A stretch of 64,000 nt of DNA. It comes from Candidatus Sulfotelmatobacter sp. Lineage in GTDB: Bacteria > Acidobacteriota > Terriglobia > Terriglobales > Acidobacteriaceae. Shown piece after piece: positions 1 to 64,000 of this stretch. The translations under genes were made by a program, and so were the position numbers. The first letter of the stretch is position 1. Each line of letters begins with the position of its first letter. Location: positions 248,001 through 312,000 of the forward strand of contig DASYBM010000016.1 in the NCBI GenBank assembly GCA_036500765.1, given 5' to 3'. Below the pieces are notes generated by a model. It searched no databases. It was not told the DNA's origin and saw nothing but the letters and a program-made list of their open reading frames with translations.

Positions 1-978
1 GTAGAGCTTCCCGTCGTAAACGTCGGCGCCGTAAAGAAAATTCTTACCGGTCGTAATGCGCGTGGGCGGCGTGCCTTTCTTCAAGTCCATCAGATAAAGT
101 TCAGACTTCGTCCACCCCTCGGAAACATTGATCAGCAGCCATTTGCCATCGTTCGAGAGTTGCACGCTGGGCCAGTCTTCGGCATCGCGGCCTTCGCCAA
201 AAATCGGCTGATCGTCATTAACAGGATCGTCGCCGAGTTCGTGATAAAAAACGTGGCGGTTGTACATCTCCTGGCCGGCGGGAACATCGCCCGGTTTCGG
301 ATAACGCGTGTAATAAAAGCCGGAATTGTCATGCTTCCACGCGATCGACGCTGCGCGCGTGCGTTCAATCGTATCGGGCAGCAGCGTGCCGGTCTTGGTT
401 TCGATGATGCGCAGCGTGCTCATCTCCGACCCGCTCGGCGAAGTGCCGTAGGCAACATATTTTCCGTTGTCGCTGGGCTGATACCAGTCAAGCGCAATCG
501 TCCCATCGGCGGCGAGTTCGTTGGCGTCGACCAGAACGCGATCCGCGCCGTTGAGTCCATCGCGTACATAAAGAATCGGCTGGTTCTGCATCCCCTCGCG
601 CTTGGTATAAAAATAATGTCGTCCCGCAATCACGGGCGGCGTGACGCTGCCGATCTGCAACAATTCCGTCAGCCGCCGGTGAATAGCGTCTCGCCGGGGC
701 AGGCGATCAAGTATGGCCCGCGTGTAGGCGTTTTCTTCTTCCACCCACTTCTGTGTCTCAGGACTGTTGCCGTTCTCCAGCCAGCGATAATTGTCGAGCA
801 CCTTGGTGCCGTGAAACATATCGATCACAGGCTTCACCGGAGTTTGAGGAAGGTGCGGGGACGACGAAGAAGATGATGCCGAAGAGGACGGCGACTGGGA
901 ATCATCCCCGGCCAATACCGCAGCAGCGACTAAGAAGAAAGAAGAAAGAGCGAGGAACAAACGCAACCCTCCTGCCAT
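1..978 (-). CDS. Prolyl oligopeptidase family (S9) serine peptidase, N-terminal part, runs off window
   Basis: The frame is open from an ATG at 978 to the window edge (326 codons), so only the N-terminal half is present. Residues 1-24 form a signal peptide (hydrophobic LFLALSSFFLVAAAVLA), followed by a Ser-rich low-complexity linker. The S9A hallmark DNYRWLENG lies near residue 62, and beta-propeller sequence follows. The family cleaves after proline in short peptides, using a catalytic Ser/Asp/His that would sit beyond the edge. A signal peptide and linker suggest an exported form. Start choice: the next upstream codons leave the signal peptide, and no better start is visible. The family call is confident; the substrate is unknown. 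Confidence 0.85.
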   Translation of the reverse strand, partial: MAGGLRLFLALSSFFLVAAAVLAGDDSQSPSSSASSSSSSPHLPQTPVKPVIDMFHGTKVLDNYRWLENGNSPETQKWVEEENAYTRAILDRLPRRDAIHRRLTELLQIGSVTPPVIAGRHYFYTKREGMQNQPILYVRDGLNGADRVLVDANELAADGTIALDWYQPSDNGKYVAYGTSPSGSEMSTLRIIETKTGTLLPDTIERTRAASIAWKHDNSGFYYTRYPKPGDVPAGQEMYNRHVFYHELGDDPVNDDQPIFGEGRDAEDWPSVQLSNDGKWLLINVSEGWTKSELYLMDLKKGTPPTRITTGKNFLYGADVYDGKLY

Positions 979-1096
979 GAGAGCTCCTGTGGAACCCGTC
1001 CAATCGTGGGCAATGAAACGACTAGAAAGCTAGAGTACCAGAACGGAAGTTACGCGCCGCGCCGACGTTACCGGCGAGCCCTTTTGGAACTTCAAC

Positions 1097-1125
1097 TTTC
1101 AGACTTGCAGCCGGAATGCTATGAT
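1097..1125 (+). promoter_or_regulatory. Possible sigma-70 promoter of tRNA-Asn
   Basis: A TATGAT hexamer (1120-1125, five of six to TATAAT) is followed by a GC-rich stretch typical of stable-RNA discriminators, 43 bases before the tRNA. Seventeen bases upstream lies TTTCAG, a poor -35 match. The call rests mainly on the -10 box and its position. Confidence 0.3.
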
Positions 1126-1167
1126 AAGGCGTCGGTCCGAGATCGCGGCACACGCCCGGTCTCCACA

Positions 1168-1243
<76 letters not shown>

Positions 1244-1288
1244 TTTCTTTTTGCTTCTCGCTAATCGACCGTTTCTAATCGAGCCACT

Positions 1289-2050
1289 TCAGATGCCGGC
1301 GTACCAGGCGTATCCGGCTTCTGCGTTCGCGCCTCCGAGCCCTTTGCCGAAGCGCTTCTGGGAGTCGGTGACGGTCAGATGCGTGATGAACTTCACGCTC
1401 TTGTAGCCGAGTTGGCGAGGTACGCGCAGGCGCAGCGGGCCGCCGAAGCCGATGGGAAGATCTCCGTCGTTCATCGCGTAGGTGAGAAGAGTCTGCGGAT
1501 GCAGGGCGTCGGCCATGTCGATGCTCTCCCACCAGTCGCCGGGATCGACAGAGAAATAAACTACGTAGCGCGCCTGGGGCAGCGCGCCGGCGGCGTTCAG
1601 AACATTGATGAGCGGCGTGCCGATCCACTCGGCGATGTAGGACCAGCCTTCTTCGCACACAACTTCGGTGATCTGGCTGCTGCGTGGAAGACTTTTGATG
1701 TCGGACAGCGAAAACGATGTGGGATGCGCGACCATGCCATCGACGTCGAGGCGCCAATGGGCGAATCCCGTGGCCTGGTGGCGTTTGAAGGCATCGTTGA
1801 AGGGCGCGAGTTCGTTGGCGAAAGGAGTCTTCGAAATCATGCTGCGCGGGAACTCGCGCGCCAGCGAGTGCTTCGTGATGAGCCGCTGCGCGGCGTAGGT
1901 GAGCGTTTCGCCGGGACCGTAGATGCCGCCGCCATCGGGCGGGATGAGTCCATAGCGGCGCGCCACGGCGGCAGCCGCGGCCACGCCAGAAATGCCGGCC
2001 GCGGTGGCGAGACCGGCGGTGAGGAATTTGCGCCGGGATAGTTTGTTCAT
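1289..2050 (-). CDS. Molybdopterin-dependent oxidoreductase, sulfite-oxidase fold, Tat-exported
   Basis: A 253-residue protein with a twin-arginine signal (SRRKFLTAG, R6-R7) followed by an Ala-rich hydrophobic segment. It carries the oxidoreductase molybdopterin-binding domain (PF00174 type) from about residue 95. C132, in EVVCEEGW, is the expected Mo-coordinating cysteine. The downstream DWWESIDMADALHPQTLL block is typical of the MsrP/YedY and SorA-like group. It should be folded with its cofactor and exported by Tat to act in the periplasm. It lies 79 bases downstream of a cytochrome b on the same strand, so the pair probably forms a membrane-anchored redox module. The substrate cannot be told from the sequence. 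A paralogous module lies at 23588-25260. Confidence 0.87.
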   Translation of the reverse strand: MNKLSRRKFLTAGLATAAGISGVAAAAAVARRYGLIPPDGGGIYGPGETLTYAAQRLITKHSLAREFPRSMISKTPFANELAPFNDAFKRHQATGFAHWRLDVDGMVAHPTSFSLSDIKSLPRSSQITEVVCEEGWSYIAEWIGTPLINVLNAAGALPQARYVVYFSVDPGDWWESIDMADALHPQTLLTYAMNDGDLPIGFGGPLRLRVPRQLGYKSVKFITHLTVTDSQKRFGKGLGGANAEAGYAWYAGI

Positions 2051-2076
2051 GAGAGTTCCTCTACTTCTGCCACCGA

Positions 2077-2115
2077 GGGCGAGGACGCCCGCGGGACAGC
2101 CGGCAAGATGCCGGC
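2077..2115. repeat. Two small hairpins between cytochrome b and molybdoenzyme genes
   Basis: GGGCG-AGGA-CGCCC (2077-2090) and GCCGGC-AAGAT-GCCGGC (2099-2115) are perfect inverted repeats in the 79-base gap between the two genes. Neither has a T-tract, so they look more like dispersed palindromic repeat units or mRNA-stability hairpins than terminators. Confidence 0.55.
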
Positions 2116-2129
2116 GCTACTTTTAGCCG

Positions 2130-2939
2130 TCATTTCTGCAATCGCCAATACTTCGGGGGAACCATCGTTCCTCTATTTATGTTTCCAGTGATCATCGCCC
2201 GCATGCGACTGGTGAATCCGGCCAAAAATATCATGGCGACGTGGACGATGACGAACAGCACAAGCAATATCGTGATGAAAAAATGAAGCGTGCGCGCGGA
2301 CTGGCGGCCTCCGAGCAGATTGACGCCTGCGGGAAACGCGGAGTTAAACCCGGGCGACAGCGCGAGTCCGGTCCAGATCACGAGCGGAAACAGAACGAAG
2401 ATCACGGTGAGATATGTTGCGCGCTGCACAACGTTATAAGAAGATGCTTCGGATTCGTCCGGGCGCTTGAAACGTAGATGATTCGCGATCACGCGCGAGA
2501 AAGAATTCCACGTTCTCTCGCCCGGCGCAGGAAACAGATTGCTGCGAAAGTGGCCGGTCCACAATCCCCAGACGGCATACAGCAGGCCGACCAGCACCAC
2601 GGCCCACGCCGCCTGAAAGTGCAGATAGCGGCTCCATCCATTCGCGTCGGGCAGCGTGTAGCCGTAGCCGGTGGGAACCAAATTCCTGGACGCGGGAATC
2701 GGAATCTTGAACAGCGGAGTCGTGAGATCGTTGCCGGTTTCTCCCCAATAGAAACGCGGGTGCGAGATGACGATCTCGCCTCCGGTAATGAGCAGAGCGA
2801 AGAAGCAGACGGTCGTGATCCAATGCGTGACGCGGACGAAGGCGGCGTGCCGGGGCGTTGCGGGATTCGCGGCGGGGGTGGACACGTCGGAAGGATAGCA
2901 TGAGGTTGGGGGACACTCGATGACCGGGGAGTAAAACAT
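2130..2939 (-). CDS. Cytochrome b561-type membrane subunit partnering the molybdoenzyme
   Basis: A membrane protein of about 269 residues with four main hydrophobic segments. Histidines near or in them can serve as heme b ligands: RVTHWITTV, RYLHFQAAW, RTLHFFITI and VIVHVAMIF. This is the pattern of the prokaryotic cytochrome b561 / Ni-hydrogenase cytochrome b family, which passes electrons between quinone and a periplasmic partner. The partner is most likely the Tat-exported molybdoenzyme immediately downstream. The open frame extends upstream to 3038, but only through a GC-rich repeat (2961-3006) coding Gly/Ala/Asn, so I start at the ATG at 2939. A GTG near 2884, just before the conserved part, is an alternative. 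No strong ribosome site decides between them. Confidence 0.8.
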   Translation of the reverse strand: MFYSPVIECPPTSCYPSDVSTPAANPATPRHAAFVRVTHWITTVCFFALLITGGEIVISHPRFYWGETGNDLTTPLFKIPIPASRNLVPTGYGYTLPDANGWSRYLHFQAAWAVVLVGLLYAVWGLWTGHFRSNLFPAPGERTWNSFSRVIANHLRFKRPDESEASSYNVVQRATYLTVIFVLFPLVIWTGLALSPGFNSAFPAGVNLLGGRQSARTLHFFITILLVLFVIVHVAMIFLAGFTSRMRAMITGNINRGTMVPPKYWRLQK

Positions 2940-2960
2940 TGGTGAACGTCCCGTCTGTCC

Positions 2961-3006
2961 CCGCGTTCGCCCCGCGTTCGCCCCCGCGTTCGCGCCCCCG
3001 CGTTCG
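2961..3006. repeat. Short tandem array, four copies of CCGCGTTCG
   Basis: CCGCGTTCG begins at 2961, 2972, 2984 and 2998, separated by runs of C. The array lies just upstream of the cytochrome b start and would fall in its leader. Confidence 0.75.
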
Positions 3007-3050
3007 CCCCCATTGCCCAGTTGGTCTTCAACAGTCAAGGAGCTGGATGC

Positions 3051-3077
3051 CCCACCCGTCGTTTTCTGACGGGTGGG
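3051..3077. repeat. REP palindrome 1
   Basis: CCCACCCGTC (3051-3060), a 7-base loop, then GACGGGTGGG (3068-3077) form a perfect 10-bp stem. It is in inverted orientation to the copy at 3179-3205, which shares its arms and the flanking TGCCCC/GGGGCA, so the two make a REPIN-like pair about 100 bp apart. Confidence 0.85.
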
Positions 3078-3178
3078 TATTCGTGCCGATGATATTTGGG
3101 CGGGATTTGGTGAATGCCTTGCTTGTCACGCGTCAACGAAGGGAGGTCTGAAAGGATTCGAATTTAAGGTCTGTAGTA

Positions 3179-3205
3179 CCCACCCGTCACAGAACGACGG
3201 GTGGG
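3179..3205. repeat. REP palindrome 2
   Basis: CCCACCCGTC (3179-3188), loop ACAGAAC, GACGGGTGGG (3196-3205). The arms are identical to REP 1, in opposite orientation, and GGCA follows. It lies 109 bases upstream of the RAYT start. Confidence 0.85.
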
Positions 3206-3313
3206 GCAGCCTCGTTCGTGCTGATGGGTGAGCGAGCCAGCCTTCGGCGATTTCGCCGAAACCATGTTCACTCGTCACATCCAAAATTTCGTGTTTGTGC
3301 TACACCGTCAGAA

Positions 3314-3871
3314 ATGCCTGCAAATCTTCACCGCTACTATGGTGCGGGATACCTCCACTTCATCACCACGAGTTGCTACCAGCGGCGTCCCCTGCTCGGC
3401 ACCGCCCAGGCCCGCGATCTTTTCCTTGAAGTCATGGAGCAGGTCCGCCAGCGGCATCAATTTGTCGTGGTGGGTTACGTGGTTATGCCGGAGCATGTCC
3501 ATCTTCTATTCGGCGAACCACAGCGCGGTAATCTCTCCCTAGTGCTAGCAGCTCTGAAACAAACTTTCGCCCGCCGACTCCTGCAGAATCTTCGCCGCAG
3601 GGTCGATCCGCAAGACGGGGCGCTCTGGCGCACGCCCTTGGCGGAGGGACACGTTTGGCAGCACCGCTTTTACGACTTCGTCGTGTTCACCGATAAGAAG
3701 CGCATCGAAAAGCTGCGCTACATGCATCGCAATCCTGTGGTGCGCGGGCTCGTTCCCGAACCAGAGCTGTGGCCGTGGAGCAGCTTTCGCCACTACGCCT
3801 ACGACGAAGCAGGTCCGGTGCTGGTAAACGAAACCCGCAGGGCCGAACTCACCATCCGGAAAATCTCTTGA
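3314..3871 (+). CDS. REP-associated tyrosine transposase (RAYT, IS200/IS605-like Y1 family)
   Basis: A 185-residue HUH single-strand DNA transposase of the RAYT type. FITTSCYQRRP occurs near residue 17, the metal-binding MPEHVHLLF gives H61 and H63, and the catalytic tyrosine is probably Y136 in KLRYMHRNPV. Family members act on REP hairpins and are normally single-copy, domesticated genes. Here REP palindromes flank it on both sides (3051, 3179, 3889). I start at the ATG at 3314, where family similarity begins; an upstream extension to 3218 would run through unrelated sequence. The gene looks intact, with the motif spacing expected for its length. There are no terminal inverted repeats and no target duplication, as expected for this family. 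Confidence 0.9.
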   Translation: MPANLHRYYGAGYLHFITTSCYQRRPLLGTAQARDLFLEVMEQVRQRHQFVVVGYVVMPEHVHLLFGEPQRGNLSLVLAALKQTFARRLLQNLRRRVDPQDGALWRTPLAEGHVWQHRFYDFVVFTDKKRIEKLRYMHRNPVVRGLVPEPELWPWSSFRHYAYDEAGPVLVNETRRAELTIRKIS

Positions 3872-3888
3872 CACCAGCAGCGCGGCAA

Positions 3889-3915
3889 CCCACCCGTGAA
3901 AGTGCCACGGGTGGG
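3889..3915. repeat. REP palindrome 3 (variant arm)
   Basis: CCCACCCGTG (3889-3898), loop AAAGTGC, CACGGGTGGG (3906-3915), then GGCATCCC. It is a compensated variant of the other two: the innermost C-G pair is changed to G-C on both arms, so the stem is preserved. It lies 17 bases after the RAYT stop. Confidence 0.85.
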
Positions 3916-3977
3916 GCATCCCATTTCGTGGCGGCCACGAAACGAAATCTCGGCGGAGCCAGCCCAACTTCAAAGGC

Positions 3978-3997
3978 GGCGGACAGGAGTGTCCGCC
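3978..3997. terminator. Hairpin between convergent genes, possible bidirectional terminator or REP relative
   Basis: GGCGGACA-GGAG-TGTCCGCC is a perfect 8-bp stem with a GGAG tetraloop, between the RAYT and the convergent permease gene. No T-tract follows on either strand, so a role as terminator is a guess. The trailing CCCCAC resembles the REP flanks. Confidence 0.45.
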
Positions 3998-4008
3998 CCA
4001 CACTGGCA

Positions 4009-5886
4009 TTAGCCCTGGTGGCGGATGTACCAGGGCGCGCTTACGGTGAAGATGCGTTCGTTGCCGCGGGCGAGCAGGACCCATTCGAGCAGGCGTCCGC
4101 GCTGGTTGTGGAGGAAGTATTCATACCAGCGGTCTTCGACCAGTTCGGGGATGACGACGACGATGTTGCGGCCGGGATTTTTCTTCGACAGGTCGAGCAC
4201 GAACTGAACGACGGGGATGATGACGAAGCGGTAGGGCGACGGCAGCAGATGTAATTGCGGCGGATTTTTGCCGGCCAGGCGGAAGGGACGGTCGACGTAT
4301 TCTGCCCAGTCATCCTCGAGCAATTCGGAATGTTCGTTGGGCTCGACGTGCAGGGCGATGACTTCGGACGAAAGGCGGGCGGCGAATTCAATGCCCTGGC
4401 GGCTGATGTTGCTCCAGCGGTCGATGGCGATGACGGCGATGGGCTGCTGGGCAAGGCCTTCGGCGTCGACCGGAACTTTGCAGGTGGTCAGTTGCTTCAC
4501 GTAATGATAATGGCGGCGGACCAGAGCGAAGAGAACGATCGTCAGGGGAATAAATAATAGAGTGATCCACGCGCCTTCGGCGAATTTTGCGACCAGCACG
4601 ACGACTGTCGTGATGCCGGTGACGGTCGCGCCGAGTCCGTTGACGAATGCACTCTTTACCCAATGCGGGCCGCGTTTCTTGTGCCAGTGGATGACCATGC
4701 CGGCTTGCGAGAGGGTGAAGGCGAGAAAAGCGCCAACTGCGTAGAGGGGAATAAGCCGGTCGGTGACGCCGCCGAAAAGAATCAGCACGCCACCGCACAG
4801 GACCGCGAGAACGACGATGCCGTAGGTATAGACGAGGCGGCGTCCGCGATAGCCGAAGACGTGCGGCAGATAATTGTTCTGGGCGATGGCGCGGCACAGG
4901 CGTGGGAAATCGGCGAAGGCAGTGTTGGCCGAGAGCGAGAGCACGACAAGGATCGCGCCCATGGTCAGATAATAGAAAATTCCTTTCCCGAACACCGCAG
5001 CGGTCAGCATGGAAAGCACGCTCTGGTAGCCGGGCGCGCCGGGATCGGTAGCAGAGATGCCATAAGTTTTGACGAGATAAGAAATTCCCGCCAGCAATAC
5101 AGCCAAAAGAAAAATGATTACGGTGAGTGTGCGCTGGGCATTTTTGACCGTCGGTTCGCGGAAGGCCTTAACGCCGTTGCTGACGGCTTCTACGCCGGTG
5201 AGGGCGGTGCATCCGCTGGCGAATACTTTCAACAGCAGCCAGTAGGTGACGGCTTCAGTCATGCGCGGCGGGGCCGGGAGATTGACCACTGGCGTGGGAT
5301 GGCCTCCGCTGACGAGAACTTTGATGACTCCGGCGACGATGGTGATGAGCAGAGTGCCGACGAAAAGATAGGTGGGGACGGCGAAGGCCGTTCCGGCTTC
5401 CCGCAAGCCTCGCAGATTAAGAATTGTGATGACGATGAGAATACCGATGCAGAGGCCAACCATGTGCGGCAGCAACGAGGGAACCGCAGAGACTAATGCG
5501 CCAACTCCGGCGGAGATGCCGACGGCGGCGGTGAGAATGTAGTCCGCGAGAAGCGCGGCGGCGGCGAGCAGGCCTGCGGGCGCGCCGAGGTTGAAGCGCG
5601 CAACGGTATAAGAGCCTCCGCCGGAAGGATAGGCTTCGATGGTCTGGCGATAAGAAAAATAAACGATGATGAGCAGCGTGATGATGGCGGCGCTGACAGG
5701 AACGATATAGCGAACGCCAAGCAGTCCGAGCGGAATCAGCAGGCTGAGTGCGGCCTCCGGGCCGTAGGCGGCGGAACTGAGGCCGTCGAGTCCGAAGATC
5801 GGGATGCCTTGCACCGGGCCGATCTGCTCGGCGCGTTCGTCGCTGGTTCTGATCGGCTTTCCGACTACGAGATCAAGGATGTTCAT
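4009..5886 (-). CDS. APC-superfamily permease, KimA (YdaO)-like potassium transporter
   Basis: A 625-residue protein with about 12 hydrophobic segments up to residue ~450 and a soluble C-terminal domain of about 160 residues, close in size and layout to Bacillus KimA. GLDGLSSAAYGPEAA (D34, Y41) and LLADYILTAAVGISAG (D115, Y116, T119) match, at an offset of about two, the residues I recall as lining the K+ site in KimA (D36, Y43, D117, Y118, T121). Other APC amino-acid permeases share part of this pattern, so K+ uptake is the favoured rather than proven role. The C-terminal part resembles the USP-like domain that dimerises KimA. It stands alone, and no c-di-AMP riboswitch is evident upstream. 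Confidence 0.75.
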   Translation of the reverse strand: MNILDLVVGKPIRTSDERAEQIGPVQGIPIFGLDGLSSAAYGPEAALSLLIPLGLLGVRYIVPVSAAIITLLIIVYFSYRQTIEAYPSGGGSYTVARFNLGAPAGLLAAAALLADYILTAAVGISAGVGALVSAVPSLLPHMVGLCIGILIVITILNLRGLREAGTAFAVPTYLFVGTLLITIVAGVIKVLVSGGHPTPVVNLPAPPRMTEAVTYWLLLKVFASGCTALTGVEAVSNGVKAFREPTVKNAQRTLTVIIFLLAVLLAGISYLVKTYGISATDPGAPGYQSVLSMLTAAVFGKGIFYYLTMGAILVVLSLSANTAFADFPRLCRAIAQNNYLPHVFGYRGRRLVYTYGIVVLAVLCGGVLILFGGVTDRLIPLYAVGAFLAFTLSQAGMVIHWHKKRGPHWVKSAFVNGLGATVTGITTVVVLVAKFAEGAWITLLFIPLTIVLFALVRRHYHYVKQLTTCKVPVDAEGLAQQPIAVIAIDRWSNISRQGIEFAARLSSEVIALHVEPNEHSELLEDDWAEYVDRPFRLAGKNPPQLHLLPSPYRFVIIPVVQFVLDLSKKNPGRNIVVVIPELVEDRWYEYFLHNQRGRLLEWVLLARGNERIFTVSAPWYIRHQG

Positions 5887-5916
5887 GGGATGGTCTTCGC
5901 CGCTGGGAGGAACTAT

Positions 5917-5982
5917 TTAACCACAGAGATCGCGCTGGAACACAGGGTTACCCTCTGTGCTCTCAGTGTCCTCTGTGGTTAA
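5917..5982. repeat. Palindromic intergenic element with nested hairpins
   Basis: TTAACCACAGAG (5917-5928) and CTCTGTGGTTAA (5971-5982) are a perfect 12-bp inverted repeat. A smaller inverted repeat sits between them (CACAGGG with CCCTCTGTG at 5941-5959). It lies between the divergent permease and PNGase A-like genes. Its size and ends suggest a MITE-like or REP-type dispersed element. Only one copy is in this window. Confidence 0.6.
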
Positions 5983-6097
5983 GATTTTGTTCGGCTTGAC
6001 ACTTGCGGCACCGAACTGCAACACTTCTTTCCCGTGCGAAACTGCCGCAAGAGCCTTGCGGGGCGCGGCTTTCAGCAATTTCTGAGGAGGTTCTCCC

Positions 6098-7807
6098 GTG
6101 TGCCAAAACAAATCTGCTAATTTCCTGCTTTGTTCTGCGATGCCGGTTTCTGCAATCAGGTGCTTGGTCGTGGCTTTCCTGGCGTTTGCGCCCTCGGCTT
6201 TCGCCTCTGGGCCGTACGTGATTGGATTATCGAATACGGTAACGGCCGATCCCAACATCACACGTCCGTCAACCACGCCCTGCATCGTGCAACTCATGAG
6301 CGATGCGGAGTTCGATAACTTCAACCCCGTGTCGTTCAACTATGCGCCGCCGGCGGATTGTCCGGGGCCGTGGGCGAAGGTGGTTTTCACCGCCGATATC
6401 AATGTGACGGCGGGAGTACAGTACGACCGCACGGCGAATTTCTGGCTGGGGCCGACGAACATTTACTTCGGGACCACGGCCGAACCGTCGTCAACACTCG
6501 GGCCATCGTGGCACGTGGAAAGTGACCTCACCGACTACAGTCCGATTTTCCAGACCTCGCAGCAGGGCACGGCGGACATCGGCAACCTTGTGAACAGCAC
6601 CTATACGGGGATCATTTTTGCCAGTTCCACGTTGGAGTTTTATCCCCTGGCAAAGGGGCAGACGGCGCCGGTGACCGCTAACGAAGTATTCGCCCTCTCG
6701 GCCGGATCGACTGGAGGGACGGTCGGGCTGACTTCAACCACGAGCACGTTGTCGGGCACATTCACGCTGCCGACGAACATTGAGAACGCGTATCTCGACG
6801 TTTATGCGCAGAGCCAGAACGACGACGAGTTCTGGTATACCTGCGTGCCCAACGATGTTTCCGGCGAACTGTTCAGCTGCGGGAACACGGGCTTCCGCGA
6901 AACTGAAATTACGGTCGACGGATCGCCGGCGGGCGTAGCGCCGATCTTTCCGTGGATTTTTACAGGCGGCATCGATCCCTGGTTGTGGTTCCCCATTCCG
7001 GGGGTGCAGACGCTGAACTTTACGCCGTATCGGGTGAACCTCACGCCCTTCGCTGCGATTCTGAGCAACGGCCAGCCGCACACCATTTCGCTCAGCGTCT
7101 ACAACTCAGACAACTATTTTTCGGCGACCGCCTCGCTGCTGGTTTATCTGGATGCTGGCTCGACTTCGGTCAGCGGAGCGCTGACCAGGAACACGCTGAC
7201 GGCGGCTCCATCGCCGGTCGTGACCGAGAATCTGAAGGTTGGCAACACGATTACCGGAACCGTGGGCGTGAAGTCCAACCGCAACTTCACGATCAGCGGA
7301 TACGTGAATACTTCGCACGGGAAGGTCACAACAACTATTAACCAGGGCGTGAACTTCTCGAATAATCAGAGCTTCGACATCACCAACACCGAGTATGTGC
7401 AGGACATCAATCAGAGCAGCAGCGTGAATACCACGACGACTGTGGCGACCACGGGGCAGCCGACGGTGACCTACACGCACAACCTGCAGTTTCCGCTGAC
7501 TATGGATATTTCGCAGATCACGCAATCCAACGGCGACATCAACCAGACGACCAAGGCGTGGCAAACCTACGATGTGCAGAACACTACAAAACAGGGCGGC
7601 GTGATCACCTACCTGAGTCTGCTGACGAACGCCGGGCAGCATCAGGACACGTTAGAGTTCGACTCCAGCTTTAACCTGCTGGGAAACTCGAACCAGTCGG
7701 CGTCGCAACTCTATAACGACACCGATTCTACCGGTGTGAATCTGTACTGCACGCTGTCGGCGGCGAATAATGTGCTGACCGCGTTCAGTCCGACTTGTTC
7801 GCAATAG
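6098..7807 (+). CDS. Secreted PNGase A-like peptide-N-glycosidase
   Basis: A 569-residue protein with a signal peptide (hydrophobic part about residues 20-36, ending AFASG). Residues ~75-185 closely follow the plant PNGase A N-terminal domain (PF12222): PWAKVVFTADINVTAG, YDRTANFWLG, IYFGTTAEP, WHVESDLTDYS, then GNLVNSTYTG. The family hydrolyses the glycosyl-asparagine bond of N-glycoproteins, releasing N-glycans. The start is GTG at 6098, fixed by a strong ribosome site (TGAGGAGG, 6083-6090) seven bases upstream. The last 170 residues are rich in Thr, Asn and Gln and look like extracellular beta structure. The next gene on the same strand is also a secreted putative hydrolase, which suggests breakdown of external glycoconjugates. 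Confidence 0.8.
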   Translation: MCQNKSANFLLCSAMPVSAIRCLVVAFLAFAPSAFASGPYVIGLSNTVTADPNITRPSTTPCIVQLMSDAEFDNFNPVSFNYAPPADCPGPWAKVVFTADINVTAGVQYDRTANFWLGPTNIYFGTTAEPSSTLGPSWHVESDLTDYSPIFQTSQQGTADIGNLVNSTYTGIIFASSTLEFYPLAKGQTAPVTANEVFALSAGSTGGTVGLTSTTSTLSGTFTLPTNIENAYLDVYAQSQNDDEFWYTCVPNDVSGELFSCGNTGFRETEITVDGSPAGVAPIFPWIFTGGIDPWLWFPIPGVQTLNFTPYRVNLTPFAAILSNGQPHTISLSVYNSDNYFSATASLLVYLDAGSTSVSGALTRNTLTAAPSPVVTENLKVGNTITGTVGVKSNRNFTISGYVNTSHGKVTTTINQGVNFSNNQSFDITNTEYVQDINQSSSVNTTTTVATTGQPTVTYTHNLQFPLTMDISQITQSNGDINQTTKAWQTYDVQNTTKQGGVITYLSLLTNAGQHQDTLEFDSSFNLLGNSNQSASQLYNDTDSTGVNLYCTLSAANNVLTAFSPTCSQ

Positions 7808-7850
7808 AAGCGAAATCGAATAAAGACCTTGGCTTCTTGCATTTGCGTGT

Positions 7851-7886
7851 CCCACTCTAGCCGCAAAGAGCGCGGCTGGAATGGGG
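7851..7886. repeat. REP-like hairpin with TGGGGCA flank
   Basis: An AGCCGC-AAAGAGC-GCGGCT hairpin (7859-7877) lies within an outer CCCA...TGGG pairing (7851-7854 with 7882-7885), followed by GCA. The 3' TGGGGCA flank and 7-base loop match the REP copies at 3051-3915, so this may be a diverged family member. It lies 50 bases after the PNGase A-like stop. Confidence 0.5.
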
Positions 7887-8047
7887 CAACCCTCGTCCTC
7901 TCTCTTTAATATTTTCTTTTCTCCTCTTTTCTCCTCATCCTCATCTTGGGTTGGCAACGGTTCGGTGTGCATTTTCTTTCATCATTCTCGGGCGGGCGGA
8001 ATTCTCATAGAATACCTTTCAACTTGGACGGTATAAAAAAGGTCACT

Positions 8048-9985
8048 ATGAGAGCGAAATTGGGTGTACGCGCGCTGCTACTGGGAATCGTGGGTTGGAT
8101 GATGATGGGATTGCTGCCACTCCGGGCTCAGGAGGCGAATCCGGTGATTTTTCCAACCGGATTGGATTTTGGTTATGTCCCGGTGGAAGGGAACTCGGTA
8201 CAAACGATCAGCGTTTACAACGTGAGCGGAAGCAAGAGCATTACCCTGAACTCAATTACCGCGAGTATCAAGCAGCTCAAAGTGATCACGGGAACAGTGC
8301 CGATTACGCTTGGGCCCGGACAGCGCGAGGATTATGGAGTCCAATTCACTCCGACTGCGACTGGAGCATATGCGGGGCACTTCACCTTTGCCATCGCCGG
8401 AGAGGCGAGCCAGGCCGTCAACACGAACGGAGTCGGCGCCAGCACGACTGCGATACCGACGCTGAGCACGACGTCGATGAGTTTTCTGAACCAGGCGCTG
8501 GGATCTTCGAGCAAGCCGCAGACGCTCACTATCACCAACACCGGGACGACCTCGTTTCAGGTGACCAACGTGGTGGTGACGTATCCATTCGCAATGACCG
8601 GGTGGACGGCGGCGACTTCGATTGCGCCGGGCAAGTCGCTGAAGCTGACGATCGGGTATGTGCCTACTGCCATTGGAAGCCAGACCGGCCTGATTTCGCT
8701 GACTTACGATATTGCGGCTCCGAACGGAGTCAGCTTGTGGGGCAGCGGGACGAATGCGACGGTGCTGGGGATTAATACGTTTCCGACGCTGCCCGCCGGG
8801 ACCCCGAAATATCCGTATCAGGACAATCTTTTTGCCGTCGGGGGCAAGGCGCCTTACACCTGGACACTGGCGACGGGGTCGACGTTGCCGACGGGATTGT
8901 CGCTGTCGACTTCCGGACTCATCACCGGGTCGCTCGCGTCCACGGTAAGTGCAGGCAATTATATGTTTACCGCGCGGGTCACGGATTCTTCCAGCGTGCA
9001 GCAGAAGGCAAGCAAGGTGTTTACGTTGCCGGTAGCCGCGTATTCGGGATACAAGAACTGTAACAACATCAGCGTGAATGCCGGTGATGGCTCGGGGCCG
9101 CTGGTGCCGATCAACGATCTGGGAACGAATTACTATCTGGGAGCGGAAGAGGGCGGACTTTACGCGAACGGCAGCAATGTGGACGATCCGGGCCATGACT
9201 CGTATGGGCAGAGCGCGGCGTCTGCGATTGTGCCGTTGGATGGGAACGGCAATTACAGTCCCACGGGGAAGTACGTATTCATTTCGGTGGGATTGTCGGT
9301 GGCGCAACAGCCGTGGTTTGAGTTCGTGGACCTGGTGAACACCGATCCGTCGAAGAATCCGAACCTGGTTGTAGTCAACGGCGCGACCGGAGGTGCTACG
9401 GCCTCGCTGCTGGCTTCGCCGACCAATAATTTCTGGAATGCCATCACCTATGATTACCTGCCCAACGCTGGAGTGACGCCGCTGCAAGTGGTGGGGGCGT
9501 GGATTCTGGATGTAGACGGCGGCCCGGCAGGAACATTTCCTCACGATATGGTCAACCTGCAATCGCAGTTACAAGAGATTGCACAGAACCTTCAGAGCAA
9601 GTTTCCCAATATCAAGCTGGCGTATTACTCGAGCATGAACTACACGGGATATTCGGATGGTGCGGCCACGCTCAATCCAGAGCCGTATGCGTATGAATCC
9701 GGCTTTGCGGTGAAGAATGCGATCCAGGATCAGATCAGCGGAGACCCGGCGATGAATTTTAATCCCGCGCTGGGTACGGTCTACGCGCCGTGGCTGGCGT
9801 GGGGCCCGTATTACTGGGCCAACGGAATGATTCCGCGCAGCGATCAACTGACGTGGAGCTGCCAGGATCTTTACATCGACGGAACGCATCCCTCGGATCC
9901 GTCGGGACGGATTAAAGTCTCGACGGAGTTGTTGAACTTCTTGAAGACGGACGACACGGCGTCGAAGTGGTTCCTGGCGCACTAA
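8048..9985 (+). CDS. Secreted protein with ASH/Ig-like repeats and SGNH-like C-terminal domain
   Basis: A 645-residue protein starting with a signal peptide (ends LPLRAQE). Two ASPM-SPD-2-Hydin-type beta-sandwich repeats follow (about residues 28-125 and 140-235; FPTGLDFGYVPVEG and LNQALGSSSKPQTLTITNTG). Then comes a putative-Ig (He_PIG-like) domain with APYTWTLATGSTLPTGLSLS (~265-350). The C-terminal ~280 residues end with DGTHPSDPSGR, which resembles the block V Asp/His of SGNH esterases. A canonical block I GDS is not evident, so catalysis is unproven. The ATG at 8048 is preferred because the signal peptide begins there, although the frame is open upstream. It follows the PNGase A-like gene by 240 bases. 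Confidence 0.7.
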   Translation: MRAKLGVRALLLGIVGWMMMGLLPLRAQEANPVIFPTGLDFGYVPVEGNSVQTISVYNVSGSKSITLNSITASIKQLKVITGTVPITLGPGQREDYGVQFTPTATGAYAGHFTFAIAGEASQAVNTNGVGASTTAIPTLSTTSMSFLNQALGSSSKPQTLTITNTGTTSFQVTNVVVTYPFAMTGWTAATSIAPGKSLKLTIGYVPTAIGSQTGLISLTYDIAAPNGVSLWGSGTNATVLGINTFPTLPAGTPKYPYQDNLFAVGGKAPYTWTLATGSTLPTGLSLSTSGLITGSLASTVSAGNYMFTARVTDSSSVQQKASKVFTLPVAAYSGYKNCNNISVNAGDGSGPLVPINDLGTNYYLGAEEGGLYANGSNVDDPGHDSYGQSAASAIVPLDGNGNYSPTGKYVFISVGLSVAQQPWFEFVDLVNTDPSKNPNLVVVNGATGGATASLLASPTNNFWNAITYDYLPNAGVTPLQVVGAWILDVDGGPAGTFPHDMVNLQSQLQEIAQNLQSKFPNIKLAYYSSMNYTGYSDGAATLNPEPYAYESGFAVKNAIQDQISGDPAMNFNPALGTVYAPWLAWGPYYWANGMIPRSDQLTWSCQDLYIDGTHPSDPSGRIKVSTELLNFLKTDDTASKWFLAH

Positions 9986-10073
9986 GCGCGCGATTAGACC
10001 GAAGCGATCGACGAAGTGCCGCTCCTGTAGAATCCTCTACGCCCGCGCTGAAAAATTTGCGGCCGCCTGGTGG

Positions 10074-11270
10074 CTAGTGGCTGAAGATCAAGACGGCGCC
10101 TTGGTTTTGTTGGCTGTTTATGGTGGCGAACGGATTTCCTGCCATCACCGCACCACCGCTGACACCCACGGTGTAGCCCAGAGAGTCGCCTTGGCCCGCC
10201 GGAGGAAGCAGCTCGGAAGTGGCTTGTGACGTGGTATGCCATCCGCTTGCGGGCTTTACGTAGGTGTAGATTGCGCCGCCCGGCGTCGTGAAATGGTTAT
10301 AGGCTGCGACGGCAATAGTGTTGCCGGCAATGGAAACGGCGCTGCCGAATTCATCATTGGGCTGGCCGAGGGGCCGGGTGAGCTCGGCGGTTTGGGTCAT
10401 GCTCTTCCAGCCCTGCGTCGGTTTGACGAACACATAGGCTGCTCCGACTTGGTTGTGGTGGTAGTAGGCGCCGACGACGACGGTGTCGCCGCTCATGGAA
10501 AGGGCGCTTCCGTAGAAATCGTCAGCGGTTTCGTCCGATCCCATGAGTGCGGCGTTGGGAATGTTCTTAGTGACCCATCCGGTGGAGGGTTTGACGAAGA
10601 CGTCGGCTTCGCCGGGATAATTCTGTCCTTCATTGCAGCAGCCACCGGCTACGACGATGATGGTGTTTCCGCTGACGGCCACTGGACTGCCGCTCCCGTA
10701 AGCGGCCGGGTTGCTCAATTGGGCAACCTCGGTCATGTCGACCCATCCGCTAGAAGGCTTCTCGTAGACGTATCCCGCATATGCGCTGCCGGCGACGATG
10801 GTGTTGCCGCTAATGGCGACCGAGAGGCCGAGACCGAACGACGAGGTGCCTGCGAGTTGCGCGGTTTCGGTCATGTCGGCCCATCCGCCAGCGGGCTCGA
10901 CGTAGACAAAGACGACGCCCTGGTCGCTGTTGGCGAAGGACGCGCCAACAACGATAGTGTTTCCGCTGATGGCGACGGAGCCGCCGAAATCACCGGTGTT
11001 GGAGATGGAAGGGGTGAGCTTGGCGACCTGGGTCGAATTCTGCCAGCCATCCGCCGATTTCACGAAAACGTATACGGCGCCCGCCCCGATGTCACCCACT
11101 ACAACCGTGTCGCCGCTGATGGCGCTGGGGTTACCGAACTGGCTGTCGGCAGTAGAATCGCTGCCGGTGAGCGTGGCCACTTGATATGATCCGCCAGTTG
11201 ACTTCTGAGCGAAGGCGGACGCGGCGAAGGCCAAAATGACGATTAGGTGAGCGATGTATAGTCGGCGCAT
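10074..11270 (-). CDS. Secreted seven-bladed FG-GAP-like beta-propeller protein
   Basis: A 398-residue exported protein with a signal peptide ending ASAFAQ. It has seven repeats built on ISGDTVVVGD / ISGNTIVVGAS, each followed by a VYVFVKP-type strand and W-x-x-M/T-x-x-A-x-L. Seven repeats give a closed integrin-like propeller. The start at 11270 has a good ribosome site (AGAGGAG, about nine bases upstream). No catalytic residues are recognisable; such proteins usually bind surface ligands or partner proteins. It is convergent with the SGNH-like gene and in line with another secreted repeat protein upstream. Confidence 0.8.
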   Translation of the reverse strand: MRRLYIAHLIVILAFAASAFAQKSTGGSYQVATLTGSDSTADSQFGNPSAISGDTVVVGDIGAGAVYVFVKSADGWQNSTQVAKLTPSISNTGDFGGSVAISGNTIVVGASFANSDQGVVFVYVEPAGGWADMTETAQLAGTSSFGLGLSVAISGNTIVAGSAYAGYVYEKPSSGWVDMTEVAQLSNPAAYGSGSPVAVSGNTIIVVAGGCCNEGQNYPGEADVFVKPSTGWVTKNIPNAALMGSDETADDFYGSALSMSGDTVVVGAYYHHNQVGAAYVFVKPTQGWKSMTQTAELTRPLGQPNDEFGSAVSIAGNTIAVAAYNHFTTPGGAIYTYVKPASGWHTTSQATSELLPPAGQGDSLGYTVGVSGGAVMAGNPFATINSQQNQGAVLIFSH

Positions 11271-11385
11271 TCGAATTCTCCTCTGGTCGAAATGTGGAGA
11301 TCCCTGGGTCGAAGACGGGTAGACGTCTTCAAAGGAAATCAACTCCATAGACTGAGAGTTTCTTCGAGTGCCGGTTTCAATCAGG

Positions 11386-12843
11386 CTACGGCTTCACGAC
11401 AAAATTCTTTCTGCTCTGCAAGACCGCGCCGGCAGTCGTGACTTCGATCGGGCCTGTGCTGGCGCCGGCGGGAATGATTGCGGACAGATGAGTGTCGGAG
11501 AGCACTTTGAAATTCGCGGCCGCGCCGTTGAAGGTGACTTTGGTCGCCCCCTTCAGATGAGTGCCCAGAAGAGTGACGGTGGCGCCCGCCTTGCCGCTGA
11601 ATAGCGCTGTATTCACGAACGGCGCCAATCCCATATCGAGGCTGTAAACCGTGCCGTCGTTGGAGGTCCCGCCGAATTCGGTGACGCCGTAGAAATTGCC
11701 GTCGGTGTATTGGACCGGAGGTGACAACGGGTCGGTCTGCGTGAGATTGGCGGTGTTGTTGAAGCTGTAGAGGCTGGCGTAGGTCCCGCTGGTGCTGGTG
11801 TTGAACAGAGTACCGTCACCCTCGGAGCCGCCGTCAGAGGTAGAACCGTAGTAGTTGCCGTCGGTGCCGAGCAGCATGCCGGCGCTGGGGAAGGTGCCGT
11901 CGCCAAAAGTTGCGCCGAAGCTGTGGAGCACGGTGACTCCGAGGCTCGGAGTCACCTGATAAATCACGCCTTCGCCGTTGGTGCCGCCGTCTTGAGTGGT
12001 GCTATAGAAATTTCCATTCGAAGCCTGAACCAGAGGACCGATGGGGAACGATCCGCCCGCGCCGCAGGGGAAATCGTAAGTTGCGCCGATGACTCCGGCG
12101 GTGGACATCTTCAGAATCGTTCCACAATAAAACGTGCCGCCCTCGGCGACCGGGATGTAGAGATTTCCGTCGCTGCCCTGGGTGGGTGGGGCGATGGGGC
12201 CGAAGCCGTGCGTGTCGGTTACGTCAAATTTGTAGATGGTGGTGAGGGTGCCGGAACTGGTGATCTTGTAAACGATGCCGCGGCCGTTTTCGCCGCCGCC
12301 GCTGGTGGTGCCGTAGAAATTCCCGTCGGACGCGAGAGTGGGCGGGTTCCACGGAAAAGCTCCATCGATGAAGGTGTTGAAGTTGTGCAAGATGGTCACA
12401 GCGCCGGCAGGGGTCATCTTGAAAACGGTGCCCATGCTTTCGGTGCCGCCCTGCTGCGTGGTGCCATAGAAATTGCCGTCGGTACCAAGGGTAAGGCCGC
12501 CGGTGGGATTGGCGCCGTCGCTGGTGCCGCCCTTAAAGCTGTAGACGACTTTTTGCTGTCCGGCAGTATTCACGGAAAAGATGGTGCCGACGTTGTTCGC
12601 TCCACCGTTGTAGGTAGTGCCGTAGAGGTTGCCGTTGGTGCCCTGTACCAGGGTCACGTAAAAGGGATTGGCTCCGCTGATGCGATTGCCGGCGAAACTA
12701 TAAAGCGTGGTGACCGTCTGGGCTGAGCCGAGAGTGGCGGCCGACAATATGGCCGCGAGCATGGCGCTTCTGAAAATAATCATAGAAAGGCCGGTCAAAC
12801 GGTGATGAGAGCCAAAAAAATCCGCAGTGTTTTTTGAGCGCAT
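11386..12843 (-). CDS. Secreted GloVer-repeat (TIGR03803-type) protein with C-terminal IPT/TIG domain
   Basis: A 485-residue protein with a long signal peptide (cleavage near LGSAQ, residue ~42). It carries about nine repeats of the type TLxxGTDGNFYGTTxxGGxxxxGTVFKxTxxG, the choice-of-anchor GloVer repeat, likely forming a propeller. Residues ~400-485 (GKAGATVTLLGTHLKGATKVTFNG) are an IPT/TIG immunoglobulin-like domain. The start at 12843 is supported by CTGGAGG ten bases upstream; an internal ATG at 12783 lacks one. Function is unknown. No PEP-CTERM or LPXTG anchor is seen at the end. Confidence 0.82.
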   Translation of the reverse strand: MRSKNTADFFGSHHRLTGLSMIIFRSAMLAAILSAATLGSAQTVTTLYSFAGNRISGANPFYVTLVQGTNGNLYGTTYNGGANNVGTIFSVNTAGQQKVVYSFKGGTSDGANPTGGLTLGTDGNFYGTTQQGGTESMGTVFKMTPAGAVTILHNFNTFIDGAFPWNPPTLASDGNFYGTTSGGGENGRGIVYKITSSGTLTTIYKFDVTDTHGFGPIAPPTQGSDGNLYIPVAEGGTFYCGTILKMSTAGVIGATYDFPCGAGGSFPIGPLVQASNGNFYSTTQDGGTNGEGVIYQVTPSLGVTVLHSFGATFGDGTFPSAGMLLGTDGNYYGSTSDGGSEGDGTLFNTSTSGTYASLYSFNNTANLTQTDPLSPPVQYTDGNFYGVTEFGGTSNDGTVYSLDMGLAPFVNTALFSGKAGATVTLLGTHLKGATKVTFNGAAANFKVLSDTHLSAIIPAGASTGPIEVTTAGAVLQSRKNFVVKP

Positions 12844-12995
12844 AAAAAGCCTCCAGGTTCGGAACCACGCGATAGCAATGCGCAGAGGGAGGGGCGCACC
12901 TTGCCTTGGAACGCTACCTTACTTTTCGGTGAGCCCGCAAGATGAAGGAAATTGCACAGTTCTGGCGGGCGGGAACGGCGTTATTTCAACGGGGA

Positions 12996-13445
12996 TTATT
13001 TCAATCGTCGCGCTTCGGCTTCCGTCAGCCAGCCCCGGCGCAGTTTTTCCATGGGAATGCTCGACAGGTAAGGCTTGAGGTCGAGAATTGGCGTGCCGTC
13101 GAGCATGTCGACGCCGCGAACGTGCAGCGAATTGGCCTCGCGACGGAGCAGCTCGACGACAGTCAGTCCGAGAGGGTTGGGACGGCGCGGGGAGCGGGTG
13201 GCGAAGACGCCATGCGGGCGATCGTCAATGGGCGGCGTGCCGACCAGGTCGAATCCTTCCGAGCGATCGAACACCCACAGAACGAAGAGGTGAGAGAAGC
13301 CTTCGATGTCAGCGAGGCCGGGTTCGAATTGCGGCAGAATTTCGAGCATACCTTCGGCCTCGTGTTGAGCGTTGAAGCCTTTGGGAATTTGTTTGGTGTT
13401 TTGGTAGGGAGATTTTATGACGCCGATTGGTTGAGGCGAAAACAT
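12996..13445 (-). CDS. trmO: tRNA (N6-threonylcarbamoyladenosine(37)-N6)-methyltransferase TrmO
   Basis: A 149-residue protein of the UPF0066/TsaA family. The hallmark block DRPHGVFATRSPRRPNPLGL is present at residues ~84-103, and DGTPILDLKPYL is near the end. TrmO methylates t6A37 of tRNA-Thr(GGU) using SAM and folds as a small beta-barrel. The length is slightly short: some homologues carry an extra C-terminal domain that is absent here. A single gene between two unrelated secreted-protein genes. Confidence 0.92.
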   Translation of the reverse strand: MFSPQPIGVIKSPYQNTKQIPKGFNAQHEAEGMLEILPQFEPGLADIEGFSHLFVLWVFDRSEGFDLVGTPPIDDRPHGVFATRSPRRPNPLGLTVVELLRREANSLHVRGVDMLDGTPILDLKPYLSSIPMEKLRRGWLTEAEARRLK

Positions 13446-13743
13446 GGATTACCGATCCGCTTTCAAGCGCCGATGATTCGGCGCGGGTTGCTATACAGGA
13501 AAGTTTCTCACGCTTTCCGCCGCTGCGCTACGTCGAGAAATCCGGTTACACAATCTTGAAAATCTTTACGCCCGATTGACAAAACTCTATTTGTCGAAAT
13601 GCAACGGCTTCGGCGAGCGCGAGCATCACAGAAACAAAAAAAGTTAGAGCCGTGTCGCCCGCTATCGGTACGAACGGGCGAAGCACTCGAGTGGGATCGG
13701 TCCGCTGTACCAGGAAAAAATAATTAGAAGGAGAGATCCGTTT

Positions 13744-14397
13744 ATGCGACGAGCCTTTGTGCGGGAAGTCGATTTGCGGCGATGGGCAATGCGGCGAGCA
13801 ATTCTATTCCTGGGAGGTTTGCTTTGTCTGGCCACACTCTCGGTCGGGGCGCAGGAGAACCGGTCGGAGATCAGTGTGCAAGGGACGGGCTTTTTCACCA
13901 ATGGCGTGCAGGGGAATGGCACGGCCTACAGCGCAACCGAGACGGGAGGTTTTCTGGCGACCTATCGATACCACATGAATCGCTGGGTTTCGCTGGAGGG
14001 AGCCTATGGGTATGAGGTCAACTCGCAGAAATACGGGTTATCGTCGGGAGGATTCAGAATTCAGTCGGGGATCAATCAGTTGACTGGAAGCCTGGTGCTG
14101 AATCTTCCCAACCGCGGCCACTCCCGATTCAATCCTTATATTCTGGCGGGAGGCGGGGCGTTAATATTCGAGCCGACGGGGAACCAGTTCGATACATTTT
14201 CCGGAGCGCAGGGGCAGGCGAAAGGCGTGTTCACTTATGGAGTGGGAGTGAATTATGCGCTTTCTAAGCGAATCTCGATGCGGGCTGAATACCGCGGGCT
14301 GGTCTACGACCCGCCCGATTTCGGATTTGGCATATTAGTGACAAATAGTGTCACGCAAACGATGGTTCCGTCGGTGGGATTCACGTATCGGTTCTAG
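13744..14397 (+). CDS. Outer-membrane beta-barrel protein (OmpA/OprF-like porin fold)
   Basis: A 217-residue protein with a signal peptide (ends LSVGAQE, about residue 36). It is followed by alternating amphipathic strands with aromatic girdles and ends in VGFTYRF, with the C-terminal aromatic expected for BamA-assembled barrels. Eight strands are likely. The start at 13744 has AAGGAGAG seven bases upstream; a second Met at residue 16 would also leave a signal peptide. About 300 bases precede it without a recognisable gene or site. The specific role is unknown. Confidence 0.78.
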   Translation: MRRAFVREVDLRRWAMRRAILFLGGLLCLATLSVGAQENRSEISVQGTGFFTNGVQGNGTAYSATETGGFLATYRYHMNRWVSLEGAYGYEVNSQKYGLSSGGFRIQSGINQLTGSLVLNLPNRGHSRFNPYILAGGGALIFEPTGNQFDTFSGAQGQAKGVFTYGVGVNYALSKRISMRAEYRGLVYDPPDFGFGILVTNSVTQTMVPSVGFTYRF

Positions 14398-14522
14398 GCG
14401 GAGGTGTAAAGGTAGGTGTAAAGGTAACGAAGCGGCATACAGTGCAAGCTGTATTGTTAAGGCCGGGGAAGCCCCGTTAGCCTGATAGGGCGCTGGCTGA
14501 TCGTCTACTTTCAGGCGCGCAA

Positions 14523-14816
14523 ATGCTTCGTATGGAAGATAAGATTCGCAAACTCTGTGCCGAGCTTCTGGCCACGACAGAGGATGAGGAAGTCCGACCG
14601 ATCCTCGTCGAACTTCGGGACGCATTGCACGAGCACGTCGAACGTCTGCGCGAACGCTTTGCCTCCTATCCCTTCTTCGTCGAGCGGCGCACGGGAGATC
14701 ACATCCCGCGGACGAATGAACGACCGTACAATGAACGCCCGTACGAAGACAGTGCAGAGCAAGCGCACGGCCCGCGTGATCAGGCCACTGACCGACTTAA
14801 GTTAGGATCGTTGTGA
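14523..14816 (+). CDS. Small helical protein of unknown function
   Basis: A 97-residue protein. The first 60 residues are strongly helical and charged (KIRKLCAELLATTEDEEVRP, then LRDALHEHVERLRERF), and the tail is polar. Composition and codon use look coding, and the strand is the same as the barrel gene upstream. The start could be 14523 or the Met three codons later; no clear ribosome site decides. It overlaps the end of the convergent small gene by 37 bases. Not recognised. Confidence 0.55.
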   Translation: MLRMEDKIRKLCAELLATTEDEEVRPILVELRDALHEHVERLRERFASYPFFVERRTGDHIPRTNERPYNERPYEDSAEQAHGPRDQATDRLKLGSL

Positions 14817-14977
14817 CGGGGTGGCATGGGCAGGTCCGGTGCCCTGTGCAGTCGTTCGTGATTCTCGTCCAACACGCGAAGCAACTCTTGAATTGTGGCT
14901 AAGAATCTGTCAGGGTCTTGCTCCGCAATAGCTCGTTCGCACAACTCTTTCCAGCGTTCTTTGGGTTCGCCTCTCAC
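14780..14977 (-). CDS. Small helical protein of unknown function, GTG start
   Basis: A 65-residue protein whose start is set by a near-perfect ribosome site, GGAGGTGA, five bases before a GTG at about 14977. The frame is open further upstream but without such a site. The core ELCERAIAEQDPDRFLATIQ, followed by a leucine-rich helix, looks like a short coiled or helical-bundle protein. It has no cysteine pairs, signal or membrane segment. It overlaps the convergent small gene tail to tail. Function not recognised. Confidence 0.55.
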   Translation of the reverse strand: MRGEPKERWKELCERAIAEQDPDRFLATIQELLRVLDENHERLHRAPDLPMPPRHNDPNLSRSVA

Positions 14978-15354
14978 GCGTGTCACCTCCAAACTGGGCA
15001 CTTGGCTTGTTTTCACAATTGGCACGAATTGGTGCCCGTTGTGGGAACCTCCGGCCCCTTGATGGAACAACACTTAGAAGGACTTCCGTAGGGAAGCAAT
15101 TGTGCCGCCAAATGACTTCCCGGCAAGGAATCGCCATATTAAGAGGCACTTAGCCGTGCTGCATTGGATTTTCCGATGAGGAATGGAGCGTAAAATTTGC
15201 TGCCTGATCATCGGAGCGCCTCGAACGATCATGATTCAGCGAACGTGACTTAACGATCCTGGGCTCAACCATCCTGGCTCAGGTTGCGGACTTTGGTCCG
15301 CTACTGGATTCCCTGTATTCCCTTGCGGTCAAAGTCGTAAATAATAGATGCCCA
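14978..15354. other. Intergenic stretch, no gene found
   Basis: About 377 bases between divergent genes. I see only small inverted repeats, the clearest being GCGGAC-TTTG-GTCCGC at 15286-15301 close to the next gene. No promoter match is strong enough to report. Confidence 0.4.
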
Positions 15355-16578
15355 GTGTGCCACTGCCTTTTCCCCCAATCGCAGTGGTTGTCGCAGGTAT
15401 CTCTGGCCGTGGATGAAAAGATCAATATTCTGATGGTTGATGACCAACCGGGCAAGCTGCTCACCTATGAAGCTATGCTTGGTGAACTGGGCGAGAACCT
15501 AATCAAGGCTCATTCCGGGATGGAGGCCTTGGAGCACCTGCTGAAAACCGATATTGCCCTTGTCCTGATGGACGTGAGCATGCCTGGGATGGATGGTTTC
15601 GAAACGGCGCAGATGATTCATGATCACCCGCGCTTTCAAAACACGCCGATTGTTTTCATCTCCGGCATTCTTGTCACCGATCTGGACCGCCTCAAAGGAT
15701 ATCAACACGGAGCCGTAGATTACGTTTCCGTTCCGGTTGTCCCGGAGCTGCTTCGGGCAAAGGTAAAGGTGTTTGCGGAGCTGCATCGCAAAACGCAGCA
15801 ACTCGAAGCGCTTAACGCGCGCATGACCATGTTGCAGGACGAAGAGCGCAGGCGGATCGCGCGGGAGTTGCACGACAGTGTCGGACAACTGCTCGCTGCG
15901 ATCAGCATGAACAGCGCTTCGGTAGAAGCGGAATCTCATAAGCTAAGCCCGAATGTAGCCAGACGCGTTGCCGAAAACGCTGCCATGGTTCAGGAGGCCA
16001 GCAAGCAGATCCGAATCATTTCTCACTTGCTGCATCCTCCGCTGCTGGATGAAACAGGTCTGGCATCCGCCCTCAGGTGGTATGTCGAAGGATTCTCGGA
16101 GCGCAGTAAAATCGACACGAAACTGGACATCCCTCAAGCCTTTGAGGATCTGTCGAAGGAGATGGAACTTTCCATCTTTCGGGTGGTGCAGGAGTGCCTC
16201 ACTAATATTCATCGTCACGCTGGAAGCCCCACGGCCGGAATTCGCATTACCCAAGACAAGGCTTGCGTAAGGATCGAAATCGAAGACGCGGGCAAAGGGA
16301 TTGCATTCGAAAAACAGCTCGCGCTCCAGTCGTCCGCCCACACCGGAGTCGGCGTTCGCGGAATGCGTGAGCGCTTACGCAGGTTAGGCGGGACTCTGCA
16401 AATTTACTCCAAAGGCCAGGGAACGCGGGTGACGGCCGTTCTTCCCGTTGCGCATGCCTCGATTGTGCCTTCCGCTGCTCCGGTCACAACTCCTATCGCG
16501 ACTGCTCCGGCAACCCAAGAAGTCGGCAGTAGATCGGTCCAGAGCGAGGGAGCGTCTGTGGCAAACCAATTAACTTAA
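15355..16578 (+). CDS. REC-histidine kinase hybrid (NarX/DesK-type HisKA_3)
   Basis: A receiver domain comes first (about residues 23-140), with acidic DD at 29-30 and phospho-acceptor D73 in LVLMDVSMPGMDGF. A coiled linker and HisKA_3 dimerisation helix follow, with H173 in RIARELHDSVGQ, then a HATPase_c domain (ECLTNIHRHA N-box; EDAGKGI; GVGVRGMRERL). The C-terminal ~50 residues are a low-complexity Ala/Pro/Thr tail. There are no membrane segments, so it is a cytosolic relay kinase. The REC lysine normally in DYxxKP is replaced by Val (VDYVSVPVVPE). The start is uncertain: GTG at 15355, or GTG at 15409 directly before the conserved part. No partner regulator is adjacent. Confidence 0.87.
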   Translation: MCHCLFPQSQWLSQVSLAVDEKINILMVDDQPGKLLTYEAMLGELGENLIKAHSGMEALEHLLKTDIALVLMDVSMPGMDGFETAQMIHDHPRFQNTPIVFISGILVTDLDRLKGYQHGAVDYVSVPVVPELLRAKVKVFAELHRKTQQLEALNARMTMLQDEERRRIARELHDSVGQLLAAISMNSASVEAESHKLSPNVARRVAENAAMVQEASKQIRIISHLLHPPLLDETGLASALRWYVEGFSERSKIDTKLDIPQAFEDLSKEMELSIFRVVQECLTNIHRHAGSPTAGIRITQDKACVRIEIEDAGKGIAFEKQLALQSSAHTGVGVRGMRERLRRLGGTLQIYSKGQGTRVTAVLPVAHASIVPSAAPVTTPIATAPATQEVGSRSVQSEGASVANQLT

Positions 16579-16626
16579 GTGCACAATCGTCGCAACGGGC
16601 CTGCTTCTTCATCCTTCCTTCGTTGA

Positions 16627-18267
16627 TTACTCATCTTTTTTCGACGGCTCTTTGGGCAGCGCCGGTTCAATCGGTTTGCGAGGGAGCATCTGTTCGCGCA
16701 TGGCGGCGTCGTAGACGAAGCTGGCGACGATGACCGAGATTTGTTTTAAGTCTTCGGGTTGCAGCCGGTCGTAGACGTCCATGTTGGAGTGGTGGGTGCG
16801 GGTTTCGTAATCGAGAGGATCCTGAATGAACTGAAATCCGGGGATGCCGGCGGCGTCGAAGGATTGATGATCGGTGCCGCCGGTATTGCGCATCGTGATG
16901 GTGGTCATGCCCAGGTCTTTGAAGGGCTTCATCCAGGCTTCGAAGATGGGTTCGACGGCGGCGTTTTCCTGAAGGTAGATGCCGCGAATTTTGCCGCTGC
17001 CGTTATCCACGTTGAAGTAGGCGGAAACTTTAGCCTGCTCCGGCTTCGGAGTAAAGGGGCCGGCTTCGCGACGCATGAGCGTCGGCATGTCTTTCATGTT
17101 GGGATCGTCCAGCGGCGGGCGCGAGCCGAAGTGATGTTCGACGTAGCCTTGCGAGCCGAGCAGTCCTTCTTCTTCTCCGCTCCACAGGCCGATGCGGATG
17201 GTGCGGCGCGGCTTAAGGTCGAGAGCCTTGATGATGCGCATGGCTTCCATCATCACGATGGTTCCCGCGCCGTTGTCGGTGGCCCCGGTGCCGGCGTGCC
17301 ACGAATCGAGGTGCGCGCCCAGCATGACGACTTCATCTTTCTTGTCGGTGCCGGGAATTTCCGCGATGGTGTCGTACTGCATGGGGTCATCGTCGTAGAA
17401 AGTGTTGGCGACGTTCAGTTCGAGCGTGACATCCTGTTTGTGCTGAAGCAGGCGGACGATGCGCGTCCAGTGCTCCGATGCCATGGTGAGCTGAGGCACG
17501 GTCGTGGTTTCGCCGGTCTTGTAAGAGCCGCCGGATTGCACGAAGATAGTGCCACCGCCGGCGGTGCCGCGGCTGTGGTCGATGACGGCTAGAACTTTTT
17601 CTTCGGCGAAGAACTGGTTCATATCTTTGTTGAGCTGGCGGCGCCGGGCGAATTCGGCGGCGCGGCCTGCCGGGCGCTCACCGGGGATTTCGTATTCCGC
17701 TTCCTTGGCGAGGTCCTCGTCACTCAGGCGCTTGAAAGGCGCTTCGGTGATGGGCTTGATCACGTCGGTGTCGGAGCCCAGGATCACGATCATGCCCGCG
17801 AGCTTGCCACGATATTTGTCGAAATCTTTCTTGTCTTCAATGTTGACGCGCACGCACTTTCCGGTCACAACGCCGTTGGTACCGGGTGTCCAGGCTTTGG
17901 AGTAGACGATGAGAGGCGCGATGTCGGGCGACGTCATGCGGGCATTGGTGTATTGATTGGCCCATCCGCGGCCGAACGGCCCCCAGGGTTCGAGGTGAGC
18001 GTTGCTCAGGCCCATGGCGGTGAGTTGATCGCGCGTCCATTCGTTGGCGCGCTTCATGTTGGGCGACCCGGTGAGGCGCTCACCGATCGTATCCATAAGT
18101 CCGTAGGCGTATTCCATGACTTTGGAATTGCGGAAGCCTTCGTTGCGGATGCGGGCAACGGTTTCGAGATCGACCTTTTCCTGTTTGTCTTTTTCTTGTG
18201 ACCACGCGGCGGGGACGAAGCACGAGCAGACAATCAAATAACAAACGAGTCGCGGAAAACTCTTCAT
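16627..18267 (-). CDS. Secreted M28-family zinc aminopeptidase/carboxypeptidase
   Basis: A 546-residue exported protein with a signal peptide ending AAWSQE. A PA-like insert domain lies around residues 100-300. The M28 catalytic domain has the co-catalytic zinc ligands in AHLDSWHAG, ATDNGAG, SGEEEGLLGSQG and TDHQSF. The layout matches the plasma carboxypeptidase Q / bacterial M28 group, which trims N-terminal residues or dipeptides. The ATG at 18267 has AGGAGCG upstream, and the signal peptide begins there. The last residues are Lys/Pro/Glu-rich. It is monocistronic and convergent with the REC-kinase gene. Confident family call; substrate unknown. Confidence 0.88.
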   Translation of the reverse strand: MKSFPRLVCYLIVCSCFVPAAWSQEKDKQEKVDLETVARIRNEGFRNSKVMEYAYGLMDTIGERLTGSPNMKRANEWTRDQLTAMGLSNAHLEPWGPFGRGWANQYTNARMTSPDIAPLIVYSKAWTPGTNGVVTGKCVRVNIEDKKDFDKYRGKLAGMIVILGSDTDVIKPITEAPFKRLSDEDLAKEAEYEIPGERPAGRAAEFARRRQLNKDMNQFFAEEKVLAVIDHSRGTAGGGTIFVQSGGSYKTGETTTVPQLTMASEHWTRIVRLLQHKQDVTLELNVANTFYDDDPMQYDTIAEIPGTDKKDEVVMLGAHLDSWHAGTGATDNGAGTIVMMEAMRIIKALDLKPRRTIRIGLWSGEEEGLLGSQGYVEHHFGSRPPLDDPNMKDMPTLMRREAGPFTPKPEQAKVSAYFNVDNGSGKIRGIYLQENAAVEPIFEAWMKPFKDLGMTTITMRNTGGTDHQSFDAAGIPGFQFIQDPLDYETRTHHSNMDVYDRLQPEDLKQISVIVASFVYDAAMREQMLPRKPIEPALPKEPSKKDE

Positions 18268-18486
18268 GGGCAAGCGCTCCTGAGCGGGAATCAACCGGGG
18301 ATTATACAGCCGGTGGCGCCATGCGAGGCAAAGGACGAATTGTAAAGTTATTTCAAACATTTAGTGCTCGCAGGCGGTCGAATGCAGATGTACAATCGGT
18401 CAACTTCCCCCCTATTTCAAGTTGAAGCGGAGCCGCAAAGCGCGCGCCCGAAATATCTTCAACAACTAACGAAGTAGGAGTGTGGT

Positions 18487-19383
18487 ATGGCGCCCAATGT
18501 AAAGAAGCCGCGCACTTTGCGCTCTCCGTGGCCTCCCACAGAAGATCTGTTAAAGGTCCAGCCCGTTCTAGGCTGGGATAATTGGTGGAGTTTGCAGACC
18601 CAGTCTAAGCGCTGCGACGTGTGGGACATCATCTATTACAATTTCGCAACCTATAATCCCGAGGAAGTGAACTGGTATTTGCGTGAATGGATTGGATGTC
18701 ACGACGTCAGTCTCGACGGGAAGAACTATTGCTTCGGGGCCCTTCCCAACGGGCAGCCGATGCAAATCTATATTCCCAAGGACGAATGGTTGCCGCCGGG
18801 ACCGCAGCAGGCCGCCGCAAAGAGGACCGCGCTTGATATTCTGCACGATCACTTCGCCGCCACGTTGACGTTTAAGGCTGGCGCGCTAGAACTTGGGCGC
18901 GGCGATCTTCTGGGAGTGGCAAGTGCAATCGAAAGTGGGAAAATCACGGTGATTCATCGGCCCTGCATGGGAGCGAATGCGCAATACAACACGGGAACCA
19001 ATCAGCTATTAATCCCGTTCGCGGAGATGCCGCATGTTGGCAGGCGGGCGCTGATGGTGCATGAAGCCGTTCACGCGGCGATGGACATCGATAAAACACC
19101 GCTAACGATGCAGCAGTCCGAGGCGCTCGCCTACATCGCGCAAGCGCTCTACTTGCACAGACGAGGATTGGATCTTGGGGCAACGTTCGTATCGCCCTCC
19201 TTTGCGAGCGATCCTCGCAACTTCGTCGCCTGGACAGGAATATTCAAATTCGCTGCTCGCATCGCGGAAGACATCGACCGTGGAACGGCGCCGAGTGATC
19301 TCGATCTGGCCGGGCTCTTCGTTGCAATCTCCGCTGCTCCCATGTATGAACACGAAGCGGCCCCGCTCAATAACGGAGTGTAA
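18487..19383 (+). CDS. Unknown protein with HExxH metalloprotease-like motif
   Basis: A 298-residue protein, apparently cytosolic (no signal, no membrane segment), with a start supported by TAGGAGTG upstream of the ATG. The recognisable element is LMVHEAVHAAMD: H192-E193-x-x-H196, with a Glu-containing helix SEALAYIAQA (E212) sixteen residues on that could supply the third zinc ligand, as in gluzincins. The N-terminal 100 residues are unusually rich in Trp, Tyr and Cys (GWDNWWSLQTQ, DVWDIIYYNF). I do not recognise a family. The motif may mark an active peptidase or a structural relic. It stands alone between divergent or convergent neighbours. Confidence 0.6.
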   Translation: MAPNVKKPRTLRSPWPPTEDLLKVQPVLGWDNWWSLQTQSKRCDVWDIIYYNFATYNPEEVNWYLREWIGCHDVSLDGKNYCFGALPNGQPMQIYIPKDEWLPPGPQQAAAKRTALDILHDHFAATLTFKAGALELGRGDLLGVASAIESGKITVIHRPCMGANAQYNTGTNQLLIPFAEMPHVGRRALMVHEAVHAAMDIDKTPLTMQQSEALAYIAQALYLHRRGLDLGATFVSPSFASDPRNFVAWTGIFKFAARIAEDIDRGTAPSDLDLAGLFVAISAAPMYEHEAAPLNNGV

Positions 19384-19436
19384 ACGATCTCCATCGCGTT
19401 CGAGTGCGACGTGTTTTAGGTTGGCGGCCGTTGACT

Positions 19437-19470
19437 CTTCTAAGAGGGTTTCGCTTCTAAGAGGGTTTCG
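19437..19470. repeat. 17-bp perfect tandem duplication spanning a stop codon
   Basis: CTTCTAAGAGGGTTTCG occurs twice back to back (19437-19453, 19454-19470). The TAG stop of the leftward TPR gene (19459-19457) lies in the right-hand copy. Confidence 0.9.
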
Positions 19471-21352
19471 CTTCCGGTGCAGGCCTGGCCACTGGCTCTT
19501 TGCGCTTTTCCTCAGTGTCGACGGAGTAGAGCATGTAGTGATCGAAGCTATGGCGCCGGTAGTAGCGGTGTTTGCGGAAGTCGAAATAAATCTCGGCGCT
19601 CTTGGGCAGCCACAGCGAGGTGTTCTTTTTCGGAAAGGGGACGGGGCCGTACTCGACGACCTGGTGCTCGGTGAGCAGTTCGATTTCCGGCATCGGGTTG
19701 ACCAGATCGGCTTCCATGCGGACGATCTGGAATTTGTCGGCCGTGATCCAGGCCCTTCCTTTGAGAGCGACCGGATGAGTCACGCTTCCCACGTTATAGC
19801 TGTGCATGTGGTTGGGACGGTCGGCGCGCTGGCGAAAGTGAACCAGCCAGCTGGCTTGGCCGTGCCAATCTCCGAGGCCTTCGCAGGACATTTCGAAGTC
19901 GCCGCGCATGTAGGGATGAAAAACCAGCGCGAATGTCGCAAAGCCGGTGCTGGAAATCTGGTCCGGATATCCCGCCAGAGCGAGCTTGTCGGCGCGAAAT
20001 TCGTCGACCGAAAGAGATCCGGGCTGAGGTTCAGTGATGGCAGCCACGTAATTATATTTTCGGGTTTCGGTCCGAATGGGGATGCCGAAGGGGTCGAGCG
20101 ACTGGTGGAATAAATCTTCGACGGCAGCGAAACGAGCTACGTCCGCTACCAGTTCCTGCACGCGCTTGCCGGATTCTTCGATGACCTGATCGTATGGACA
20201 GGCTACGCCGGCTGCTACCGCGGGCTTGATTTCGTCGATGCTGGGAGGCTTCCAATTGACCGAAGGGCCCGGATCGGAGAGTGCTGCCATGGGATCGACG
20301 CCAAGGAGGCCGGAGTGGTGCTGCTCAATCTCGGCGATCAGAGAGCGCACGTGAAAGCCAATCGGGGTTGCAGGCGATTGCTCGAGAAAAGTATGGAGCG
20401 CTTGAATTGCTTCTTGATCGCGGCCCAGGCTCACTAAGGCCTGACCGAGAATGAGTTGTGCCGGGCTGGCGGCGCTCTGGCCTTTGGAAATGGCAATTTT
20501 CGCTTCGTCGCGCGCCTTGTCGTAGTTTTGCTGGTGAAGGTAGGCGTCGGCGAGCAAGTCGTGCGGCAGCCAGTTTTCGGCATCTGCCGTGATCGCCTGC
20601 TCAAGAGCGGAGCGGGCGGCGGGGTAGTCCTGGCGTTCCAGGCCGGCTCTGCCAAGAAGAGTCAGGGCTTGCACGTTGCGCGGGTTCAGGTTCACGGCGG
20701 CGACCAGAAAAGTTTCTGCCCGAGCAAAATCTTTCTTTTGAAAATACAAATAGCCGAGCAAGAAGTTGAGATCGGGATTCGACGGAGAGGACTTATAGGC
20801 TTGGTCCAGCTCTTTCTCAGCCGACTTTAGGTTTTCGGACTTGAGGGCGGAAACGGCGCGTCGGATTTGCTTGCGCGTCTGCGGCGACAGCGCTGCGCCA
20901 GCCACGTCGAGCTTGATTGCCTCGGGATCGGGATGCAGAACGACGTCGATCTGCGACGGGCGCAGCGAACTCATTACTTGCAGTTGTTGGTGCGTGCTGA
21001 GAAAGCCGACGGCACTGACTTCCACGTCGTAGCTTCCGTAAGGGATGTTGGTGAAAACGCCTTGCGAGTTATCTTCGGTCGTCTGCCAGGTTGCAGACTG
21101 AGGGTTGGAAATGTTCACCAGCTTCAACAGTGCCTGTCGATCGAGATGCCGGCTGGTACGCTCGGCGTAAACCGTAAAGATGAGGACGCCAGTGCCGGGT
21201 GCTGTCTGATAAGTGGTGTACACCTCCTGCAAAGGTCTGGGATCGTTAAGGCCGCCACGTTGAGCGTTCGCAGCGAGTACGGATGCAAGCAGGAATAAGG
21301 CGCGCAGAAGCCGCTCGAAATAGCGCGGGAGAATGGAGCGGCGGCGGGGCAT
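19457..21352 (-). CDS. Secreted TPR protein with N-terminal carboxypeptidase-regulatory-like domain
   Basis: About 631 residues with a signal peptide (LRALFLLASVLAANAQ). A beta-sandwich resembling the carboxypeptidase regulatory/PEGA fold follows (QGVFTNIPYGSYDVEVSAVGF). Residues ~165-340 hold at least four tetratricopeptide repeats (NPDLNFLLGYLYFQKKDFAR, then NVQALTLLGRAGLERQDYPA and so on). The C-terminal 250 residues are beta-rich and resemble outer-membrane-lipoprotein-like scaffolds. I prefer the Met at 21352 because the signal peptide starts there; 21379 is possible. It lies 57 bases after motB on the same strand and may be cotranscribed, though nothing links it to motility. Confidence 0.75.
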   Translation of the reverse strand: MPRRRSILPRYFERLLRALFLLASVLAANAQRGGLNDPRPLQEVYTTYQTAPGTGVLIFTVYAERTSRHLDRQALLKLVNISNPQSATWQTTEDNSQGVFTNIPYGSYDVEVSAVGFLSTHQQLQVMSSLRPSQIDVVLHPDPEAIKLDVAGAALSPQTRKQIRRAVSALKSENLKSAEKELDQAYKSSPSNPDLNFLLGYLYFQKKDFARAETFLVAAVNLNPRNVQALTLLGRAGLERQDYPAARSALEQAITADAENWLPHDLLADAYLHQQNYDKARDEAKIAISKGQSAASPAQLILGQALVSLGRDQEAIQALHTFLEQSPATPIGFHVRSLIAEIEQHHSGLLGVDPMAALSDPGPSVNWKPPSIDEIKPAVAAGVACPYDQVIEESGKRVQELVADVARFAAVEDLFHQSLDPFGIPIRTETRKYNYVAAITEPQPGSLSVDEFRADKLALAGYPDQISSTGFATFALVFHPYMRGDFEMSCEGLGDWHGQASWLVHFRQRADRPNHMHSYNVGSVTHPVALKGRAWITADKFQIVRMEADLVNPMPEIELLTEHQVVEYGPVPFPKKNTSLWLPKSAEIYFDFRKHRYYRRHSFDHYMLYSVDTEEKRKEPVARPAPEAKPS

Positions 21353-21409
21353 AAAGCAAATCCCAGAGCAGTGTGGCATAGTCGCGGGTAGCGGTCAAAC
21401 CGGCGAGAA

Positions 21410-22243
21410 CTATGGTTTCGCGGCAGGTTTCGTCCCGGCGGCCGAGGGCTTGTCGCCGGCGGTATTTTTTTTGCTGTCGGCGCCGTTCTCGGCGGAAGCC
21501 TTCACGGCATCCTCGGCGTCGCGGTCCTGCATGATGTATTGCACGATCAGCGAGATGCGGCGGTTGGCGGGATCGAGCGGAGCATCAGGCTTGCGCAGAC
21601 GCTGATCGGCAAATCCGCGGACCTGTGTAACCTGGTTGGGCCCGATTCCATTGGCCTGCATCACGCGGCGGGCGGCGTTGGCGCGATCCGACGAGAGTGC
21701 CCAATTGTCGTAGCTGGAGGAAGTGTACGGCTTGGAATCGGTGTGGCCTTCGATGGAGAGTTTGTTGGGTAGTTTGCCGAGTTCCTGAGCGAGTGTGATG
21801 AGCAGTTCGGTGCCATCGCCCTTGAGTTTGGCACTGCCGCTGTCAAAAAAGGTGCCGCTGGCCGATTCGGAGAGTTCGATACGCAGGCCTTCGGAAGTTA
21901 TCGTCATCTCGATGTGGCTCTTCAGTTTTTCGAAATCGTTCATCTGCTTCATGGCCTGCTGCAACTGGTCTTTCAATTTCGGCATGTTGTCGCGAGTGAG
22001 AGTGAAATTGTCTCCGCTGCCGACCATGTTGGAGCCGACTTTTTTCGAAGTGCCGGTAGGATCTTTGAAGTATCCACCGACGGCGACCTGTACCTCTTTG
22101 CTGGCATTGAGCAGCCAGAGCACGATGAACAGGGCCATCATCGCCGTGACGAAATCGGCGTAGGCTACCTTCCATGCGCCGCCGTGGTGTCCGCCGTGGC
22201 CGCTTTTTTTCTTGACGATGATGATGGGGCGAGTGTGGTCCAT
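21410..22243 (-). CDS. motB: Flagellar motor stator protein MotB
   Basis: A 277-residue protein with the MotB layout. A basic, His/Gly-rich N-terminus is followed by one membrane helix with the proton-binding aspartate D30 (WKVAYADFVTAMMALF), then a plug/linker and an OmpA-like peptidoglycan-binding domain (LSIEGHTDSKPY, WALSSDRANAARRVM, GFADQRL). The C-terminal tail is low-complexity Ala/Lys/Pro. With MotA it forms the ion-driven stator anchored to the cell wall; D30 in the MotB context suggests proton rather than sodium coupling. It starts 21 bases after motA, so they form an operon. No other flagellar genes are in the window. Confidence 0.93.
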   Translation of the reverse strand: MDHTRPIIIVKKKSGHGGHHGGAWKVAYADFVTAMMALFIVLWLLNASKEVQVAVGGYFKDPTGTSKKVGSNMVGSGDNFTLTRDNMPKLKDQLQQAMKQMNDFEKLKSHIEMTITSEGLRIELSESASGTFFDSGSAKLKGDGTELLITLAQELGKLPNKLSIEGHTDSKPYTSSSYDNWALSSDRANAARRVMQANGIGPNQVTQVRGFADQRLRKPDAPLDPANRRISLIVQYIMQDRDAEDAVKASAENGADSKKNTAGDKPSAAGTKPAAKP

Positions 22244-22264
22244 GAATCTCTGTTCAGTCGAGCG

Positions 22265-23146
22265 TTATTCGCCGGCGCCTGCGGCTGCGGCAGCAACTCC
22301 TCCCGCGCGGCAAGCCTGTTCAAGTTCCTTGAAGGATGGCCGCACATGTCCGGGGACGGCTCGGCGCGCCATTTCCACAGCCATGATGGGGGCGGTGCCT
22401 TTCAAAAAAGAAACCATGAGAACCCTCATGACATAGAGGAAGGCGTGTTCCTCTTCGGCGGCTTTGGTCATGTTGGAGGCGATGGGGCCGACTAATCCGT
22501 AGCACAGCAGGATGCCGAGAAATGTTCCCACCAGGGCTGCGGCGACCTTGTGTCCGATTTCTTCCGGCGGGCCGCCCAGAGATCCCATGGTGATTACCAC
22601 GCCCAGTACCGCGGCGACAATGCCGAGCCCGGGCAGAGAATCGGCCATGGTGCTGAGAGCGGCGGTGGGCTGCGCGGAACTGGCATGGTGAACTTCAAGG
22701 TCGAGATCGAGCATCTGGTCGAGATCGAAGGCGTCGATGCCGGTAATGGCCATGCGCAGAGAATCGCAAACGAAATCGCAGACATGATGATTCTGGAGGA
22801 ACGCCGGGTTCTTGCTGAAGACCTGGCTCTTGTGCGGCTCTTCGATATCGGCTTCGAGGGCCATCAAGCCATCTTTGCGAGCCTTATTGAGAAGATCGTA
22901 GAGCATTTTCAGGGCGTCGATATAGGTCTGCTTGCCGAACTTCGACCCGGAGAATACGCCGCCAATGCCACCGCCGATCTTTTTGAGAATGTGCAGAGGA
23001 TTTCCGACCAGAAGTGTACCGATGGCGGCGCCACCGATAATGATCAATTCCGCCGGTTGCGCGAGCACTCTAAGATTGCCGTGCTCCATCAGGTAGCCGG
23101 CGGCCACGCAGCCGAAGACGATGACAATACCGATAATCGCAAACAT
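22265..23146 (-). CDS. motA: Flagellar motor stator protein MotA
   Basis: A 293-residue inner-membrane protein with four helices and a large cytoplasmic loop. The signature ADSLPGLGIVAAVLGVVITMG contains the conserved Pro near the channel, and the last helix region includes VGTFLGILLCYGLVGP. It pairs with MotB to form the 5:2 stator that drives flagellar rotation. I take the ATG at 23146, with GGAG nine bases upstream, rather than a longer frame to 23209 that adds unrelated residues. The C-terminus is extended and Ala-rich compared with the family. Confidence 0.93.
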   Translation of the reverse strand: MFAIIGIVIVFGCVAAGYLMEHGNLRVLAQPAELIIIGGAAIGTLLVGNPLHILKKIGGGIGGVFSGSKFGKQTYIDALKMLYDLLNKARKDGLMALEADIEEPHKSQVFSKNPAFLQNHHVCDFVCDSLRMAITGIDAFDLDQMLDLDLEVHHASSAQPTAALSTMADSLPGLGIVAAVLGVVITMGSLGGPPEEIGHKVAAALVGTFLGILLCYGLVGPIASNMTKAAEEEHAFLYVMRVLMVSFLKGTAPIMAVEMARRAVPGHVRPSFKELEQACRAGGVAAAAAGAGE

Positions 23147-23276
23147 GCCGAGCTCCGGAGGAGAGTTCCAGACTATTGCGATCATCGGCAAAATCCACAG
23201 AGACTTCACCCCGGGCGTCCTGGACTCGCAAGAGTCCCCCGGCCGCCCTTAATTTTTGGGCCTGTGGGCGCACACT

Positions 23277-23352
23277 CCCTTCGACAAGCTGATTACGTAC
23301 AGCCGGCGTCCCGCCGGCTGTCCCGAGAGCCTGCCCCGAGCTTGTCGAAGGG
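23277..23352. repeat. Nested inverted-repeat element
   Basis: The outer arms CCCTTCGACAAGCT (23277-23290) and AGCTTGTCGAAGGG (23339-23352) are perfectly complementary over 14 bp. Within them ACAGCCGGC-GTCCC-GCCGGCTGT (23299-23321) forms a second perfect hairpin. The size and nesting suggest a non-autonomous mobile repeat. Confidence 0.8.
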
Positions 23353-23422
23353 GCGTCTTCATCCCTCGGCGATTCCAGCATCACCATCTTTAAAGCTTTA
23401 GACAGCGTATTTTACTTTCGCT

Positions 23423-23464
23423 GTGCGGGTGGGATGCCCGCACGACAGCCGCCGGGACGGCGGC
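23423..23464. repeat. Two adjacent GC-rich hairpins
   Basis: GTGCGGG-N7-CCCGCAC (23423-23443) and GCCGCC-GGGAC-GGCGGC (23448-23464). The second hairpin shares its GGGAC loop style with the GTCCC loop at 23308-23312, so they may be related repeat units. Confidence 0.65.
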
Positions 23465-23587
23465 GTTACGTAATCAGCTCGTCGAACGGAGTGTCCACCC
23501 CACATAAGTCGAAGACCGTGCTATCGTGACCGTAACTTTCCGGGAACTTTTGAATCCCATCTATGGGAACGCTGCAGCGGGAGGAGC

Positions 23588-24439
23588 ATGGAACCAGAAG
23601 ACGATCAACCGAAGCCGGAGGAATCGAAGCCGCCTGAAACGAACGATCCCGCAGCAGCGCCGCCAAGGGTCATTGCTGCGCCCAGCATCGTTCGTCCTGG
23701 CGCGGTCCGGCCCGGCATTGTCCCTCCTAACATGGATGAGCGACGGTTTGCGCAGGTGTCGCGCCGGGAATTGCTGAAGGTTTTGCCCGTGCTGGCATTG
23801 GGGGCATTTGCCATTCCAGGTTTTCAGGAAGGGCTGCTCAAGAAAGGGCTGGGCTTCAGCGACTGGGCTTCGGCGCGGCTGTTTCGGCGTGGACATCTCG
23901 CGCCGACTTTTGCCGAAGCGGAGCTCACGCCGCCGGAAAAATTCCCCCTTAATAGTTATGACATCGACGATCCCGGCGTGATTTTCGAGAACTGGAGTCT
24001 GACGGTGAGCGGTCTGGTGCAGAAGCCCGGCGATTACAAAATGGATCAGATTCAGGCCTTGCCGCGAATTCGGCAGAACACGCGGCATGTGTGCGTGGAG
24101 GGTTGGGATGTGATCGGCAGCTTTGGCGGCGCGCGGCTTTCGGATTTTCTCACGATGATCGGCGCCGATACTTCGGCGCGATTTTTGACGGTGGCCTGCG
24201 CCGACGATTACTACGAATCGCTGGATATGGCGACGGCGCTGCATCCGCAAACGCTGCTTTGTTATGAGATGTACGACCAGCCGCTCCCGCGCGAGCACGG
24301 CGCTCCGTTGCGCTTGAATATCCCAACGAAAGTCGGATACAAGCAAGCGAAGTATTTGACGGACATGAAAGTCACAAACGTTCTCGACAAAGTTGGATAC
24401 TGGGAAGATCAGGGGTATTCGGAGTTTTACGGGCTGTAA
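23588..24439 (+). CDS. Molybdopterin-dependent oxidoreductase, sulfite-oxidase fold, second copy
   Basis: A 283-residue paralogue of the enzyme at 1289-2050. It has an unusual 50-residue Pro/Glu-rich N-terminus before the twin-arginine motif (SRRELLKVLPVLALG, R59-R60), then the molybdopterin domain with the probable Mo-ligand cysteine C169 (RHVCVEGWDV). The conserved YYESLDMATALHPQTLLCYEM block matches MATALHPQTLL-type sequence in the other copy. It should act outside the inner membrane. A cytochrome b gene follows 125 bases downstream on the same strand. The in-frame Met at residue 49 (near 23732) would remove the Pro-rich stretch and is an alternative start. Confidence 0.87.
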   Translation: MEPEDDQPKPEESKPPETNDPAAAPPRVIAAPSIVRPGAVRPGIVPPNMDERRFAQVSRRELLKVLPVLALGAFAIPGFQEGLLKKGLGFSDWASARLFRRGHLAPTFAEAELTPPEKFPLNSYDIDDPGVIFENWSLTVSGLVQKPGDYKMDQIQALPRIRQNTRHVCVEGWDVIGSFGGARLSDFLTMIGADTSARFLTVACADDYYESLDMATALHPQTLLCYEMYDQPLPREHGAPLRLNIPTKVGYKQAKYLTDMKVTNVLDKVGYWEDQGYSEFYGL

Positions 24440-24494
24440 TGGGAATGTAGTGGTGCGGATTGGATTCGGGCTGAGATCAGATGAGAGGGAGATC

Positions 24495-24540
24495 GGAGAT
24501 CCTTCGCTCGGCCTGAAGGACGGCTACGCTCAGGATGACA
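24495..24540. repeat. 45-bp dispersed repeat, copy 1
   Basis: Begins GAGATCCTTCGCTC and ends GCTCAGGATGACA. Related copies lie at 27594-27638 (inverted), 42193-42237 and 54837-54881. The central CCTG...GGC part is semi-palindromic. It lies between the molybdoenzyme and cytochrome b genes. Confidence 0.88.
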
Positions 24541-24564
24541 AGCGTTTCCTAATCGGAGGTAAAC

Positions 24565-25260
24565 ATGAGCGGCGCAATTCTTGAAATCACGCGCACGAAG
24601 GGCGACGAGACCGAAACCGTTGGTCGCGCGGTCTATGAGCATCCCCTGGCGGTGCGGGTGTGCCACTGGCTGAATGCGATTGCGCTGTTCGTGATGGTCG
24701 GCAGCGGGTTACAGATCTTTCGCGCGTTCCCCAGTTTCGGGGCGAAGATTCCGCAAAAAGATCTGTTGAACTGGCCGAAGTCGTTCGCCATCGGCGGATG
24801 GCTGGGCGGGGCGCTGCAATGGCACCTGACGTTCATGTGGATTTACATCGCGACCGGAGTGATCTATCTCGGATATCAGGTGTTCAGCGGGAATTACCGG
24901 CAGGTGCTTTTTACTCGGCGCGATATTCCGGGCGTGTGGCCGATGGTGAAGCATTATTTCTTCTTCGGGCCGAAACCGGTCGCGACCGAGGCGTACAATC
25001 CGCTGCAAAAGCATGCGTACACGACCGTGATCGGCCTCGGAGTACTCTCGCTGCTGACCGGACTGGCGGTGTGGAAGCCGGTGCAGTTTTCCTGGCTGGC
25101 GTGGCTGATGGGCGGATTTCACTGGGCGCGGCTGTGGCATTTCCTGATCATGTGGGCGATGTTGGGGTTTGTGTTGGGGCATCTGGTGATGGTCCTGCTG
25201 CATGGCTGGAACAATTTCGTGTCGATGCTGACGGGTTGGAAGAAGGATCCGGATTACTGA
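24565..25260 (+). CDS. Cytochrome b561-type membrane subunit, second copy
   Basis: A 231-residue protein with four hydrophobic helices. Candidate heme-ligand histidines are in RVCHWLNAIAL, LQWHLTFMW, RLWHFLIMW and LGHLVMVLLHGW, the cytochrome b561/thiosulfate-reductase cytochrome pattern. The ATG at 24565 has a clear GGAGG site. It is the likely quinone-linked partner of the molybdoenzyme just upstream. Gene order (enzyme then cytochrome) is the reverse of the first module, where the cytochrome comes first. Confidence 0.86.
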   Translation: MSGAILEITRTKGDETETVGRAVYEHPLAVRVCHWLNAIALFVMVGSGLQIFRAFPSFGAKIPQKDLLNWPKSFAIGGWLGGALQWHLTFMWIYIATGVIYLGYQVFSGNYRQVLFTRRDIPGVWPMVKHYFFFGPKPVATEAYNPLQKHAYTTVIGLGVLSLLTGLAVWKPVQFSWLAWLMGGFHWARLWHFLIMWAMLGFVLGHLVMVLLHGWNNFVSMLTGWKKDPDY

Positions 25261-25267
25261 GGAAATC

Positions 25268-25366
25268 GTCGTCGGTCGTCGGTCATCGGTCGTCAGCAAG
25301 ACACTGCTTCGATCAACGACGATTGGCTAACGGCCGATCGACGACTGACGACCGACGACTGACGAC
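25268..25366. repeat. Low-complexity inverted repeat of GTCGTCGGTC type
   Basis: A stretch built from GTCGTC/GTCGG units (25268-25296) is mirrored by its complement (25341-25366). Over 22 bp (25275-25296 against 25345-25366) 20 positions pair. It fills the gap between the cytochrome b gene and the ECF sigma gene. Confidence 0.75.
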
Positions 25367-25385
25367 AAACATACCCGAGCCAGAG

Positions 25386-26054
25386 ATGATCTTGAGCGAT
25401 CCAGTCGTGAACAATCCGCAGCCTGCAGGCATCACGCGCGAGCAGGAGTTGATCGCGCGAGTGCAGCGCGGGCAGAACGAATTGTTCTACGAGCTGATCC
25501 GGCCTTATGAGCGGCGCGTCTACGCGGCGGCGCTGGCCATTTTGCGCAACGAGTCGGATGCGGAGGATGTGGCGCAAGAGGCGATGCTCAAGGCGTTTGC
25601 CAACATCCGCCAATTTCGCGCCGAGGCTCGGTTCAGCACCTGGCTGATTCAGATTACGGTAAACGAGGCGCTGATGCGGCGGCGAAGGGAGAAAACTGTC
25701 GTGATGGAAGCCATCGACGGCCGACGTGATGGTGAGGCAGAGGGCGATTATGCGCCGCGGGATTTTGCCGATTGGCGCGAGATTCCCTCCGAATCGCTGG
25801 AACGAAAAGAGGTCCGGCGGAAATTGGCCGAGGCGCTGAGCACGCTCGACCGCAAATATCGCGAAGTGTTCGTGCTGCGCGATATGGAGCAATTGAATAT
25901 TCAGGAGACGGCGGAGGCGCTTGGAATTTCAGTGGCGTCGGTGAAGACGCGGCTGCTGCGGGCGCGGCTCATGTTGCGCGATCTGCTCGCCGCTGGATGG
26001 GAGCAGGGCTGGTTCAGCCGGCTGCCATTCGAGAAGGGAAACAAGCCATGGTGA
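25386..26054 (+). CDS. ECF RNA polymerase sigma factor (RpoE-like)
   Basis: A 222-residue sigma-70 family protein. Region 2 spans about residues 30-100 (LIRPYERRVYAAALAIL, SDAEDVAQEAMLKAFANI, FSTWLIQITVNEALMRRR). Region 4 spans about 150-205 (LDRKYREVFVLRDMEQLN, then an HTH with ISVASVKTRLLRARL). The ATG at 25386 is chosen because region 2 needs no more and the DNA before it is the low-complexity repeat; a longer frame upstream is an accident. Its TGA overlaps the start of the anti-sigma gene (ATGGTGA), so the two are translationally coupled. Targets are unknown. Confidence 0.93.
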   Translation: MILSDPVVNNPQPAGITREQELIARVQRGQNELFYELIRPYERRVYAAALAILRNESDAEDVAQEAMLKAFANIRQFRAEARFSTWLIQITVNEALMRRRREKTVVMEAIDGRRDGEAEGDYAPRDFADWREIPSESLERKEVRRKLAEALSTLDRKYREVFVLRDMEQLNIQETAEALGISVASVKTRLLRARLMLRDLLAAGWEQGWFSRLPFEKGNKPW

Positions 26055-26704
26055 ACCGGGAAGCGAACTGCGAACTGGTGTGGAAGGAGATTTCGAATTA
26101 CATCGAAGGCGACGTCGACGCGGGGCTGCGTGCGGCCATGGACGAGCATTTCCGCACCTGCCAGCGCTGCGCGTCAGTGCTGGCGGGGACGCGGAATGTG
26201 ATCGCGCTGTATGGCGACGAGCGCATGATCGACGAACTGACGATCCAGGTGCCGGCGGGGTATGGCCTGCGGCTGGAGAAGAGCATTGAGAAGCGGCTGG
26301 CGCAGACTGCACGTGCGGGCCGGAGGTGGCCGACCTGGTCGACCTGGCTGGTTCCGTTGGCGGCGATGGGATTGTTTGCCGGCGGATTGCACGTGGCGAA
26401 TTCGATGACGGCCACGCCCGAGTTGAAGACAGAGCACGGCCAACCGGGGCAGGGGATTCCTCCGGACATGTTGGTCGTGGTGACCAAGGGTGCGAGATTA
26501 TTTCACGCCCCCGGGTGCGGGGCCATTCACAACAAAGAGACCGAGCGCACCATTCCCGCGAAAGAGGCGATGGCGCAGGGATACGTTCCGTGCCTGCGAT
26601 GTCTGCGGCAATATATGCAGACCGCGACTGCGGGCCACGTGACTCTGGAGTCTGAAGCCGAAGTGGATGAGGATGTGGAGGATGGAAGCGCGCGGGGGCA
26701 GTGA
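26048..26704 (+). CDS. Membrane anti-sigma factor with zinc finger and extra C-terminal metal-binding motif
   Basis: A 218-residue protein starting inside the sigma stop. Residues 8-45 are a zinc anti-sigma domain (H34-x3-C38-x2-C41). A single membrane helix lies at about 98-117. The exported part carries LFHAPGCGAIH and GYVPCLRC: C157-x3-H161-x20-C182-x2-C185. This resembles the metal-binding motif of the Ada N-terminal domain (PF02805-like), with one Cys replaced by His. It should hold the ECF sigma factor inactive at the membrane until a signal, possibly redox or metal, alters it. The C-terminus is acidic. The pairing is clear from overlap; the sensing role is inference. Confidence 0.82.
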   Translation: MVNREANCELVWKEISNYIEGDVDAGLRAAMDEHFRTCQRCASVLAGTRNVIALYGDERMIDELTIQVPAGYGLRLEKSIEKRLAQTARAGRRWPTWSTWLVPLAAMGLFAGGLHVANSMTATPELKTEHGQPGQGIPPDMLVVVTKGARLFHAPGCGAIHNKETERTIPAKEAMAQGYVPCLRCLRQYMQTATAGHVTLESEAEVDEDVEDGSARGQ

Positions 26705-26714
26705 GCGTTATTTC

Positions 26715-27149
26715 ATGATTGATCAGCTACAGAAAGATCAGGCGGCCAGAGCCGATTTATTCCGTTTCTTTGGCGCGATTCGGCCGGAAAAATTAGATTC
26801 GTGGCTTCGCGAACGAAAGTTAGATATTCCGCAGGATCTTAAGACCTTCTGGTGTGAAACTGGCGGCGGCGATCTATTTGAGTCCGAGACTGTTCTAAGC
26901 CCATTTGGGAATGTTGACTTGGGCGATGACATCGACAGCGTGAATCAGGGCCGATGGCAGAAAGGGATGCCGGCCCATTGGCTTGCCTTCCACACCGGGC
27001 TTGGCCTAAGCGTGGTCGAAACCTTGTCAGGAGGATACGCGAATTTGCATGGAGACTCATACGAAGTGCGATCAACCTTTAAGTCTCTGGATGACTGGTA
27101 TAGCAATTTTCTACGTAAGGAGTATGCAGAACGCTACGGCCTGCGGTAA
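26715..27149 (+). CDS. SMI1/KNR4 (SUKH) family protein
   Basis: A 144-residue protein resembling the SUKH immunity fold: PEKLDSWLRERKLDIPQDLK, then FWCETGGGDLFESETVLSPF, and a tail with GGYANLHGDSYEVRSTFKSL. I start at the ATG at 26715, ten bases after the anti-sigma stop; the frame extends upstream within that gene. In toxin systems such proteins neutralise a cognate nuclease or deaminase, but SUKH proteins are also found alone. No toxin gene is adjacent here. The fold call is moderate. Confidence 0.62.
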   Translation: MIDQLQKDQAARADLFRFFGAIRPEKLDSWLRERKLDIPQDLKTFWCETGGGDLFESETVLSPFGNVDLGDDIDSVNQGRWQKGMPAHWLAFHTGLGLSVVETLSGGYANLHGDSYEVRSTFKSLDDWYSNFLRKEYAERYGLR

Positions 27150-27166
27150 CCGATCGGAATGAGCGA

Positions 27167-27186
27167 CGCGGGCGTTTGCGCCCGCG
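27167..27186. terminator. Strong hairpin between convergent genes
   Basis: CGCGGGCG-TTTG-CGCCCGCG is a perfect 8-bp GC stem between the SUKH-type gene and the convergent MXKDX gene. It has no T-tract on either side. Position favours a bidirectional terminator, but this is inferred. Confidence 0.45.
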
Positions 27187-27201
27187 CCACGACTGCGCGG
27201 G

Positions 27202-27477
27202 CTAGTTTTGCTTCATCTCGTCTTTCTTCATCGAGTCGTCCTTCTTCATGTCATCTTTCTTCATGTCGTCTTTTTTCATGCTGTCGTTCTTCATCGCGTC
27301 TTTCTTGGCGGCCTTCTTGCTCTTCTTGGTGTCTTTCTTCATGTTGTCTTGCTTCATGGTGTCCTGCTTCATCTCGTCTTTCTTCATGTCGTCCTGTTTC
27401 ATTGTGTCTTGCGCGAAGGCAGACAAGGTTGCGGTCAGGACACACGTGAGCAGCAGACTGCTGAAAATCTTTTTCAT
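27202..27477 (-). CDS. Periplasmic pentapeptide MXKDX-repeat protein
   Basis: A 91-residue protein with a signal peptide (MKKIFSSLLLTCVLTATLSAFAQ-type, cleaved near residue 23). About twelve pentapeptide units of the form M-K-K/Q-D/N-D/S/T/E follow, interrupted once by a Lys-rich block (KKSKKAAKK). This fits the MXKDX-repeat family (TIGR02953). The ATG at 27477 has AAGGAGA upstream. The mature protein is highly charged with Met at regular spacing, suggesting metal binding or an intrinsically disordered role, but function is not known. Repeat length could vary between strains. Confidence 0.85.
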   Translation of the reverse strand: MKKIFSSLLLTCVLTATLSAFAQDTMKQDDMKKDEMKQDTMKQDNMKKDTKKSKKAAKKDAMKNDSMKKDDMKKDDMKKDDSMKKDEMKQN

Positions 27478-27925
27478 GGAATCTCCTTGGAGATGGTTCG
27501 AATTTGTCGGCAGGTTCTCCCTGCGAGCACAGATGGGATGTGCGGGGTGAGTGGAAGTTACAGGAAGTAGAACCATAGTCATCAAATTGCGACGTCATCC
27601 CGAGCGGAGCCGTTTTTCAGGCGAAGCGAGGGATCTCCGACGCAACCGCTCTGACTGGAAGGCAGAACCGCCAAACCGCAGAAGTTCGTAAGTCGTTGAA
27701 AAGTCGTCCAGCGCTTCAGGGCGACGCTAGAGCGCGAGATTACGCGAAGAGGATGCTACCCTTGCCCTCACGAGAGATCATCGTTCTAAGGGCCGTTTCC
27801 GCCTTAGGAAATGGCATCCTCGAGCGACGGTGGACGGCAGCTGGCGCGAGAGGGCAGATTTGAAAGAATGTACTAGCAAATTGTACGTACAGTAACGACT
27901 TACATTATAACCTGGGCCGCCCGGG
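27478..27925. other. Intergenic stretch of about 450 bases
   Basis: Between the MXKDX gene start and the M16 peptidase stop. It contains one inverted copy of the 45-bp dispersed repeat (27594-27638). The rest shows no convincing frame, RNA or promoter to me. Confidence 0.5.
27594..27638. repeat. 45-bp dispersed repeat, copy 2 (inverted)
   Basis: Reads GTCATCCCGAGCGGAGCC...GGGATCTCC, the reverse complement of the pattern at 24495-24540, with a few changes. Confidence 0.85.
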
Positions 27926-29242
27926 TCAGCAGGCCAGTTGGTCGCGCGTTATTTTCAATCCCGGCAGATTTCCCAGCGCGGTCACCGCTACCGATTCGGT
28001 CTTGAAGAATTCGTTGGCCAGTTCGGTCAGATCTTCGGCGGTGACGGCTTCGATCTTTTCGATCAACTCGTCGAGATCGTAGAAGCGGTCGAAATACATT
28101 TCCTGGCGCGCCAGGTTTGACATGCGGGCGGTGCTCGATTCGAGCGATAGCATCAGGCTGCCTTTGAGCTGGGCTTTCGAGCGCTTCAATTCTTCTTCCG
28201 GCACCGGCTCGGCTTTCAGCTTGCGGAATTCGCTGACCACCGACTGCACGACTTTCGACGCCGACGTCAGCGAGGTGCCGGCGTAGACGGCGAGGCACCC
28301 GGTGTCGCGATAGGGGTTGAGATCGCTGTAGATGGAGTAAGCGAGGCCCTGGCGTTCGCGAATGTTCTGGAAGAGGCGGGAACTCATGCCACCGCCGAGC
28401 AGGGTGTTGAGAATGTAGCCGGCGTGGCGCTTTTCGTGCGCGATGGGATGCGCCGGCACGCCGATGCAGAGCTGAACTTGTTCGAGCGCTTTCTTATTAC
28501 GCAGAATGATGCGGGAGACAATTTTCGGTGCGGAAGAGTGAAAGCCGTTCTTCACCGGCTTCATCTTTTCGAAGTGTCCGGTCACGAGTTCGACGAATTT
28601 GTCATGATCGAGATTGCCGGCCGCCGAGACGATGATGTTGCCAGGGGCGAAGCGGTGGCCGTAGGCGTTCACGACCGGCTCGCGCTCGAAGCGCTTCACG
28701 GTTTCTTTGGTCCCGAGGATCGGCTTACCCAGAGGATGATCTTTCCAGAAATTCTGGGTGAAGATTTCGTGGACGAGATAATCGGGATTATCTTCGTCCA
28801 TTTTGATTTCTTCCATGATCACGCCGCGTTCGCGCGTAATGTCGGCGGCATCAAAAGTTGGATTGAGCACCAGGTCGCTGAGAATGTCGAGCGCGATGGG
28901 GACGTGTTCGTCGAGCACCTTGACGTTGAAGCAGATGCATTCCTTGGCGGTGAAGGCGTCCATGTTGCCACCGATGGAGTCGACCTGACGGGCGATTTCC
29001 TCGGCGGTGCGGTGCTGGGTGCCTTTGAAAACCATGTGTTCGAGGAAGTGGGAGATGCCGTTCCATTCGGCGTCTTCGTCGCGCGAGCCGGTCTGCAGCC
29101 AGATTCCGATGGAGGCAGAGCGGATGTGCTGCATCTGCTCGGTGATGACGGTCAGTCCGTTAGGCAGCTTCTGACGGCGAATGTTGCGGACTTCTTTGCT
29201 GCGAACTTCTTTTTTGATTTCTTGGGGCATCGATTTCTGCAT
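27926..29242 (-). CDS. M16 family zinc peptidase (processing-peptidase beta-like)
   Basis: A 438-residue peptidase of the PqqL/mitochondrial-processing-peptidase type. The inverted zinc motif HFLEH (H65, E68, H69) is present, with the distal Glu ligand near E145 in RGVIMEEIKM. The C-terminal half holds the paired inactive domain with the R/Y signature GMSSRLFQNIRERQGLAYSI. The length is right for a single-chain two-domain M16B protein. It has no signal peptide and is probably cytoplasmic or periplasm-associated. Start at 29242, or at the Met four codons later. Monocistronic. Confidence 0.92.
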   Translation of the reverse strand: MQKSMPQEIKKEVRSKEVRNIRRQKLPNGLTVITEQMQHIRSASIGIWLQTGSRDEDAEWNGISHFLEHMVFKGTQHRTAEEIARQVDSIGGNMDAFTAKECICFNVKVLDEHVPIALDILSDLVLNPTFDAADITRERGVIMEEIKMDEDNPDYLVHEIFTQNFWKDHPLGKPILGTKETVKRFEREPVVNAYGHRFAPGNIIVSAAGNLDHDKFVELVTGHFEKMKPVKNGFHSSAPKIVSRIILRNKKALEQVQLCIGVPAHPIAHEKRHAGYILNTLLGGGMSSRLFQNIRERQGLAYSIYSDLNPYRDTGCLAVYAGTSLTSASKVVQSVVSEFRKLKAEPVPEEELKRSKAQLKGSLMLSLESSTARMSNLARQEMYFDRFYDLDELIEKIEAVTAEDLTELANEFFKTESVAVTALGNLPGLKITRDQLAC

Positions 29243-29369
29243 GTATAGATGACTTGGAAGGCCCTCAGGAACGCGGCGCGGGGCTGTGTACTATTCTGAC
29301 ATAGGGGCGGCGGGTGTGCGAGAATAGTTTAGTGGTTTGGAATCAAGGGGTTAGGGTGGAATCCGATCT

Positions 29370-29888
29370 ATGAAGGAAACACGAGCAGTTCAATCGCGAC
29401 TCACTCCGATTGATGACAACTATCAGACCTGCGAAAGAACGGCGGCCACGTTGCGCATTTCCACCGGTGCCGTGCACCCGGAGAAAGTCACCGAGTTGCT
29501 CGGTGTGAATCCGACGAGGGTGACGATCCTGGGTGAGAGAGGGCCGGTCAATAGCGTGGGAATTGCCCGCGTGGGAAAGCACAACGTTTGGTTGCTCGTG
29601 TCGGAAGGCGTCGTCACCTCAAAGGACTTGCGGCGTCACATTGATTGGATAATAGATACTGTCTACCCGAGTAAGGAGGCCTTGCTGCGCTTGCAGGAGT
29701 TGCCCGAGGTGAAAATGGACGTGTCATGCGTCTGGTGGTCGCGCTATGGAGATGGTGGACCTACCTTGTGGCCTGAACAGATGTCGCACCTTGTTGAACT
29801 AAATCTGGAAATATCGATTGCATTCTCATTTTACGGAGACGAAGCGGAGCCCGATGTCCCGGGAAAGAAGAATGGTGCCGGAAAGTAG
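29370..29888 (+). CDS. DUF4279 domain protein
   Basis: A 172-residue protein. The core TLRISTGAVHPEKVTELLGVNPT, a Trp-containing strand (NVWLLVSEG), then LRRHIDWIIDTVYPSKEALL matches the DUF4279 pattern. That domain is found alone in many bacteria with no assigned function and is sometimes suggested to be immunity-like. It ends 22 bases before the rlmN start on the same strand. Confidence 0.72.
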   Translation: MKETRAVQSRLTPIDDNYQTCERTAATLRISTGAVHPEKVTELLGVNPTRVTILGERGPVNSVGIARVGKHNVWLLVSEGVVTSKDLRRHIDWIIDTVYPSKEALLRLQELPEVKMDVSCVWWSRYGDGGPTLWPEQMSHLVELNLEISIAFSFYGDEAEPDVPGKKNGAGK

Positions 29889-29910
29889 GGTCACGCAGCG
29901 CGTTAATTCC

Positions 29911-31074
29911 ATGACGGAGTACTCGCAAATGGCGTTGCTCGGGACGACTCGGGCCGAACTCGCTTCGCTCATCGAGAGCTTGGGTGAGCCCTCCTATCGC
30001 GGGAAGCAATTGCTGGAGGCGGTTTATCGGCAGCGGGTCGAGTCGATCGAAGAGATATCGACTTTGCCGCAAGGACTACGGACGAAGCTGGCGGAGAAAG
30101 GCGTGTCGATTGGGCTGCCGCGGATTGAGCAGAGATTTGTATCGGTGGATGGGACGGTGCGGTATCTGATTGCTTTCCCCGACGGGCAGAGTGTGGAGAC
30201 GGTTTGGATGCCGGAGGGGGACGGCGGGGAAGCGGGGGATGGGAGTGAAGCTGGGGCCGAAGCGCTTTCTTCTGATGTTCTGGAAGAGGATCGTCGGCAT
30301 CGCCAAGGCCAGAATCCAGGCCGCTCGACTATTTGTATTTCCAGCCAAGTCGGATGCGCGGCCGATTGTCAGTTTTGTTTAACGGCGCTGCTTGGGGTGA
30401 AGCGAAATCTGACTGCGGGGGAGATTGTGGGGCAGGTTTGTGCGGTGCTTCGGGATCAGAAGGTTTCGCCGCCGGAGGATCGCATCAACCTAGTTTTCAT
30501 GGGGATGGGCGAGCCGTTTTTGAATTACGACAATTTTGTGAAGGCGGCGCGGCTGCTGGCGGAGGAAGTTGGCATTGCAGAGCGGCGGATGACGGTGTCG
30601 ACGGCGGGGATTGTGCCGCGCATTCGCGACTTTGGGTTGGAGAAATTTCGCCCGAAGCTGGCGATATCGTTGAATGCGTCGAACGATGAGCTACGCACGC
30701 GGCTGATGCCGCTGAACAAGAAATGGAATCTGGCGATGCTGATGGCGGCGGCGCGGGAGTATCCGCTGCGCCCGCGGGAGTGGATCACGTTTGAGTATGT
30801 CCTGCTGGGGGGCGTGAACGACGCGCCGGAGAATGCGAATGAAGTCGTCGAGTTGCTGCGCGGGATGCGCTGCAAGGTGAATCTGATTGCGCTCAATCCG
30901 GGGCCGGGGATCGAGTTTACGACTCCGGATGCGGAGCGGGTCACGGCGTTTCAGAACATTCTGCGCGAGGCTGGGATTCCGGCTTTTGTGCGGCGTCCGC
31001 GCGGGCGGGATATTTATGCTGCGTGCGGGCAGCTTAAGCGTACGGTTGAGATTGCCACAGCACCGGCACGGTAG
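29911..31074 (+). CDS. rlmN: Dual-specificity 23S rRNA/tRNA (adenine-C2)-methyltransferase RlmN
   Basis: A 387-residue radical-SAM enzyme that methylates C2 of A2503 in 23S rRNA and A37 of some tRNAs. The CxxxCxxC cluster motif is C149/C153/C156, the methyl-carrying Cys is C372 in YAACGQLK, and C142 precedes the cluster (TICISSQVGC). SAM-binding FMGMGEPFLNYDN and SLNASNDELR are present. Residues ~102-138, Gly/Glu/Ala-rich then basic, form an insertion before the radical-SAM core that the family normally lacks. The start is at 29911 or 29929; neither has a strong site. The last 41 bases overlap the 3' end of the convergent kinase gene. Confidence 0.93.
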   Translation: MTEYSQMALLGTTRAELASLIESLGEPSYRGKQLLEAVYRQRVESIEEISTLPQGLRTKLAEKGVSIGLPRIEQRFVSVDGTVRYLIAFPDGQSVETVWMPEGDGGEAGDGSEAGAEALSSDVLEEDRRHRQGQNPGRSTICISSQVGCAADCQFCLTALLGVKRNLTAGEIVGQVCAVLRDQKVSPPEDRINLVFMGMGEPFLNYDNFVKAARLLAEEVGIAERRMTVSTAGIVPRIRDFGLEKFRPKLAISLNASNDELRTRLMPLNKKWNLAMLMAAAREYPLRPREWITFEYVLLGGVNDAPENANEVVELLRGMRCKVNLIALNPGPGIEFTTPDAERVTAFQNILREAGIPAFVRRPRGRDIYAACGQLKRTVEIATAPAR

Positions 31075-32791
31075 AGTCCTTACTGCTGGGGGCGACCGAT
31101 TCCGCAGCGGGGATTTCCACGCGAAGCGCGATGGCTCCATCAGCGCGGCGTTCGGTGGAAATCTGACCGTGATGTTCTTGCAAGATTCCCAGGCAGGCGC
31201 TTAGGCCCAGCCCATTTTCATTGTCGCGAGCATTATCGCGAGCCATTGAGCCATTCGGCGCTGGGGTAGCCATGCATTCGATCACAAGCGCGGCAGCGTC
31301 GTCCTGCCTCTCCGTGGCGACGCTCAGGACTCCGCCGCCGGATTCACCAAGTGCGTGCAGGCAACTGGCAATGAGTTGCAGACAGACCTGTAGCAACTGA
31401 TTGGAATCGCCCAGGACTCGGGGGAGCGCCGGATCAAACTGAGTGCGGACCTCGATCTGGAGGGCCTCCCACTGCGACTGGCTCAACTTGACCGCCGTGC
31501 GGGCCAAGGTATTGAGGTCGATCGGGCTCTTGGGAGCAGGCGCCTGACGGGCAAAGCTGATGAGACTGGCCACTAGCGACCGGGTGCGGCGAACGTATTG
31601 GCCAATTTTTTTGGCCAGCGGCTGCTGCTCCGCGGTGAGCGCCGTGCTCAGCAGCATGTCGGAATAACCCAGCATGGCGGTGATCGGGTTATTCAATTCG
31701 TGCGCAGCGCCGCCGACGAACTGGCCAATCGACGCCAGTTTTTCCGATTGCAGGATTTGCGCCTGTAGGCGCGTCAAATTGTCAAAAGACTCGCGCGACA
31801 GGTTGAGCAGGCGGATGAGTTCGCGATCGAGCAAGTGCTGGCGGACGAAGATGAGCACGCCCATGAAGAATGCCGCGACTAGAGTGAGAGTGAGGCGGAA
31901 CACCCGGACTCGCGTGGGAACAAAATTGTCGGCGAGCGCCCAGGCCGCAAATAAAGGCAGCGAAAATACGGCAATCATGCTGCTGCGGGCGATCCAAACG
32001 CCGTAAAGAGTGGAAACCTCGCGGGCGTCGGCTGTAGGCTTTTGAGCTTTCGTGCGCAGGCCAATCCAGGTGAGCCAGGCCATCGACGCGACCATCGGGA
32101 TGTCGTAGAGGCTGCCGCTGTAGTAGACCTTGTGGGCGATCGCCCAGTTGCACACCGTCGAACTGGAGGCGTAGCACAGGCTCATGCCAAACAGGCCGCC
32201 GTAAAGATTTCTCCAGGCTCCTTTGCTGAGAATGCAACACGAAATCAAAGCCAGTAGAAAGGCGACTTCCTCGGCGGAATAAACCGCGTTCAAGTCGCGG
32301 TTATATGCTTCCAGATTGGCCACGACGTATTGCCAGGGTATGACGAGTAGAACATAGAGATAGAACCACCACATCAGCAGGAGCGCAAAATCGAGGCGTC
32401 CCACGCGGGCGGAGTATTCGTCGCGGGGCAGGTGAGGGCGCAGGGCCAAAGCGGCCATGAAGGGAACGATGTGCAAAAAAAGAATGACGTCGCCGGGGAA
32501 AAGGTCGGGTACGTCGCTGCGCAGGTACACTTCGTAGTAGGTCCACAAAAGCTGGTACGTGAGCCAGAAACAGATGCCGAAAGTAATGAGCGACCAGAAG
32601 AGCCGCATGCGTCCCTCGGAACGAAGCGCCAGAGGGATGAAGGCAACGGCGCCCGAAATCAAGAAGACACATTGGACGAGGTCGCTGAAAGCGGTGAGAC
32701 CGAAAGACCGAGGCAGGAACCCGGCACACAAAACAAATATCGCCAGCAAAAGGGCGACAGCCGCCAACCAGAGGTGGGAACGCTTGCTCAA
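31034..32791 (-). CDS. Multi-pass membrane histidine kinase with degenerate ATP-binding domain
   Basis: About 585 residues. Roughly nine to ten membrane helices (residues 8-320) form a sensor, followed by a HisKA helix with the phospho-acceptor His near 364 (AAHELNNPITAMLGYSDM) and a HATPase-like region. In the latter the N-box reads QLLQVCLQLIASCLHAL, where Asn is normally found at two positions, and no DxGxG G1 box is visible; only the GLGLS G2-like box remains. The start is probably TTG at 32791, five bases after GAGGAG, rather than the GTG two codons before it. No response regulator is adjacent on this strand, though a kinase/regulator pair lies just upstream. Confidence 0.82.
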   Translation of the reverse strand: MSKRSHLWLAAVALLLAIFVLCAGFLPRSFGLTAFSDLVQCVFLISGAVAFIPLALRSEGRMRLFWSLITFGICFWLTYQLLWTYYEVYLRSDVPDLFPGDVILFLHIVPFMAALALRPHLPRDEYSARVGRLDFALLLMWWFYLYVLLVIPWQYVVANLEAYNRDLNAVYSAEEVAFLLALISCCILSKGAWRNLYGGLFGMSLCYASSSTVCNWAIAHKVYYSGSLYDIPMVASMAWLTWIGLRTKAQKPTADAREVSTLYGVWIARSSMIAVFSLPLFAAWALADNFVPTRVRVFRLTLTLVAAFFMGVLIFVRQHLLDRELIRLLNLSRESFDNLTRLQAQILQSEKLASIGQFVGGAAHELNNPITAMLGYSDMLLSTALTAEQQPLAKKIGQYVRRTRSLVASLISFARQAPAPKSPIDLNTLARTAVKLSQSQWEALQIEVRTQFDPALPRVLGDSNQLLQVCLQLIASCLHALGESGGGVLSVATERQDDAAALVIECMATPAPNGSMARDNARDNENGLGLSACLGILQEHHGQISTERRADGAIALRVEIPAAESVAPSSKDSTVPVLWQSQPYA

Positions 32792-32971
32792 AGACACTCC
32801 TCTGCGGCCATTCTAGACTGAAATATGGAGCGGCAAGGATTACTGTAGTAATCTTAAAGCCCATATAGGCGACCCACTGGGCGATGTGGAGTTTCGCCAT
32901 CTACTTGCCGGTAAGCTTTCTTAACCAATAATATGCAGCGAGCCCGCCACGCCTGTGGAGAATAGAACCGA

Positions 32972-34792
32972 GTGAATCCTCGCGTTGAGCGCTATCGACA
33001 ACCCTGGAGGCTGAGGATTCCCGCCGATCCGGGTGAGACCCGTCGGATCGAGAGGTGGTTGGCGACTGCCCGGGTGTTCCTGGCAGTCTCAACGCTGGTG
33101 GCGATCCGCATGGACCCCACCGAACTGGGGAGTTCATGGGCGGCGTATGGTCTATTTGTTTTTTATTTGGCGAATGGAATTCTGATTCTGATGCTGCTCC
33201 GGCGGCGGCGGGAGTCGACCGCAGGCTTTCGCTGGTTGGTGCATGCGGGAGACGTGGCCTGGCCGGCATTGATTTCAATTTTTGCCGAAGGACCGAGGGC
33301 TCCCTTTTTCTTGTTTTTTTTCTTCGTGCTGGCAGCCGCGGCCTATCGTTGGGGGCTTTGGGAAACGCTGGGGACGGCTGCGGCCGAAGTAGCCTTGCTG
33401 TGGATTGAGAGCTTTGTTCTGATCCACGGCTGGTTGAGTCCGGGACGGGCGGCGACGTGGCGGGCGTTGCTTGGGCTGCGGGTAAATTCTGCGGCCTTCG
33501 GTCCGCAACAGCTGTTCATGCTGTCGATCTACCTGCTGGTGATGGGTTTGATGCTGGGATATCTGGCGGAGCAGCAGAAACATTTGCGGGCAGAGAAGGC
33601 AGTAGTGACCGGAACGCTGTCGCGAATACGGGTGGAAGCGGGCCTGACCGGAACCATTCAGGAGATCTTTCACGAAGCCATGGCCATGTATGGAGCCTCG
33701 CGGGTGGTGGTGGCATCGCAGGAATCGCACAGTCAAAAAGTATTTGTCGGAGAACTCGACGAGCCCGACGGCCGGGTGGCGTCGGAATTTCGCTGGTTGG
33801 AATCGGCCGCGCGAGATGGAAAGACTTATCTGGACGATTTTCCCGGGGCCGTGTGTTGCGCCTCAGCGGATGAGGGCCGATGGAAAACGCTGGCGTTGGA
33901 TGAGACCGGGCACGCAGTGCCGGTGGCGGATCTTGGCCCATTTTCCCAGTTGCGGGAGGTGCAGAAATTCGATTCTGTGGCTACCGTTGCGTTTCTATTT
34001 GGCAGCGAATGGAGGGGCCGGGTCTTCCTGTTTAATCCCTCACGGCGGGGCGAGAAGCAGGAACAATTGCGTTTTCTGCTGGATCTGGTCCATCAGGTGG
34101 GGCCTGCGGTCTACAACGTATATCTTCTGCACCGGCTGCGGCGGCGGGCTGGAGCGGCGGAGCGCGCGCGCTTTGCGCGGGAACTTCACGACGGAGCGGT
34201 ACAGTCGTTGATCGCCGTGGAAATGCAGGTGGACGTGCTGCGGCGGCAATCCGATGCGGGGAAACCGATTGGTTCTGAATTGGGCCGGATTCAGGGACTG
34301 CTGCGCGAGGAAGTGCTTAAGTTGCGAGAACTGATGCAGCAGATGAAAGCGATCGACGTGGATGCGCAGCGTCTGCTCGGGGTTTTGAACGATACGGTCG
34401 AACGTTTTCAACGGGAGACCGGGATCAGCGCGCGCTTCGTGACCGAACTCGAGGAGCTGGATATGCCGCAACGGGTATGTCGCGAGATCCTGCGGATTGT
34501 GCAGGAAGGATTGGTCAACGTGAGAAAACACAGCGGAGCGCGGCATGCGCTGGTGCGTCTGGCGTCGAGCCAGGGACGATGGAGCCTCACCATGGAAGAC
34601 GATGGCAAGGGATTTCCTTTTGCCGGCCGTTATAACCAGGATCAGATGGAAGAGGCGGGGAAAGGGCCTATGATCATCAAGGAACGTGTGCGGTTGATTG
34701 CCGGGCAACTCACGGTAGAATCGAATCCCGGACAGGGAACCCGGCTGGAAATCAGCGTGCCGCGGAGCGGGGAAGTGCCTCATGAACTTTAG
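32972..34792 (+). CDS. Membrane sensor histidine kinase, NarL partner type (HisKA_3)
   Basis: A 606-residue protein with four to five N-terminal membrane helices (about residues 33-195), a GAF-like region (~200-380), HisKA_3 with H406 (RFARELHDGAVQSLIAVEMQ) and a complete HATPase_c domain (EGLVNVRKHSGA, EDDGKGFPF, GQGTRLEIS). It senses an unknown signal and phosphorylates the regulator encoded next, whose start overlaps its stop by 11 bases. GTG start at 32972; GGAG lies eleven bases upstream. Unlike the neighbouring kinase on the other strand, its catalytic boxes are intact. Confidence 0.9.
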   Translation: MNPRVERYRQPWRLRIPADPGETRRIERWLATARVFLAVSTLVAIRMDPTELGSSWAAYGLFVFYLANGILILMLLRRRRESTAGFRWLVHAGDVAWPALISIFAEGPRAPFFLFFFFVLAAAAYRWGLWETLGTAAAEVALLWIESFVLIHGWLSPGRAATWRALLGLRVNSAAFGPQQLFMLSIYLLVMGLMLGYLAEQQKHLRAEKAVVTGTLSRIRVEAGLTGTIQEIFHEAMAMYGASRVVVASQESHSQKVFVGELDEPDGRVASEFRWLESAARDGKTYLDDFPGAVCCASADEGRWKTLALDETGHAVPVADLGPFSQLREVQKFDSVATVAFLFGSEWRGRVFLFNPSRRGEKQEQLRFLLDLVHQVGPAVYNVYLLHRLRRRAGAAERARFARELHDGAVQSLIAVEMQVDVLRRQSDAGKPIGSELGRIQGLLREEVLKLRELMQQMKAIDVDAQRLLGVLNDTVERFQRETGISARFVTELEELDMPQRVCREILRIVQEGLVNVRKHSGARHALVRLASSQGRWSLTMEDDGKGFPFAGRYNQDQMEEAGKGPMIIKERVRLIAGQLTVESNPGQGTRLEISVPRSGEVPHEL

Positions 34793-35471
34793 AAAAGCGC
34801 AACAGGTTCGACTGGTGATTGCCGACGACCACCCGATCTTCCGCGATGGTTTGCGCCGGTTGCTGGAGGCCGAGGCCGACTTGAAGGTTCTGGGGGAAGC
34901 GTCGGACGGCGCCGAAGCCGTGAAGATGGCCAAGCAACTGAAACCCGACATTTTGCTGCTTGATCTGGCAATGCCGAAACATCCGGGACTGGAAGCCTTG
35001 CGGGAGTTGAGTATGCCCGCGAACGCGACTCCGGTGCGGGTAATTTTGCTGACCGCGGCCGCGGAGAAAAGCCAGATTGTGGAGGCGCTACAGTTGGGCG
35101 CTCGCGGCGTGGTGCTGAAAGATTCCGCCACGCAGCTGCTGCTGAAGGCGATTCACACGGTGATGGCCGGAGAATACTGGGTAGGGCGGGAGAGCGTATC
35201 GAATCTGGTGCAGTATCTGCGTACGTTGATGCAGTCCTCGCACGACGAAGCGCGGCAGAAAAAGTTCGGCCTGACGCCGCGCGAACTGGAAATCGTTTCG
35301 GCGGTCGTGGCCGGGTACTCTAACAAGGAAATAGCGGAATATTTCAAGATCAGCGAAGATACCGTAAAACATCATCTCAGCAATATCTTTGACAAGTTGG
35401 GGGTTTCGACGCGGCTGGAGCTGGCGCTGTTTGCGGTGAATCAGGCGCTACCGCTTAAGAGCATTGCTTAG
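34782..35471 (+). CDS. NarL/FixJ-family response regulator
   Basis: A 229-residue protein. The receiver domain has acidic D15-D16, phospho-acceptor D61 (ILLLDLAMPKHPG) and the conserved Lys in GVVLKDSA. A LuxR-type HTH lies at about residues 165-225 (LTPRELEIVSAVVAGYSNKE, then VKHHLSNIFDKLGVSTR). It is translationally coupled to the upstream kinase by an 11-base overlap and is its obvious cognate partner. DNA targets are not apparent; the next gene downstream is a Flp pilin. Confidence 0.93.
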   Translation: MNFRKAQQVRLVIADDHPIFRDGLRRLLEAEADLKVLGEASDGAEAVKMAKQLKPDILLLDLAMPKHPGLEALRELSMPANATPVRVILLTAAAEKSQIVEALQLGARGVVLKDSATQLLLKAIHTVMAGEYWVGRESVSNLVQYLRTLMQSSHDEARQKKFGLTPRELEIVSAVVAGYSNKEIAEYFKISEDTVKHHLSNIFDKLGVSTRLELALFAVNQALPLKSIA

Positions 35472-35565
35472 AACAGGTTGCGGAGACGTGATGTGGCACT
35501 TCGGTGCCATTGGCGGGGGGTGGGTGTAGCTACTAGAATTTGGTTACAGCCAGAAAGAGGAGCCC

Positions 35566-35730
35566 GTGGCAAAACGTTTACAGCAGCTCTGGAACGATGA
35601 GCGTGGACAGGACATTGCCGAATACGCAGTGATGTTGGCTGTGATTCTGGTGATTGTCGTGGGCACGATCCGACTCATCGGGTCCAATGCCAACAACGTG
35701 TTTTCGCAAGTCGGCAGCGCCATTCAGTAG
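35566..35730 (+). CDS. Flp family type IVb pilin
   Basis: A 54-residue prepilin. A short basic leader ends in a Gly (NDERGQD), then comes the Flp motif I-A-E-Y followed by a hydrophobic segment (AVMLAVILVIVVGTIRLIG). A GTG start at 35566 has AAGAGGAG five bases upstream. Cleavage after the Gly would leave a mature pilin of about 40 residues for Tad-type pili. No tad assembly genes lie in the window, but the kinase/regulator pair 94 bases upstream could control it. Confidence 0.82.
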   Translation: MAKRLQQLWNDERGQDIAEYAVMLAVILVIVVGTIRLIGSNANNVFSQVGSAIQ

Positions 35731-35855
35731 TTCGCGAGTCGTGAGTTTCGTGAAAAGTTGAGCGGCTCAGTTGGATTGTATGCCTGCCCAGCGAGAAGGC
35801 TTGAGTCCTTCCGCGTCCGTCTCTGTTTTCTTAACAAACATTTCCGGCCAACAGT

Positions 35856-37646
35856 TTATTTTTGCTCGGCCTGCGAAGGCGACTTCGTGGTCAGCGCCAT
35901 TTTTTCTGCGCCTCCGGCGGAGATCCGGGTCAGGTAAGGAAAGAAGGGTGTGATCTCGAACTCCATTTTCTCGCGTGCCGAAGTTAACGCGACGGGTTTG
36001 GCTTTGGAGAGTTCTACCTGATCGGTCCAGGGATCGACTTTGATGCGGCCGCCCAAAGGCAGGGCCGCGATCTGATCGAGTTTCTTCTCGTCGAGTGCCG
36101 GGGCGGAAGCCAGCAGGCTCGCCATGCGGACGCTGTTCTTTCCACTGGCAAAGCTGTCGCCGAGATGAGGACGAATTAACTGCTGGAGTTCGGCCCTTTT
36201 CTGCTGCAACGCTCGCAGAAACAGTCCGGCATTTCCCAGTTTGTCTTTGTACGGGGAGTTCTTCAGGAGCTCAAGAGCCTTGGTGTCGGCGGCTTCTTCC
36301 TCCGCGGCGCTGTGCTTGAAGTCGAGGCGCTGGAAGGATTCTTCGTCGGGGAAGAAGAGCTTGTCGTTGAAGGCGAGCTTAGTGTCGAAGCGATGGCCGA
36401 GAACGATGTGGCTGAGTTCATGGGCCAGAACCATGGCGAGGGACGCTTCGTCGGGAAGGACATCGAGCAGACCGCGGCTCATGACAATAGTGTGGCCGAT
36501 GGTGAAAGATTCAAGCGGAGAGGTGAGAAGAATGCGGCAGTGAAAGTCTCCCTGCAAGTCGATGTTGTTGGTGACGAGCAGATTGTTGACCACGGTCGCC
36601 AGAACTTTGTCGACTTCGCCGGGAGGCGCAAGTAAGCCGATCTTCTGGAGGCGGTCGACGGCATTTTCTTCGGCCTGTTTTTCCCACATGCGCTCGGCAA
36701 CGATGGGAGTGGCATCGGAAGCGGCGGCGCTCAGGTCGTTGATGGATTGCGGAGAATCGACGAGGATCTGGGTGAATTCCTCGTTCCTGCTCAGGCCTCG
36801 CAAGTCATAACCCCAGAGCCGGGTCTGTGCCTTGAAGTTCAGGCTCTTGGTGAGCCCGGTTTTGAGATTCGATTCTTCGGTATAGACGTAGGCGGGCAGC
36901 CATGTGCCGGGGCGCATGTTCAGGCGCCAACTGTCGAAATGGAAGAAGAAGTTGATTTTGGGCTGCGGATAATAACTTCCATTGAAGCGGACGATGTTGT
37001 AATCCTGGTCCTCCACCCAGATTCTGCCCATGAAGCGCGAGGTCTTGTCGCCTTCTCTGGGCTGGACATCGATCACGAGGCAACGCAGTTCGCCAAGGAA
37101 TTCGCGGCGCACGAAGGTGAATTTGTAATATCTCTTTTGGAAATCGGAGTCGAGTACCACCATTTGAGCGAAGCCCATGGGCAGGAAATGCAGGGAGTAG
37201 ACGCCGGTCAGCTTGGTGAGCATGCGATGGCCGAAGCCGGGCTGGCCCACGAAGGAGGTGTCCTCGGGGCCATCGGTCATATCGAGGCGGCCGAGAAAAT
37301 ACTGGTCTTTGACCGGGATCGGGTTGCCCGCGCTGTCGTTCTTCAGGTCTTGCAGATAAGTTTCGACCATGGGATGCATGTGCCGCATCTGCGCCATGAA
37401 CAAATGCTCGCGCTGCACCACCCGGTCGACAACATCATTGAGCGTGACGGCGGCCGGGGAAAGTGAATCCGGGCTCTGAGCGGGCGCGGTGGGTGCCGAC
37501 ATGGCCGGCGCTGGGGCCGCAGCCGGTGCGGTCGCCGGATCAAGAGCCGGCTGGGCCGGAGCCGGCGCAGCTGTCTGAGCGGCAGCGATCAGAACACATA
37601 CCAAGACAAGACCAACCACGTGGGAGCCCGTACCAAGTATTCGCAT
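35856..37646 (-). CDS. Exported M48-type metallopeptidase with N-terminal beta-rich domain
   Basis: A 596-residue protein. The signal peptide (GLVLVCVLIAAAQTA) is followed by an Ala/Pro-rich linker to about residue 60. A region of unknown fold follows (~65-290, FLGELRCLVIDVQPREG). The peptidase domain has HELSH at 409-413 and a second Glu in AAEEEAADTKALELL. The M48 family includes BepA/LoiP-type periplasmic proteases that act on outer-membrane assembly. Start at 37646 with AGAAGG upstream. It lies 36 bases from the TonB gene on the same strand. Confidence 0.85.
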   Translation of the reverse strand: MRILGTGSHVVGLVLVCVLIAAAQTAAPAPAQPALDPATAPAAAPAPAMSAPTAPAQSPDSLSPAAVTLNDVVDRVVQREHLFMAQMRHMHPMVETYLQDLKNDSAGNPIPVKDQYFLGRLDMTDGPEDTSFVGQPGFGHRMLTKLTGVYSLHFLPMGFAQMVVLDSDFQKRYYKFTFVRREFLGELRCLVIDVQPREGDKTSRFMGRIWVEDQDYNIVRFNGSYYPQPKINFFFHFDSWRLNMRPGTWLPAYVYTEESNLKTGLTKSLNFKAQTRLWGYDLRGLSRNEEFTQILVDSPQSINDLSAAASDATPIVAERMWEKQAEENAVDRLQKIGLLAPPGEVDKVLATVVNNLLVTNNIDLQGDFHCRILLTSPLESFTIGHTIVMSRGLLDVLPDEASLAMVLAHELSHIVLGHRFDTKLAFNDKLFFPDEESFQRLDFKHSAAEEEAADTKALELLKNSPYKDKLGNAGLFLRALQQKRAELQQLIRPHLGDSFASGKNSVRMASLLASAPALDEKKLDQIAALPLGGRIKVDPWTDQVELSKAKPVALTSAREKMEFEITPFFPYLTRISAGGAEKMALTTKSPSQAEQK

Positions 37647-37682
37647 AAAAACCTTCTGGGAACCGATCGCGCCGATGAAAAC

Positions 37683-38723
37683 TCACGCCAACTGAAAAAT
37701 AATGTGCAATACGACGGTCGAGTCCGAAGGCTGGCCGTCCTGCAAAGCGGGCTTGAAGCGAATCTGCTCGGCGGCGTGTACCGCCGCGTCGTCCAGACCA
37801 TGCCCCAACCCATGAACGATCTTCAATACACGCAGCCTGCCGCTGGCTTCAAGAACGACCTGTAGCAGCACCTCGCCCTCAATGCGTTCAGAGCGTGCCT
37901 CCTCAGTGTAGATCGGAAGCGGCTTGGAGAGGATTTCTGCGGGAACGATTTTCGCCGCCGCCTGCGCAGCGGGACGCGACTGAACGGTCGGGGGAGCGGG
38001 GACGTCGGCGTCGCCGAAACCGGCAGAATGAACTGCGGATCGCGGAGGAGAAGAAGTACGGGCGTCGCCGGTGGCGAGGCCGCCGCCGAATCCGGTGCTC
38101 GCTACGACTCCGCGAACGCCATTCGCGCCGCCGGTTCCGTTGCCCTTGCCGGGGCCCACGGGCATATCGAATCCGCCCGCAGCGGCGATGTTGACGGCCC
38201 TGGTCTGAGTCGTCTTGGCAGGAATTCCGTTCGGATCGCCAAAGCCACCAGTCTGTACTTGTTGTGGAGGCCGCTCAATGGTCTGCGGCGCGGAGCTCCC
38301 GGTAGAAAAGACATTGGTTCGCACGATCTGCCGCGGAAGTGCCGGAGATGAGAGAGGAAGGGGATCGATCTTGGAGACCATCTTCAGTGGAACTTGCGGC
38401 GCGTCTTCGACCTTAGGTTTTGGCTGCGGACGGGAATCTGGCAAACGAAGTGCCGCCGCCGGAGGATCGAGCTGAGCTAATCGGACCGGCCTTATCAGTT
38501 GCCGCTGTGGCGCGTGATTTACCGGGGGCGGCGTGGCCACCAAGGCCACGAGTTGGAGGTCCTTCTTGGGGCGCTCGAGGATCTCGGGATGCAGAACGGG
38601 AATCCAAACCAGAATCGCGATGATCACCGCTTGCGTACCGTAGCTGAAGACGAACTCGTGCCACGGAGCCCGCCAATGGGGTAACGAGGAGAACAGTATT
38701 GATTCGGTAGAGGGAGACGCCAT
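37683..38723 (-). CDS. TonB-like energy transducer
   Basis: A 346-residue protein. A single membrane anchor at about residues 25-45 is followed by a long Pro/Gly/Ser-rich periplasmic spacer, then a C-terminal TonB domain with PLPIYTEEARSERIEGEVLL and GLDDAAVHAAEQIRFKPALQ. It couples proton motive force to outer-membrane receptors. No ExbB/ExbD or receptor is adjacent in the window. The ATG at 38723 is preferred over a TTG two codons upstream. It may be cotranscribed with the M48 peptidase downstream. Confidence 0.85.
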   Translation of the reverse strand: MASPSTESILFSSLPHWRAPWHEFVFSYGTQAVIIAILVWIPVLHPEILERPKKDLQLVALVATPPPVNHAPQRQLIRPVRLAQLDPPAAALRLPDSRPQPKPKVEDAPQVPLKMVSKIDPLPLSSPALPRQIVRTNVFSTGSSAPQTIERPPQQVQTGGFGDPNGIPAKTTQTRAVNIAAAGGFDMPVGPGKGNGTGGANGVRGVVASTGFGGGLATGDARTSSPPRSAVHSAGFGDADVPAPPTVQSRPAAQAAAKIVPAEILSKPLPIYTEEARSERIEGEVLLQVVLEASGRLRVLKIVHGLGHGLDDAAVHAAEQIRFKPALQDGQPSDSTVVLHIIFQLA

Positions 38724-39094
38724 AACCAATTCTGGTTCCAGCCTGCTTCAGATGCTTAAACACCCACTAGAGGGCGAAAGTTCTTCTGCCATTTCGGTCG
38801 ATGGGAACCTGGAAAAGCAGCGTTCAAGATTCAAGTAAGCGTACCGTCCCAGATGCCGTGATGCACGATAAAGGCCATTCTTCCTGTCGAGGAGTAGAAG
38901 TAACTCCATTCAAAGGAATATTTTACGATAACTTGGCTTGGCGCGGGAGGCGCGGAGCAACGAACCCATGCAAAAAAATACATCCAGGGGGTCAGATTTC
39001 CCCGGGCCGGATTGCCGGGGCCGGATTGCCAGGGCCAGATTCCGGGGGAAGATTGCCGGGGGAACTGCGGCGCGCCGGGTGTTTGCGCGCTCCC
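38724..39094. other. Intergenic stretch of 371 bases with a minisatellite
   Basis: Between the TonB start and the stop of the sugar dehydrogenase. No gene is apparent. Its right part holds a 14-bp tandem array (38992-39062). Confidence 0.55.
38992..39062. repeat. 14-bp tandem repeat, about five copies
   Basis: CCGGATTGCCGGGG (39007-39020) is followed by CCGGATTGCCAGGG, CCAGATTCCGGGGG and AAGATTGCCGGGGG, ending at 39062. A fifth, 15-base degenerate unit precedes them (38992-39006). Confidence 0.82.
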
Positions 39095-40507
39095 TCAGCA
39101 GTGGATAATCTTTGGGTCTGCGATCCCCTTGGTGGCGTTGCGGGTGTCGACCACCAGTTGGGCCTCCTGCACGATGCGTCGATAATCGTAATCGGAGTGG
39201 TCGGTTACGATAACGACACAATCGTACTGCGCAAGATTTTTCAGTTCCGCGCACTTCATTTGCAGATCATACTTCCGGCCTTTGCCGATGACAGGGAAAT
39301 AGGGATCGTGATAGCTGACCTGGGCTCCATCTTTCTGTAGGAGTTCGATGATGGTGAGTGAGGGTGACTCGCGAAGGTCGTCGATGTCGCGCTTGTAGGC
39401 CACGCCCAACACCAGAACCCGCGCGCCATTTACCGCTTTCTTGTGGCCGTTCAGCGCGCCCGCGACCGACGATAAAACGTGGTAGGGCATGTTGGTGTTG
39501 ATTTCCCCGGCGAGTTCGATGAAGCGGGTGCGGAAATCCCACTCTTTGGCCTTCCACGAGAGGTAGAAGGGATCGACGGGAATGCAATGGCCGCCGAGGC
39601 CCGGGCCGGGATAGAAGGGATGAAAGCCGAAAGGCTTGGTGGACGCGGCTTCGATGACCTCCCAGATATCAATGCCCATGCGCAGGCACAACAGCTTGAG
39701 TTCGTTGACCAGGGCGATGTTGACGCAGCGGTAAATGTTTTCGAGGAGTTTGGTCATCTCCGCGGCTGCGGGCGACGATACCGGAACGGTGCGATTGAAA
39801 ATAGCACCGTAAAGGACTGCGGCGAGCGCAGAGGCTTGCGGGTTTAATCCTCCGACGACTTTCGGAATGTCGCGGCGGGCGACCGTGGTGTTGCCGGGAT
39901 CTTCGCGTTCGGGGGAGAAGGCTACGAAGAATTCTTTTCCCGTGAGAGGGGCGCTGCGCGCGGCCTTTAGGCCGGCCTTATTTTCTTTTTCGAGGATCGG
40001 AATCATTACTTCTTCGGTGGTGCCGGGGTAGGTCGTACTCTCGAGCACGACCAACTGTCCGGCGCGAAGATGAGGGGCGATGGAGTGGGTGGTGTTGGTG
40101 ATGAAGCTGAGGTCGGGCTCATGGTATTCATTCAGAGGAGTGGGGACGCAGATGATGATGGCGTCCATGGCGGAGATTTGCGAATAGTCGGCGGTGGCGG
40201 AAAATCCGTTGGCCTTGGCGGCCTGAATTTCGTCAGTGGCGATGCGATAGATATAAGAGCCGCCTTTGGCCAGGGTGTCGACCTTGCGGGCGTCGATGTC
40301 GAAGCCGGTCACGGGAAACTTCTGTTCGCTGTACAAGAGCGCGAGCGGAAGCCCGACGTAACCGAGGCCGATGATGCCGATGCGGGCCTGGCGCTGCTGA
40401 ATTCTGGCCTTCCATTGTTCAACGCTCGGGTGATCGACACTCGCATGATCGACCGTCGCGCTCTTGAGTTGCTCAAACGACGTATCTGGGGCAGAGTAGA
40501 TGGTCAT
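39095..40507 (-). CDS. UDP-N-acetylhexosamine 6-dehydrogenase (WecC/WbpA/TviB type)
   Basis: A 470-residue nucleotide-sugar dehydrogenase. Its NAD-binding GLGYVGLPLAL motif lies about 45 residues in, the central domain contains SPEREDPGN, and the catalytic Cys is C308 (GPGLGGHCIPVDPFYLSWKA). The C-terminal UDP-binding domain carries VLVLGVAYKRDIDDLRESPS. The GGHCIPVDP version is typical of enzymes oxidising UDP-GlcNAc or UDP-ManNAc to the uronic acid rather than UDP-glucose. The N-terminal 40 residues include an in-frame VDHAS/VDHPS duplication. It is the first gene of the polysaccharide locus, divergent from the DUF218 gene. Confidence 0.88.
   Translation of the reverse strand: MTIYSAPDTSFEQLKSATVDHASVDHPSVEQWKARIQQRQARIGIIGLGYVGLPLALLYSEQKFPVTGFDIDARKVDTLAKGGSYIYRIATDEIQAAKANGFSATADYSQISAMDAIIICVPTPLNEYHEPDLSFITNTTHSIAPHLRAGQLVVLESTTYPGTTEEVMIPILEKENKAGLKAARSAPLTGKEFFVAFSPEREDPGNTTVARRDIPKVVGGLNPQASALAAVLYGAIFNRTVPVSSPAAAEMTKLLENIYRCVNIALVNELKLLCLRMGIDIWEVIEAASTKPFGFHPFYPGPGLGGHCIPVDPFYLSWKAKEWDFRTRFIELAGEINTNMPYHVLSSVAGALNGHKKAVNGARVLVLGVAYKRDIDDLRESPSLTIIELLQKDGAQVSYHDPYFPVIGKGRKYDLQMKCAELKNLAQYDCVVIVTDHSDYDYRRIVQEAQLVVDTRNATKGIADPKIIHC
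40424..40453. repeat. 15-bp in-frame tandem duplication in sugar dehydrogenase N-terminus
   Basis: GCTCGGGTGATCGAC (40424-40438) followed by ACTCGCATGATCGAC (40439-40453), 12 of 15 identical, encoding VDHAS-VDHPS on the minus strand. Confidence 0.7.
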
Positions 40508-40634
40508 GAAAATTTCCGGGATGAAGCCAGAATAAGCAGCATCAAGGCGATTCGATTTTAGCATGCAGGGATAAGCCGGTTCGGCGGCGGAGTGCGGGGA
40601 AAGCCGGAATCCGCAATTCGGCCAGGGGGATTCA

Positions 40635-41234
40635 TTGTTGTTGAAGAACGTGCGGGCAAGCGGACGAGTGTGGATTTTCGCGCTGCTATCGATCGCGATA
40701 TTGACGACATTAACGGCGAATGCCGGCCGGTTGCTGGTAGTGGACGCTCCGGAAAAATCGGACATAATTCTGGTTCTGGCCGGCGAGACGAATCATCGTC
40801 CGGCGCATGCCCTTCAGCTATTGCGGGAGGGATATGGACCCCGCGTGCTCATGGACGTTCCAACCGCAGAAATGGTTTACAACGTGAGCACGATGCAGAT
40901 TGCGCAAGAATATGTGCAGAGCCTGCCTGAGGCGGCTTCGATCCAAATCTGTCCCATTGAAGGGTTGTCGACGCGGGACGAAGCGCACGACGTGGAAAAA
41001 TGTCTGGCGGGAGATCCGGCCAGCCACATTCTGCTCGTCACCTCCGATTACCACACTCGCCGCGCGCTCAGTATTTTTCGTCACGAGATTCACGGGAAAT
41101 ATTTCTCGATGGCGGCGGCTCGCGACGACGCGGAATTTGGGAAGGACTGGTGGACCCATCGGGAATGGGCGAAAACTTGTTTGGCGGAGTGGCAAAGACT
41201 GGTGTGGTGGAGTCTGGTGGATCGCTGGCGCTGA
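40635..41234 (+). CDS. DUF218 (YdcF/SanA-like) membrane-anchored protein
   Basis: A 199-residue protein with an N-terminal membrane anchor (about residues 13-33) and a DUF218 core: SDIILVLAGETNHRPAHALQ, then a HILLVTSDYHTRRALSIFR block. DUF218 proteins such as ElyC and SanA are linked to envelope polysaccharide and lipid-carrier metabolism. The reading begins at a run of TTG codons at 40635, with GGGGA upstream. It is divergent from the sugar dehydrogenase and lies within the polysaccharide locus. Confidence 0.78.
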   Translation: MLLKNVRASGRVWIFALLSIAILTTLTANAGRLLVVDAPEKSDIILVLAGETNHRPAHALQLLREGYGPRVLMDVPTAEMVYNVSTMQIAQEYVQSLPEAASIQICPIEGLSTRDEAHDVEKCLAGDPASHILLVTSDYHTRRALSIFRHEIHGKYFSMAAARDDAEFGKDWWTHREWAKTCLAEWQRLVWWSLVDRWR

Positions 41235-41340
41235 AGCGAATCGTCTGCAATTGCTTGTCTGACGGCTTGTCCCGCGAGTAAATGCATTCCCGAAACCGTT
41301 GAGTTTTCCACCGAAAACGGTTTTCCCTGCACAAAAGGCA

Positions 41341-41370
41341 TTGACTGGTGACAACTAAGGAGGATACGAT
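41341..41370 (+). promoter_or_regulatory. Candidate sigma-70 promoter for the FecR-like gene
   Basis: TTGACT (41341-41346), an 18-base spacer, and TACGAT (41365-41370), 42 bases before the ATG at 41413. Five of six and four of six bases match consensus. Confidence 0.45.
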
Positions 41371-41412
41371 TCGGTGCACGGTCACCTAAATAGTTATTAA
41401 CGGAGTGTGGGA

Positions 41413-42096
41413 ATGGGTAAGTCCGCGTTTCGCGGTATGGTGAGTTGCGTGCTGATGATACTGTTCCCCGGTTCGTTGTTCGCGGCCGACACAAACGCGG
41501 CCATGCTTTACGTCAATGGCAACGGCGCCGCCTGGGTGAATGGCGCGCACGTACCGCGTTCGACTTCGGCTATTTTCTCCGGCGATCTCCTTCAGACCCG
41601 TTCCGATTCTGTCGTGAATATCAACCAGCCCGGGTCGAGTATCACGGTTCTCTCCGACTCTCTAGTGCAGTTCGAAGGATCGTCGGTCGATATTCAACAT
41701 GGCGGTATAGCGGTAGCGACTTCCAAAGGAGTTGCAGCCACAGCGGGAGATGTAAAAATCGTGCCGGCGTCCAGTGCCTGGACGGAATTTAATGTCACCG
41801 ACATCGATGGTACGGTTCGGATTGCCGCCCGCAAAGGGAACTTGACCATTAGCGACGGCAAGGATGTGACGACGCTGGCGCAAGGTCAGGACACGACCCG
41901 CGACGAAACGTCCGCTACTCCCGACAAGGATGGCAAGAAGAAAAATAAGAAACGTGGAGTCGGCGCGGCCCCGGCGGCAGGCGGCGGAATCATGAATTCT
42001 CCTCTCGCGGTCGGTATTGGCGCGGGAGCGATTATCGGGGTTACGACCTGGGTGCTGGTGAAGAGCGACAATCCTGCGAGCCCTACCAAGCCCTAG
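41413..42096 (+). CDS. FecR-like exported protein with C-terminal membrane helix
   Basis: A 227-residue protein. The signal peptide ends at about residue 24 (GSLFAAD). A FecR-type beta domain follows (AMLYVNGNGAAWVNGAHVPR, SAIFSGDLLQTRSDS, TDIDGTVRIAARKGNLTI), then a Lys/Ala linker and a C-terminal hydrophobic helix (LAVGIGAGAIIGVTTWVLV). ATG at 41413 with GGAG seven bases upstream; a GTG two codons earlier is less well placed. Proteins of this make-up are common next to exopolysaccharide loci and may sense or scaffold the envelope. The role is unknown. Confidence 0.75.
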   Translation: MGKSAFRGMVSCVLMILFPGSLFAADTNAAMLYVNGNGAAWVNGAHVPRSTSAIFSGDLLQTRSDSVVNINQPGSSITVLSDSLVQFEGSSVDIQHGGIAVATSKGVAATAGDVKIVPASSAWTEFNVTDIDGTVRIAARKGNLTISDGKDVTTLAQGQDTTRDETSATPDKDGKKKNKKRGVGAAPAAGGGIMNSPLAVGIGAGAIIGVTTWVLVKSDNPASPTKP

Positions 42097-42192
42097 CCAA
42101 AGTTCGAGCCCCCTCAAAATCCCCACTTTTTGGAAAAAATGCGAGAGATTCATGGTCACTACGGTTGGGCTCTACGCCGCCCCGTTAGGCCC

Positions 42193-42237
42193 GAGATCCT
42201 TCGCTCCGCCTGAAAAACGGCTGCGCTCAGGATGACA
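42193..42237. repeat. 45-bp dispersed repeat, copy 3
   Basis: GAGATCCTTCGCTCCGCC...GCGCTCAGGATGACA, between the FecR-like gene and the convergent O-antigen ligase gene. Confidence 0.88.
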
Positions 42238-42265
42238 ACTTCGTTGGACCTGCTAACGGACGGCG

Positions 42266-43627
42266 TTACACGACTTCGGTGGCGCGCACCGTTTCTTCTT
42301 CCTCGGTGGAGACGGGCCTGCGTTTCTTGGCGCGGAGGAACAGCGGCGGGGCGGCGGCGAGGGTGCACAGCACATAGAACAGCGCTGCATTCGCGGGAAT
42401 CTGAAGATTGAAGTCGAACAGGCTGTGGACCAGAATCCCCGAAAAGCCCAACATGCACGCTAAGGTCAGCGCGCCGCTTACGTCCGAGGTCCAGTTGCCG
42501 ATCTTGCGGAACGCGGCGCGATAAAGCACGATCAGGAACCATACCATCGAGCCAAAACCGAGCAGCCCCATTTCGCACAATAGTTGCACGTAGTCATTGT
42601 GGGCTTCATTAATATCGAAGTCGGTGTAGAAGCTGCGGAATTGCGGGTAGACTACGGGAAAACTTCGCAGTCCCCACCCCAACATGGGCTTTTCGCGGAA
42701 CATTTTCAGGCTATCGCGGGCAATGGAGAGGCGTGTTCCGCCGGAGAATTCCGTGTGGGCTTCCGCCGAAATGCTTGAAATCCGCGAGGTGAGTTCTTTC
42801 CCGCCCAGCCAGGTCAGCATGGCGATGAGCACGACAGCAAACGCGCCCATGGCAATCTGCATAGCTTTTCTGTGGCGAACGCTTTTGAACTGGCGAAGCA
42901 GGATGACGACGAACAATACCAGTTCGACGAAAATTGCGATCATGCCTCCACGCGAGTCGGAGAGAAAGACGGTCGCTACCATAATCGCGGCGGCGACGCC
43001 GGCGGCAATCCGTTCCTTTTCCTTTGCCAGCCGGGTTAGCGATATAACCAGCGGGATGGGCGCCAGCAGTTCCATCAGTCCGGCATAATGATTGTGGTTC
43101 ACGTAGGGGCCATAAATCCTGCCGCCGTGACTGAGATGAACAATCCAGTACACCTTGCCGTTGGGAGCGACATCCTGCAACAGCGCGAAACAGGCGATGG
43201 TGACGCCGTAAATGGCAAGGATAACAGCGAGCTTGCGGGCCTGCGAGCTGCGCAACAAAGTTTGGGCCGACAGGAAACAGAGCATGGCATAGGCGCAGTA
43301 GAGCATAGCGCCTGAAATTGTGTCGTGCGCATAAGCGCTGCGGCCGGGAACCATCTGCAACAGGATCAGAAGGCCGAATGCCGACATGGGCAGGAACAGC
43401 GGATTCCATTGGATGGTCAGTTCGCCATCGAGCCATTGCTTGGCGAACCAGAGCAGAGTGAGCAGAGCCGAACCGGCCTCCAGCACGAATGTCGACCAGG
43501 GCTGCACGGCGCCCAGGGCAATGGGGCCGAACATTAACAATCCGAAGGTTGCGTAGAGCAAGATCGTGTCTATCTGCTCGGAGCGCGATTGTAAGTTGAC
43601 CGTCGTTTTCTTTTTGTGAGAACCCAT
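42266..43627 (-). CDS. O-antigen ligase / Wzy-type polymerase family membrane protein
   Basis: A 453-residue protein with about eleven to twelve membrane helices. The O-antigen ligase (Wzy_C) domain pattern is present: GRIYGPYVNHNHYAGLMELL, then a large periplasmic loop with MLGWGLRSFPVVYPQF and NEAHNDYVQLLCEMGLLG. The conserved His of HNDYVQ is typical of WaaL/Wzy enzymes that transfer or polymerise lipid-linked glycan repeats. It is the probable polymerase of this locus. It lies upstream of nothing else on this strand, but the TPR and BY-kinase genes to the right run in the same direction and probably share a transcript. Confidence 0.87.
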   Translation of the reverse strand: MGSHKKKTTVNLQSRSEQIDTILLYATFGLLMFGPIALGAVQPWSTFVLEAGSALLTLLWFAKQWLDGELTIQWNPLFLPMSAFGLLILLQMVPGRSAYAHDTISGAMLYCAYAMLCFLSAQTLLRSSQARKLAVILAIYGVTIACFALLQDVAPNGKVYWIVHLSHGGRIYGPYVNHNHYAGLMELLAPIPLVISLTRLAKEKERIAAGVAAAIMVATVFLSDSRGGMIAIFVELVLFVVILLRQFKSVRHRKAMQIAMGAFAVVLIAMLTWLGGKELTSRISSISAEAHTEFSGGTRLSIARDSLKMFREKPMLGWGLRSFPVVYPQFRSFYTDFDINEAHNDYVQLLCEMGLLGFGSMVWFLIVLYRAAFRKIGNWTSDVSGALTLACMLGFSGILVHSLFDFNLQIPANAALFYVLCTLAAAPPLFLRAKKRRPVSTEEEETVRATEVV

Positions 43628-43686
43628 GCTGTTCTTATTTCATCCAGTAGTCCGATTCACTCGGCGCTCTGGTTGCGCAGCGCCGT

Positions 43687-45021
43687 TTACGCCGGTTTTC
43701 TGGTGAGACGGAAATTGCCGATCCAGAGCTTAACACGGATGGGATGACCTTCCGGAAGTCGCCGGATGTGGAGAACGATGAGCTTGCAATCGGGCCCGGT
43801 GGTGAACTCGCCCTCCGCCTTGGTCCAAAATCCGGCGTCTTTCAAGTCATCGCTTTCGTAATAGATTGCCAGAGTGTACATGTCTTGCACGGTGAAGTGG
43901 GGCGCTCCTGCGCCCTGCTGCTCTGAGGTCTTGTAATAAGCGGAGAAATTGTAAGTAGTATTGGGCTGGACGGCAATCAATTGATAGATACCGGCGTCGC
44001 GGATTCCGGGGCCGTCAAAGTTCACGGTCAAGGCCTGCCGTCCGTTGCAAGCGCTCCTGAAATCCCGGCGGTCGTCCGGACAGTCTTTGGAATCGAGTTC
44101 CAGCTTGACCCGATCCTGCTTTTGGTATTGCCAGTCCAGGCCCGTGTTTAAAACGTTGAGGCCGAAGTTTCCATTGACGATCAGATTGCCCGCCGTCGGC
44201 AAATATCTGGAGAGCCCGAAACGATCGGCGGTTTGCTGCCAGACCCGAACCGCCTGATCGACGTCCTTATGCAAAATCAGATAACGGAAGTATTCGTCGG
44301 CACGGCGCCGCTCGAAGGGCTGATTGGTCTGAAGCAGTGCGTTCCACACCTTCGCGGTCTGGGCGGTCTGATCGGTCACGGTCGCGCCGTCCTCTGGCTT
44401 GTTTTTTTCCAGCAAGTCGAGAAATGCGAGGTAGGCGTCGTTTTGAGGAGGAACGACGTCGCGTAACAGGGCGTCGACGTCGGGTTCGATGCGCCAGCAG
44501 AATTGGATGGCCGAGGGTGCGAGCGAAGCATCGTTGGCCAGTACCACTCGAAACTCACGCAGGGCCTTTTCGTTCGCGCCTTGAACCATGTAGAGATTGG
44601 CGGCCTCCCAGGCGACTGTCGGTTTAGTGGGATCGGCTTCGATAGCCCGTTCAAAGGCGGAAGTCTGGCGGGACGCATCTCCCAGCAGTTGATAAACGGC
44701 CGCCAAGTCGAACCAATAGTCGGCCGAATGAGGGTTGAGTTGCGCCGCTTCCCGGTAGTACTCCCTTGCAGTGGCCAGATCGCCGAGGTCCTGGGCGAAG
44801 GCTCGATAGTATCCGCCTAGATAGTTACGATATTCGGCGTCGCCCGGATCGAGGCGGACGGCCCAGCGCAGTCTCTTGAAGTCGCCGCTTCGTACCTCGC
44901 CTCGGCCGAGCGAGGAGGCGGCGAACCGGGTCGCGGCGAGAGCGACGTATATCGCTACCAGCGCAAGGGCACTGGCAGTGACCAGCCAGCGGCGACCGGG
45001 AGTATCAAAAGGAATCTTCAT
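43687..45021 (-). CDS. Membrane-anchored TPR protein of the polysaccharide locus
   Basis: A 444-residue protein with an N-terminal membrane helix (about residues 13-33). TPR-like helices follow to about 180 (AEYRNYLGGYYRAFAQDLGD, SADYWFDLAAVYQLLGDASR). The C-terminal 180 residues are a beta-sandwich resembling a carbohydrate-binding module (NLIVNGNFGLNVLNTGLDWQ, then IYQLIAVQPNTTYNFSAYYK). The GNFGL...Y-x-F-S-A-Y pattern recurs in such modules. It may help polymerisation or export by binding the nascent glycan. It sits between the polymerase and BY-kinase genes, all leftward. Confidence 0.7.
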   Translation of the reverse strand: MKIPFDTPGRRWLVTASALALVAIYVALAATRFAASSLGRGEVRSGDFKRLRWAVRLDPGDAEYRNYLGGYYRAFAQDLGDLATAREYYREAAQLNPHSADYWFDLAAVYQLLGDASRQTSAFERAIEADPTKPTVAWEAANLYMVQGANEKALREFRVVLANDASLAPSAIQFCWRIEPDVDALLRDVVPPQNDAYLAFLDLLEKNKPEDGATVTDQTAQTAKVWNALLQTNQPFERRRADEYFRYLILHKDVDQAVRVWQQTADRFGLSRYLPTAGNLIVNGNFGLNVLNTGLDWQYQKQDRVKLELDSKDCPDDRRDFRSACNGRQALTVNFDGPGIRDAGIYQLIAVQPNTTYNFSAYYKTSEQQGAGAPHFTVQDMYTLAIYYESDDLKDAGFWTKAEGEFTTGPDCKLIVLHIRRLPEGHPIRVKLWIGNFRLTRKPA

Positions 45022-45092
45022 GCTGCGTAGTCAGGAAAATCAATTATCAGGCGCGGCAGACTATGCGCTGCCCTTATGCGCCGCTCTTTTTT

Positions 45093-47456
45093 TTACGCGC
45101 TGCTAGAGGAGGAAGAAGTTTCAGCCACACCGTCATCTTCTTCGTCATGATCGGAGGAGTCTCCCTCACGGTAATAGCGGGCATACTTGCTTTGATATTC
45201 GTAATAGTAGTAATAGTCCGGCGAACTCAGGTCCACGGCGTTGAGCAGAACCCCGACGACCTTGGCGTTGACATTCACGAGAATATCGCGGGAGCGGCGC
45301 AGGGCCTGCTTGGTGGTTTGGCCGGAGCGAATCACGAGCACGACGGCGTCGGCGCGGGTGGAAAGGACGACGGCGTCGGTCACCGACAGCGACGGAGGCG
45401 TGTCGATCACGATATGGTCATACTGTTCACGCAGTTGGACCAGCACATCGCGCATGTTGGGCGAAGCCAAAAGTTCGGCCGGATTGGGCGGAGGAGTTCC
45501 CGCCGGCAGCACGTACAAATTGGGAAGAACTGCGGTCCGGGCGATGGCATGCTCCAGAGTGGTGCTGCCAGTCAACACGTTGCTTAACCCGCTGTGGTGG
45601 CCCATGCCGAGGGTCTTGTGAATGCTGGGACGACGCAAATCGGCGTCGATGAGAAGGACGCGCACACCTTTTTGGGCCAGCACCACCGCACAATTGATGC
45701 TGGTGGTCGTCTTGCCTTCCTGGGGCAGGGCACTGGTGACCATAATGACTTTCGGAGGCGCTCCCAGGTTCGAAAGCAAAAGAGAGGTACGGAGGGCACG
45801 ATAGGACTCTGCCATTTGCGACTGGGGCCGGACCTGGGTCACCAGTTCGACGGCTTCTTTGGAGGTGGCGATCACCAGGCGTTTGGGGTTGGGGCCATCG
45901 CGGGCAGTTTTCGAGCCCAGGGGAATCATGCCCAGCGACGCCAGGCCGGAAATCATCTGGGCCTGTTCTGTGGTGCGAACGGTATTGTCGATTCCCTCAA
46001 GCAGGAACGCCAGGCCGATGCCAGAGGCCAGGCCGAGCACCAAAGCAAACATCAGGTTGCGCGGGATATTTGGTTCGATGGGATAAGTTGGCGGTTGTGC
46101 GCTATCGACGACGTGGAAATTGTTATTCTTCAGCGCAGCCGACACGTCGGCTTCGCTGAGTTTCTGCAATAGACCTTCGTACAGCTGGCGACTGGTTTCC
46201 ACTTTCTGTTTGAGCAGGGTGTATTCGATAGCGCTTTCATTCAGTTTGTTGGCTTCCTGCTTTTGCTTTTCGAAGGCATCCTTCAACATACTCTCGCGCT
46301 GTAGAGCTGCGGTGTACTGGCCGCGGACCTTGGCGACAACCTTCTTCATTTCCGCCTGAATCTGGGAATCGATTTCCTTCAGCTGATTGTTCAACTGAGT
46401 CAGCTTGGGGTAAGCCGGGCCGAACTGGGTGCTCAAGTCGGCGCCCTGGATCTTAAGTTCGGCCTGCTTGCTCTTCAATTGATCGAGCAGCGCCGAGGTC
46501 GATTGTGTGCCGGGAGTTCCGTCATCCAGGCCTTCGGCGCTGCTGGCGATCGCGTCCGGATCGCCGGACTCGACCAACCGGTAGAGGGCCTCCTTGTCCA
46601 TGCGATCGCTTTCGGCGGAGGTGAGCTGTTTGTTGAGCTCGTCCAACTTTGACATCGTGATGTTCTGTTTTTCGTCGATGCCCAGGATTTCGTGCTCTTT
46701 CTGATATTGGACGAGCTTTTCCTGCGAGGTTTCCACCTGCATCTGGAGATCGACGAGTTGCCCCTTTAGCCACTCCGAGGCCTGCAAGGTGGAGTTATAG
46801 CGTTTCTGGAAATTGTTTTCGACATAAGTGCGCATCAGCGTGTTGACCACTGTCGAGGCCCGTTGGGGATCGGGGCTGCGGAATTTTACCTCGATGATGC
46901 GGGTATTCGGAACCAGGGTGACGGTCAAATTTCCCTTTAAATCGCCGATGGCGGCGGTGGCCCGGGCAGGATCGTTTTGCAGTGGGTCAGGCGCCAGGTC
47001 GGGGGATTCCGAAGGTGGAGGGGGAGCCTGGCCGGAGAACTTCGTGTCCTGATACAGATGCAGTTCGCCGATCACTTGCAGAGCGAGGGAATCGCTCTGC
47101 AAAGTTTTTATGTCCGTTTCTAATTCGGTAGGGTCGAAATAATCCAGGCTGAAGGTGGCGGTATTCTGAAAGTTGAGGCTGGCATCGGGCTTATTGATTT
47201 CGATGGTGCCCTTCGCCTCGTATCTCTTGGTCATCTTCAGGCTGGCGATGGCGACGACGCAAAAAATGGTGATCAGGCAGCCCAGTACGATCCATTTGCG
47301 CTTGCGCAAGATTCGGATCGATTCGCCGAGTGCGGAATCGCGCGTGGGGAATTCGGAATAGAGGCGCGCACCCGGCGGGCTTTGCGTCTCCAGGTTTTGA
47401 TTCGGATACATCTCGCGAACTGAGGGGTTGGCCGGTACCAGGGGTCCGAAATCCAT
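45093..47456 (-). CDS. Polysaccharide chain-length regulator / BY-kinase (Wzc-like)
   Basis: A 787-residue inner-membrane protein. The Wzz domain with two membrane helices flanks a coiled-coil periplasmic region (~55-500). A bacterial tyrosine-kinase domain follows, with Walker A around K582 (ALPQEGKTTTSINCAVV), Walker A' VLLIDADLRRPSIH and Walker B IVIDTPPSLSVTDAV. The C-terminus carries the expected tyrosine cluster (five consecutive Tyr, then EYQSKYARYYREG). It cycles phosphorylation to control polymer length and export. ATG at 47456 with GAGGAG upstream. The outer-membrane Wza partner is not in the window. Confidence 0.93.
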   Translation of the reverse strand: MDFGPLVPANPSVREMYPNQNLETQSPPGARLYSEFPTRDSALGESIRILRKRKWIVLGCLITIFCVVAIASLKMTKRYEAKGTIEINKPDASLNFQNTATFSLDYFDPTELETDIKTLQSDSLALQVIGELHLYQDTKFSGQAPPPPSESPDLAPDPLQNDPARATAAIGDLKGNLTVTLVPNTRIIEVKFRSPDPQRASTVVNTLMRTYVENNFQKRYNSTLQASEWLKGQLVDLQMQVETSQEKLVQYQKEHEILGIDEKQNITMSKLDELNKQLTSAESDRMDKEALYRLVESGDPDAIASSAEGLDDGTPGTQSTSALLDQLKSKQAELKIQGADLSTQFGPAYPKLTQLNNQLKEIDSQIQAEMKKVVAKVRGQYTAALQRESMLKDAFEKQKQEANKLNESAIEYTLLKQKVETSRQLYEGLLQKLSEADVSAALKNNNFHVVDSAQPPTYPIEPNIPRNLMFALVLGLASGIGLAFLLEGIDNTVRTTEQAQMISGLASLGMIPLGSKTARDGPNPKRLVIATSKEAVELVTQVRPQSQMAESYRALRTSLLLSNLGAPPKVIMVTSALPQEGKTTTSINCAVVLAQKGVRVLLIDADLRRPSIHKTLGMGHHSGLSNVLTGSTTLEHAIARTAVLPNLYVLPAGTPPPNPAELLASPNMRDVLVQLREQYDHIVIDTPPSLSVTDAVVLSTRADAVVLVIRSGQTTKQALRRSRDILVNVNAKVVGVLLNAVDLSSPDYYYYYEYQSKYARYYREGDSSDHDEEDDGVAETSSSSSSA

Positions 47457-47722
47457 GCTGCTCCTCAACGAATCTTTGACTGCTCCAAAGCCCAAACAGG
47501 GCTATCGTACACACCTAGAACCTAAAATCCCCGGTCGAAGAGGGCTGATCGTCGCGCAGGAAATTGTTTCGCACCGAGTTGGCTGGAGAGTTCGTCCAAC
47601 ATCTTAACATCGGATCAGCTAAAAACCGCGGTCAATTTTAGTCGCGAGGGGACATGCCGAATGCTGGGGAGTCGGCTATATTTCCGCTATACTTCCCTAT
47701 TCTAGCGGACGATTTGATTCGA

Positions 47723-48457
47723 ATGACGGGACAAACTTCCGGGCCCACGGTTCTGGGCATAGTTCCGGCGCGTGGTGGATCCAAAGGTGTCAGCCGAAAG
47801 AACATCCGCCTGCTGGATGGTCAGCCCCTGTTGGCATATACCGCGAGCGCCGCGCACATGGCATGCTCCCTCTCCAGGGTGTTACTCAGCACAGAAGATC
47901 CGGAAATCGCAGAGGTCGGGAAGTCGCTCGGACTCGACGTGCCTTTTCTGCGGCCGGTTGAACTGGCGCTCGATGCCACGCCAATGATCGACGTCATCCT
48001 GCATACCATCCGCTGGTCGCGGAGCCAAGGGCAAGATTACGATGCAATCTGCCTGCTTCAACCCACCAGTCCGCTGCGCAGCGCAGGAACGATCGATCGT
48101 TGTGTGGCGCGACTAGGGGGAGGCGAAACGGATACTGTAGTGTCGGTTCGGCCTGTGCCGCTGGAATACAATCCGCACTGGGTCTATTTTGAAACCCCCG
48201 ACGGGCTGTTGCAGCCGAGCATGAAGGGCAGCGATCCCATTCCGGCGCGTCAATTGCTGCCGCCGGCGTACCATCGCGACGGGAGCGTTTTCGCGGCCAA
48301 GACTCAGTCGGTGTTGGCTCACGGGTCGTTGTATGGCTCGAAAACGGTGGGGGTGGTTTCTCCGGAAGAGGAAGCCTGCGACTTGGACACCGAAGAACAG
48401 TGGGAATTGCTGGAGCGGAGACTGAAGGCGATGCGCAGCTTGTCTTCCGCTCACTAG
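47723..48457 (+). CDS. legF: CMP-nonulosonate synthetase (LegF/NeuA-like acylneuraminate cytidylyltransferase)
   Basis: A 244-residue protein of the acylneuraminate cytidylyltransferase family. The CTP-binding IVPARGGSKGVSRKNIRLL motif is near the N-terminus, with AICLLQPTSPLRSAGTID further on. The family makes CMP-sugars from nonulosonic acids. In a locus with LegB, LegC, LegG, LegI and PtmE relatives, its product is probably CMP-legionaminic acid. The ATG at 47723 begins the conserved part; an upstream ATG at 47654 has AGGGG very close. It ends in a 14-bp tandem duplication that contains the TAG stop. Confidence 0.82.
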   Translation: MTGQTSGPTVLGIVPARGGSKGVSRKNIRLLDGQPLLAYTASAAHMACSLSRVLLSTEDPEIAEVGKSLGLDVPFLRPVELALDATPMIDVILHTIRWSRSQGQDYDAICLLQPTSPLRSAGTIDRCVARLGGGETDTVVSVRPVPLEYNPHWVYFETPDGLLQPSMKGSDPIPARQLLPPAYHRDGSVFAAKTQSVLAHGSLYGSKTVGVVSPEEEACDLDTEEQWELLERRLKAMRSLSSAH

Positions 48458-48471
48458 CTTCCGCTCGCTAA
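48444..48471. repeat. 14-bp tandem duplication spanning the legF stop codon
   Basis: CTTCCGCTCACTAG (48444-48457) then CTTCCGCTCGCTAA (48458-48471). The first copy ends in the legF TAG stop, and the second restores an in-frame TAA. Confidence 0.9.
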
Positions 48472-48536
48472 TTCGAAGATTGCGATACTTCGCGAAGCGA
48501 ATTCTACACCACGACTTGCAATCCCCTATTTCTTTC

Positions 48537-50309
48537 ATGGCGAAAACGCTTCATCTTTACGCGGGCGATAGCGATCCCACTTACGCGGTAGGAACGGTCG
48601 GTCTGCTGTGTGAATTTGCGCCGGACAGCCCATGCCTGAAGGCCGCGGAACACTATTACGGGCCGGACAAAATGCTGGGCTCGGTGGATGCGGCGTTGCC
48701 GGTCGCATACGCGCTGGTTTCGAAGCTTTTTCAGAGTTCCCCGATAATCGATGGCCTGCCTGTGCTGAAGGTGTTTGAAGAGTTGTTGCTCGAGCAGGTG
48801 AGTTACATCGCGCAGGCGTTTCATCTTGATCGCTGGATCCGCGCGCAGAGTTTCGAGGAATGCAAGTTCGTCTCATATTCGCCCTGGCTTGACCGGTTGT
48901 TACAAGTCCGCAAAGTTACCGGCTCGAGATACACGGTGGTTGCCGACGTGCCGATTCTACAAAGTCATCGGGGCGGGCGTGCGTTGCGGAAGTTGTGGGA
49001 CTCGCGTCCAACGCCAGCGGAGTTTTTGCACCGGGCGCTGCCCTTGTGGTCGCGTCGTGTATCGGCCGCGGGCAAGTGGAAACAGGCGCAAGACGCGCCG
49101 CGCGGCGGAATCTGGTTTTATTCGCTGGCCTACAACTTCACGAAAATCGGACTGCTCTACGAACCGTTCTTTCCGCAAAAGATGAATTTTCTGGTGGAAG
49201 ATCCGCGGACGGGTGGAAAGCGTCTTCGCGAAGTGGGACGAAAGTCGCACTGGTTGTATGCGTGGTCGCGAACCTCCGACATTCCGTCGTTGGGAGAGAC
49301 GCGCTCGATTGGCCGCCGAATTATCGAGGCCTTGGCCGCGGCCGCCCTCACCGCCGACGAAGATGCGTTGCGAACGGTGATGTTGAATAGCGAGTGGTGG
49401 AGCCATCTGCTGACGCGCCGCTTGCCGTTTGTGTTGTTCAATAATCGCGTTCTGCAACGGTGGCGTGAAGCCGTACGGCCGGAGACGATCGTCGTCGGCA
49501 ATGCGGGAGATGAACGAGTTCTGCTGCTGCGCGAAGATGCCGAGCGAGTTCCCACGGTTCTGCTGCAACACGGCATCATGCATTGGACGTATGCCGTAAC
49601 CGATGAACCGGTGGACGTATTTGTGCTGCGTGGTGCGTTCTTTCAGCGTTCGGTGAATGAGAATTTTCGCCGCAAGACGGTGGTGCATAATTTTGCGGAA
49701 CGAAATTTTCCGGAAGCGAACGCGGCCGTTTCGCAGCAAGAGAACGTTGCATGCAAGGACATTCTGTTTATTACGGCGCCCTACGATGTACCCCCGCTTT
49801 ATCATCGGAAGGATCTGGTCGACATTCTGCGCTCGCTGCTGCGCGTGGCGCATTCGACCCGTCGCCGCCTGACAATTCGAGTGCATCCTAACGAAACGAT
49901 TCCGGCATATCGGCAAGCCGTTGAGGAATTGCAGCGAGAAGCGGGATTGCAGGCCGAGGTGGCGTACTCGCAAGGGCCGGGCGTTGAAGCGGTGCTCGCG
50001 CGTTCCTGCGTGGCGGTCCTCCACTTTTCGACGATGTTTCTCGATTGCCTCCGCCACAGCATTCCGATCGTGAGTTTTGGCTGGCATGGGTTTCCCAATA
50101 AGCGGCAATTCGAGGATGAGGGAATTTTTCATTTTGCGGCGAACCTGGGCCGGCTGGAAACGCTCGTGGGCGAGGGAATTGAGGGTCGCCTGCCCCAGCA
50201 AAGCGCGAGGCTCGAAGATTTTCTGGCGCCCAGTCGTCCGCAGGAAGTCTCAAAATTCTTTCAGGAGATCTGGGATGCGCGAGGAGCCGCACTTGAAATC
50301 CCTCATTGA
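48537..50309 (+). CDS. Putative GT-B-fold capsular/nonulosonate glycosyltransferase
   Basis: A 590-residue soluble protein. I do not recognise a named family. Features of capsule GT-B transferases are visible: VPTVLLQHGIMHW (the QHG motif of Kdo/sialyltransferase-like and CDP-glycerol-type enzymes), RLTIRVHPNETIPAYRQAV (HPxE-like), and a donor-site-like HFSTMFLDCLRHSIPIVSFG near the end. It lies 79 bases after legF in the same direction, so it may be the enzyme that uses CMP-legionaminic acid. That link is inference from position and fold motifs. Start ATG at 48537. Confidence 0.58.
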   Translation: MAKTLHLYAGDSDPTYAVGTVGLLCEFAPDSPCLKAAEHYYGPDKMLGSVDAALPVAYALVSKLFQSSPIIDGLPVLKVFEELLLEQVSYIAQAFHLDRWIRAQSFEECKFVSYSPWLDRLLQVRKVTGSRYTVVADVPILQSHRGGRALRKLWDSRPTPAEFLHRALPLWSRRVSAAGKWKQAQDAPRGGIWFYSLAYNFTKIGLLYEPFFPQKMNFLVEDPRTGGKRLREVGRKSHWLYAWSRTSDIPSLGETRSIGRRIIEALAAAALTADEDALRTVMLNSEWWSHLLTRRLPFVLFNNRVLQRWREAVRPETIVVGNAGDERVLLLREDAERVPTVLLQHGIMHWTYAVTDEPVDVFVLRGAFFQRSVNENFRRKTVVHNFAERNFPEANAAVSQQENVACKDILFITAPYDVPPLYHRKDLVDILRSLLRVAHSTRRRLTIRVHPNETIPAYRQAVEELQREAGLQAEVAYSQGPGVEAVLARSCVAVLHFSTMFLDCLRHSIPIVSFGWHGFPNKRQFEDEGIFHFAANLGRLETLVGEGIEGRLPQQSARLEDFLAPSRPQEVSKFFQEIWDARGAALEIPH

Positions 50310-50339
50310 GAGGCGTCATCCCGGAGAGGCGTCGTCCCG
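50308..50339. repeat. 16-bp tandem duplication at a stop codon
   Basis: GAGAGGCGTCATCCCG (50308-50323) then GAGAGGCGTCGTCCCG (50324-50339), one difference. The first copy starts inside the TGA stop (50307-50309) of the preceding gene. Confidence 0.85.
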
Positions 50340-50353
50340 AAGACCGGCGCAGT

Positions 50354-51448
50354 TCAGCCGACCAGCCGAATTATGAGATCCTCCCACTGCGGGGCAATCC
50401 GCTCCCAATCCCATTCCCTTGCCATCGCCGCGCCCTGTTGCCCCATCGTTAGCCGCATGGCGGGATCGTGGATCAATGCGCCGACGTAGTCGCTCAGTTC
50501 TTCACCGGACCATGCCACCAATCCGTTACGTTCGTGAACGACGGTGGGCGCTTCAAAAAAACCGTGCAACACAATGGGCAGGCCGCACGCTGCGGCTTCC
50601 TGAGTCACTTTCGGAACGCCCTCGGAACGAGAGGGCAGGACGAAGATCGACGATTTACGAAATTCTTCCGCCAAGAGTGCGGGAGGAAGCGCGCCGGGAA
50701 AACTAAGATTTTCAAGACCCATCTGGCTCGCCTCGGTCATGAGCGCCCGCACCATTTCGCCGTCGCCAAACCAGACGAAGTCCGCTTCTTTATAACGTTC
50801 GGCCAGGCCGAGAAACATCTGCGGATGCTTGGAACTCTTCACCGTTCCGCAACCCACGATCCGGCAACGTGAAGGTTCCTGCCGGTCGGCGTTGTGGAAA
50901 ATGTTGGCCTCCAGACCGAGCGGCAGACAGGAAACTTTATCTCCGTAGAGAAACGCGGCGGCGCGGGCGAGAAACGGGCTGACCGCGATGATGTGATCGG
51001 CGCTTTCATACAACCAGCGAAGGCGCGGCACCGCCGCGTCCGTGTTCGGTTGGGAGAAAACCGGGTGGCCGACCAGATTGGAAAGTCGCTCGATCGACTG
51101 GGGCGAGGTGATTAAGCCCTCGAGAGTCGCGATCACGGGACTTCGCCGTCCCGAGAGCCTGCGAAGCCTGAGCCCAAGTTGGTCCCCCCAATGCGGCCCC
51201 GGATAAAAAACGGCATCGAATCCGGATTGGTAAGCTGCGCCCAACTCGCATTGCCAGAAGCGCGACCCGGAAAGACGCAGCGTTTCAACGCCGTTTTGTC
51301 GAATTGACCCGGCGGGCTCTTCGCTGCAAATGGCTGTCCAGCGGGCGCGTGGATCTTTGAAGCGAGACAGCAGAGCGCGGGCGTTCGCATTCTGGGAATT
51401 GGTATCGGACCGATCCATCCATCGTGGAACAAACAGGTGAATCGCCAT
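50354..51448 (-). CDS. Glycosyltransferase family 4 (GT-B)
   Basis: A 364-residue retaining glycosyltransferase. Its C-terminal Rossmann domain includes VGCGTVKSSKHPQMFLGLAE, DFVWFGDGEMVRALM and the E-x7-E motif in FVLPSRSEGVPKVTQEAAACGLP. The N-terminal domain is less conserved. It lies eight bases after legC on the same strand and so belongs to the ptmE-legB-legC transcript. Its donor and acceptor sugars cannot be told. Confidence 0.85.
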   Translation of the reverse strand: MAIHLFVPRWMDRSDTNSQNANARALLSRFKDPRARWTAICSEEPAGSIRQNGVETLRLSGSRFWQCELGAAYQSGFDAVFYPGPHWGDQLGLRLRRLSGRRSPVIATLEGLITSPQSIERLSNLVGHPVFSQPNTDAAVPRLRWLYESADHIIAVSPFLARAAAFLYGDKVSCLPLGLEANIFHNADRQEPSRCRIVGCGTVKSSKHPQMFLGLAERYKEADFVWFGDGEMVRALMTEASQMGLENLSFPGALPPALLAEEFRKSSIFVLPSRSEGVPKVTQEAAACGLPIVLHGFFEAPTVVHERNGLVAWSGEELSDYVGALIHDPAMRLTMGQQGAAMAREWDWERIAPQWEDLIIRLVG

Positions 51449-51456
51449 GCGGTTAA

Positions 51457-52680
51457 CTATCGCCCAATTGCGCGTCGGTTGAGGTTCATAAGCGATTCGA
51501 TGACGTAAGCTTGATCGGAATCCGACAATCCGACCGAGCAGGGAAGGCTCAGGGCGCGGGCGTGGATCCAGTCGGCTGCTTCACAATGAAAGGCCTCGCA
51601 GTCGCGATGCACCGGGCTGCGATGCATCGGTTGCCACAGGGGCCGAGTCTGGATGCCTCGTGCCTCCAGTTCCCTCATGGTATTTCGCGAGCTGAGTCCA
51701 AAAAGATCTTCATCTATTAAAACCGTGTATAGCCAAAAAATGCTTTCCGCCCACTCCGCCTGCGGCATCAAGGTAATGCCGGGCGTGTTCTTCAGACCCT
51801 CCGCATAGCAAGAGGCGATCGCCTGTTTCTTGCGAATGAACTCCGGCAGCATTTCGATCTGGCCGCAGCCCATGGCGGCCTGGATGTTGGTGAGGCGATA
51901 GTTGTATCCGATTTCTCCGTGCACGAATTCCACGGGATCGTCTTTTGCCTGCGTAGTGAGATACTTCGCTTTCGCGGCCCAGTCCGCGTTTGAAGTTACG
52001 ATGGCGCCGCCGCCGCCGGTGGTGATGATTTTGTTGCCGTTGAAGCTGAAGCAGGCGATGTCTCCGATTGTCCCGGTGTTCCGGCCGCGATATTTCGCAC
52101 CCAGGCACTCGGTGGCGTCTTCAATCACGGTAAGACCGAATTCGTGGGCCACGGAGACGATCGGTTCCATATCGACGGGATGACCGAGAATGTGCACCGG
52201 GAGGATGGCTTTTATGCGGCGTCCCGTGCGGCGGTTGCGCAGCTCTCTTTCTCCCTGCGAGTATTGGCAGTTCTGGCGCAGAAAGTCCTGCGTTTTTTGC
52301 GCATCGAGTTGCCAGTACTGGGGCTCGGCATCGATCAGGACCGGCCATGCTCCGGCGTAACGAATGGCATTGACGGGCGCGATAAACGTGAGGGTCGAGA
52401 CCAGCACTTCGTCATCGGGCTGGACTCCGCTGACCAGCAGTGCTATGTGCAGAGCCGAGGTCCCGTTGCTGGTGGCGACCGCCGACTGCGCTCCCACCGT
52501 TTCAGCGATCATAGTTTCCGCGAGCATAGTTTCGGCGAGCATGCTCTCGAAGCGATTTACGTACTCACCGACCGAAGATACCCATCCCGTGTCGAGGCAG
52601 TCTTTGACATACTTCCACTCGTTGCCGCGAATTTCAGGGGCGGAGAGCGGAATGTATGCCGTTGCCGTGTTGGGTTTCAC
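51457..52680 (-). CDS. legC: PLP aminotransferase of the LegC type (DegT/DnrJ/EryC1 family)
   Basis: A 407-residue sugar aminotransferase. The Schiff-base lysine is K217 in CFSFNGNKIITTGGGGAIV; HILGHPVDMEPI and EDATECLGAKYRG line the active site. In the legionaminic route it aminates C4 of the 4-keto-6-deoxy nucleotide sugar made by LegB, whose gene overlaps its start by ATGA. The N-terminal segment reads ESMLAETMLAETMIAETVGA, where the family usually has a single short helix here: a 15-bp tandem repeat has lengthened the helix by about ten residues. The rest aligns without gaps, so the enzyme is probably active. Confidence 0.85.
   Translation of the reverse strand: MKPNTATAYIPLSAPEIRGNEWKYVKDCLDTGWVSSVGEYVNRFESMLAETMLAETMIAETVGAQSAVATSNGTSALHIALLVSGVQPDDEVLVSTLTFIAPVNAIRYAGAWPVLIDAEPQYWQLDAQKTQDFLRQNCQYSQGERELRNRRTGRRIKAILPVHILGHPVDMEPIVSVAHEFGLTVIEDATECLGAKYRGRNTGTIGDIACFSFNGNKIITTGGGGAIVTSNADWAAKAKYLTTQAKDDPVEFVHGEIGYNYRLTNIQAAMGCGQIEMLPEFIRKKQAIASCYAEGLKNTPGITLMPQAEWAESIFWLYTVLIDEDLFGLSSRNTMRELEARGIQTRPLWQPMHRSPVHRDCEAFHCEAADWIHARALSLPCSVGLSDSDQAYVIESLMNLNRRAIGR
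52507..52551. repeat. 15-bp in-frame tandem repeat within legC, three units
   Basis: GATCATAGTTTCCGC, GAGCATAGTTTCGGC and GAGCATGCTCTCGAA lie in tandem. They encode the repeated (M)LAET of the LegC N-terminal helix on the minus strand. Confidence 0.85.
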
Positions 52681-53660
52681 AGGGCGTAGACTCCGGTCCG
52701 ATAGCGGTCGAGATTCGAGCGCATCCAGTCCAGGGTGTGCTGCAAGCCCGCGCGCAAGCTCACCTCCGGACGCCAGCCTAATAACTCGTTTGCCAGGCGA
52801 TTGTCGGCGAGGAGGCGATCGACTTCACTTCCGGCGGGCCGAACGCGCTGTTCCTCCTGGATAATTTTGCAATCACTGCCGACGGCAGAGCAGATCGTGC
52901 GGGCAAGATCGCCGATGGAGATTTCAGTGCCGGTGCCGAGATTGACGACACGGCCGACGGCTTTCTCACTCGCCGCATTCAATAGAAATCCTCGGACGGT
53001 GTCCGCCACGTAATTGAAATCTCGCGTAGGAGCCACGTTCCCGACGCGAATCGGCTCCCCGGCCAAGGCCTGCGTCATGATCGTGGGAATGACGGCGCGG
53101 GCCGACTGGCGCGGACCGTAAGTATTGAAGGGACGAACAATGCTGACCGGTAGCCCAAACGCGCAATGGAACGACTCCGCCAATTTATCCGCCCCAATCT
53201 TGGTCGCGGAGTACGGCGACTGGCTTTGCAGAGCGTGGTCTTCCGAGATCGGGATTTGGCGTGCAGTTCCGTAAACTTCGCTGGTCGAGGTATGCACGAT
53301 TCGCGACACGCCGGAACGCAGCGATTCCTGAAGAATATTCATGGTGCCGATGATGTTCGCGCTGACGTACGACGACGGCGACACATAAGAATAGGGGATG
53401 GCGATCAGAGCGGCGAGGTGGAACACCACGTCTACGCCCTTCAGCGCGGCCTTGACGCTGTCCGCCTCACGGATGTCGCCGGCCATAATCTCCATGTCGT
53501 CGCGCAGATCGCTTTCATCCATCCAACCGCGGCGCCCCGAGCTGTTGTAGTGAACGAGTGCGCGGGTCTGCGCGCCAGCGCGAACAAGCGCTTCGGCGAG
53601 ATGACTGCCGATGAAGCCGCCTGCGCCCGTGACCAGTACCGATTTGGATTTCCAATTCAC
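52677..53660 (-). CDS. legB: Nucleotide-sugar 4,6-dehydratase of the LegB type (extended SDR)
   Basis: A 327-residue NAD-dependent epimerase/dehydratase. The Rossmann motif is TGAGGFIGSH (11-20) and the active-site YxxxK is Y150/K154. HTSTSEVYGTARQIPISEDH and RPFNTYGPRQSARAVIPTI strongly recall Campylobacter LegB, the GDP-GlcNAc 4,6-dehydratase. The frame is open upstream to 53765, but the true start is GTG at 53660, which overlaps the ptmE stop as GTGA and leaves the Rossmann fold at residue 8. It makes the 4-keto-6-deoxy intermediate for LegC. Confidence 0.87.
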   Translation of the reverse strand: MNWKSKSVLVTGAGGFIGSHLAEALVRAGAQTRALVHYNSSGRRGWMDESDLRDDMEIMAGDIREADSVKAALKGVDVVFHLAALIAIPYSYVSPSSYVSANIIGTMNILQESLRSGVSRIVHTSTSEVYGTARQIPISEDHALQSQSPYSATKIGADKLAESFHCAFGLPVSIVRPFNTYGPRQSARAVIPTIMTQALAGEPIRVGNVAPTRDFNYVADTVRGFLLNAASEKAVGRVVNLGTGTEISIGDLARTICSAVGSDCKIIQEEQRVRPAGSEVDRLLADNRLANELLGWRPEVSLRAGLQHTLDWMRSNLDRYRTGVYAL

Positions 53661-54751
53661 TTGGCGGTTACTCCACGGTTCACAGTCGCCCCTCCCATGC
53701 TTTGCACGTCGTGCTGGGCGCGCTCGTAATCCTCGTGGCGGCCGATGTCGAGCCAATACTCCCACACCGGAAAGCTGACCACCTTACTCCGAGACTGAAC
53801 GAGAATGTCGATCAGTTGGGGCATGTCGAAATGCTGGCCCGACGGAATCAAGGCCCGTGCCGAGGGAGAAATCAAGTAGATGCCGGCATTGACGAAGAAC
53901 TTTACCGTCGGTTTTTCCGTGACTGCGGTGACGTGCAAACCATCGGTTTCGACGACGCCATAGGGAACATCGAAGCCGTATTCGCGCACCGCAACCGTCA
54001 TAGCGGCGGCGTGCTCGAAATGGAAGTCGAGGAAGGCCCGGAAATCGAGAGCGGTCAGGATGTCGCCATTGATCACCAGGAGCGGATCGTTCCCTGAGAC
54101 CAATGACAAGGAACCGGCCGTGCCCAGGGGTTGATCCTCAGTTACGCATTCGACTTCGATGCCGAAGGCTTCACCCTTGCCGAAATGCGCGGAGATCTGA
54201 TCGCCTTTGTAATTGGTGCTGATATTGATGCGCGCGATGCCGGCTTGCTTCAGTTGGTGTACCAGGCGATCGATTAGCGGTTGCTCGCCCACGGGCAGCA
54301 TGGGTTTGGGTGTGTCGGCAGTCAGTGGCATCAGGCGCGCACCCAGGCCGCCGGCCATTACCACCGCGTGAACTGGGGCGTGACGCTCGGCCACCAGATC
54401 GTCGAGTACGGCGAGTTCGAGCACGCATCCGTCGCCATCCACGAGCGGAATTTGCCTAACGGCGCGGGCTTTCATTTCGCTGAGAATGGCGTCTTTCGGG
54501 CTGCCTTGGGGAAGCGTGATCGGGTTGCGGTTGTCCTGCGTGCGGCGTTTTGCAATCAGAGTCGCAACCGGAAAGTCCAGGCCGATTCCAGCCAGCACGG
54601 CGCGCCGTAAATCTCCATCGGTCAAAGTTGCGATCAGGCGCTTGCGTTCGTCGACCACCAGCGCGATGCCCTTGGCGCCGCGATCGATGCAGGCCATTAC
54701 TTCACGCAGGCTGGCCTTTTCGGTCGTGCAAATTTTCTCGATGAACTCCAT
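53657..54751 (-). CDS. ptmE: CBS-domain nucleotidyltransferase of the PtmE type
   Basis: A 364-residue fusion. Two CBS motifs (residues ~1-120, with ATLTDGDLRRAVLAG) precede a sugar-1-phosphate nucleotidyltransferase domain from ~128 (AVVMAGGLGARLMPLTADTP, the GGxGxRLxPLT signature; TNYKGDQI; LLVINGDILT). In Campylobacter, PtmE is the CBS-fused guanylyltransferase that starts the GDP-linked legionaminic acid route. The same layout and its place ahead of legB-legC support the role here. CBS pairs often bind adenosyl nucleotides, so allosteric control is possible. First gene of the leftward operon. Confidence 0.83.
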   Translation of the reverse strand: MEFIEKICTTEKASLREVMACIDRGAKGIALVVDERKRLIATLTDGDLRRAVLAGIGLDFPVATLIAKRRTQDNRNPITLPQGSPKDAILSEMKARAVRQIPLVDGDGCVLELAVLDDLVAERHAPVHAVVMAGGLGARLMPLTADTPKPMLPVGEQPLIDRLVHQLKQAGIARINISTNYKGDQISAHFGKGEAFGIEVECVTEDQPLGTAGSLSLVSGNDPLLVINGDILTALDFRAFLDFHFEHAAAMTVAVREYGFDVPYGVVETDGLHVTAVTEKPTVKFFVNAGIYLISPSARALIPSGQHFDMPQLIDILVQSRSKVVSFPVWEYWLDIGRHEDYERAQHDVQSMGGATVNRGVTAK

Positions 54752-54836
54752 CAGTGCCCGATCCTGTTATGGATGCGAGTAAATCTTATCATCGAGCAGC
54801 AAAGCTTCGTGGGTGAAGCGCAGGTCGGTTGAACGG

Positions 54837-54881
54837 GAGATCCTTCATTCCGCCTGAAGAACGGCTCCGTGCAGGATGACA
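54837..54881. repeat. 45-bp dispersed repeat, copy 4
   Basis: GAGATCCTTCATTCCGCC...GTGCAGGATGACA, in the divergent control region between ptmE and legI. Confidence 0.85.
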
Positions 54882-54928
54882 TTGCAGTGTGGGGGAAGCC
54901 GATTCCGTCTCGCCTATAATGTCAGGCG

Positions 54929-55969
54929 ATGGAAATTGGCGGCAAGAAAATCGGAAGTGGGAATCCCTGCTTCGTCATTGCCGAAGCGGGAGTGAACCAT
55001 AACGGCAGTCTGGAAACGGGGCTGCGTCTCGTCGATGCGGCTGTCGAAGCCGGGGCCGACGCCGTGAAGTTCCAGACTTTCAAAGCTGAAAAGCTGATTT
55101 CAGCCGCCGCGCCGAAGGCCGACTATCAGAAGGCGACGACCGGAAGCGCGGAAGCACAACTGGAAATGGTGCGGGGGCTCGAGATGCCGGAGGCGATGAC
55201 ATACGCCGTCGCTGAACACGCCGCGAGGCGCAGAATTATTTTTCTGTCGACGGCGTTTGATGAAGAAAGCGCGGATTTGCTCATGAGGATCGGAGTTCCC
55301 GCCTTCAAAGTCAGTTCCGGGGACGTGACTGACCTTCCGCTGTTGGCGTTTCTGGGCCGAAAGCGGAAACCGGTAATCCTGTCGACTGGGATGTCGTACC
55401 TGGAGGAAGTTGAGAGCGCCGTGGAGACGCTGCTCGCTTCCGGCTGCCCCGAACTGGCGCTTCTGCATTGCGTTTCAAGCTATCCCGCCACTCCCGAGTC
55501 GGCCAACTTGAAGGTCATTCCGGCGATGAAGCGGCACTTCAACGTGCCCGTCGGATTCAGCGACCACTCGCTCGGAAACGAGTTGGCCATTGCCGCGGTC
55601 GCGCTCGAGGCAGATATTATCGAGAAGCACATCACGTTAGACATCAATCTGCCGGGGCCCGACCACAAGGCGTCTCTCGCACCCGATGCCTTCAAGAATA
55701 TGGCTCGATCGATTCGGTTGATTGAGGCAGCGCGAGGCGACGGGGTAAAAAGGCCTACGGCCGCCGAGCAGAATGTGCGAGATGTAGCTCGGCGCAGCAT
55801 CGTGGCGGCGCGCACGATTGCGCGGGGCGAGGTAATCACTCGGGAGATGCTTGCTTTTAAGCGGCCGGGCACCGGTATCTCTCCTGCCGACTGGAAAAAG
55901 ATAGTGGGTAGAAGCGCCGCGCGCGAAATTTGCTTCGATACGCCGATCGCTGCCGGTGATCTGGCATGA
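54929..55969 (+). CDS. legI: Nonulosonate synthase (LegI/NeuB family)
   Basis: A 346-residue protein. The NeuB TIM barrel includes VIAEAGVNHNGSLETGLRLV, AVKFQTFKAEKLIS, ILSTGMSYLEEVESAVE and FSDHSLGNELAIAAVALEAD with the catalytic-type EKHITLD. It is followed by a C-terminal SAF (antifreeze-like) domain from ~285. It condenses a 6-carbon amino sugar with phosphoenolpyruvate to a nonulosonic acid. The surrounding LegB/LegC/PtmE relatives favour legionaminic acid over neuraminic acid. It starts the rightward leg operon and its stop overlaps legG by four bases (ATGA). Confidence 0.87.
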   Translation: MEIGGKKIGSGNPCFVIAEAGVNHNGSLETGLRLVDAAVEAGADAVKFQTFKAEKLISAAAPKADYQKATTGSAEAQLEMVRGLEMPEAMTYAVAEHAARRRIIFLSTAFDEESADLLMRIGVPAFKVSSGDVTDLPLLAFLGRKRKPVILSTGMSYLEEVESAVETLLASGCPELALLHCVSSYPATPESANLKVIPAMKRHFNVPVGFSDHSLGNELAIAAVALEADIIEKHITLDINLPGPDHKASLAPDAFKNMARSIRLIEAARGDGVKRPTAAEQNVRDVARRSIVAARTIARGEVITREMLAFKRPGTGISPADWKKIVGRSAAREICFDTPIAAGDLA

Positions 55970-57123
55970 CGCTCCGGGTTGCCGTTGTGACGGTGGGCCG
56001 ATCGGACTATGGAATCTATTTTCCGGTGCTGCGCCTGCTTCAGGCTGACCCACAATTCGAATTGCAGCTGATTGTGGCCGCGGCCCACTTCGATCCCACC
56101 CAGGGAAGCACCGTTCAGGAGATGGAGAACGATGGGTTCGCCATTGCTGCCCGAGTGCCGATGCGACTGCCGGGCGATTCAAGGCAGGACGCAGCGGTCG
56201 CCATCGGAGCCGGCGTGCAGGAGTTCGCCACGGCCTACGGAGAACTTCGATCTGACATTATCCTTTTGCTCGGAGACCGGTACGAGATGCTGTCGGCAGC
56301 CGTGGCCGCGCTGCCTTGTCGGATTCCGATCGGCCACATTCATGGCGGAGAACTCACTTTCGGCGCGATCGATGACGCCATTCGACACTGCATCACCAAG
56401 CTTAGTCATGTGCACTTCGCCGCCACCGCGGAATATGCCCGACGCATCGAGCAACTTGGGGAAGAGTCGTGGCGGGTGCATACGACGGGTTCTCCCGTGA
56501 TCGATTCGATCTTATCGATGGAGGCGATACCGAGGGAGGAACTGGAAGCGGAAATTGGACTGGACCTGTCGCAAACCCTTCTGATCACCTACCATCCGGT
56601 AACGCTGGAACAGAATCCCGCGGAGCATATCTCTGCGCTGCTGGCAGCGGTCTCGGCACCGGGCTACTCGCTGTTGTTTACGCACTCCAACGCGGATCCG
56701 CATCGCTCCGAGATTGTCGCCAGCATAGAAAAGTTTGTCGCGAAGACCCCGAACGCTCGGCTGGTGAAAAATCTTGGCCATCGTACGTACCACAGCGTGC
56801 AAAGACATGTCGCGGCCATGGTGGGAAATTCCAGCAGCGGCATCATCGAGGCCGCAAGTTTTCGCCTGCCCGTCGTGAATATAGGAATTCGTCAAGAGGG
56901 CCGCGTCCGGTCTGCCAATGTGATCGACGTCGGAAACTCGCCGGAAGAGATCGCGCGCGGGATTGAGAAAGCCGTGAGTTCCGAGTTTCGAAAGTCGCTC
57001 GCGAACATGCAGAATTTGTATGGAGATGGCTGTGCTGCGGAGAGAATTGTATCGGTGTTGAAGAAAACCGAGATTGGGCCGAAGTTACTGATCAAGAAAT
57101 TTGCCGACCACCGGGTAGAATGA
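55966..57123 (+). CDS. legG: Hydrolysing nucleotide-sugar 2-epimerase (LegG/NeuC family)
   Basis: A 385-residue GT-B-fold 2-epimerase. GRSDYGIYFPVLRLLQ at the N-terminus, LLGDRYEMLSAAVAALPCRIP, GHIHGGELTFGAIDDAIRHC and the uridylyl-site region VGNSSSGIIEAASFRLPVVNIG follow NeuC/LegG. It removes the nucleotide and inverts C2 to give the 6-deoxy-diacetamido-mannose-type substrate for LegI. It is coupled to legI and legH by 4-bp overlaps at both ends. Confidence 0.87.
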   Translation: MTLRVAVVTVGRSDYGIYFPVLRLLQADPQFELQLIVAAAHFDPTQGSTVQEMENDGFAIAARVPMRLPGDSRQDAAVAIGAGVQEFATAYGELRSDIILLLGDRYEMLSAAVAALPCRIPIGHIHGGELTFGAIDDAIRHCITKLSHVHFAATAEYARRIEQLGEESWRVHTTGSPVIDSILSMEAIPREELEAEIGLDLSQTLLITYHPVTLEQNPAEHISALLAAVSAPGYSLLFTHSNADPHRSEIVASIEKFVAKTPNARLVKNLGHRTYHSVQRHVAAMVGNSSSGIIEAASFRLPVVNIGIRQEGRVRSANVIDVGNSPEEIARGIEKAVSSEFRKSLANMQNLYGDGCAAERIVSVLKKTEIGPKLLIKKFADHRVE

Positions 57124-57791
57124 GCCGCATGACTGAGCCTGCAAAACTGGTGATTCTCGGCGCTGGCGGCCTGGGCCGGGAAGTCCTGGCCACGGTAAGA
57201 GCGTGCAACGAAGCCGGCCGGCAATGGGATGTCTTGGGTTTCTTGGACGCGGATGAAAAGCTTGCCGGGAAGAAAGTGGGAGGAGTCCCGGTCCTCGGCG
57301 GGGACGACTGGTATCGAAACAATCAGTACGAATCGTTGCGATTTGTTTGCGCGATCGGAAAGCCCGAAGTGCGATCCAGAGTCGTTGAAACGATGTCAGC
57401 GGTGAAATCAAAATTTGTTTCGGTCGTTCATCCGGCCGTTCAAGTTGCAGAATCGGTCGCAATCGGAGCCGGCACCGTAATTATGGCGGGCACGCAGTTT
57501 ACCGCCGATATAAGGATCGGATCGCATGTTGTGATTTATCTGAATTGTTCGATCACCCACGACGTTTGCGTAGGCGATTTTTGCGTGATTCCTTCCGGCT
57601 GCAATCTCTCCGGTGGAGCAATATTGGAAACCGGCGTCCTGCTCGGGAGTGGCGTGAGTGTGCTGCCTCGCCGGCGAATCGGGGCCTGGGCGACGATTGG
57701 AGCGGGAAGTGTTGTGGTCAAAGATATTCCTCCGAAAAGCACTGCGATGGGCGCTCCTTGTAGGGTGATCGAGCAGCGGCCGGGATCATGA
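57120..57791 (+). CDS. legH: Sugar acetyltransferase of the LegH/NeuD/PglD type
   Basis: A 223-residue protein. The N-terminal Rossmann-like domain (VILGAGGLGREVLATVRAC) is followed by a left-handed beta-helix hexapeptide acyltransferase (AESVAIGAGTVIMAGTQFTA, IRIGSHVVIYLNCSITHDV, LETGVLLGSGVSVLPRRRIG). The catalytic-type His is in TH of SITHDVCVG. In the pathway it would N-acetylate the 4-amino sugar made by LegC. The overlap with legG is ATGA. A tandem duplication lies across its stop. Confidence 0.83.
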   Translation: MSRMTEPAKLVILGAGGLGREVLATVRACNEAGRQWDVLGFLDADEKLAGKKVGGVPVLGGDDWYRNNQYESLRFVCAIGKPEVRSRVVETMSAVKSKFVSVVHPAVQVAESVAIGAGTVIMAGTQFTADIRIGSHVVIYLNCSITHDVCVGDFCVIPSGCNLSGGAILETGVLLGSGVSVLPRRRIGAWATIGAGSVVVKDIPPKSTAMGAPCRVIEQRPGS

Positions 57792-57811
57792 TGGCTCGGA
57801 TCATGATGCTC
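57783..57811. repeat. 14-15-bp tandem duplication spanning the legH stop codon
   Basis: GGATCATGATGGCTC (57783-57797) then GGATCATGATGCTC (57798-57811). The TGA stop (57789-57791) lies in the first copy. Confidence 0.88.
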
Positions 57812-57922
57812 GGGATCGTGAATGTCTAGACTACATCGCGATTGCGAAACAGTCGGACGCTGAAACTCCGTAAACGGGAACCGGGGCTCAAAACTTGGTC
57901 AAGCGACGATGAGGATTGATTG

Positions 57923-59038
57923 ATGAGAATCGTCAGTCCCTTCCTGAATAAAGTGTTCTATCCCGCACTGGCGATGGCCGGCGTTTTTCACCGCGCCAGC
58001 GCCGCAGGACTTGCGGTGGTGACCTACCACGGTGTCCTGCCACAAGGCTACGAACCGATCGACGCAGCCTTGGATGGAAACCTTATCGGCGCTGAAATGC
58101 TCCGCCGGCAACTGCGCCTGCTGAAGGCGCACTATAACGTGATCTCCCCTGACGATGTGTTGGCCTGGCGCGAAGAGCGGGGCGCGCTGCCGCCGCGGGC
58201 GGTTCTTCTGACTTGTGACGATGGCCTTCTCAATTGTCTGACCGACATGTTGCCCGTTCTGCAACAGGAGGAAGTGACGTGTCTGTTCTTCGTGACTGGG
58301 GCTTCGGTCGCGGAATCGCGAAGCACACTGTGGTACGAAGAGTTGTTCCTGCTGTTTCTGCTCGCTCCGGCAGGACCGTTCGAGATTTCAAGCGTAGGGT
58401 TAACTATTCGGGGTGAACTCAGATCAAGTGAACCGCGATCGCGCAAAGAACGGCGCGCGCTCTGGTGGAATTCCGTGAAGCGGCTTTCGCAGGTGGATGA
58501 GGGAGCGCGAGCGTCGTTTCTTGCCGCCGCGCGGATGCAGTTTGGGGGGCAGAGAGATTCCCGCCAGGACAAACCCGCCTGGTGGCGCCGGTTCGGGCTG
58601 CTCACACGCGGCGAACTTCGAGAATTGGCCGCCTCCGGAATGACGGTCGGCGCGCACACGCTGAGCCATCCGATGCTGTCGCTACTTCCCGCGGAAGAAG
58701 CGTACGCCGAAATTTCCGAAAGCCGGATTCGTTTGGAGGGAGCTCTTCCACACCGACTTTGGGCGTTTGCTTACCCCTTTGGGAACCGAGAATCGGTTAC
58801 GCCGGAAGTATTGGCGATGCCGCAGAAAGCCGGTTACGAAGCTGCCTTTGTGAACTTTGGAGGGGGGCTTGGCGTCGATCTGCCTCCCTATGCGCTGCCT
58901 CGGGTGCACGTTACGGCTGAAATGAATCTGGCCGAACTTGAGGCGCACGTGTCAGGGTTCCACGTGCGCATGCAGCAACGAGCCGGTCGCCCGACTCGAA
59001 CCCTGGGAGCATTATGCAAAAATTCACCATCGAAGTGA
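57923..59038 (+). CDS. Polysaccharide deacetylase (NodB-type carbohydrate esterase 4)
   Basis: A 371-residue protein with the NodB fold. The catalytic base/metal motif is LLTCDDGLLN (D99-D100), the metal-binding H-x3-H is GAHTLSHPMLS, and YPFGNRESV is present. An insert of about 100 residues separates the first two motifs. It removes N- or O-acetyl groups from sugars and would modify the exported polymer or a lipid-linked precursor. ATG at 57923 with GAGG upstream. No signal peptide; probably cytosolic face. Confidence 0.85.
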   Translation: MRIVSPFLNKVFYPALAMAGVFHRASAAGLAVVTYHGVLPQGYEPIDAALDGNLIGAEMLRRQLRLLKAHYNVISPDDVLAWREERGALPPRAVLLTCDDGLLNCLTDMLPVLQQEEVTCLFFVTGASVAESRSTLWYEELFLLFLLAPAGPFEISSVGLTIRGELRSSEPRSRKERRALWWNSVKRLSQVDEGARASFLAAARMQFGGQRDSRQDKPAWWRRFGLLTRGELRELAASGMTVGAHTLSHPMLSLLPAEEAYAEISESRIRLEGALPHRLWAFAYPFGNRESVTPEVLAMPQKAGYEAAFVNFGGGLGVDLPPYALPRVHVTAEMNLAELEAHVSGFHVRMQQRAGRPTRTLGALCKNSPSK

Positions 59039-59157
59039 CGAGGAGTATCGCCGAGACTAATCTGCACCCACGGCGATGCTCGGGCAGCCGCTGGTGAGGT
59101 GGCCGCTCGCTCTGCGATGGGTTGATACTATTACCTATTCAGCGAACCTTTCGCGAA

Positions 59158-60306
59158 GTGAATTCAATCGTGCGCGTCGTACTGCTTAAGGAAATTCCGG
59201 AAGATGCGAATCTGCGGCAGCAGTGGAATGCACTGGTGCAGCGAGTGGATCAGCCTCAGGTTTTCTATACCTACGAGTGGTCCCTGGCAGTACAGCGCGC
59301 TTACGATGCGACCCTGCGGCCACTGCTTTGTTTGGCGTACGACGAGAGCGGAACGCTGTGTGGAGTCGCGTCCCTGGCCACCGATTCCGATCGAACTCAC
59401 GCCTCTTTTCTTTGCGCTACTACGGGAGACTACTGCGATTTTCTCAGCTTGCCGGCTCATAGGGACGGGTTGATTGCGTGGGTGTTAGGGGAATTAAGGA
59501 AGCAAGGCATTTGCGACATTACGCTCACCAACCTGCCCGCCGACTCCGATTCGATCGCGGCCCTGCAAACGGCCTCGCAGGAAAACGGTTATCGATGCTT
59601 CGCGCGCACAGCCTACATCTGCGCTCAGGTTTTGCTAAGCAGCCTGGAACATCGTCCCGGTGAGAAGAAACCGGTCTTGCCAGGGAACAAAATGGTACGC
59701 CGGTCGCTGAAAGCGCTGGGCAGTGAATCCCCCGTACGGCTCGACCATGCCCGCACCTGGCCAGAGATTGGGCCCTTATTGCCTGCGTTCATGCAGGCAC
59801 ATGTGGCGCGCTTTCTGGCCACTGGCCGCGTGAGTAATCTGGCGAACCGTGAACGCCAGCAGTTCGTGAAGGAATTGACGAAACTGCTGGCGGAGCCGGG
59901 GTGGGTGGCGCTCACGCGGATGATGTCGGGCTCGAAGGTTCTGGCGTGGAACTATGGCTTTCAGTTTTACGGTACCTGGTTTTGGTACCACCCTACATTC
60001 GACAGCGATTTGGAAAAATATTCTCCGGGCTTTTGCCTGCTGGCGAAGATAGTCGAGGAAGCGGCGGAGAACCCCGATTTCACCACGGTCGACCTGGGAC
60101 TGGGGACGGAGGAGTACAAAGAACGGTTCGCGAATCAAAGCCGGGAAACGCTCTACGTAAGCCTACGGACGTCCGCAGTTCAGCACGTGCGGGAGATTTT
60201 GCGTTACCGCGCCGCGAAGATCATCAAGACTTCTCCCTTGGTGGAGGCCGGGGTTCGCGCCATGATCGGGCGTTGGAAGAAAACGAACCGAAAACATGTA
60301 GACTAA
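59158..60306 (+). CDS. FemAB/CelD-like GNAT acyltransferase
   Basis: About 382 residues. The fold resembles the BcsL/CelD-like double-GNAT proteins found in polysaccharide loci: FYTYEWSLAVQRAYDATLRP near the N-terminus, and LAWNYGFQFYGTWFWYHPTF with DLGLGTEEYKERF near the C-terminus, a pattern typical of this group. It probably acylates a sugar or lipid carrier using acyl-CoA or an aminoacyl donor. The start is uncertain: GTG at 59158 or 59170, or a TTG at 59122; none has a strong ribosome site. It lies 12 bases before the flippase gene. Confidence 0.72.
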   Translation: MNSIVRVVLLKEIPEDANLRQQWNALVQRVDQPQVFYTYEWSLAVQRAYDATLRPLLCLAYDESGTLCGVASLATDSDRTHASFLCATTGDYCDFLSLPAHRDGLIAWVLGELRKQGICDITLTNLPADSDSIAALQTASQENGYRCFARTAYICAQVLLSSLEHRPGEKKPVLPGNKMVRRSLKALGSESPVRLDHARTWPEIGPLLPAFMQAHVARFLATGRVSNLANRERQQFVKELTKLLAEPGWVALTRMMSGSKVLAWNYGFQFYGTWFWYHPTFDSDLEKYSPGFCLLAKIVEEAAENPDFTTVDLGLGTEEYKERFANQSRETLYVSLRTSAVQHVREILRYRAAKIIKTSPLVEAGVRAMIGRWKKTNRKHVD

Positions 60307-60318
60307 AGCGGCGCAACT

Positions 60319-61935
60319 ATGACGCTGCTTTCAGATCACATAAACCGGAGCGAGGAGGTTCGTCAGCCGCCGCCGGCAGTCTCAACCAAAATCAGTTCGT
60401 CCCCCGGATCGGAGAGTGTCAAATTCACGACGGAGATGGGGCGCATTGCCCGCCAATCCGGAGTTGTATTTACGGGGACGATTTTTACCGCCGGGCTGGG
60501 TTACGCCTTCAAAGTTTACCTGGCCCGGGTTTTGGGGGCGGAGGCGCTGGGTATCTATGCCCTGGGGATCACGATCATCAGTTTCCTGGGCATCTTCGGC
60601 GTGATGGGAATTCCCGAATCCGCGGTGCGGTTCGTGGCGGTTTACTCGGCATCGAAGAAATTTCAAGCGTTGCGGACGCTGCTGTGGAACGGCACCTGGA
60701 TACTGTTGGCGACCAACCTGATCTTCTCCGCAATTTTGCTGGAAGCCGGTCCCTGGGTGGCGCGGCGTTTTTATCATTCTCCTCAACTCGCGCGCTACCT
60801 GCCGCTATTTGTGCCGATCATGATCACGTCGATATTCACCACATTTTTCGGAGATATCGTCGCTGGCTACCGGGAAGTAGGCCGTCGCACCATGATCACG
60901 AGGTTCGTTTCCAGCCCGGTCACGATGGCAGTGTCGGTGCTTTTGATCGGGCTTGGAGGAGGATTGTGGGGATACCTGGCGGCGCAGATTGTGAGCGCGT
61001 GCGTGGTGCTGGCGCTGCTGATTTCGCTGGTGTGGCGACTGACCCCGGTCGAGGCCCGGTCGCCGGATCTGAAAAGGCTTGGAATGGACCGGGAAGTATG
61101 GTCGTTTTCCGCAGCCATGTTCGGGGTTGGCTTGATGACGTTTCTTATGGGCCAGACCGACCGCATTGCTTTGGGCGTCTACCGGGGCGCCCGCGAAGTG
61201 GGAGTTTACGCGGTGGTCGCTGCGTTGGTCGCGTACGAAACGATTATTTTGCAGTCGGTGAATCAGATCTTCTCGCCCGTAATCGCGGATATCCACTCGC
61301 GCGGGGAGAATATTCTGCTGGGGCGCTTGTTCCAGACGCTTACCAAATGGATGCTGGGCCTGACCTTTCCCCTAGCCATTGTGATGATTATTTACGCGCG
61401 TCCGATCATGGGCATGTTCGGCCACGACTTCGAAACGGGATGGCTGATTCTGATCGTCGGAACGTGCGGGCAATTGGTAAACTGCGGCGTCGGCTCGGTC
61501 GGTTATCTCTTACTGATGTCCGGCAACCAGCGGCGGTTGGTTCGGGTGCAGGCTGTGATGGCGGTGGTGATGGTAGTGCTGTGCTTCCAGTTGGTGCCGC
61601 GCTGGGGCGCGCTGGGTGCGGCTATGGCAGCGGCCCTTACCAATATCGGTACGAACACGTGGAATCTCTCCGAGGTGCACAAGGCCCTGAAATTGTTCCC
61701 CTATAACCGCAGCTACCTGAAGTTATTGCCCTCCACGGCAAGCGCTCTGCTGATTACGCTACTGGTAAGCAGGATTTCAGTCTGGAGGCGGGCGGAGTGG
61801 GTCGCGGTGATTGTCTCACTGGTGCTGGCCTACGGTGCATTCTCAGGGGTGGCGCTCGCCATGGGATTGGATGCGGATGACCGTTTGATCGCCGATGCGG
61901 TTTGGGGTCGAGCGCGGGCTTTCTTAGGGCGATGA
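60319..61935 (+). CDS. Oligosaccharide flippase (Wzx / MOP superfamily)
   Basis: A 538-residue integral membrane protein with about 14 helices. The Polysacc_synt signature is VFTGTIFTAGLGYAFKVYLA at the first helices, with later MGQTDRIALGVYRGAREVGV and VNQIFSPVIADIHSRGENIL. It moves lipid-linked repeat units across the inner membrane. It is central to the locus, downstream of the leg genes and GNAT gene on the same strand. The N-terminal 40 residues are polar, rich in Ser/Pro, and not conserved in the family. Confidence 0.92.
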   Translation: MTLLSDHINRSEEVRQPPPAVSTKISSSPGSESVKFTTEMGRIARQSGVVFTGTIFTAGLGYAFKVYLARVLGAEALGIYALGITIISFLGIFGVMGIPESAVRFVAVYSASKKFQALRTLLWNGTWILLATNLIFSAILLEAGPWVARRFYHSPQLARYLPLFVPIMITSIFTTFFGDIVAGYREVGRRTMITRFVSSPVTMAVSVLLIGLGGGLWGYLAAQIVSACVVLALLISLVWRLTPVEARSPDLKRLGMDREVWSFSAAMFGVGLMTFLMGQTDRIALGVYRGAREVGVYAVVAALVAYETIILQSVNQIFSPVIADIHSRGENILLGRLFQTLTKWMLGLTFPLAIVMIIYARPIMGMFGHDFETGWLILIVGTCGQLVNCGVGSVGYLLLMSGNQRRLVRVQAVMAVVMVVLCFQLVPRWGALGAAMAAALTNIGTNTWNLSEVHKALKLFPYNRSYLKLLPSTASALLITLLVSRISVWRRAEWVAVIVSLVLAYGAFSGVALAMGLDADDRLIADAVWGRARAFLGR

Positions 61936-61963
61936 AGGGGCCGCATCTGGTTTTGGTGAAAAT

Positions 61964-62161
61964 ATGACGGAAATGAGGGAAGTGCGGCTCCCGGCGGACC
62001 TGTGCGCGATTGCGGAAAAGAAATTCGGTCATGTATTCGGCACTTTGGAAGAGTTGCTGATATTTGTCTTGCGCGAATTTTCCCGTGACGACACTTCCAA
62101 CGCGGACCTGGCCGAGCAACGACTGGTGGAGCAACGGCTGCGCGAACTCGGCTATCTCTAG
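61964..62161 (+). CDS. Small acidic protein of unknown function
   Basis: A 65-residue protein. The sequence EVRLPADLCAIAEKKFGHVF, then TLEELLIFVLREFSRDD, is compact and helical with a ribbon-like N-terminus reminiscent of short regulatory or adaptor proteins. It is set 28 bases after the flippase, in the same direction, with coding-like composition. It may be a regulator or a structural helper of the polysaccharide machinery, but no family is recognised. Confidence 0.55.
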   Translation: MTEMREVRLPADLCAIAEKKFGHVFGTLEELLIFVLREFSRDDTSNADLAEQRLVEQRLRELGYL

Positions 62162-62162
62162 G

Positions 62163-62250
62163 TTTCGCAATCTCGGATTTCGCGATCTTCGATCGGATGT
62201 CAACGATTCGGCGATCTTGAATTCGGCAATTATGAATTCGATCTATGACT
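62163..62250. repeat. Degenerate 15-bp tandem repeat after a small gene
   Basis: Units such as TTTCGCAATCTCGGA, TTTCGCGATCTTCGA, TTCGGCGATCTTGAA and TTCGGCAATTATGAA follow one another, starting two bases after the TAG stop at 62159-62161. At least five diverged copies can be seen. Confidence 0.6.
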
Positions 62251-62335
62251 CAGTTATTTCTGACGCGGATGTTCTGAAGCTCGCGCATTTCAACCTCGCA
62301 TCGGGAACCTCCTGTTAAATTGTTTTTTCGAATTC

Positions 62336-63076
62336 ATGAACAGCATGGAGACTTTGGGCAGCGTCGCTCGCGAAGGAAGAGATCGGCTGTATCCTTCCCT
62401 GACCAATCCCAACTGGCTGGTGCTGCGACGGCGGCGCGAGATTTTCCGGAAATGGCTCGCGGCCCCCAAACTGGATAGCCACGATCTGGGCGCCCGGAAG
62501 CTGAATGGCCGAAAGCTGGACGTCCTCGATCTGGGGGGAAGGATTCAGCCTTATCGGCCCTTGCTAGAGGACCGGGTCCGCCGATATGTGGCGATCGATT
62601 TGCGCTGGACGCCGTTGGTCAATATCGTGGCGCGGGGAGAACAAATTCCGTTGGCTGGCGGCCAATTCGATCTCGTAATCTGCACGCAGACCCTCGAATT
62701 TATTCCCGAACCGGCGGTTGTGATTGCAGAGATTCACCGCGTGCTGAAACCTGGGGGCTGCCTTTTGTTAAGCGCGCCTTCGGTTTATCCGTGCGAGTCT
62801 GATTCTGACCGTTGGCGTTTTCTTCCCGGGAGCCTGCGTCAGTTGGTCGCGGTCTTCGGCGAGTCTGAGATTATTCCAGAGGGCGGAAGCATTGTGGGCT
62901 TCTTTCGGACCGTCAACATTTGCCTCAATACTTTCGTGCGTTATCCTGTTTTGCGCTCCATTTTCCGTTGGACAATCTGTCCGCTGCTCAATCTGTCCGG
63001 CGAATTGCTGACGCGCGTTGCCGGCAGCGCCAACGACCAGTTTGCCGCCAACTACAGCGTCTGGGCCAGGAAATAA
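62336..63076 (+). CDS. SAM-dependent class I methyltransferase
   Basis: A 246-residue protein. The SAM-binding motif I is VLDLGGRIQPY (about residue 62), with acidic IDLRWTP, then FDLVICTQTLEFIPEPAVVI and the post-motif HRVLKPGGCLLLSAP, as in Methyltransferase_11 enzymes. The N-terminal ~60 residues contain short repeated LDxHDLGARKLNGRKLD-like segments. It probably O- or N-methylates a sugar in the polymer. ATG at 62336. Confidence 0.83.
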   Translation: MNSMETLGSVAREGRDRLYPSLTNPNWLVLRRRREIFRKWLAAPKLDSHDLGARKLNGRKLDVLDLGGRIQPYRPLLEDRVRRYVAIDLRWTPLVNIVARGEQIPLAGGQFDLVICTQTLEFIPEPAVVIAEIHRVLKPGGCLLLSAPSVYPCESDSDRWRFLPGSLRQLVAVFGESEIIPEGGSIVGFFRTVNICLNTFVRYPVLRSIFRWTICPLLNLSGELLTRVAGSANDQFAANYSVWARK

Positions 63077-63095
63077 TGGCGGGAGTAGAACCACG

Positions 63096-64000
63096 ATGAA
63101 TCTGGCGCAGAAGCTTTGGCAGCGCGGACGCGACCTGCTTCCAATCGACGGGTTCTATTTTGACCGGCCCATGTTGCTGTTTCAAAGCGACGACTGGGGT
63201 CGCGTGGGGCTGCGCGATGCAGAAGGGCTCGAGCGGCTGCAAGCGACGGGACTGACGCTCGGCGAACATCCCTACGATTTTTACACGCTGGAGACGGCTG
63301 AAGATCTGGCCGGTTTGAGTGCTGTACTGCAACGTCATTGCGATTGCGCAGGTCGTCATCCCTGCATGGAAATGAATTTTATTGTGGCCAATCTGGATTT
63401 TGCGAAGATGGCAGCGGAGTCGTTTCGGCAGGTTCATCTGCTGCCGCTCGCCGATGGATTTCCTGCCGGATGGGCGCGCCCGGGTCTGGTAGAGGCTTAT
63501 CGCGCGGGAATCGGCGAAGGGGTCTTCCAGCCTGCGCTGCATGGAACCACGCACTTCTGCCGGCCGGCCGTCGAGCGCATCGCCAATCGCAGCGGCGAAC
63601 GCTCCGACCTTCTGCGCAGGTTGTGGCAGGCGGGGACGCCTTACATTCACTGGCGCATGCCCTGGATCGGCTACGAATATTGGGATCCAGACCAAGCGGA
63701 GGACGAACGATTCCTATCGGCGGAAGCGCAGAAAGAATTGATTGGGCAGGCGGTGGGAGCATTCGCCAAACTCTTCTCCCGGTTACCGCGTTCAGCCTGC
63801 GCTCCGGGTTACCGCTCCAATGACGATACGCACTGGGCATGGGCGCAGCATGGAATTCGCGTGGCGCAAAATGGCCCGGGAGCCTTCATGCCTCCGCACT
63901 TCGATCGTCATGCGGTTTTGCATCTTTCGCGTACGGTGGAATTCGAGCCTGCGGTGAATGCAGAGTTCTCCATCGATACTTGTCTTCAACAGGCGGAAAA
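63096..64000 (+). CDS. Polysaccharide (de)acetylase-like protein, C-terminus beyond window
   Basis: The frame is open from ATG 63096 to the edge (301 codons). The N-terminal block PMLLFQSDDWGRVGLRDAEG has the paired Asp of deacetylase-like enzymes. HGTTHFCRPAV gives an H-x3-H-like metal motif, and APGYRSNDDTHWAWAQHGI follows the pattern of the group annotated as polysaccharide (de)acetylases in exopolysaccharide loci. There is no signal peptide, so action is probably cytosolic. It is a second deacetylase-type gene of the locus. Missing sequence prevents checking the remaining motifs. Confidence 0.7.
   Translation, partial: MNLAQKLWQRGRDLLPIDGFYFDRPMLLFQSDDWGRVGLRDAEGLERLQATGLTLGEHPYDFYTLETAEDLAGLSAVLQRHCDCAGRHPCMEMNFIVANLDFAKMAAESFRQVHLLPLADGFPAGWARPGLVEAYRAGIGEGVFQPALHGTTHFCRPAVERIANRSGERSDLLRRLWQAGTPYIHWRMPWIGYEYWDPDQAEDERFLSAEAQKELIGQAVGAFAKLFSRLPRSACAPGYRSNDDTHWAWAQHGIRVAQNGPGAFMPPHFDRHAVLHLSRTVEFEPAVNAEFSIDTCLQQAE

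Follow-up and report, generated by a model that had tools for sequence, protein, structure and literature searches.

Which nonulosonic acid would be made at the polysaccharide locus in the window (the whole 64,000-nucleotide stretch of Candidatus Sulfotelmatobacter sp. DNA that was analysed), and which protein would transfer it? A sequence-only reading had proposed a complete GDP-type pathway for legionaminic acid (Leg), a bacterial relative of sialic acid, with relatives of PtmE, LegB, LegC, LegH, LegG, LegI and LegF in two tight operons plus one gene apart. All seven frames proved open and full length, and profile searches gave their families:

47723..48457, plus strand: legF-like CMP-nonulosonate synthetase, 244 aa, start corrected to ATG 47723; CTP_transf_3, with PARGGSKG in its sequence
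51457..52680, minus strand: legC, PLP aminotransferase, GTG start; TIGR04181, 465 bits (cut-off 420)
52677..53660, minus strand: legB, 4,6-dehydratase, 327 aa, start most likely GTG 53660 rather than 53765; TIGR04180, 452 bits (cut-off 475)
53657..54751, minus strand: ptmE, CBS-fused sugar-1-phosphate nucleotidyltransferase; CBS and NTP_transferase
54929..55969, plus strand: legI, legionaminic acid synthase by profile and tree; TIGR03569, 435 bits (cut-off 399.65), PF03102 and SAF
55966..57123, plus strand: legG, hydrolysing 2-epimerase; TIGR03568, 422.7 bits (cut-off 235.9)
57120..57791, plus strand: legH, NeuD/PglD-type N-acetyltransferase; TIGR03570, 202 bits (cut-off 160.8)

Best-model E-values for the seven proteins against NCBIfam profiles range from 2e-39 to 1e-139 and do not reflect chance. 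The proposed arrangement also stands: the genes form two divergent operons with overlapping members (4-base overlaps, from the coordinates, at ptmE/legB, legB/legC, legI/legG and legG/legH), and the legF-like gene lies 5 kb off. LegB is uncommon, exceeding 400 bits in six of 200 family genomes, its own among them; across these genomes, scores against the LegB model drop from 402.8 to 220.4 without intermediates, and the window LegB falls in the top group. For PtmE the nearest NCBIfam model is mannose-1-phosphate guanylyltransferase (157 bits, cut-off 440). A ptmE-like gene shares the stretch with legB in all five other LegB-bearing stretches, adjacent in four and about 5.4 kb off in G445, and the GDP route is therefore favoured. 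The CMP-Leg pathway of C. jejuni consists of PtmE and the LegB/C/H/G/I/F set, with a CBS-fused PtmE beside LegB. The same enzyme families, and the same pairing of ptmE with legB, are seen in the window, although here they lie in a Wzx/Wzy polysaccharide locus rather than in a flagellin glycosylation locus. In the C. jejuni pathway GDP-GlcNAc is the LegB substrate, according to the accessible portion of PMC7439481.

Gene content and a tree built from 39 synthases, among which two pairs are identical, agree with the earlier choice of a Leg rather than a neuraminic (Neu) or pseudaminic (Pse) set. The window LegI clusters with the synthases of three other LegB-bearing clusters (support 0.95) and lies outside both the PseI clade (0.97) and the pair formed by the NeuB proteins of genome G021 and N. 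meningitidis (1.00), apart from the neuraminic and pseudaminic enzymes alike. B. subtilis SpsE is placed beside the NeuB pair (0.81), outside the LegI clade, which counts against this assignment. SpsE is also the best solved relative of LegI, heading its PDB matches with 237 bits as against 193.3 for N. meningitidis NeuB, and is needed for Leg synthesis in B. subtilis (excerpt of PMC7439481). LegI reaches only 281 bits against the PseI model, whose cut-off is 340. The tree and the PDB ranking together point to Leg for the window synthase, Neu for that of G021 and PseI for the main type of the genus; Neu5Ac and Pse were rejected as products on the tree, the ranking and the LegB/LegC content. 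A search of plasmids with LegI returned 91 records, all below 60% identity.

The weakest of the seven assignments is LegF. Its best NCBIfam model is PseF (135.6 bits, cut-off 205.7) and its top PDB match a CMP-Neu5Ac synthetase, so that, unlike in the C. jejuni set, it is poorly separated from PseF and NeuA. A relative 59% identical occurs in G452 on the same stretch as a Neu5Ac-type synthase, and one 75% identical occurs in the Neu-type G021, on a contig that ends inside a transferase gene of the 590-aa family described below. The claim of a complete GDP-type pathway thus holds as far as the joint presence of the PtmE, LegB, LegC, LegH, LegG and LegI relatives goes, while a Leg preference of LegF is tentative and GDP use an extrapolation. 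A C. jejuni-type legionaminic acid pathway is supported by gene content and the synthase tree; Leg chemistry and GDP use are predicted.

The polysaccharide-locus setting was confirmed with Pfam and NCBIfam, which place flippase, polymerase and BY-kinase genes around the Leg genes:

42266..43627, minus strand: Wzy/O-antigen-ligase-type polymerase; PF04932, 87.5 bits
43687..45021, minus strand: TPR and carbohydrate-binding domain protein, conserved flank, with 42-63% identity in other loci
45093..47495, minus strand: Wzc-type BY-kinase/chain length protein; TIGR01007, 193 bits, over cut-off; 60-74% identical among matches covering at least 95%
57920..59038, plus strand: polysaccharide deacetylase, conserved flank; PF01522; at most 69% identical in relatives
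59122..60306, plus strand: GNAT-fold acyltransferase, conserved flank; PF13480, 78.7 bits; at most 66% identical in relatives
60319..61935, plus strand: Wzx-type flippase; PF01943, 86 bits; at most 73% identical to the flippase of a Pse-bearing locus

Within one genus (Candidatus Sulfotelmatobacter or Acidobacteriaceae records), the cassette that sits between similar flanks at this same locus is Pse, Leg or Neu in type. The sequence-only reading had considered such a pathway notable outside pathogens; this part is weaker, nonulosonate pathways being described as widespread in non-pathogens in the part of PMC8053191 available. In the A. baumannii K loci, lga (Leg) and psa (Pse) modules alternate at one polysaccharide export locus (PMC3628348, in part). 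Our locus resembles these in having alternative nonulosonate modules at one export locus, but it belongs to Acidobacteriota, has a third, Neu5Ac-type module, and shows a candidate transferase branch that switches with the module. Among the nonulosonate and Leg literature matches listed, a scope that takes in neither subscription journals nor preprints, Acidobacteria and Sulfotelmatobacter were absent, and a literature search that paired acidobacteria with legionaminic acid turned up a single paper, which dealt with viruses. An environmental nonulosonate pathway is no surprise in print, and cassette exchange is known from the Acinetobacter K loci; the more interesting part is the 590-aa family and the sorting of its branches with the neighbouring pathway.

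Two genes within 47723-57791 had been absent from the earlier finding:

48537..50309, plus strand: candidate CMP-nonulosonate transferase beside legF, 590 aa, placed in branch A of an unnamed GT-B family; motif residues R448-X-H450-P451-X-E453, H345-G346 and S498-T499 (numbered from ATG 48537)
50354..51448, minus strand: GT4-type glycosyltransferase accompanying branch A; PF00534, 59.5 bits

No Pfam or NCBIfam model reaches its cut-off with the 590-aa protein. It scores 13.8 bits against PF07388 (GT38 polysialyltransferase, cut-off 23.3) and 14.8 against PF05159 (Capsule_synth, cut-off 20); PF20471 (DUF6716 putative glycosyltransferase) is not among its Pfam matches, and the best of 10 proteins reaches 21.8 bits (cut-off 27). 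With scores under the cut-offs, membership in any of the three was rejected. At E up to 1, these models match seven (PF07388, best 3.4e-4), four (PF05159, best 5e-4) and ten (PF20471, best 7.9e-5) of 18 family members. DUF6716 was not mentioned in the literature search. The own genome gave no match to PF05159, PF07388 or PF01973 at E 0.001, where positive controls matched, and none to PF07922 or PF06002, for which control genomes gave none either; a plasmid search with the 590-aa protein gave no match.

An hhalign comparison shows homology between branches A and B (probability 97.1, E 6e-11, 220 columns). A model of the branch-B protein L144 (pLDDT 88.3, pTM 0.88) has the two Rossmann-like domains of GT-B enzymes, which residues 187-577 match, and superposes on polysialyltransferase 5wc6 with Z 13.8 (rmsd 4.5, 297 aligned). 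Equal or higher scores go to many GT-B enzymes whose donors are not CMP-sugars (MurG, Z 15.9). The window protein's own model, built with branch-B rows, has a mean pLDDT of 55, too weak by itself to place it in GT-B and a weak hint only. Against PDB sequences the window protein alone gave no match at E up to 10; branch B alone gave one, at E 1.1, taken as chance. The family profile's best match is SiaD 5wc6, weak at E 0.018, with HP aligned on HP. The motif (K/R)XHPxE occurs in 29 of 29 rows of alignment A4 and in all six branch-A rows; in alignment A5, (K/R)XHP is present in 32 of 32 ungapped rows and the E in 31. From the 37 named loci, A5 omits four fragments (L158, L159, L178, L180) and A4 those plus L146, L153, L169, L170 and L175. 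In GT38 SiaD of M. haemolytica (5wc6), S339-T340 follows H291 (PMC5517516). The 590-aa family thus shares with GT38 polysialyltransferases the GT-B fold, (K/R)XHP and a Ser 46-48 residues past the His. It differs from them in falling below the PF07388 cut-off, in having some 180 N-terminal residues that the fold matches leave uncovered, and in the D/E-D/E-G base motif, which known sialyltransferases have and which is not seen in branch A at either of two places examined. The six branch-A rows read VEDP/YADP/FNDP and VGNxx at these places, and at the latter a DD pair is present in branch B. The KpsS/KpsC-related group (PF05159; GT99, GT107 and GT118, the pseudaminic transferase KpsS1 of A. baumannii) uses CMP-ulosonate donors and has an HP motif, as stated in sections of PMC12887879. 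The 590-aa protein has an HP motif too and gives the weak PF05159 match noted above. Sequence and model together suggest that the 590-aa family probably comprises unnamed CMP-nonulosonate transferases.

The branch of this family follows the neighbouring sugar genes. The six branch-A stretches comprise three with Leg genes, two with Neu5Ac-type genes and one undecided; of the 59 branch-B stretches, 45 have pseudaminic-type genes (three, G017, G026 and G653, typed from the synthase alone), 14 are undecided and none has a Leg or Neu set. These come from 66 classed stretches, G029 counted twice and one without a family member over threshold; synthase-fetched stretches without a transferase gene (e.g. 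L075, L076, L079-L082), contigs with a second fragment only (L026) and the 37 named loci, largely the same genomes, are outside the count. The named loci have a synthase gene in 29 and any of synthase, aminotransferase or synthetase in 31. The rule for branch A was drawn from G000, G021 and G449, and G610 (Leg) and G452 (Neu), read later, both fit. In the 14 undecided branch-B stretches, synthase, dehydratase and aminotransferase matches all stay under threshold, save for a single weak match of LegB-like kind. Short contigs are among these stretches, but L106, L108, L217, L235 and L237 are 18-20 kb. Among 37 genus genomes, the family occurs in 22 of 22 with a strong nonulosonate synthase (at least 74.7 bits) and in 1 of 15 without. 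Fisher p-values of 2.5e-9 for this association and 4.7e-7 for branch against context both overstate the significance, because linked genes from related genomes do not give independent observations. No branch-A gene was found in the stretches read for four of the six LegB-bearing genomes, and three genomes outside the genus have a strong synthase yet lack the family; other transferases must therefore exist. Near the Leg cluster of G445, a relative at 22 bits was not upheld on further reading of that stretch.

We consider it probable that the cell makes CMP-Leg and builds it into an exported polysaccharide, the 590-aa GT-B enzyme transferring Leg, with cassette and transferase branch varying together by strain. 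Gene content, homology, cassette context, the fold of the branch-B relative and motif conservation are direct observations; every reaction, the GDP link, donor, acceptor and inverting or retaining transfer we infer. From their families, PtmE would form a GDP-linked GlcNAc-type precursor, LegB would dehydrate it, LegC would aminate at C4, LegH acetylate, LegG remove GDP and invert C2, LegI condense the product with PEP to Leg, and the LegF-like enzyme yield CMP-Leg. The 590-aa protein, binding CMP through (K/R)XHP, would then pass Leg to a lipid-linked repeat unit and the GT4 enzyme add a neighbouring sugar, before Wzx flips, Wzy polymerises and Wzc controls chain length. Strain differences would pair branch B with pseudaminic acid (L-glycero-L-manno) and branch A with Leg or Neu (D-glycero-D-galacto). 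It is about an even bet that the family is an undescribed one of CMP-nonulosonate transferases with two ancient branches, each specific to one stereochemical class of donor, A to the D-glycero-D-galacto CMP-Leg and CMP-Neu5Ac and B to the L-glycero-L-manno CMP-Pse, in which cassette swaps record a change of handedness.

That the cluster makes neuraminic acid, LegB and LegC serving another sugar, seems very improbable. The NeuB and NeuC models are indeed passed by LegI and LegG respectively, with no separate Leg model listed for either protein, but G021 has in the same place a NeuB/NeuC pair and no room for legC-legB-ptmE, and its NeuB scores 405.7 bits against N. meningitidis NeuB where the window LegI reaches 193.3, a separation repeated in the tree. 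It appears somewhat unlikely that the product is a stereoisomer of Leg, such as 8-epi- or 4-epi-legionaminic acid, or a relative acylated differently, for instance with other N-acyl groups, or that the precursors are UDP-linked. The B. subtilis sps pathway has a UDP-preferring dehydratase and is by report UDP-linked (PMC7439481, in part); it serves the spore crust, as opposed to a Wzx/Wzy locus here; Leg-pathway isomers, one via extra genes added to a Leg cluster, appear in the available text of PMC7371886. The window LegB falls slightly below the TIGR04180 cut-off, and deacetylase and GNAT-fold genes lie downstream of the legI-legG-legH operon. The constant company of ptmE-like genes and legB speaks against UDP.

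It is unlikely, in our estimate, that the pathway is real while the 590-aa protein transfers a different sugar or a CDP-linked alditol, or has a non-catalytic, accessory GT-B role, Leg being moved by the GT4 enzyme or an unlinked one. The GT4 gene is as faithful a companion of branch A as the 590-aa gene itself, its relatives (353-560 bits) adjoining the branch-A gene in G021, G449, G452 and G610, with a partial one (214 bits) at the edge of a G016 contig. TagF, which uses CDP-glycerol, is among the Foldseek matches (E 1.8e-7), and accessory secretion protein Asp1 ranks first (Z 13.5) for the window protein's low-confidence model. However, GT4 matches at branch-B loci are of a generic kind and do not exceed 133 bits, whereas the 590-aa family occurs in both branches, and conservation of its (K/R)XHP speaks against a dead enzyme. 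GT4 enzymes as a rule use NDP-sugar donors, which counts against GT4 as the Leg transferase.

Transfer of Leg by the 590-aa protein would matter, since to our knowledge few Leg or Pse transferases have been characterised. The B. subtilis Leg transferase had yet to be identified according to the same partial text of PMC7439481. Were branch to predict sugar class, the family would supply glycan synthesis with new pairs of enzyme and donor, and surface sugars of Acidobacteriota could be predicted from it. Alternation of Pse, Leg and Neu cassettes at one locus of soil-type bacteria would show that nonulosonate switching is not confined to pathogens and hosts, and the cassette-swap series at this one locus would, if true, record how a transferase changes sugar handedness.

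The sequence-only reading had placed a GDP-type legionaminic acid (Leg) pathway here, and the Leg assignment is borne out. A stronger result than the pathway, we suggest, is what is probably a transferase family whose branch goes with the sugar class, represented in the window by a 590-aa protein. The genome is 5.04 Mb, with a completeness of 99.3%, and adjacent pathway genes have four-base overlaps in the following layout:

Left flank: Wzy-type polymerase, TPR protein, Wzc-type kinase
47723-48457: legF-like gene, ahead of the 590-aa gene
48537-50309: 590-aa gene, after the legF-like gene
Minus strand: ptmE-legB-legC and a GT4 gene
Plus strand: legI-legG-legH
Right flank: deacetylase, GNAT-fold protein, Wzx-type flippase, methyltransferase-like protein

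Because the models matched by the window's proteins included none specific to a Leg synthase or Leg epimerase, a tree of 39 synthases was built, and the window's LegI was placed in it with LegB-linked synthases. LegI and three synthases of other LegB-holding clusters form one group (support 0.95), separate from the genus's PseI clade (0.97; pseudaminic acid, Pse) and apart from the synthase of a related genome, G021, which pairs with N. meningitidis NeuB (1.00). Among solved structures, SpsE, which is required for Leg formation in B. subtilis (PMC7439481, excerpt), tops the LegI matches with 237 bits, and N. meningitidis NeuB scores 193 bits. Despite being LegI's best solved relative, SpsE is put by the tree with the NeuB pair (0.81), outside the LegI clade. 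LegB itself is uncommon, exceeding 400 bits in 6 of 200 genomes of the bacterial family, the window's own included, with the next score at 220. A ptmE-like gene shares the stretch with legB in all five other LegB-bearing stretches, adjoining it in four and lying about 5.4 kb away in G445, and GDP-GlcNAc is the LegB substrate in C. jejuni (PMC7439481, excerpt). The gene association thus favors the GDP-type claim, and the GDP link in the window's own pathway is one that we infer. That such a pathway should occur in an environmental bacterium, which had been considered notable, is not surprising in itself, to judge from an excerpt of PMC8053191.

The 590-aa protein passed no NCBIfam or Pfam cut-off, with sub-cut-off Pfam hints to PF05159 (14.8 bits) and PF07388 (13.8 bits). 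With a family profile, a relative was detected in 23 of 61 genomes, the window's own included, and 37 named loci were also retrieved. Within the genus (37 genomes), the family is present in all 22 genomes with a strong nonulosonic acid (NulO) synthase and in one of the 15 without (Fisher p 2.5e-9, linked genes in relatives not being independent). Two branches, A (that of the 590-aa protein) and B, have 16-20% mutual identity, and profile comparison gives a 97.1% probability of homology over 220 columns. We consider it probable that these proteins form an unnamed nonulosonate transferase family.

A branch-B member was modelled confidently (pLDDT 88.3, pTM 0.88) as a GT-B fold that carries an additional N-terminal portion. 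Its fold matches are headed by MurG and UDP-GlcNAc 2-epimerases, with polysialyltransferase 5wc6 behind them (Z 13.8), so the donor cannot be read from the fold by itself. The best solved match of the family sequence profile is SiaD 5wc6, at a weak E of 0.018, and in the profile alignment the family HP falls on the SiaD HP. All 29 rows of one family alignment (A4) contain (K/R)XHPxE; in another (A5), (K/R)XHP is found in 32 of 32 ungapped rows and the E in 31, and the whole motif is present in all six branch-A members. (K/R)XHP has been described as common to sialyl- and Kdo-transferases (PMC12887879, excerpt). A Ser lies 46-48 residues C-terminal of the motif His; in the M. haemolytica enzyme, the CMP leaving group is stabilised by H291, and S339-T340 may assist (PMC5517516, excerpt). 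No D/E-D/E-G base motif was seen in branch A at the two places inspected, and we suggest the invariant H345 and D222 as candidates for the catalytic base.

When 66 stretches were classed by their best-matching nearby synthase, dehydratase and aminotransferase genes, the transferase branch went with the sugar class of the neighbouring cassette; in one of the 66, nothing from the family scored over threshold. The six branch-A stretches comprise three Leg (the window, G449 and G610), two neuraminic (Neu)-type (G021 and G452) and one undecided (G016, a 7.6-kb contig). The 59 branch-B stretches comprise 45 Pse-type and 14 undecided, with no Leg or Neu. Two of these 59 (G591 and G595) have a weak LegB-like match, at 143-144 bits to the window's LegB, compared with 532 bits for G449 and 558 bits for G610. 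A typical branch-B locus is assigned to Pse because its PseB (480.9 bits), PseC (489.9) and PseI (496.5) are all over cut-off. G610 and G452 were read only once the branch rule had already been noted, and both fit; G449 and G452 belong to other genera than the window. Branch-A scores are at least 471 bits (one fragment left out) versus at most 59 for the rest, and the branch occurs in 6 of 398 genomes. No branch-A gene was found in the stretches read of four LegB-bearing clusters (G445, G519, G313 and G436), and no family member in G043, G052 or G058 despite a strong NulO synthase; therefore, other transferases must serve those.

Compared with the genus's Pse-bearing loci, the window is up to 74% identical in Wzc, 73% in Wzx, 64% in the deacetylase, 66% in the GNAT protein and 67% in the methyltransferase-like protein, whereas the counterparts of LegB, LegC and LegI there are only about 25-44% identical. 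Within the genus, G610 repeats the window's Leg genes (PtmE 561, LegB 558, LegC 675 bits), with LegI cut by the contig end and LegG and LegH outside the view. G449, from another genus, is 73% identical to the window in LegB, 62% in LegC, 58% in LegI, 57% in PtmE, 46% in LegG and 37% in LegH. G021 has transferase, GT4, NeuB, NeuC and deacetylase in that order and lacks space for legC-legB-ptmE; the genes shared with the window are 63-75% identical, versus 34% for NeuB and 29% for NeuC. A single locus thus holds a Pse, Leg or Neu cassette, depending on the genome. Cassettes are known to vary in this way at the K loci of A. baumannii (PMC3628348, excerpt); a Neu-type cassette with a matching transferase-branch switch was not found in the excerpted literature on nonulosonates and their transferases.

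Several relatives carry divergent synthases. At L177:423-7446 (partial in L031, G017), PseB (490.6 bits) and PseC (482.7) are over cut-off, and the synthase, which scores below cut-off with both the NeuB (349.8 bits) and the PseI (275.7) model, branches apart in the synthase tree; possibly another nonulosonic acid is made there from the Pse precursor. A further divergent type occurs at L170:2354-6609, L083:9144-10229, L233:15895-17007 and L244:2680-3888, all with branch-B transferases; PseB and PseC adjoin it in L170, and PseB does so in L233. Those of L170 and L083 passed neither synthase cut-off. Short NeuB-like proteins with GYSGHETG replacing the usual SDH motif (L081:3399-4322, L082:9310-10206, L085:8372-9472) lie near weakly ptmE-, legB- or legC-like genes and would belong to a separate, unassigned pathway. 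Two adjoining LegF/PseF-like CMP-sugar synthetase genes share one cassette at L145:7774-9226, and likewise in L146, L147, L148, L150 and L151; both L145 genes match the PseF model below cut-off, and such pairs perhaps serve two activated nonulosonates. Finally, a PseC-like gene is split into several pieces in different frames at L037:13873-15093 (G036) and L032:11484-12633 (G023), as a pseudogene or an assembly error.
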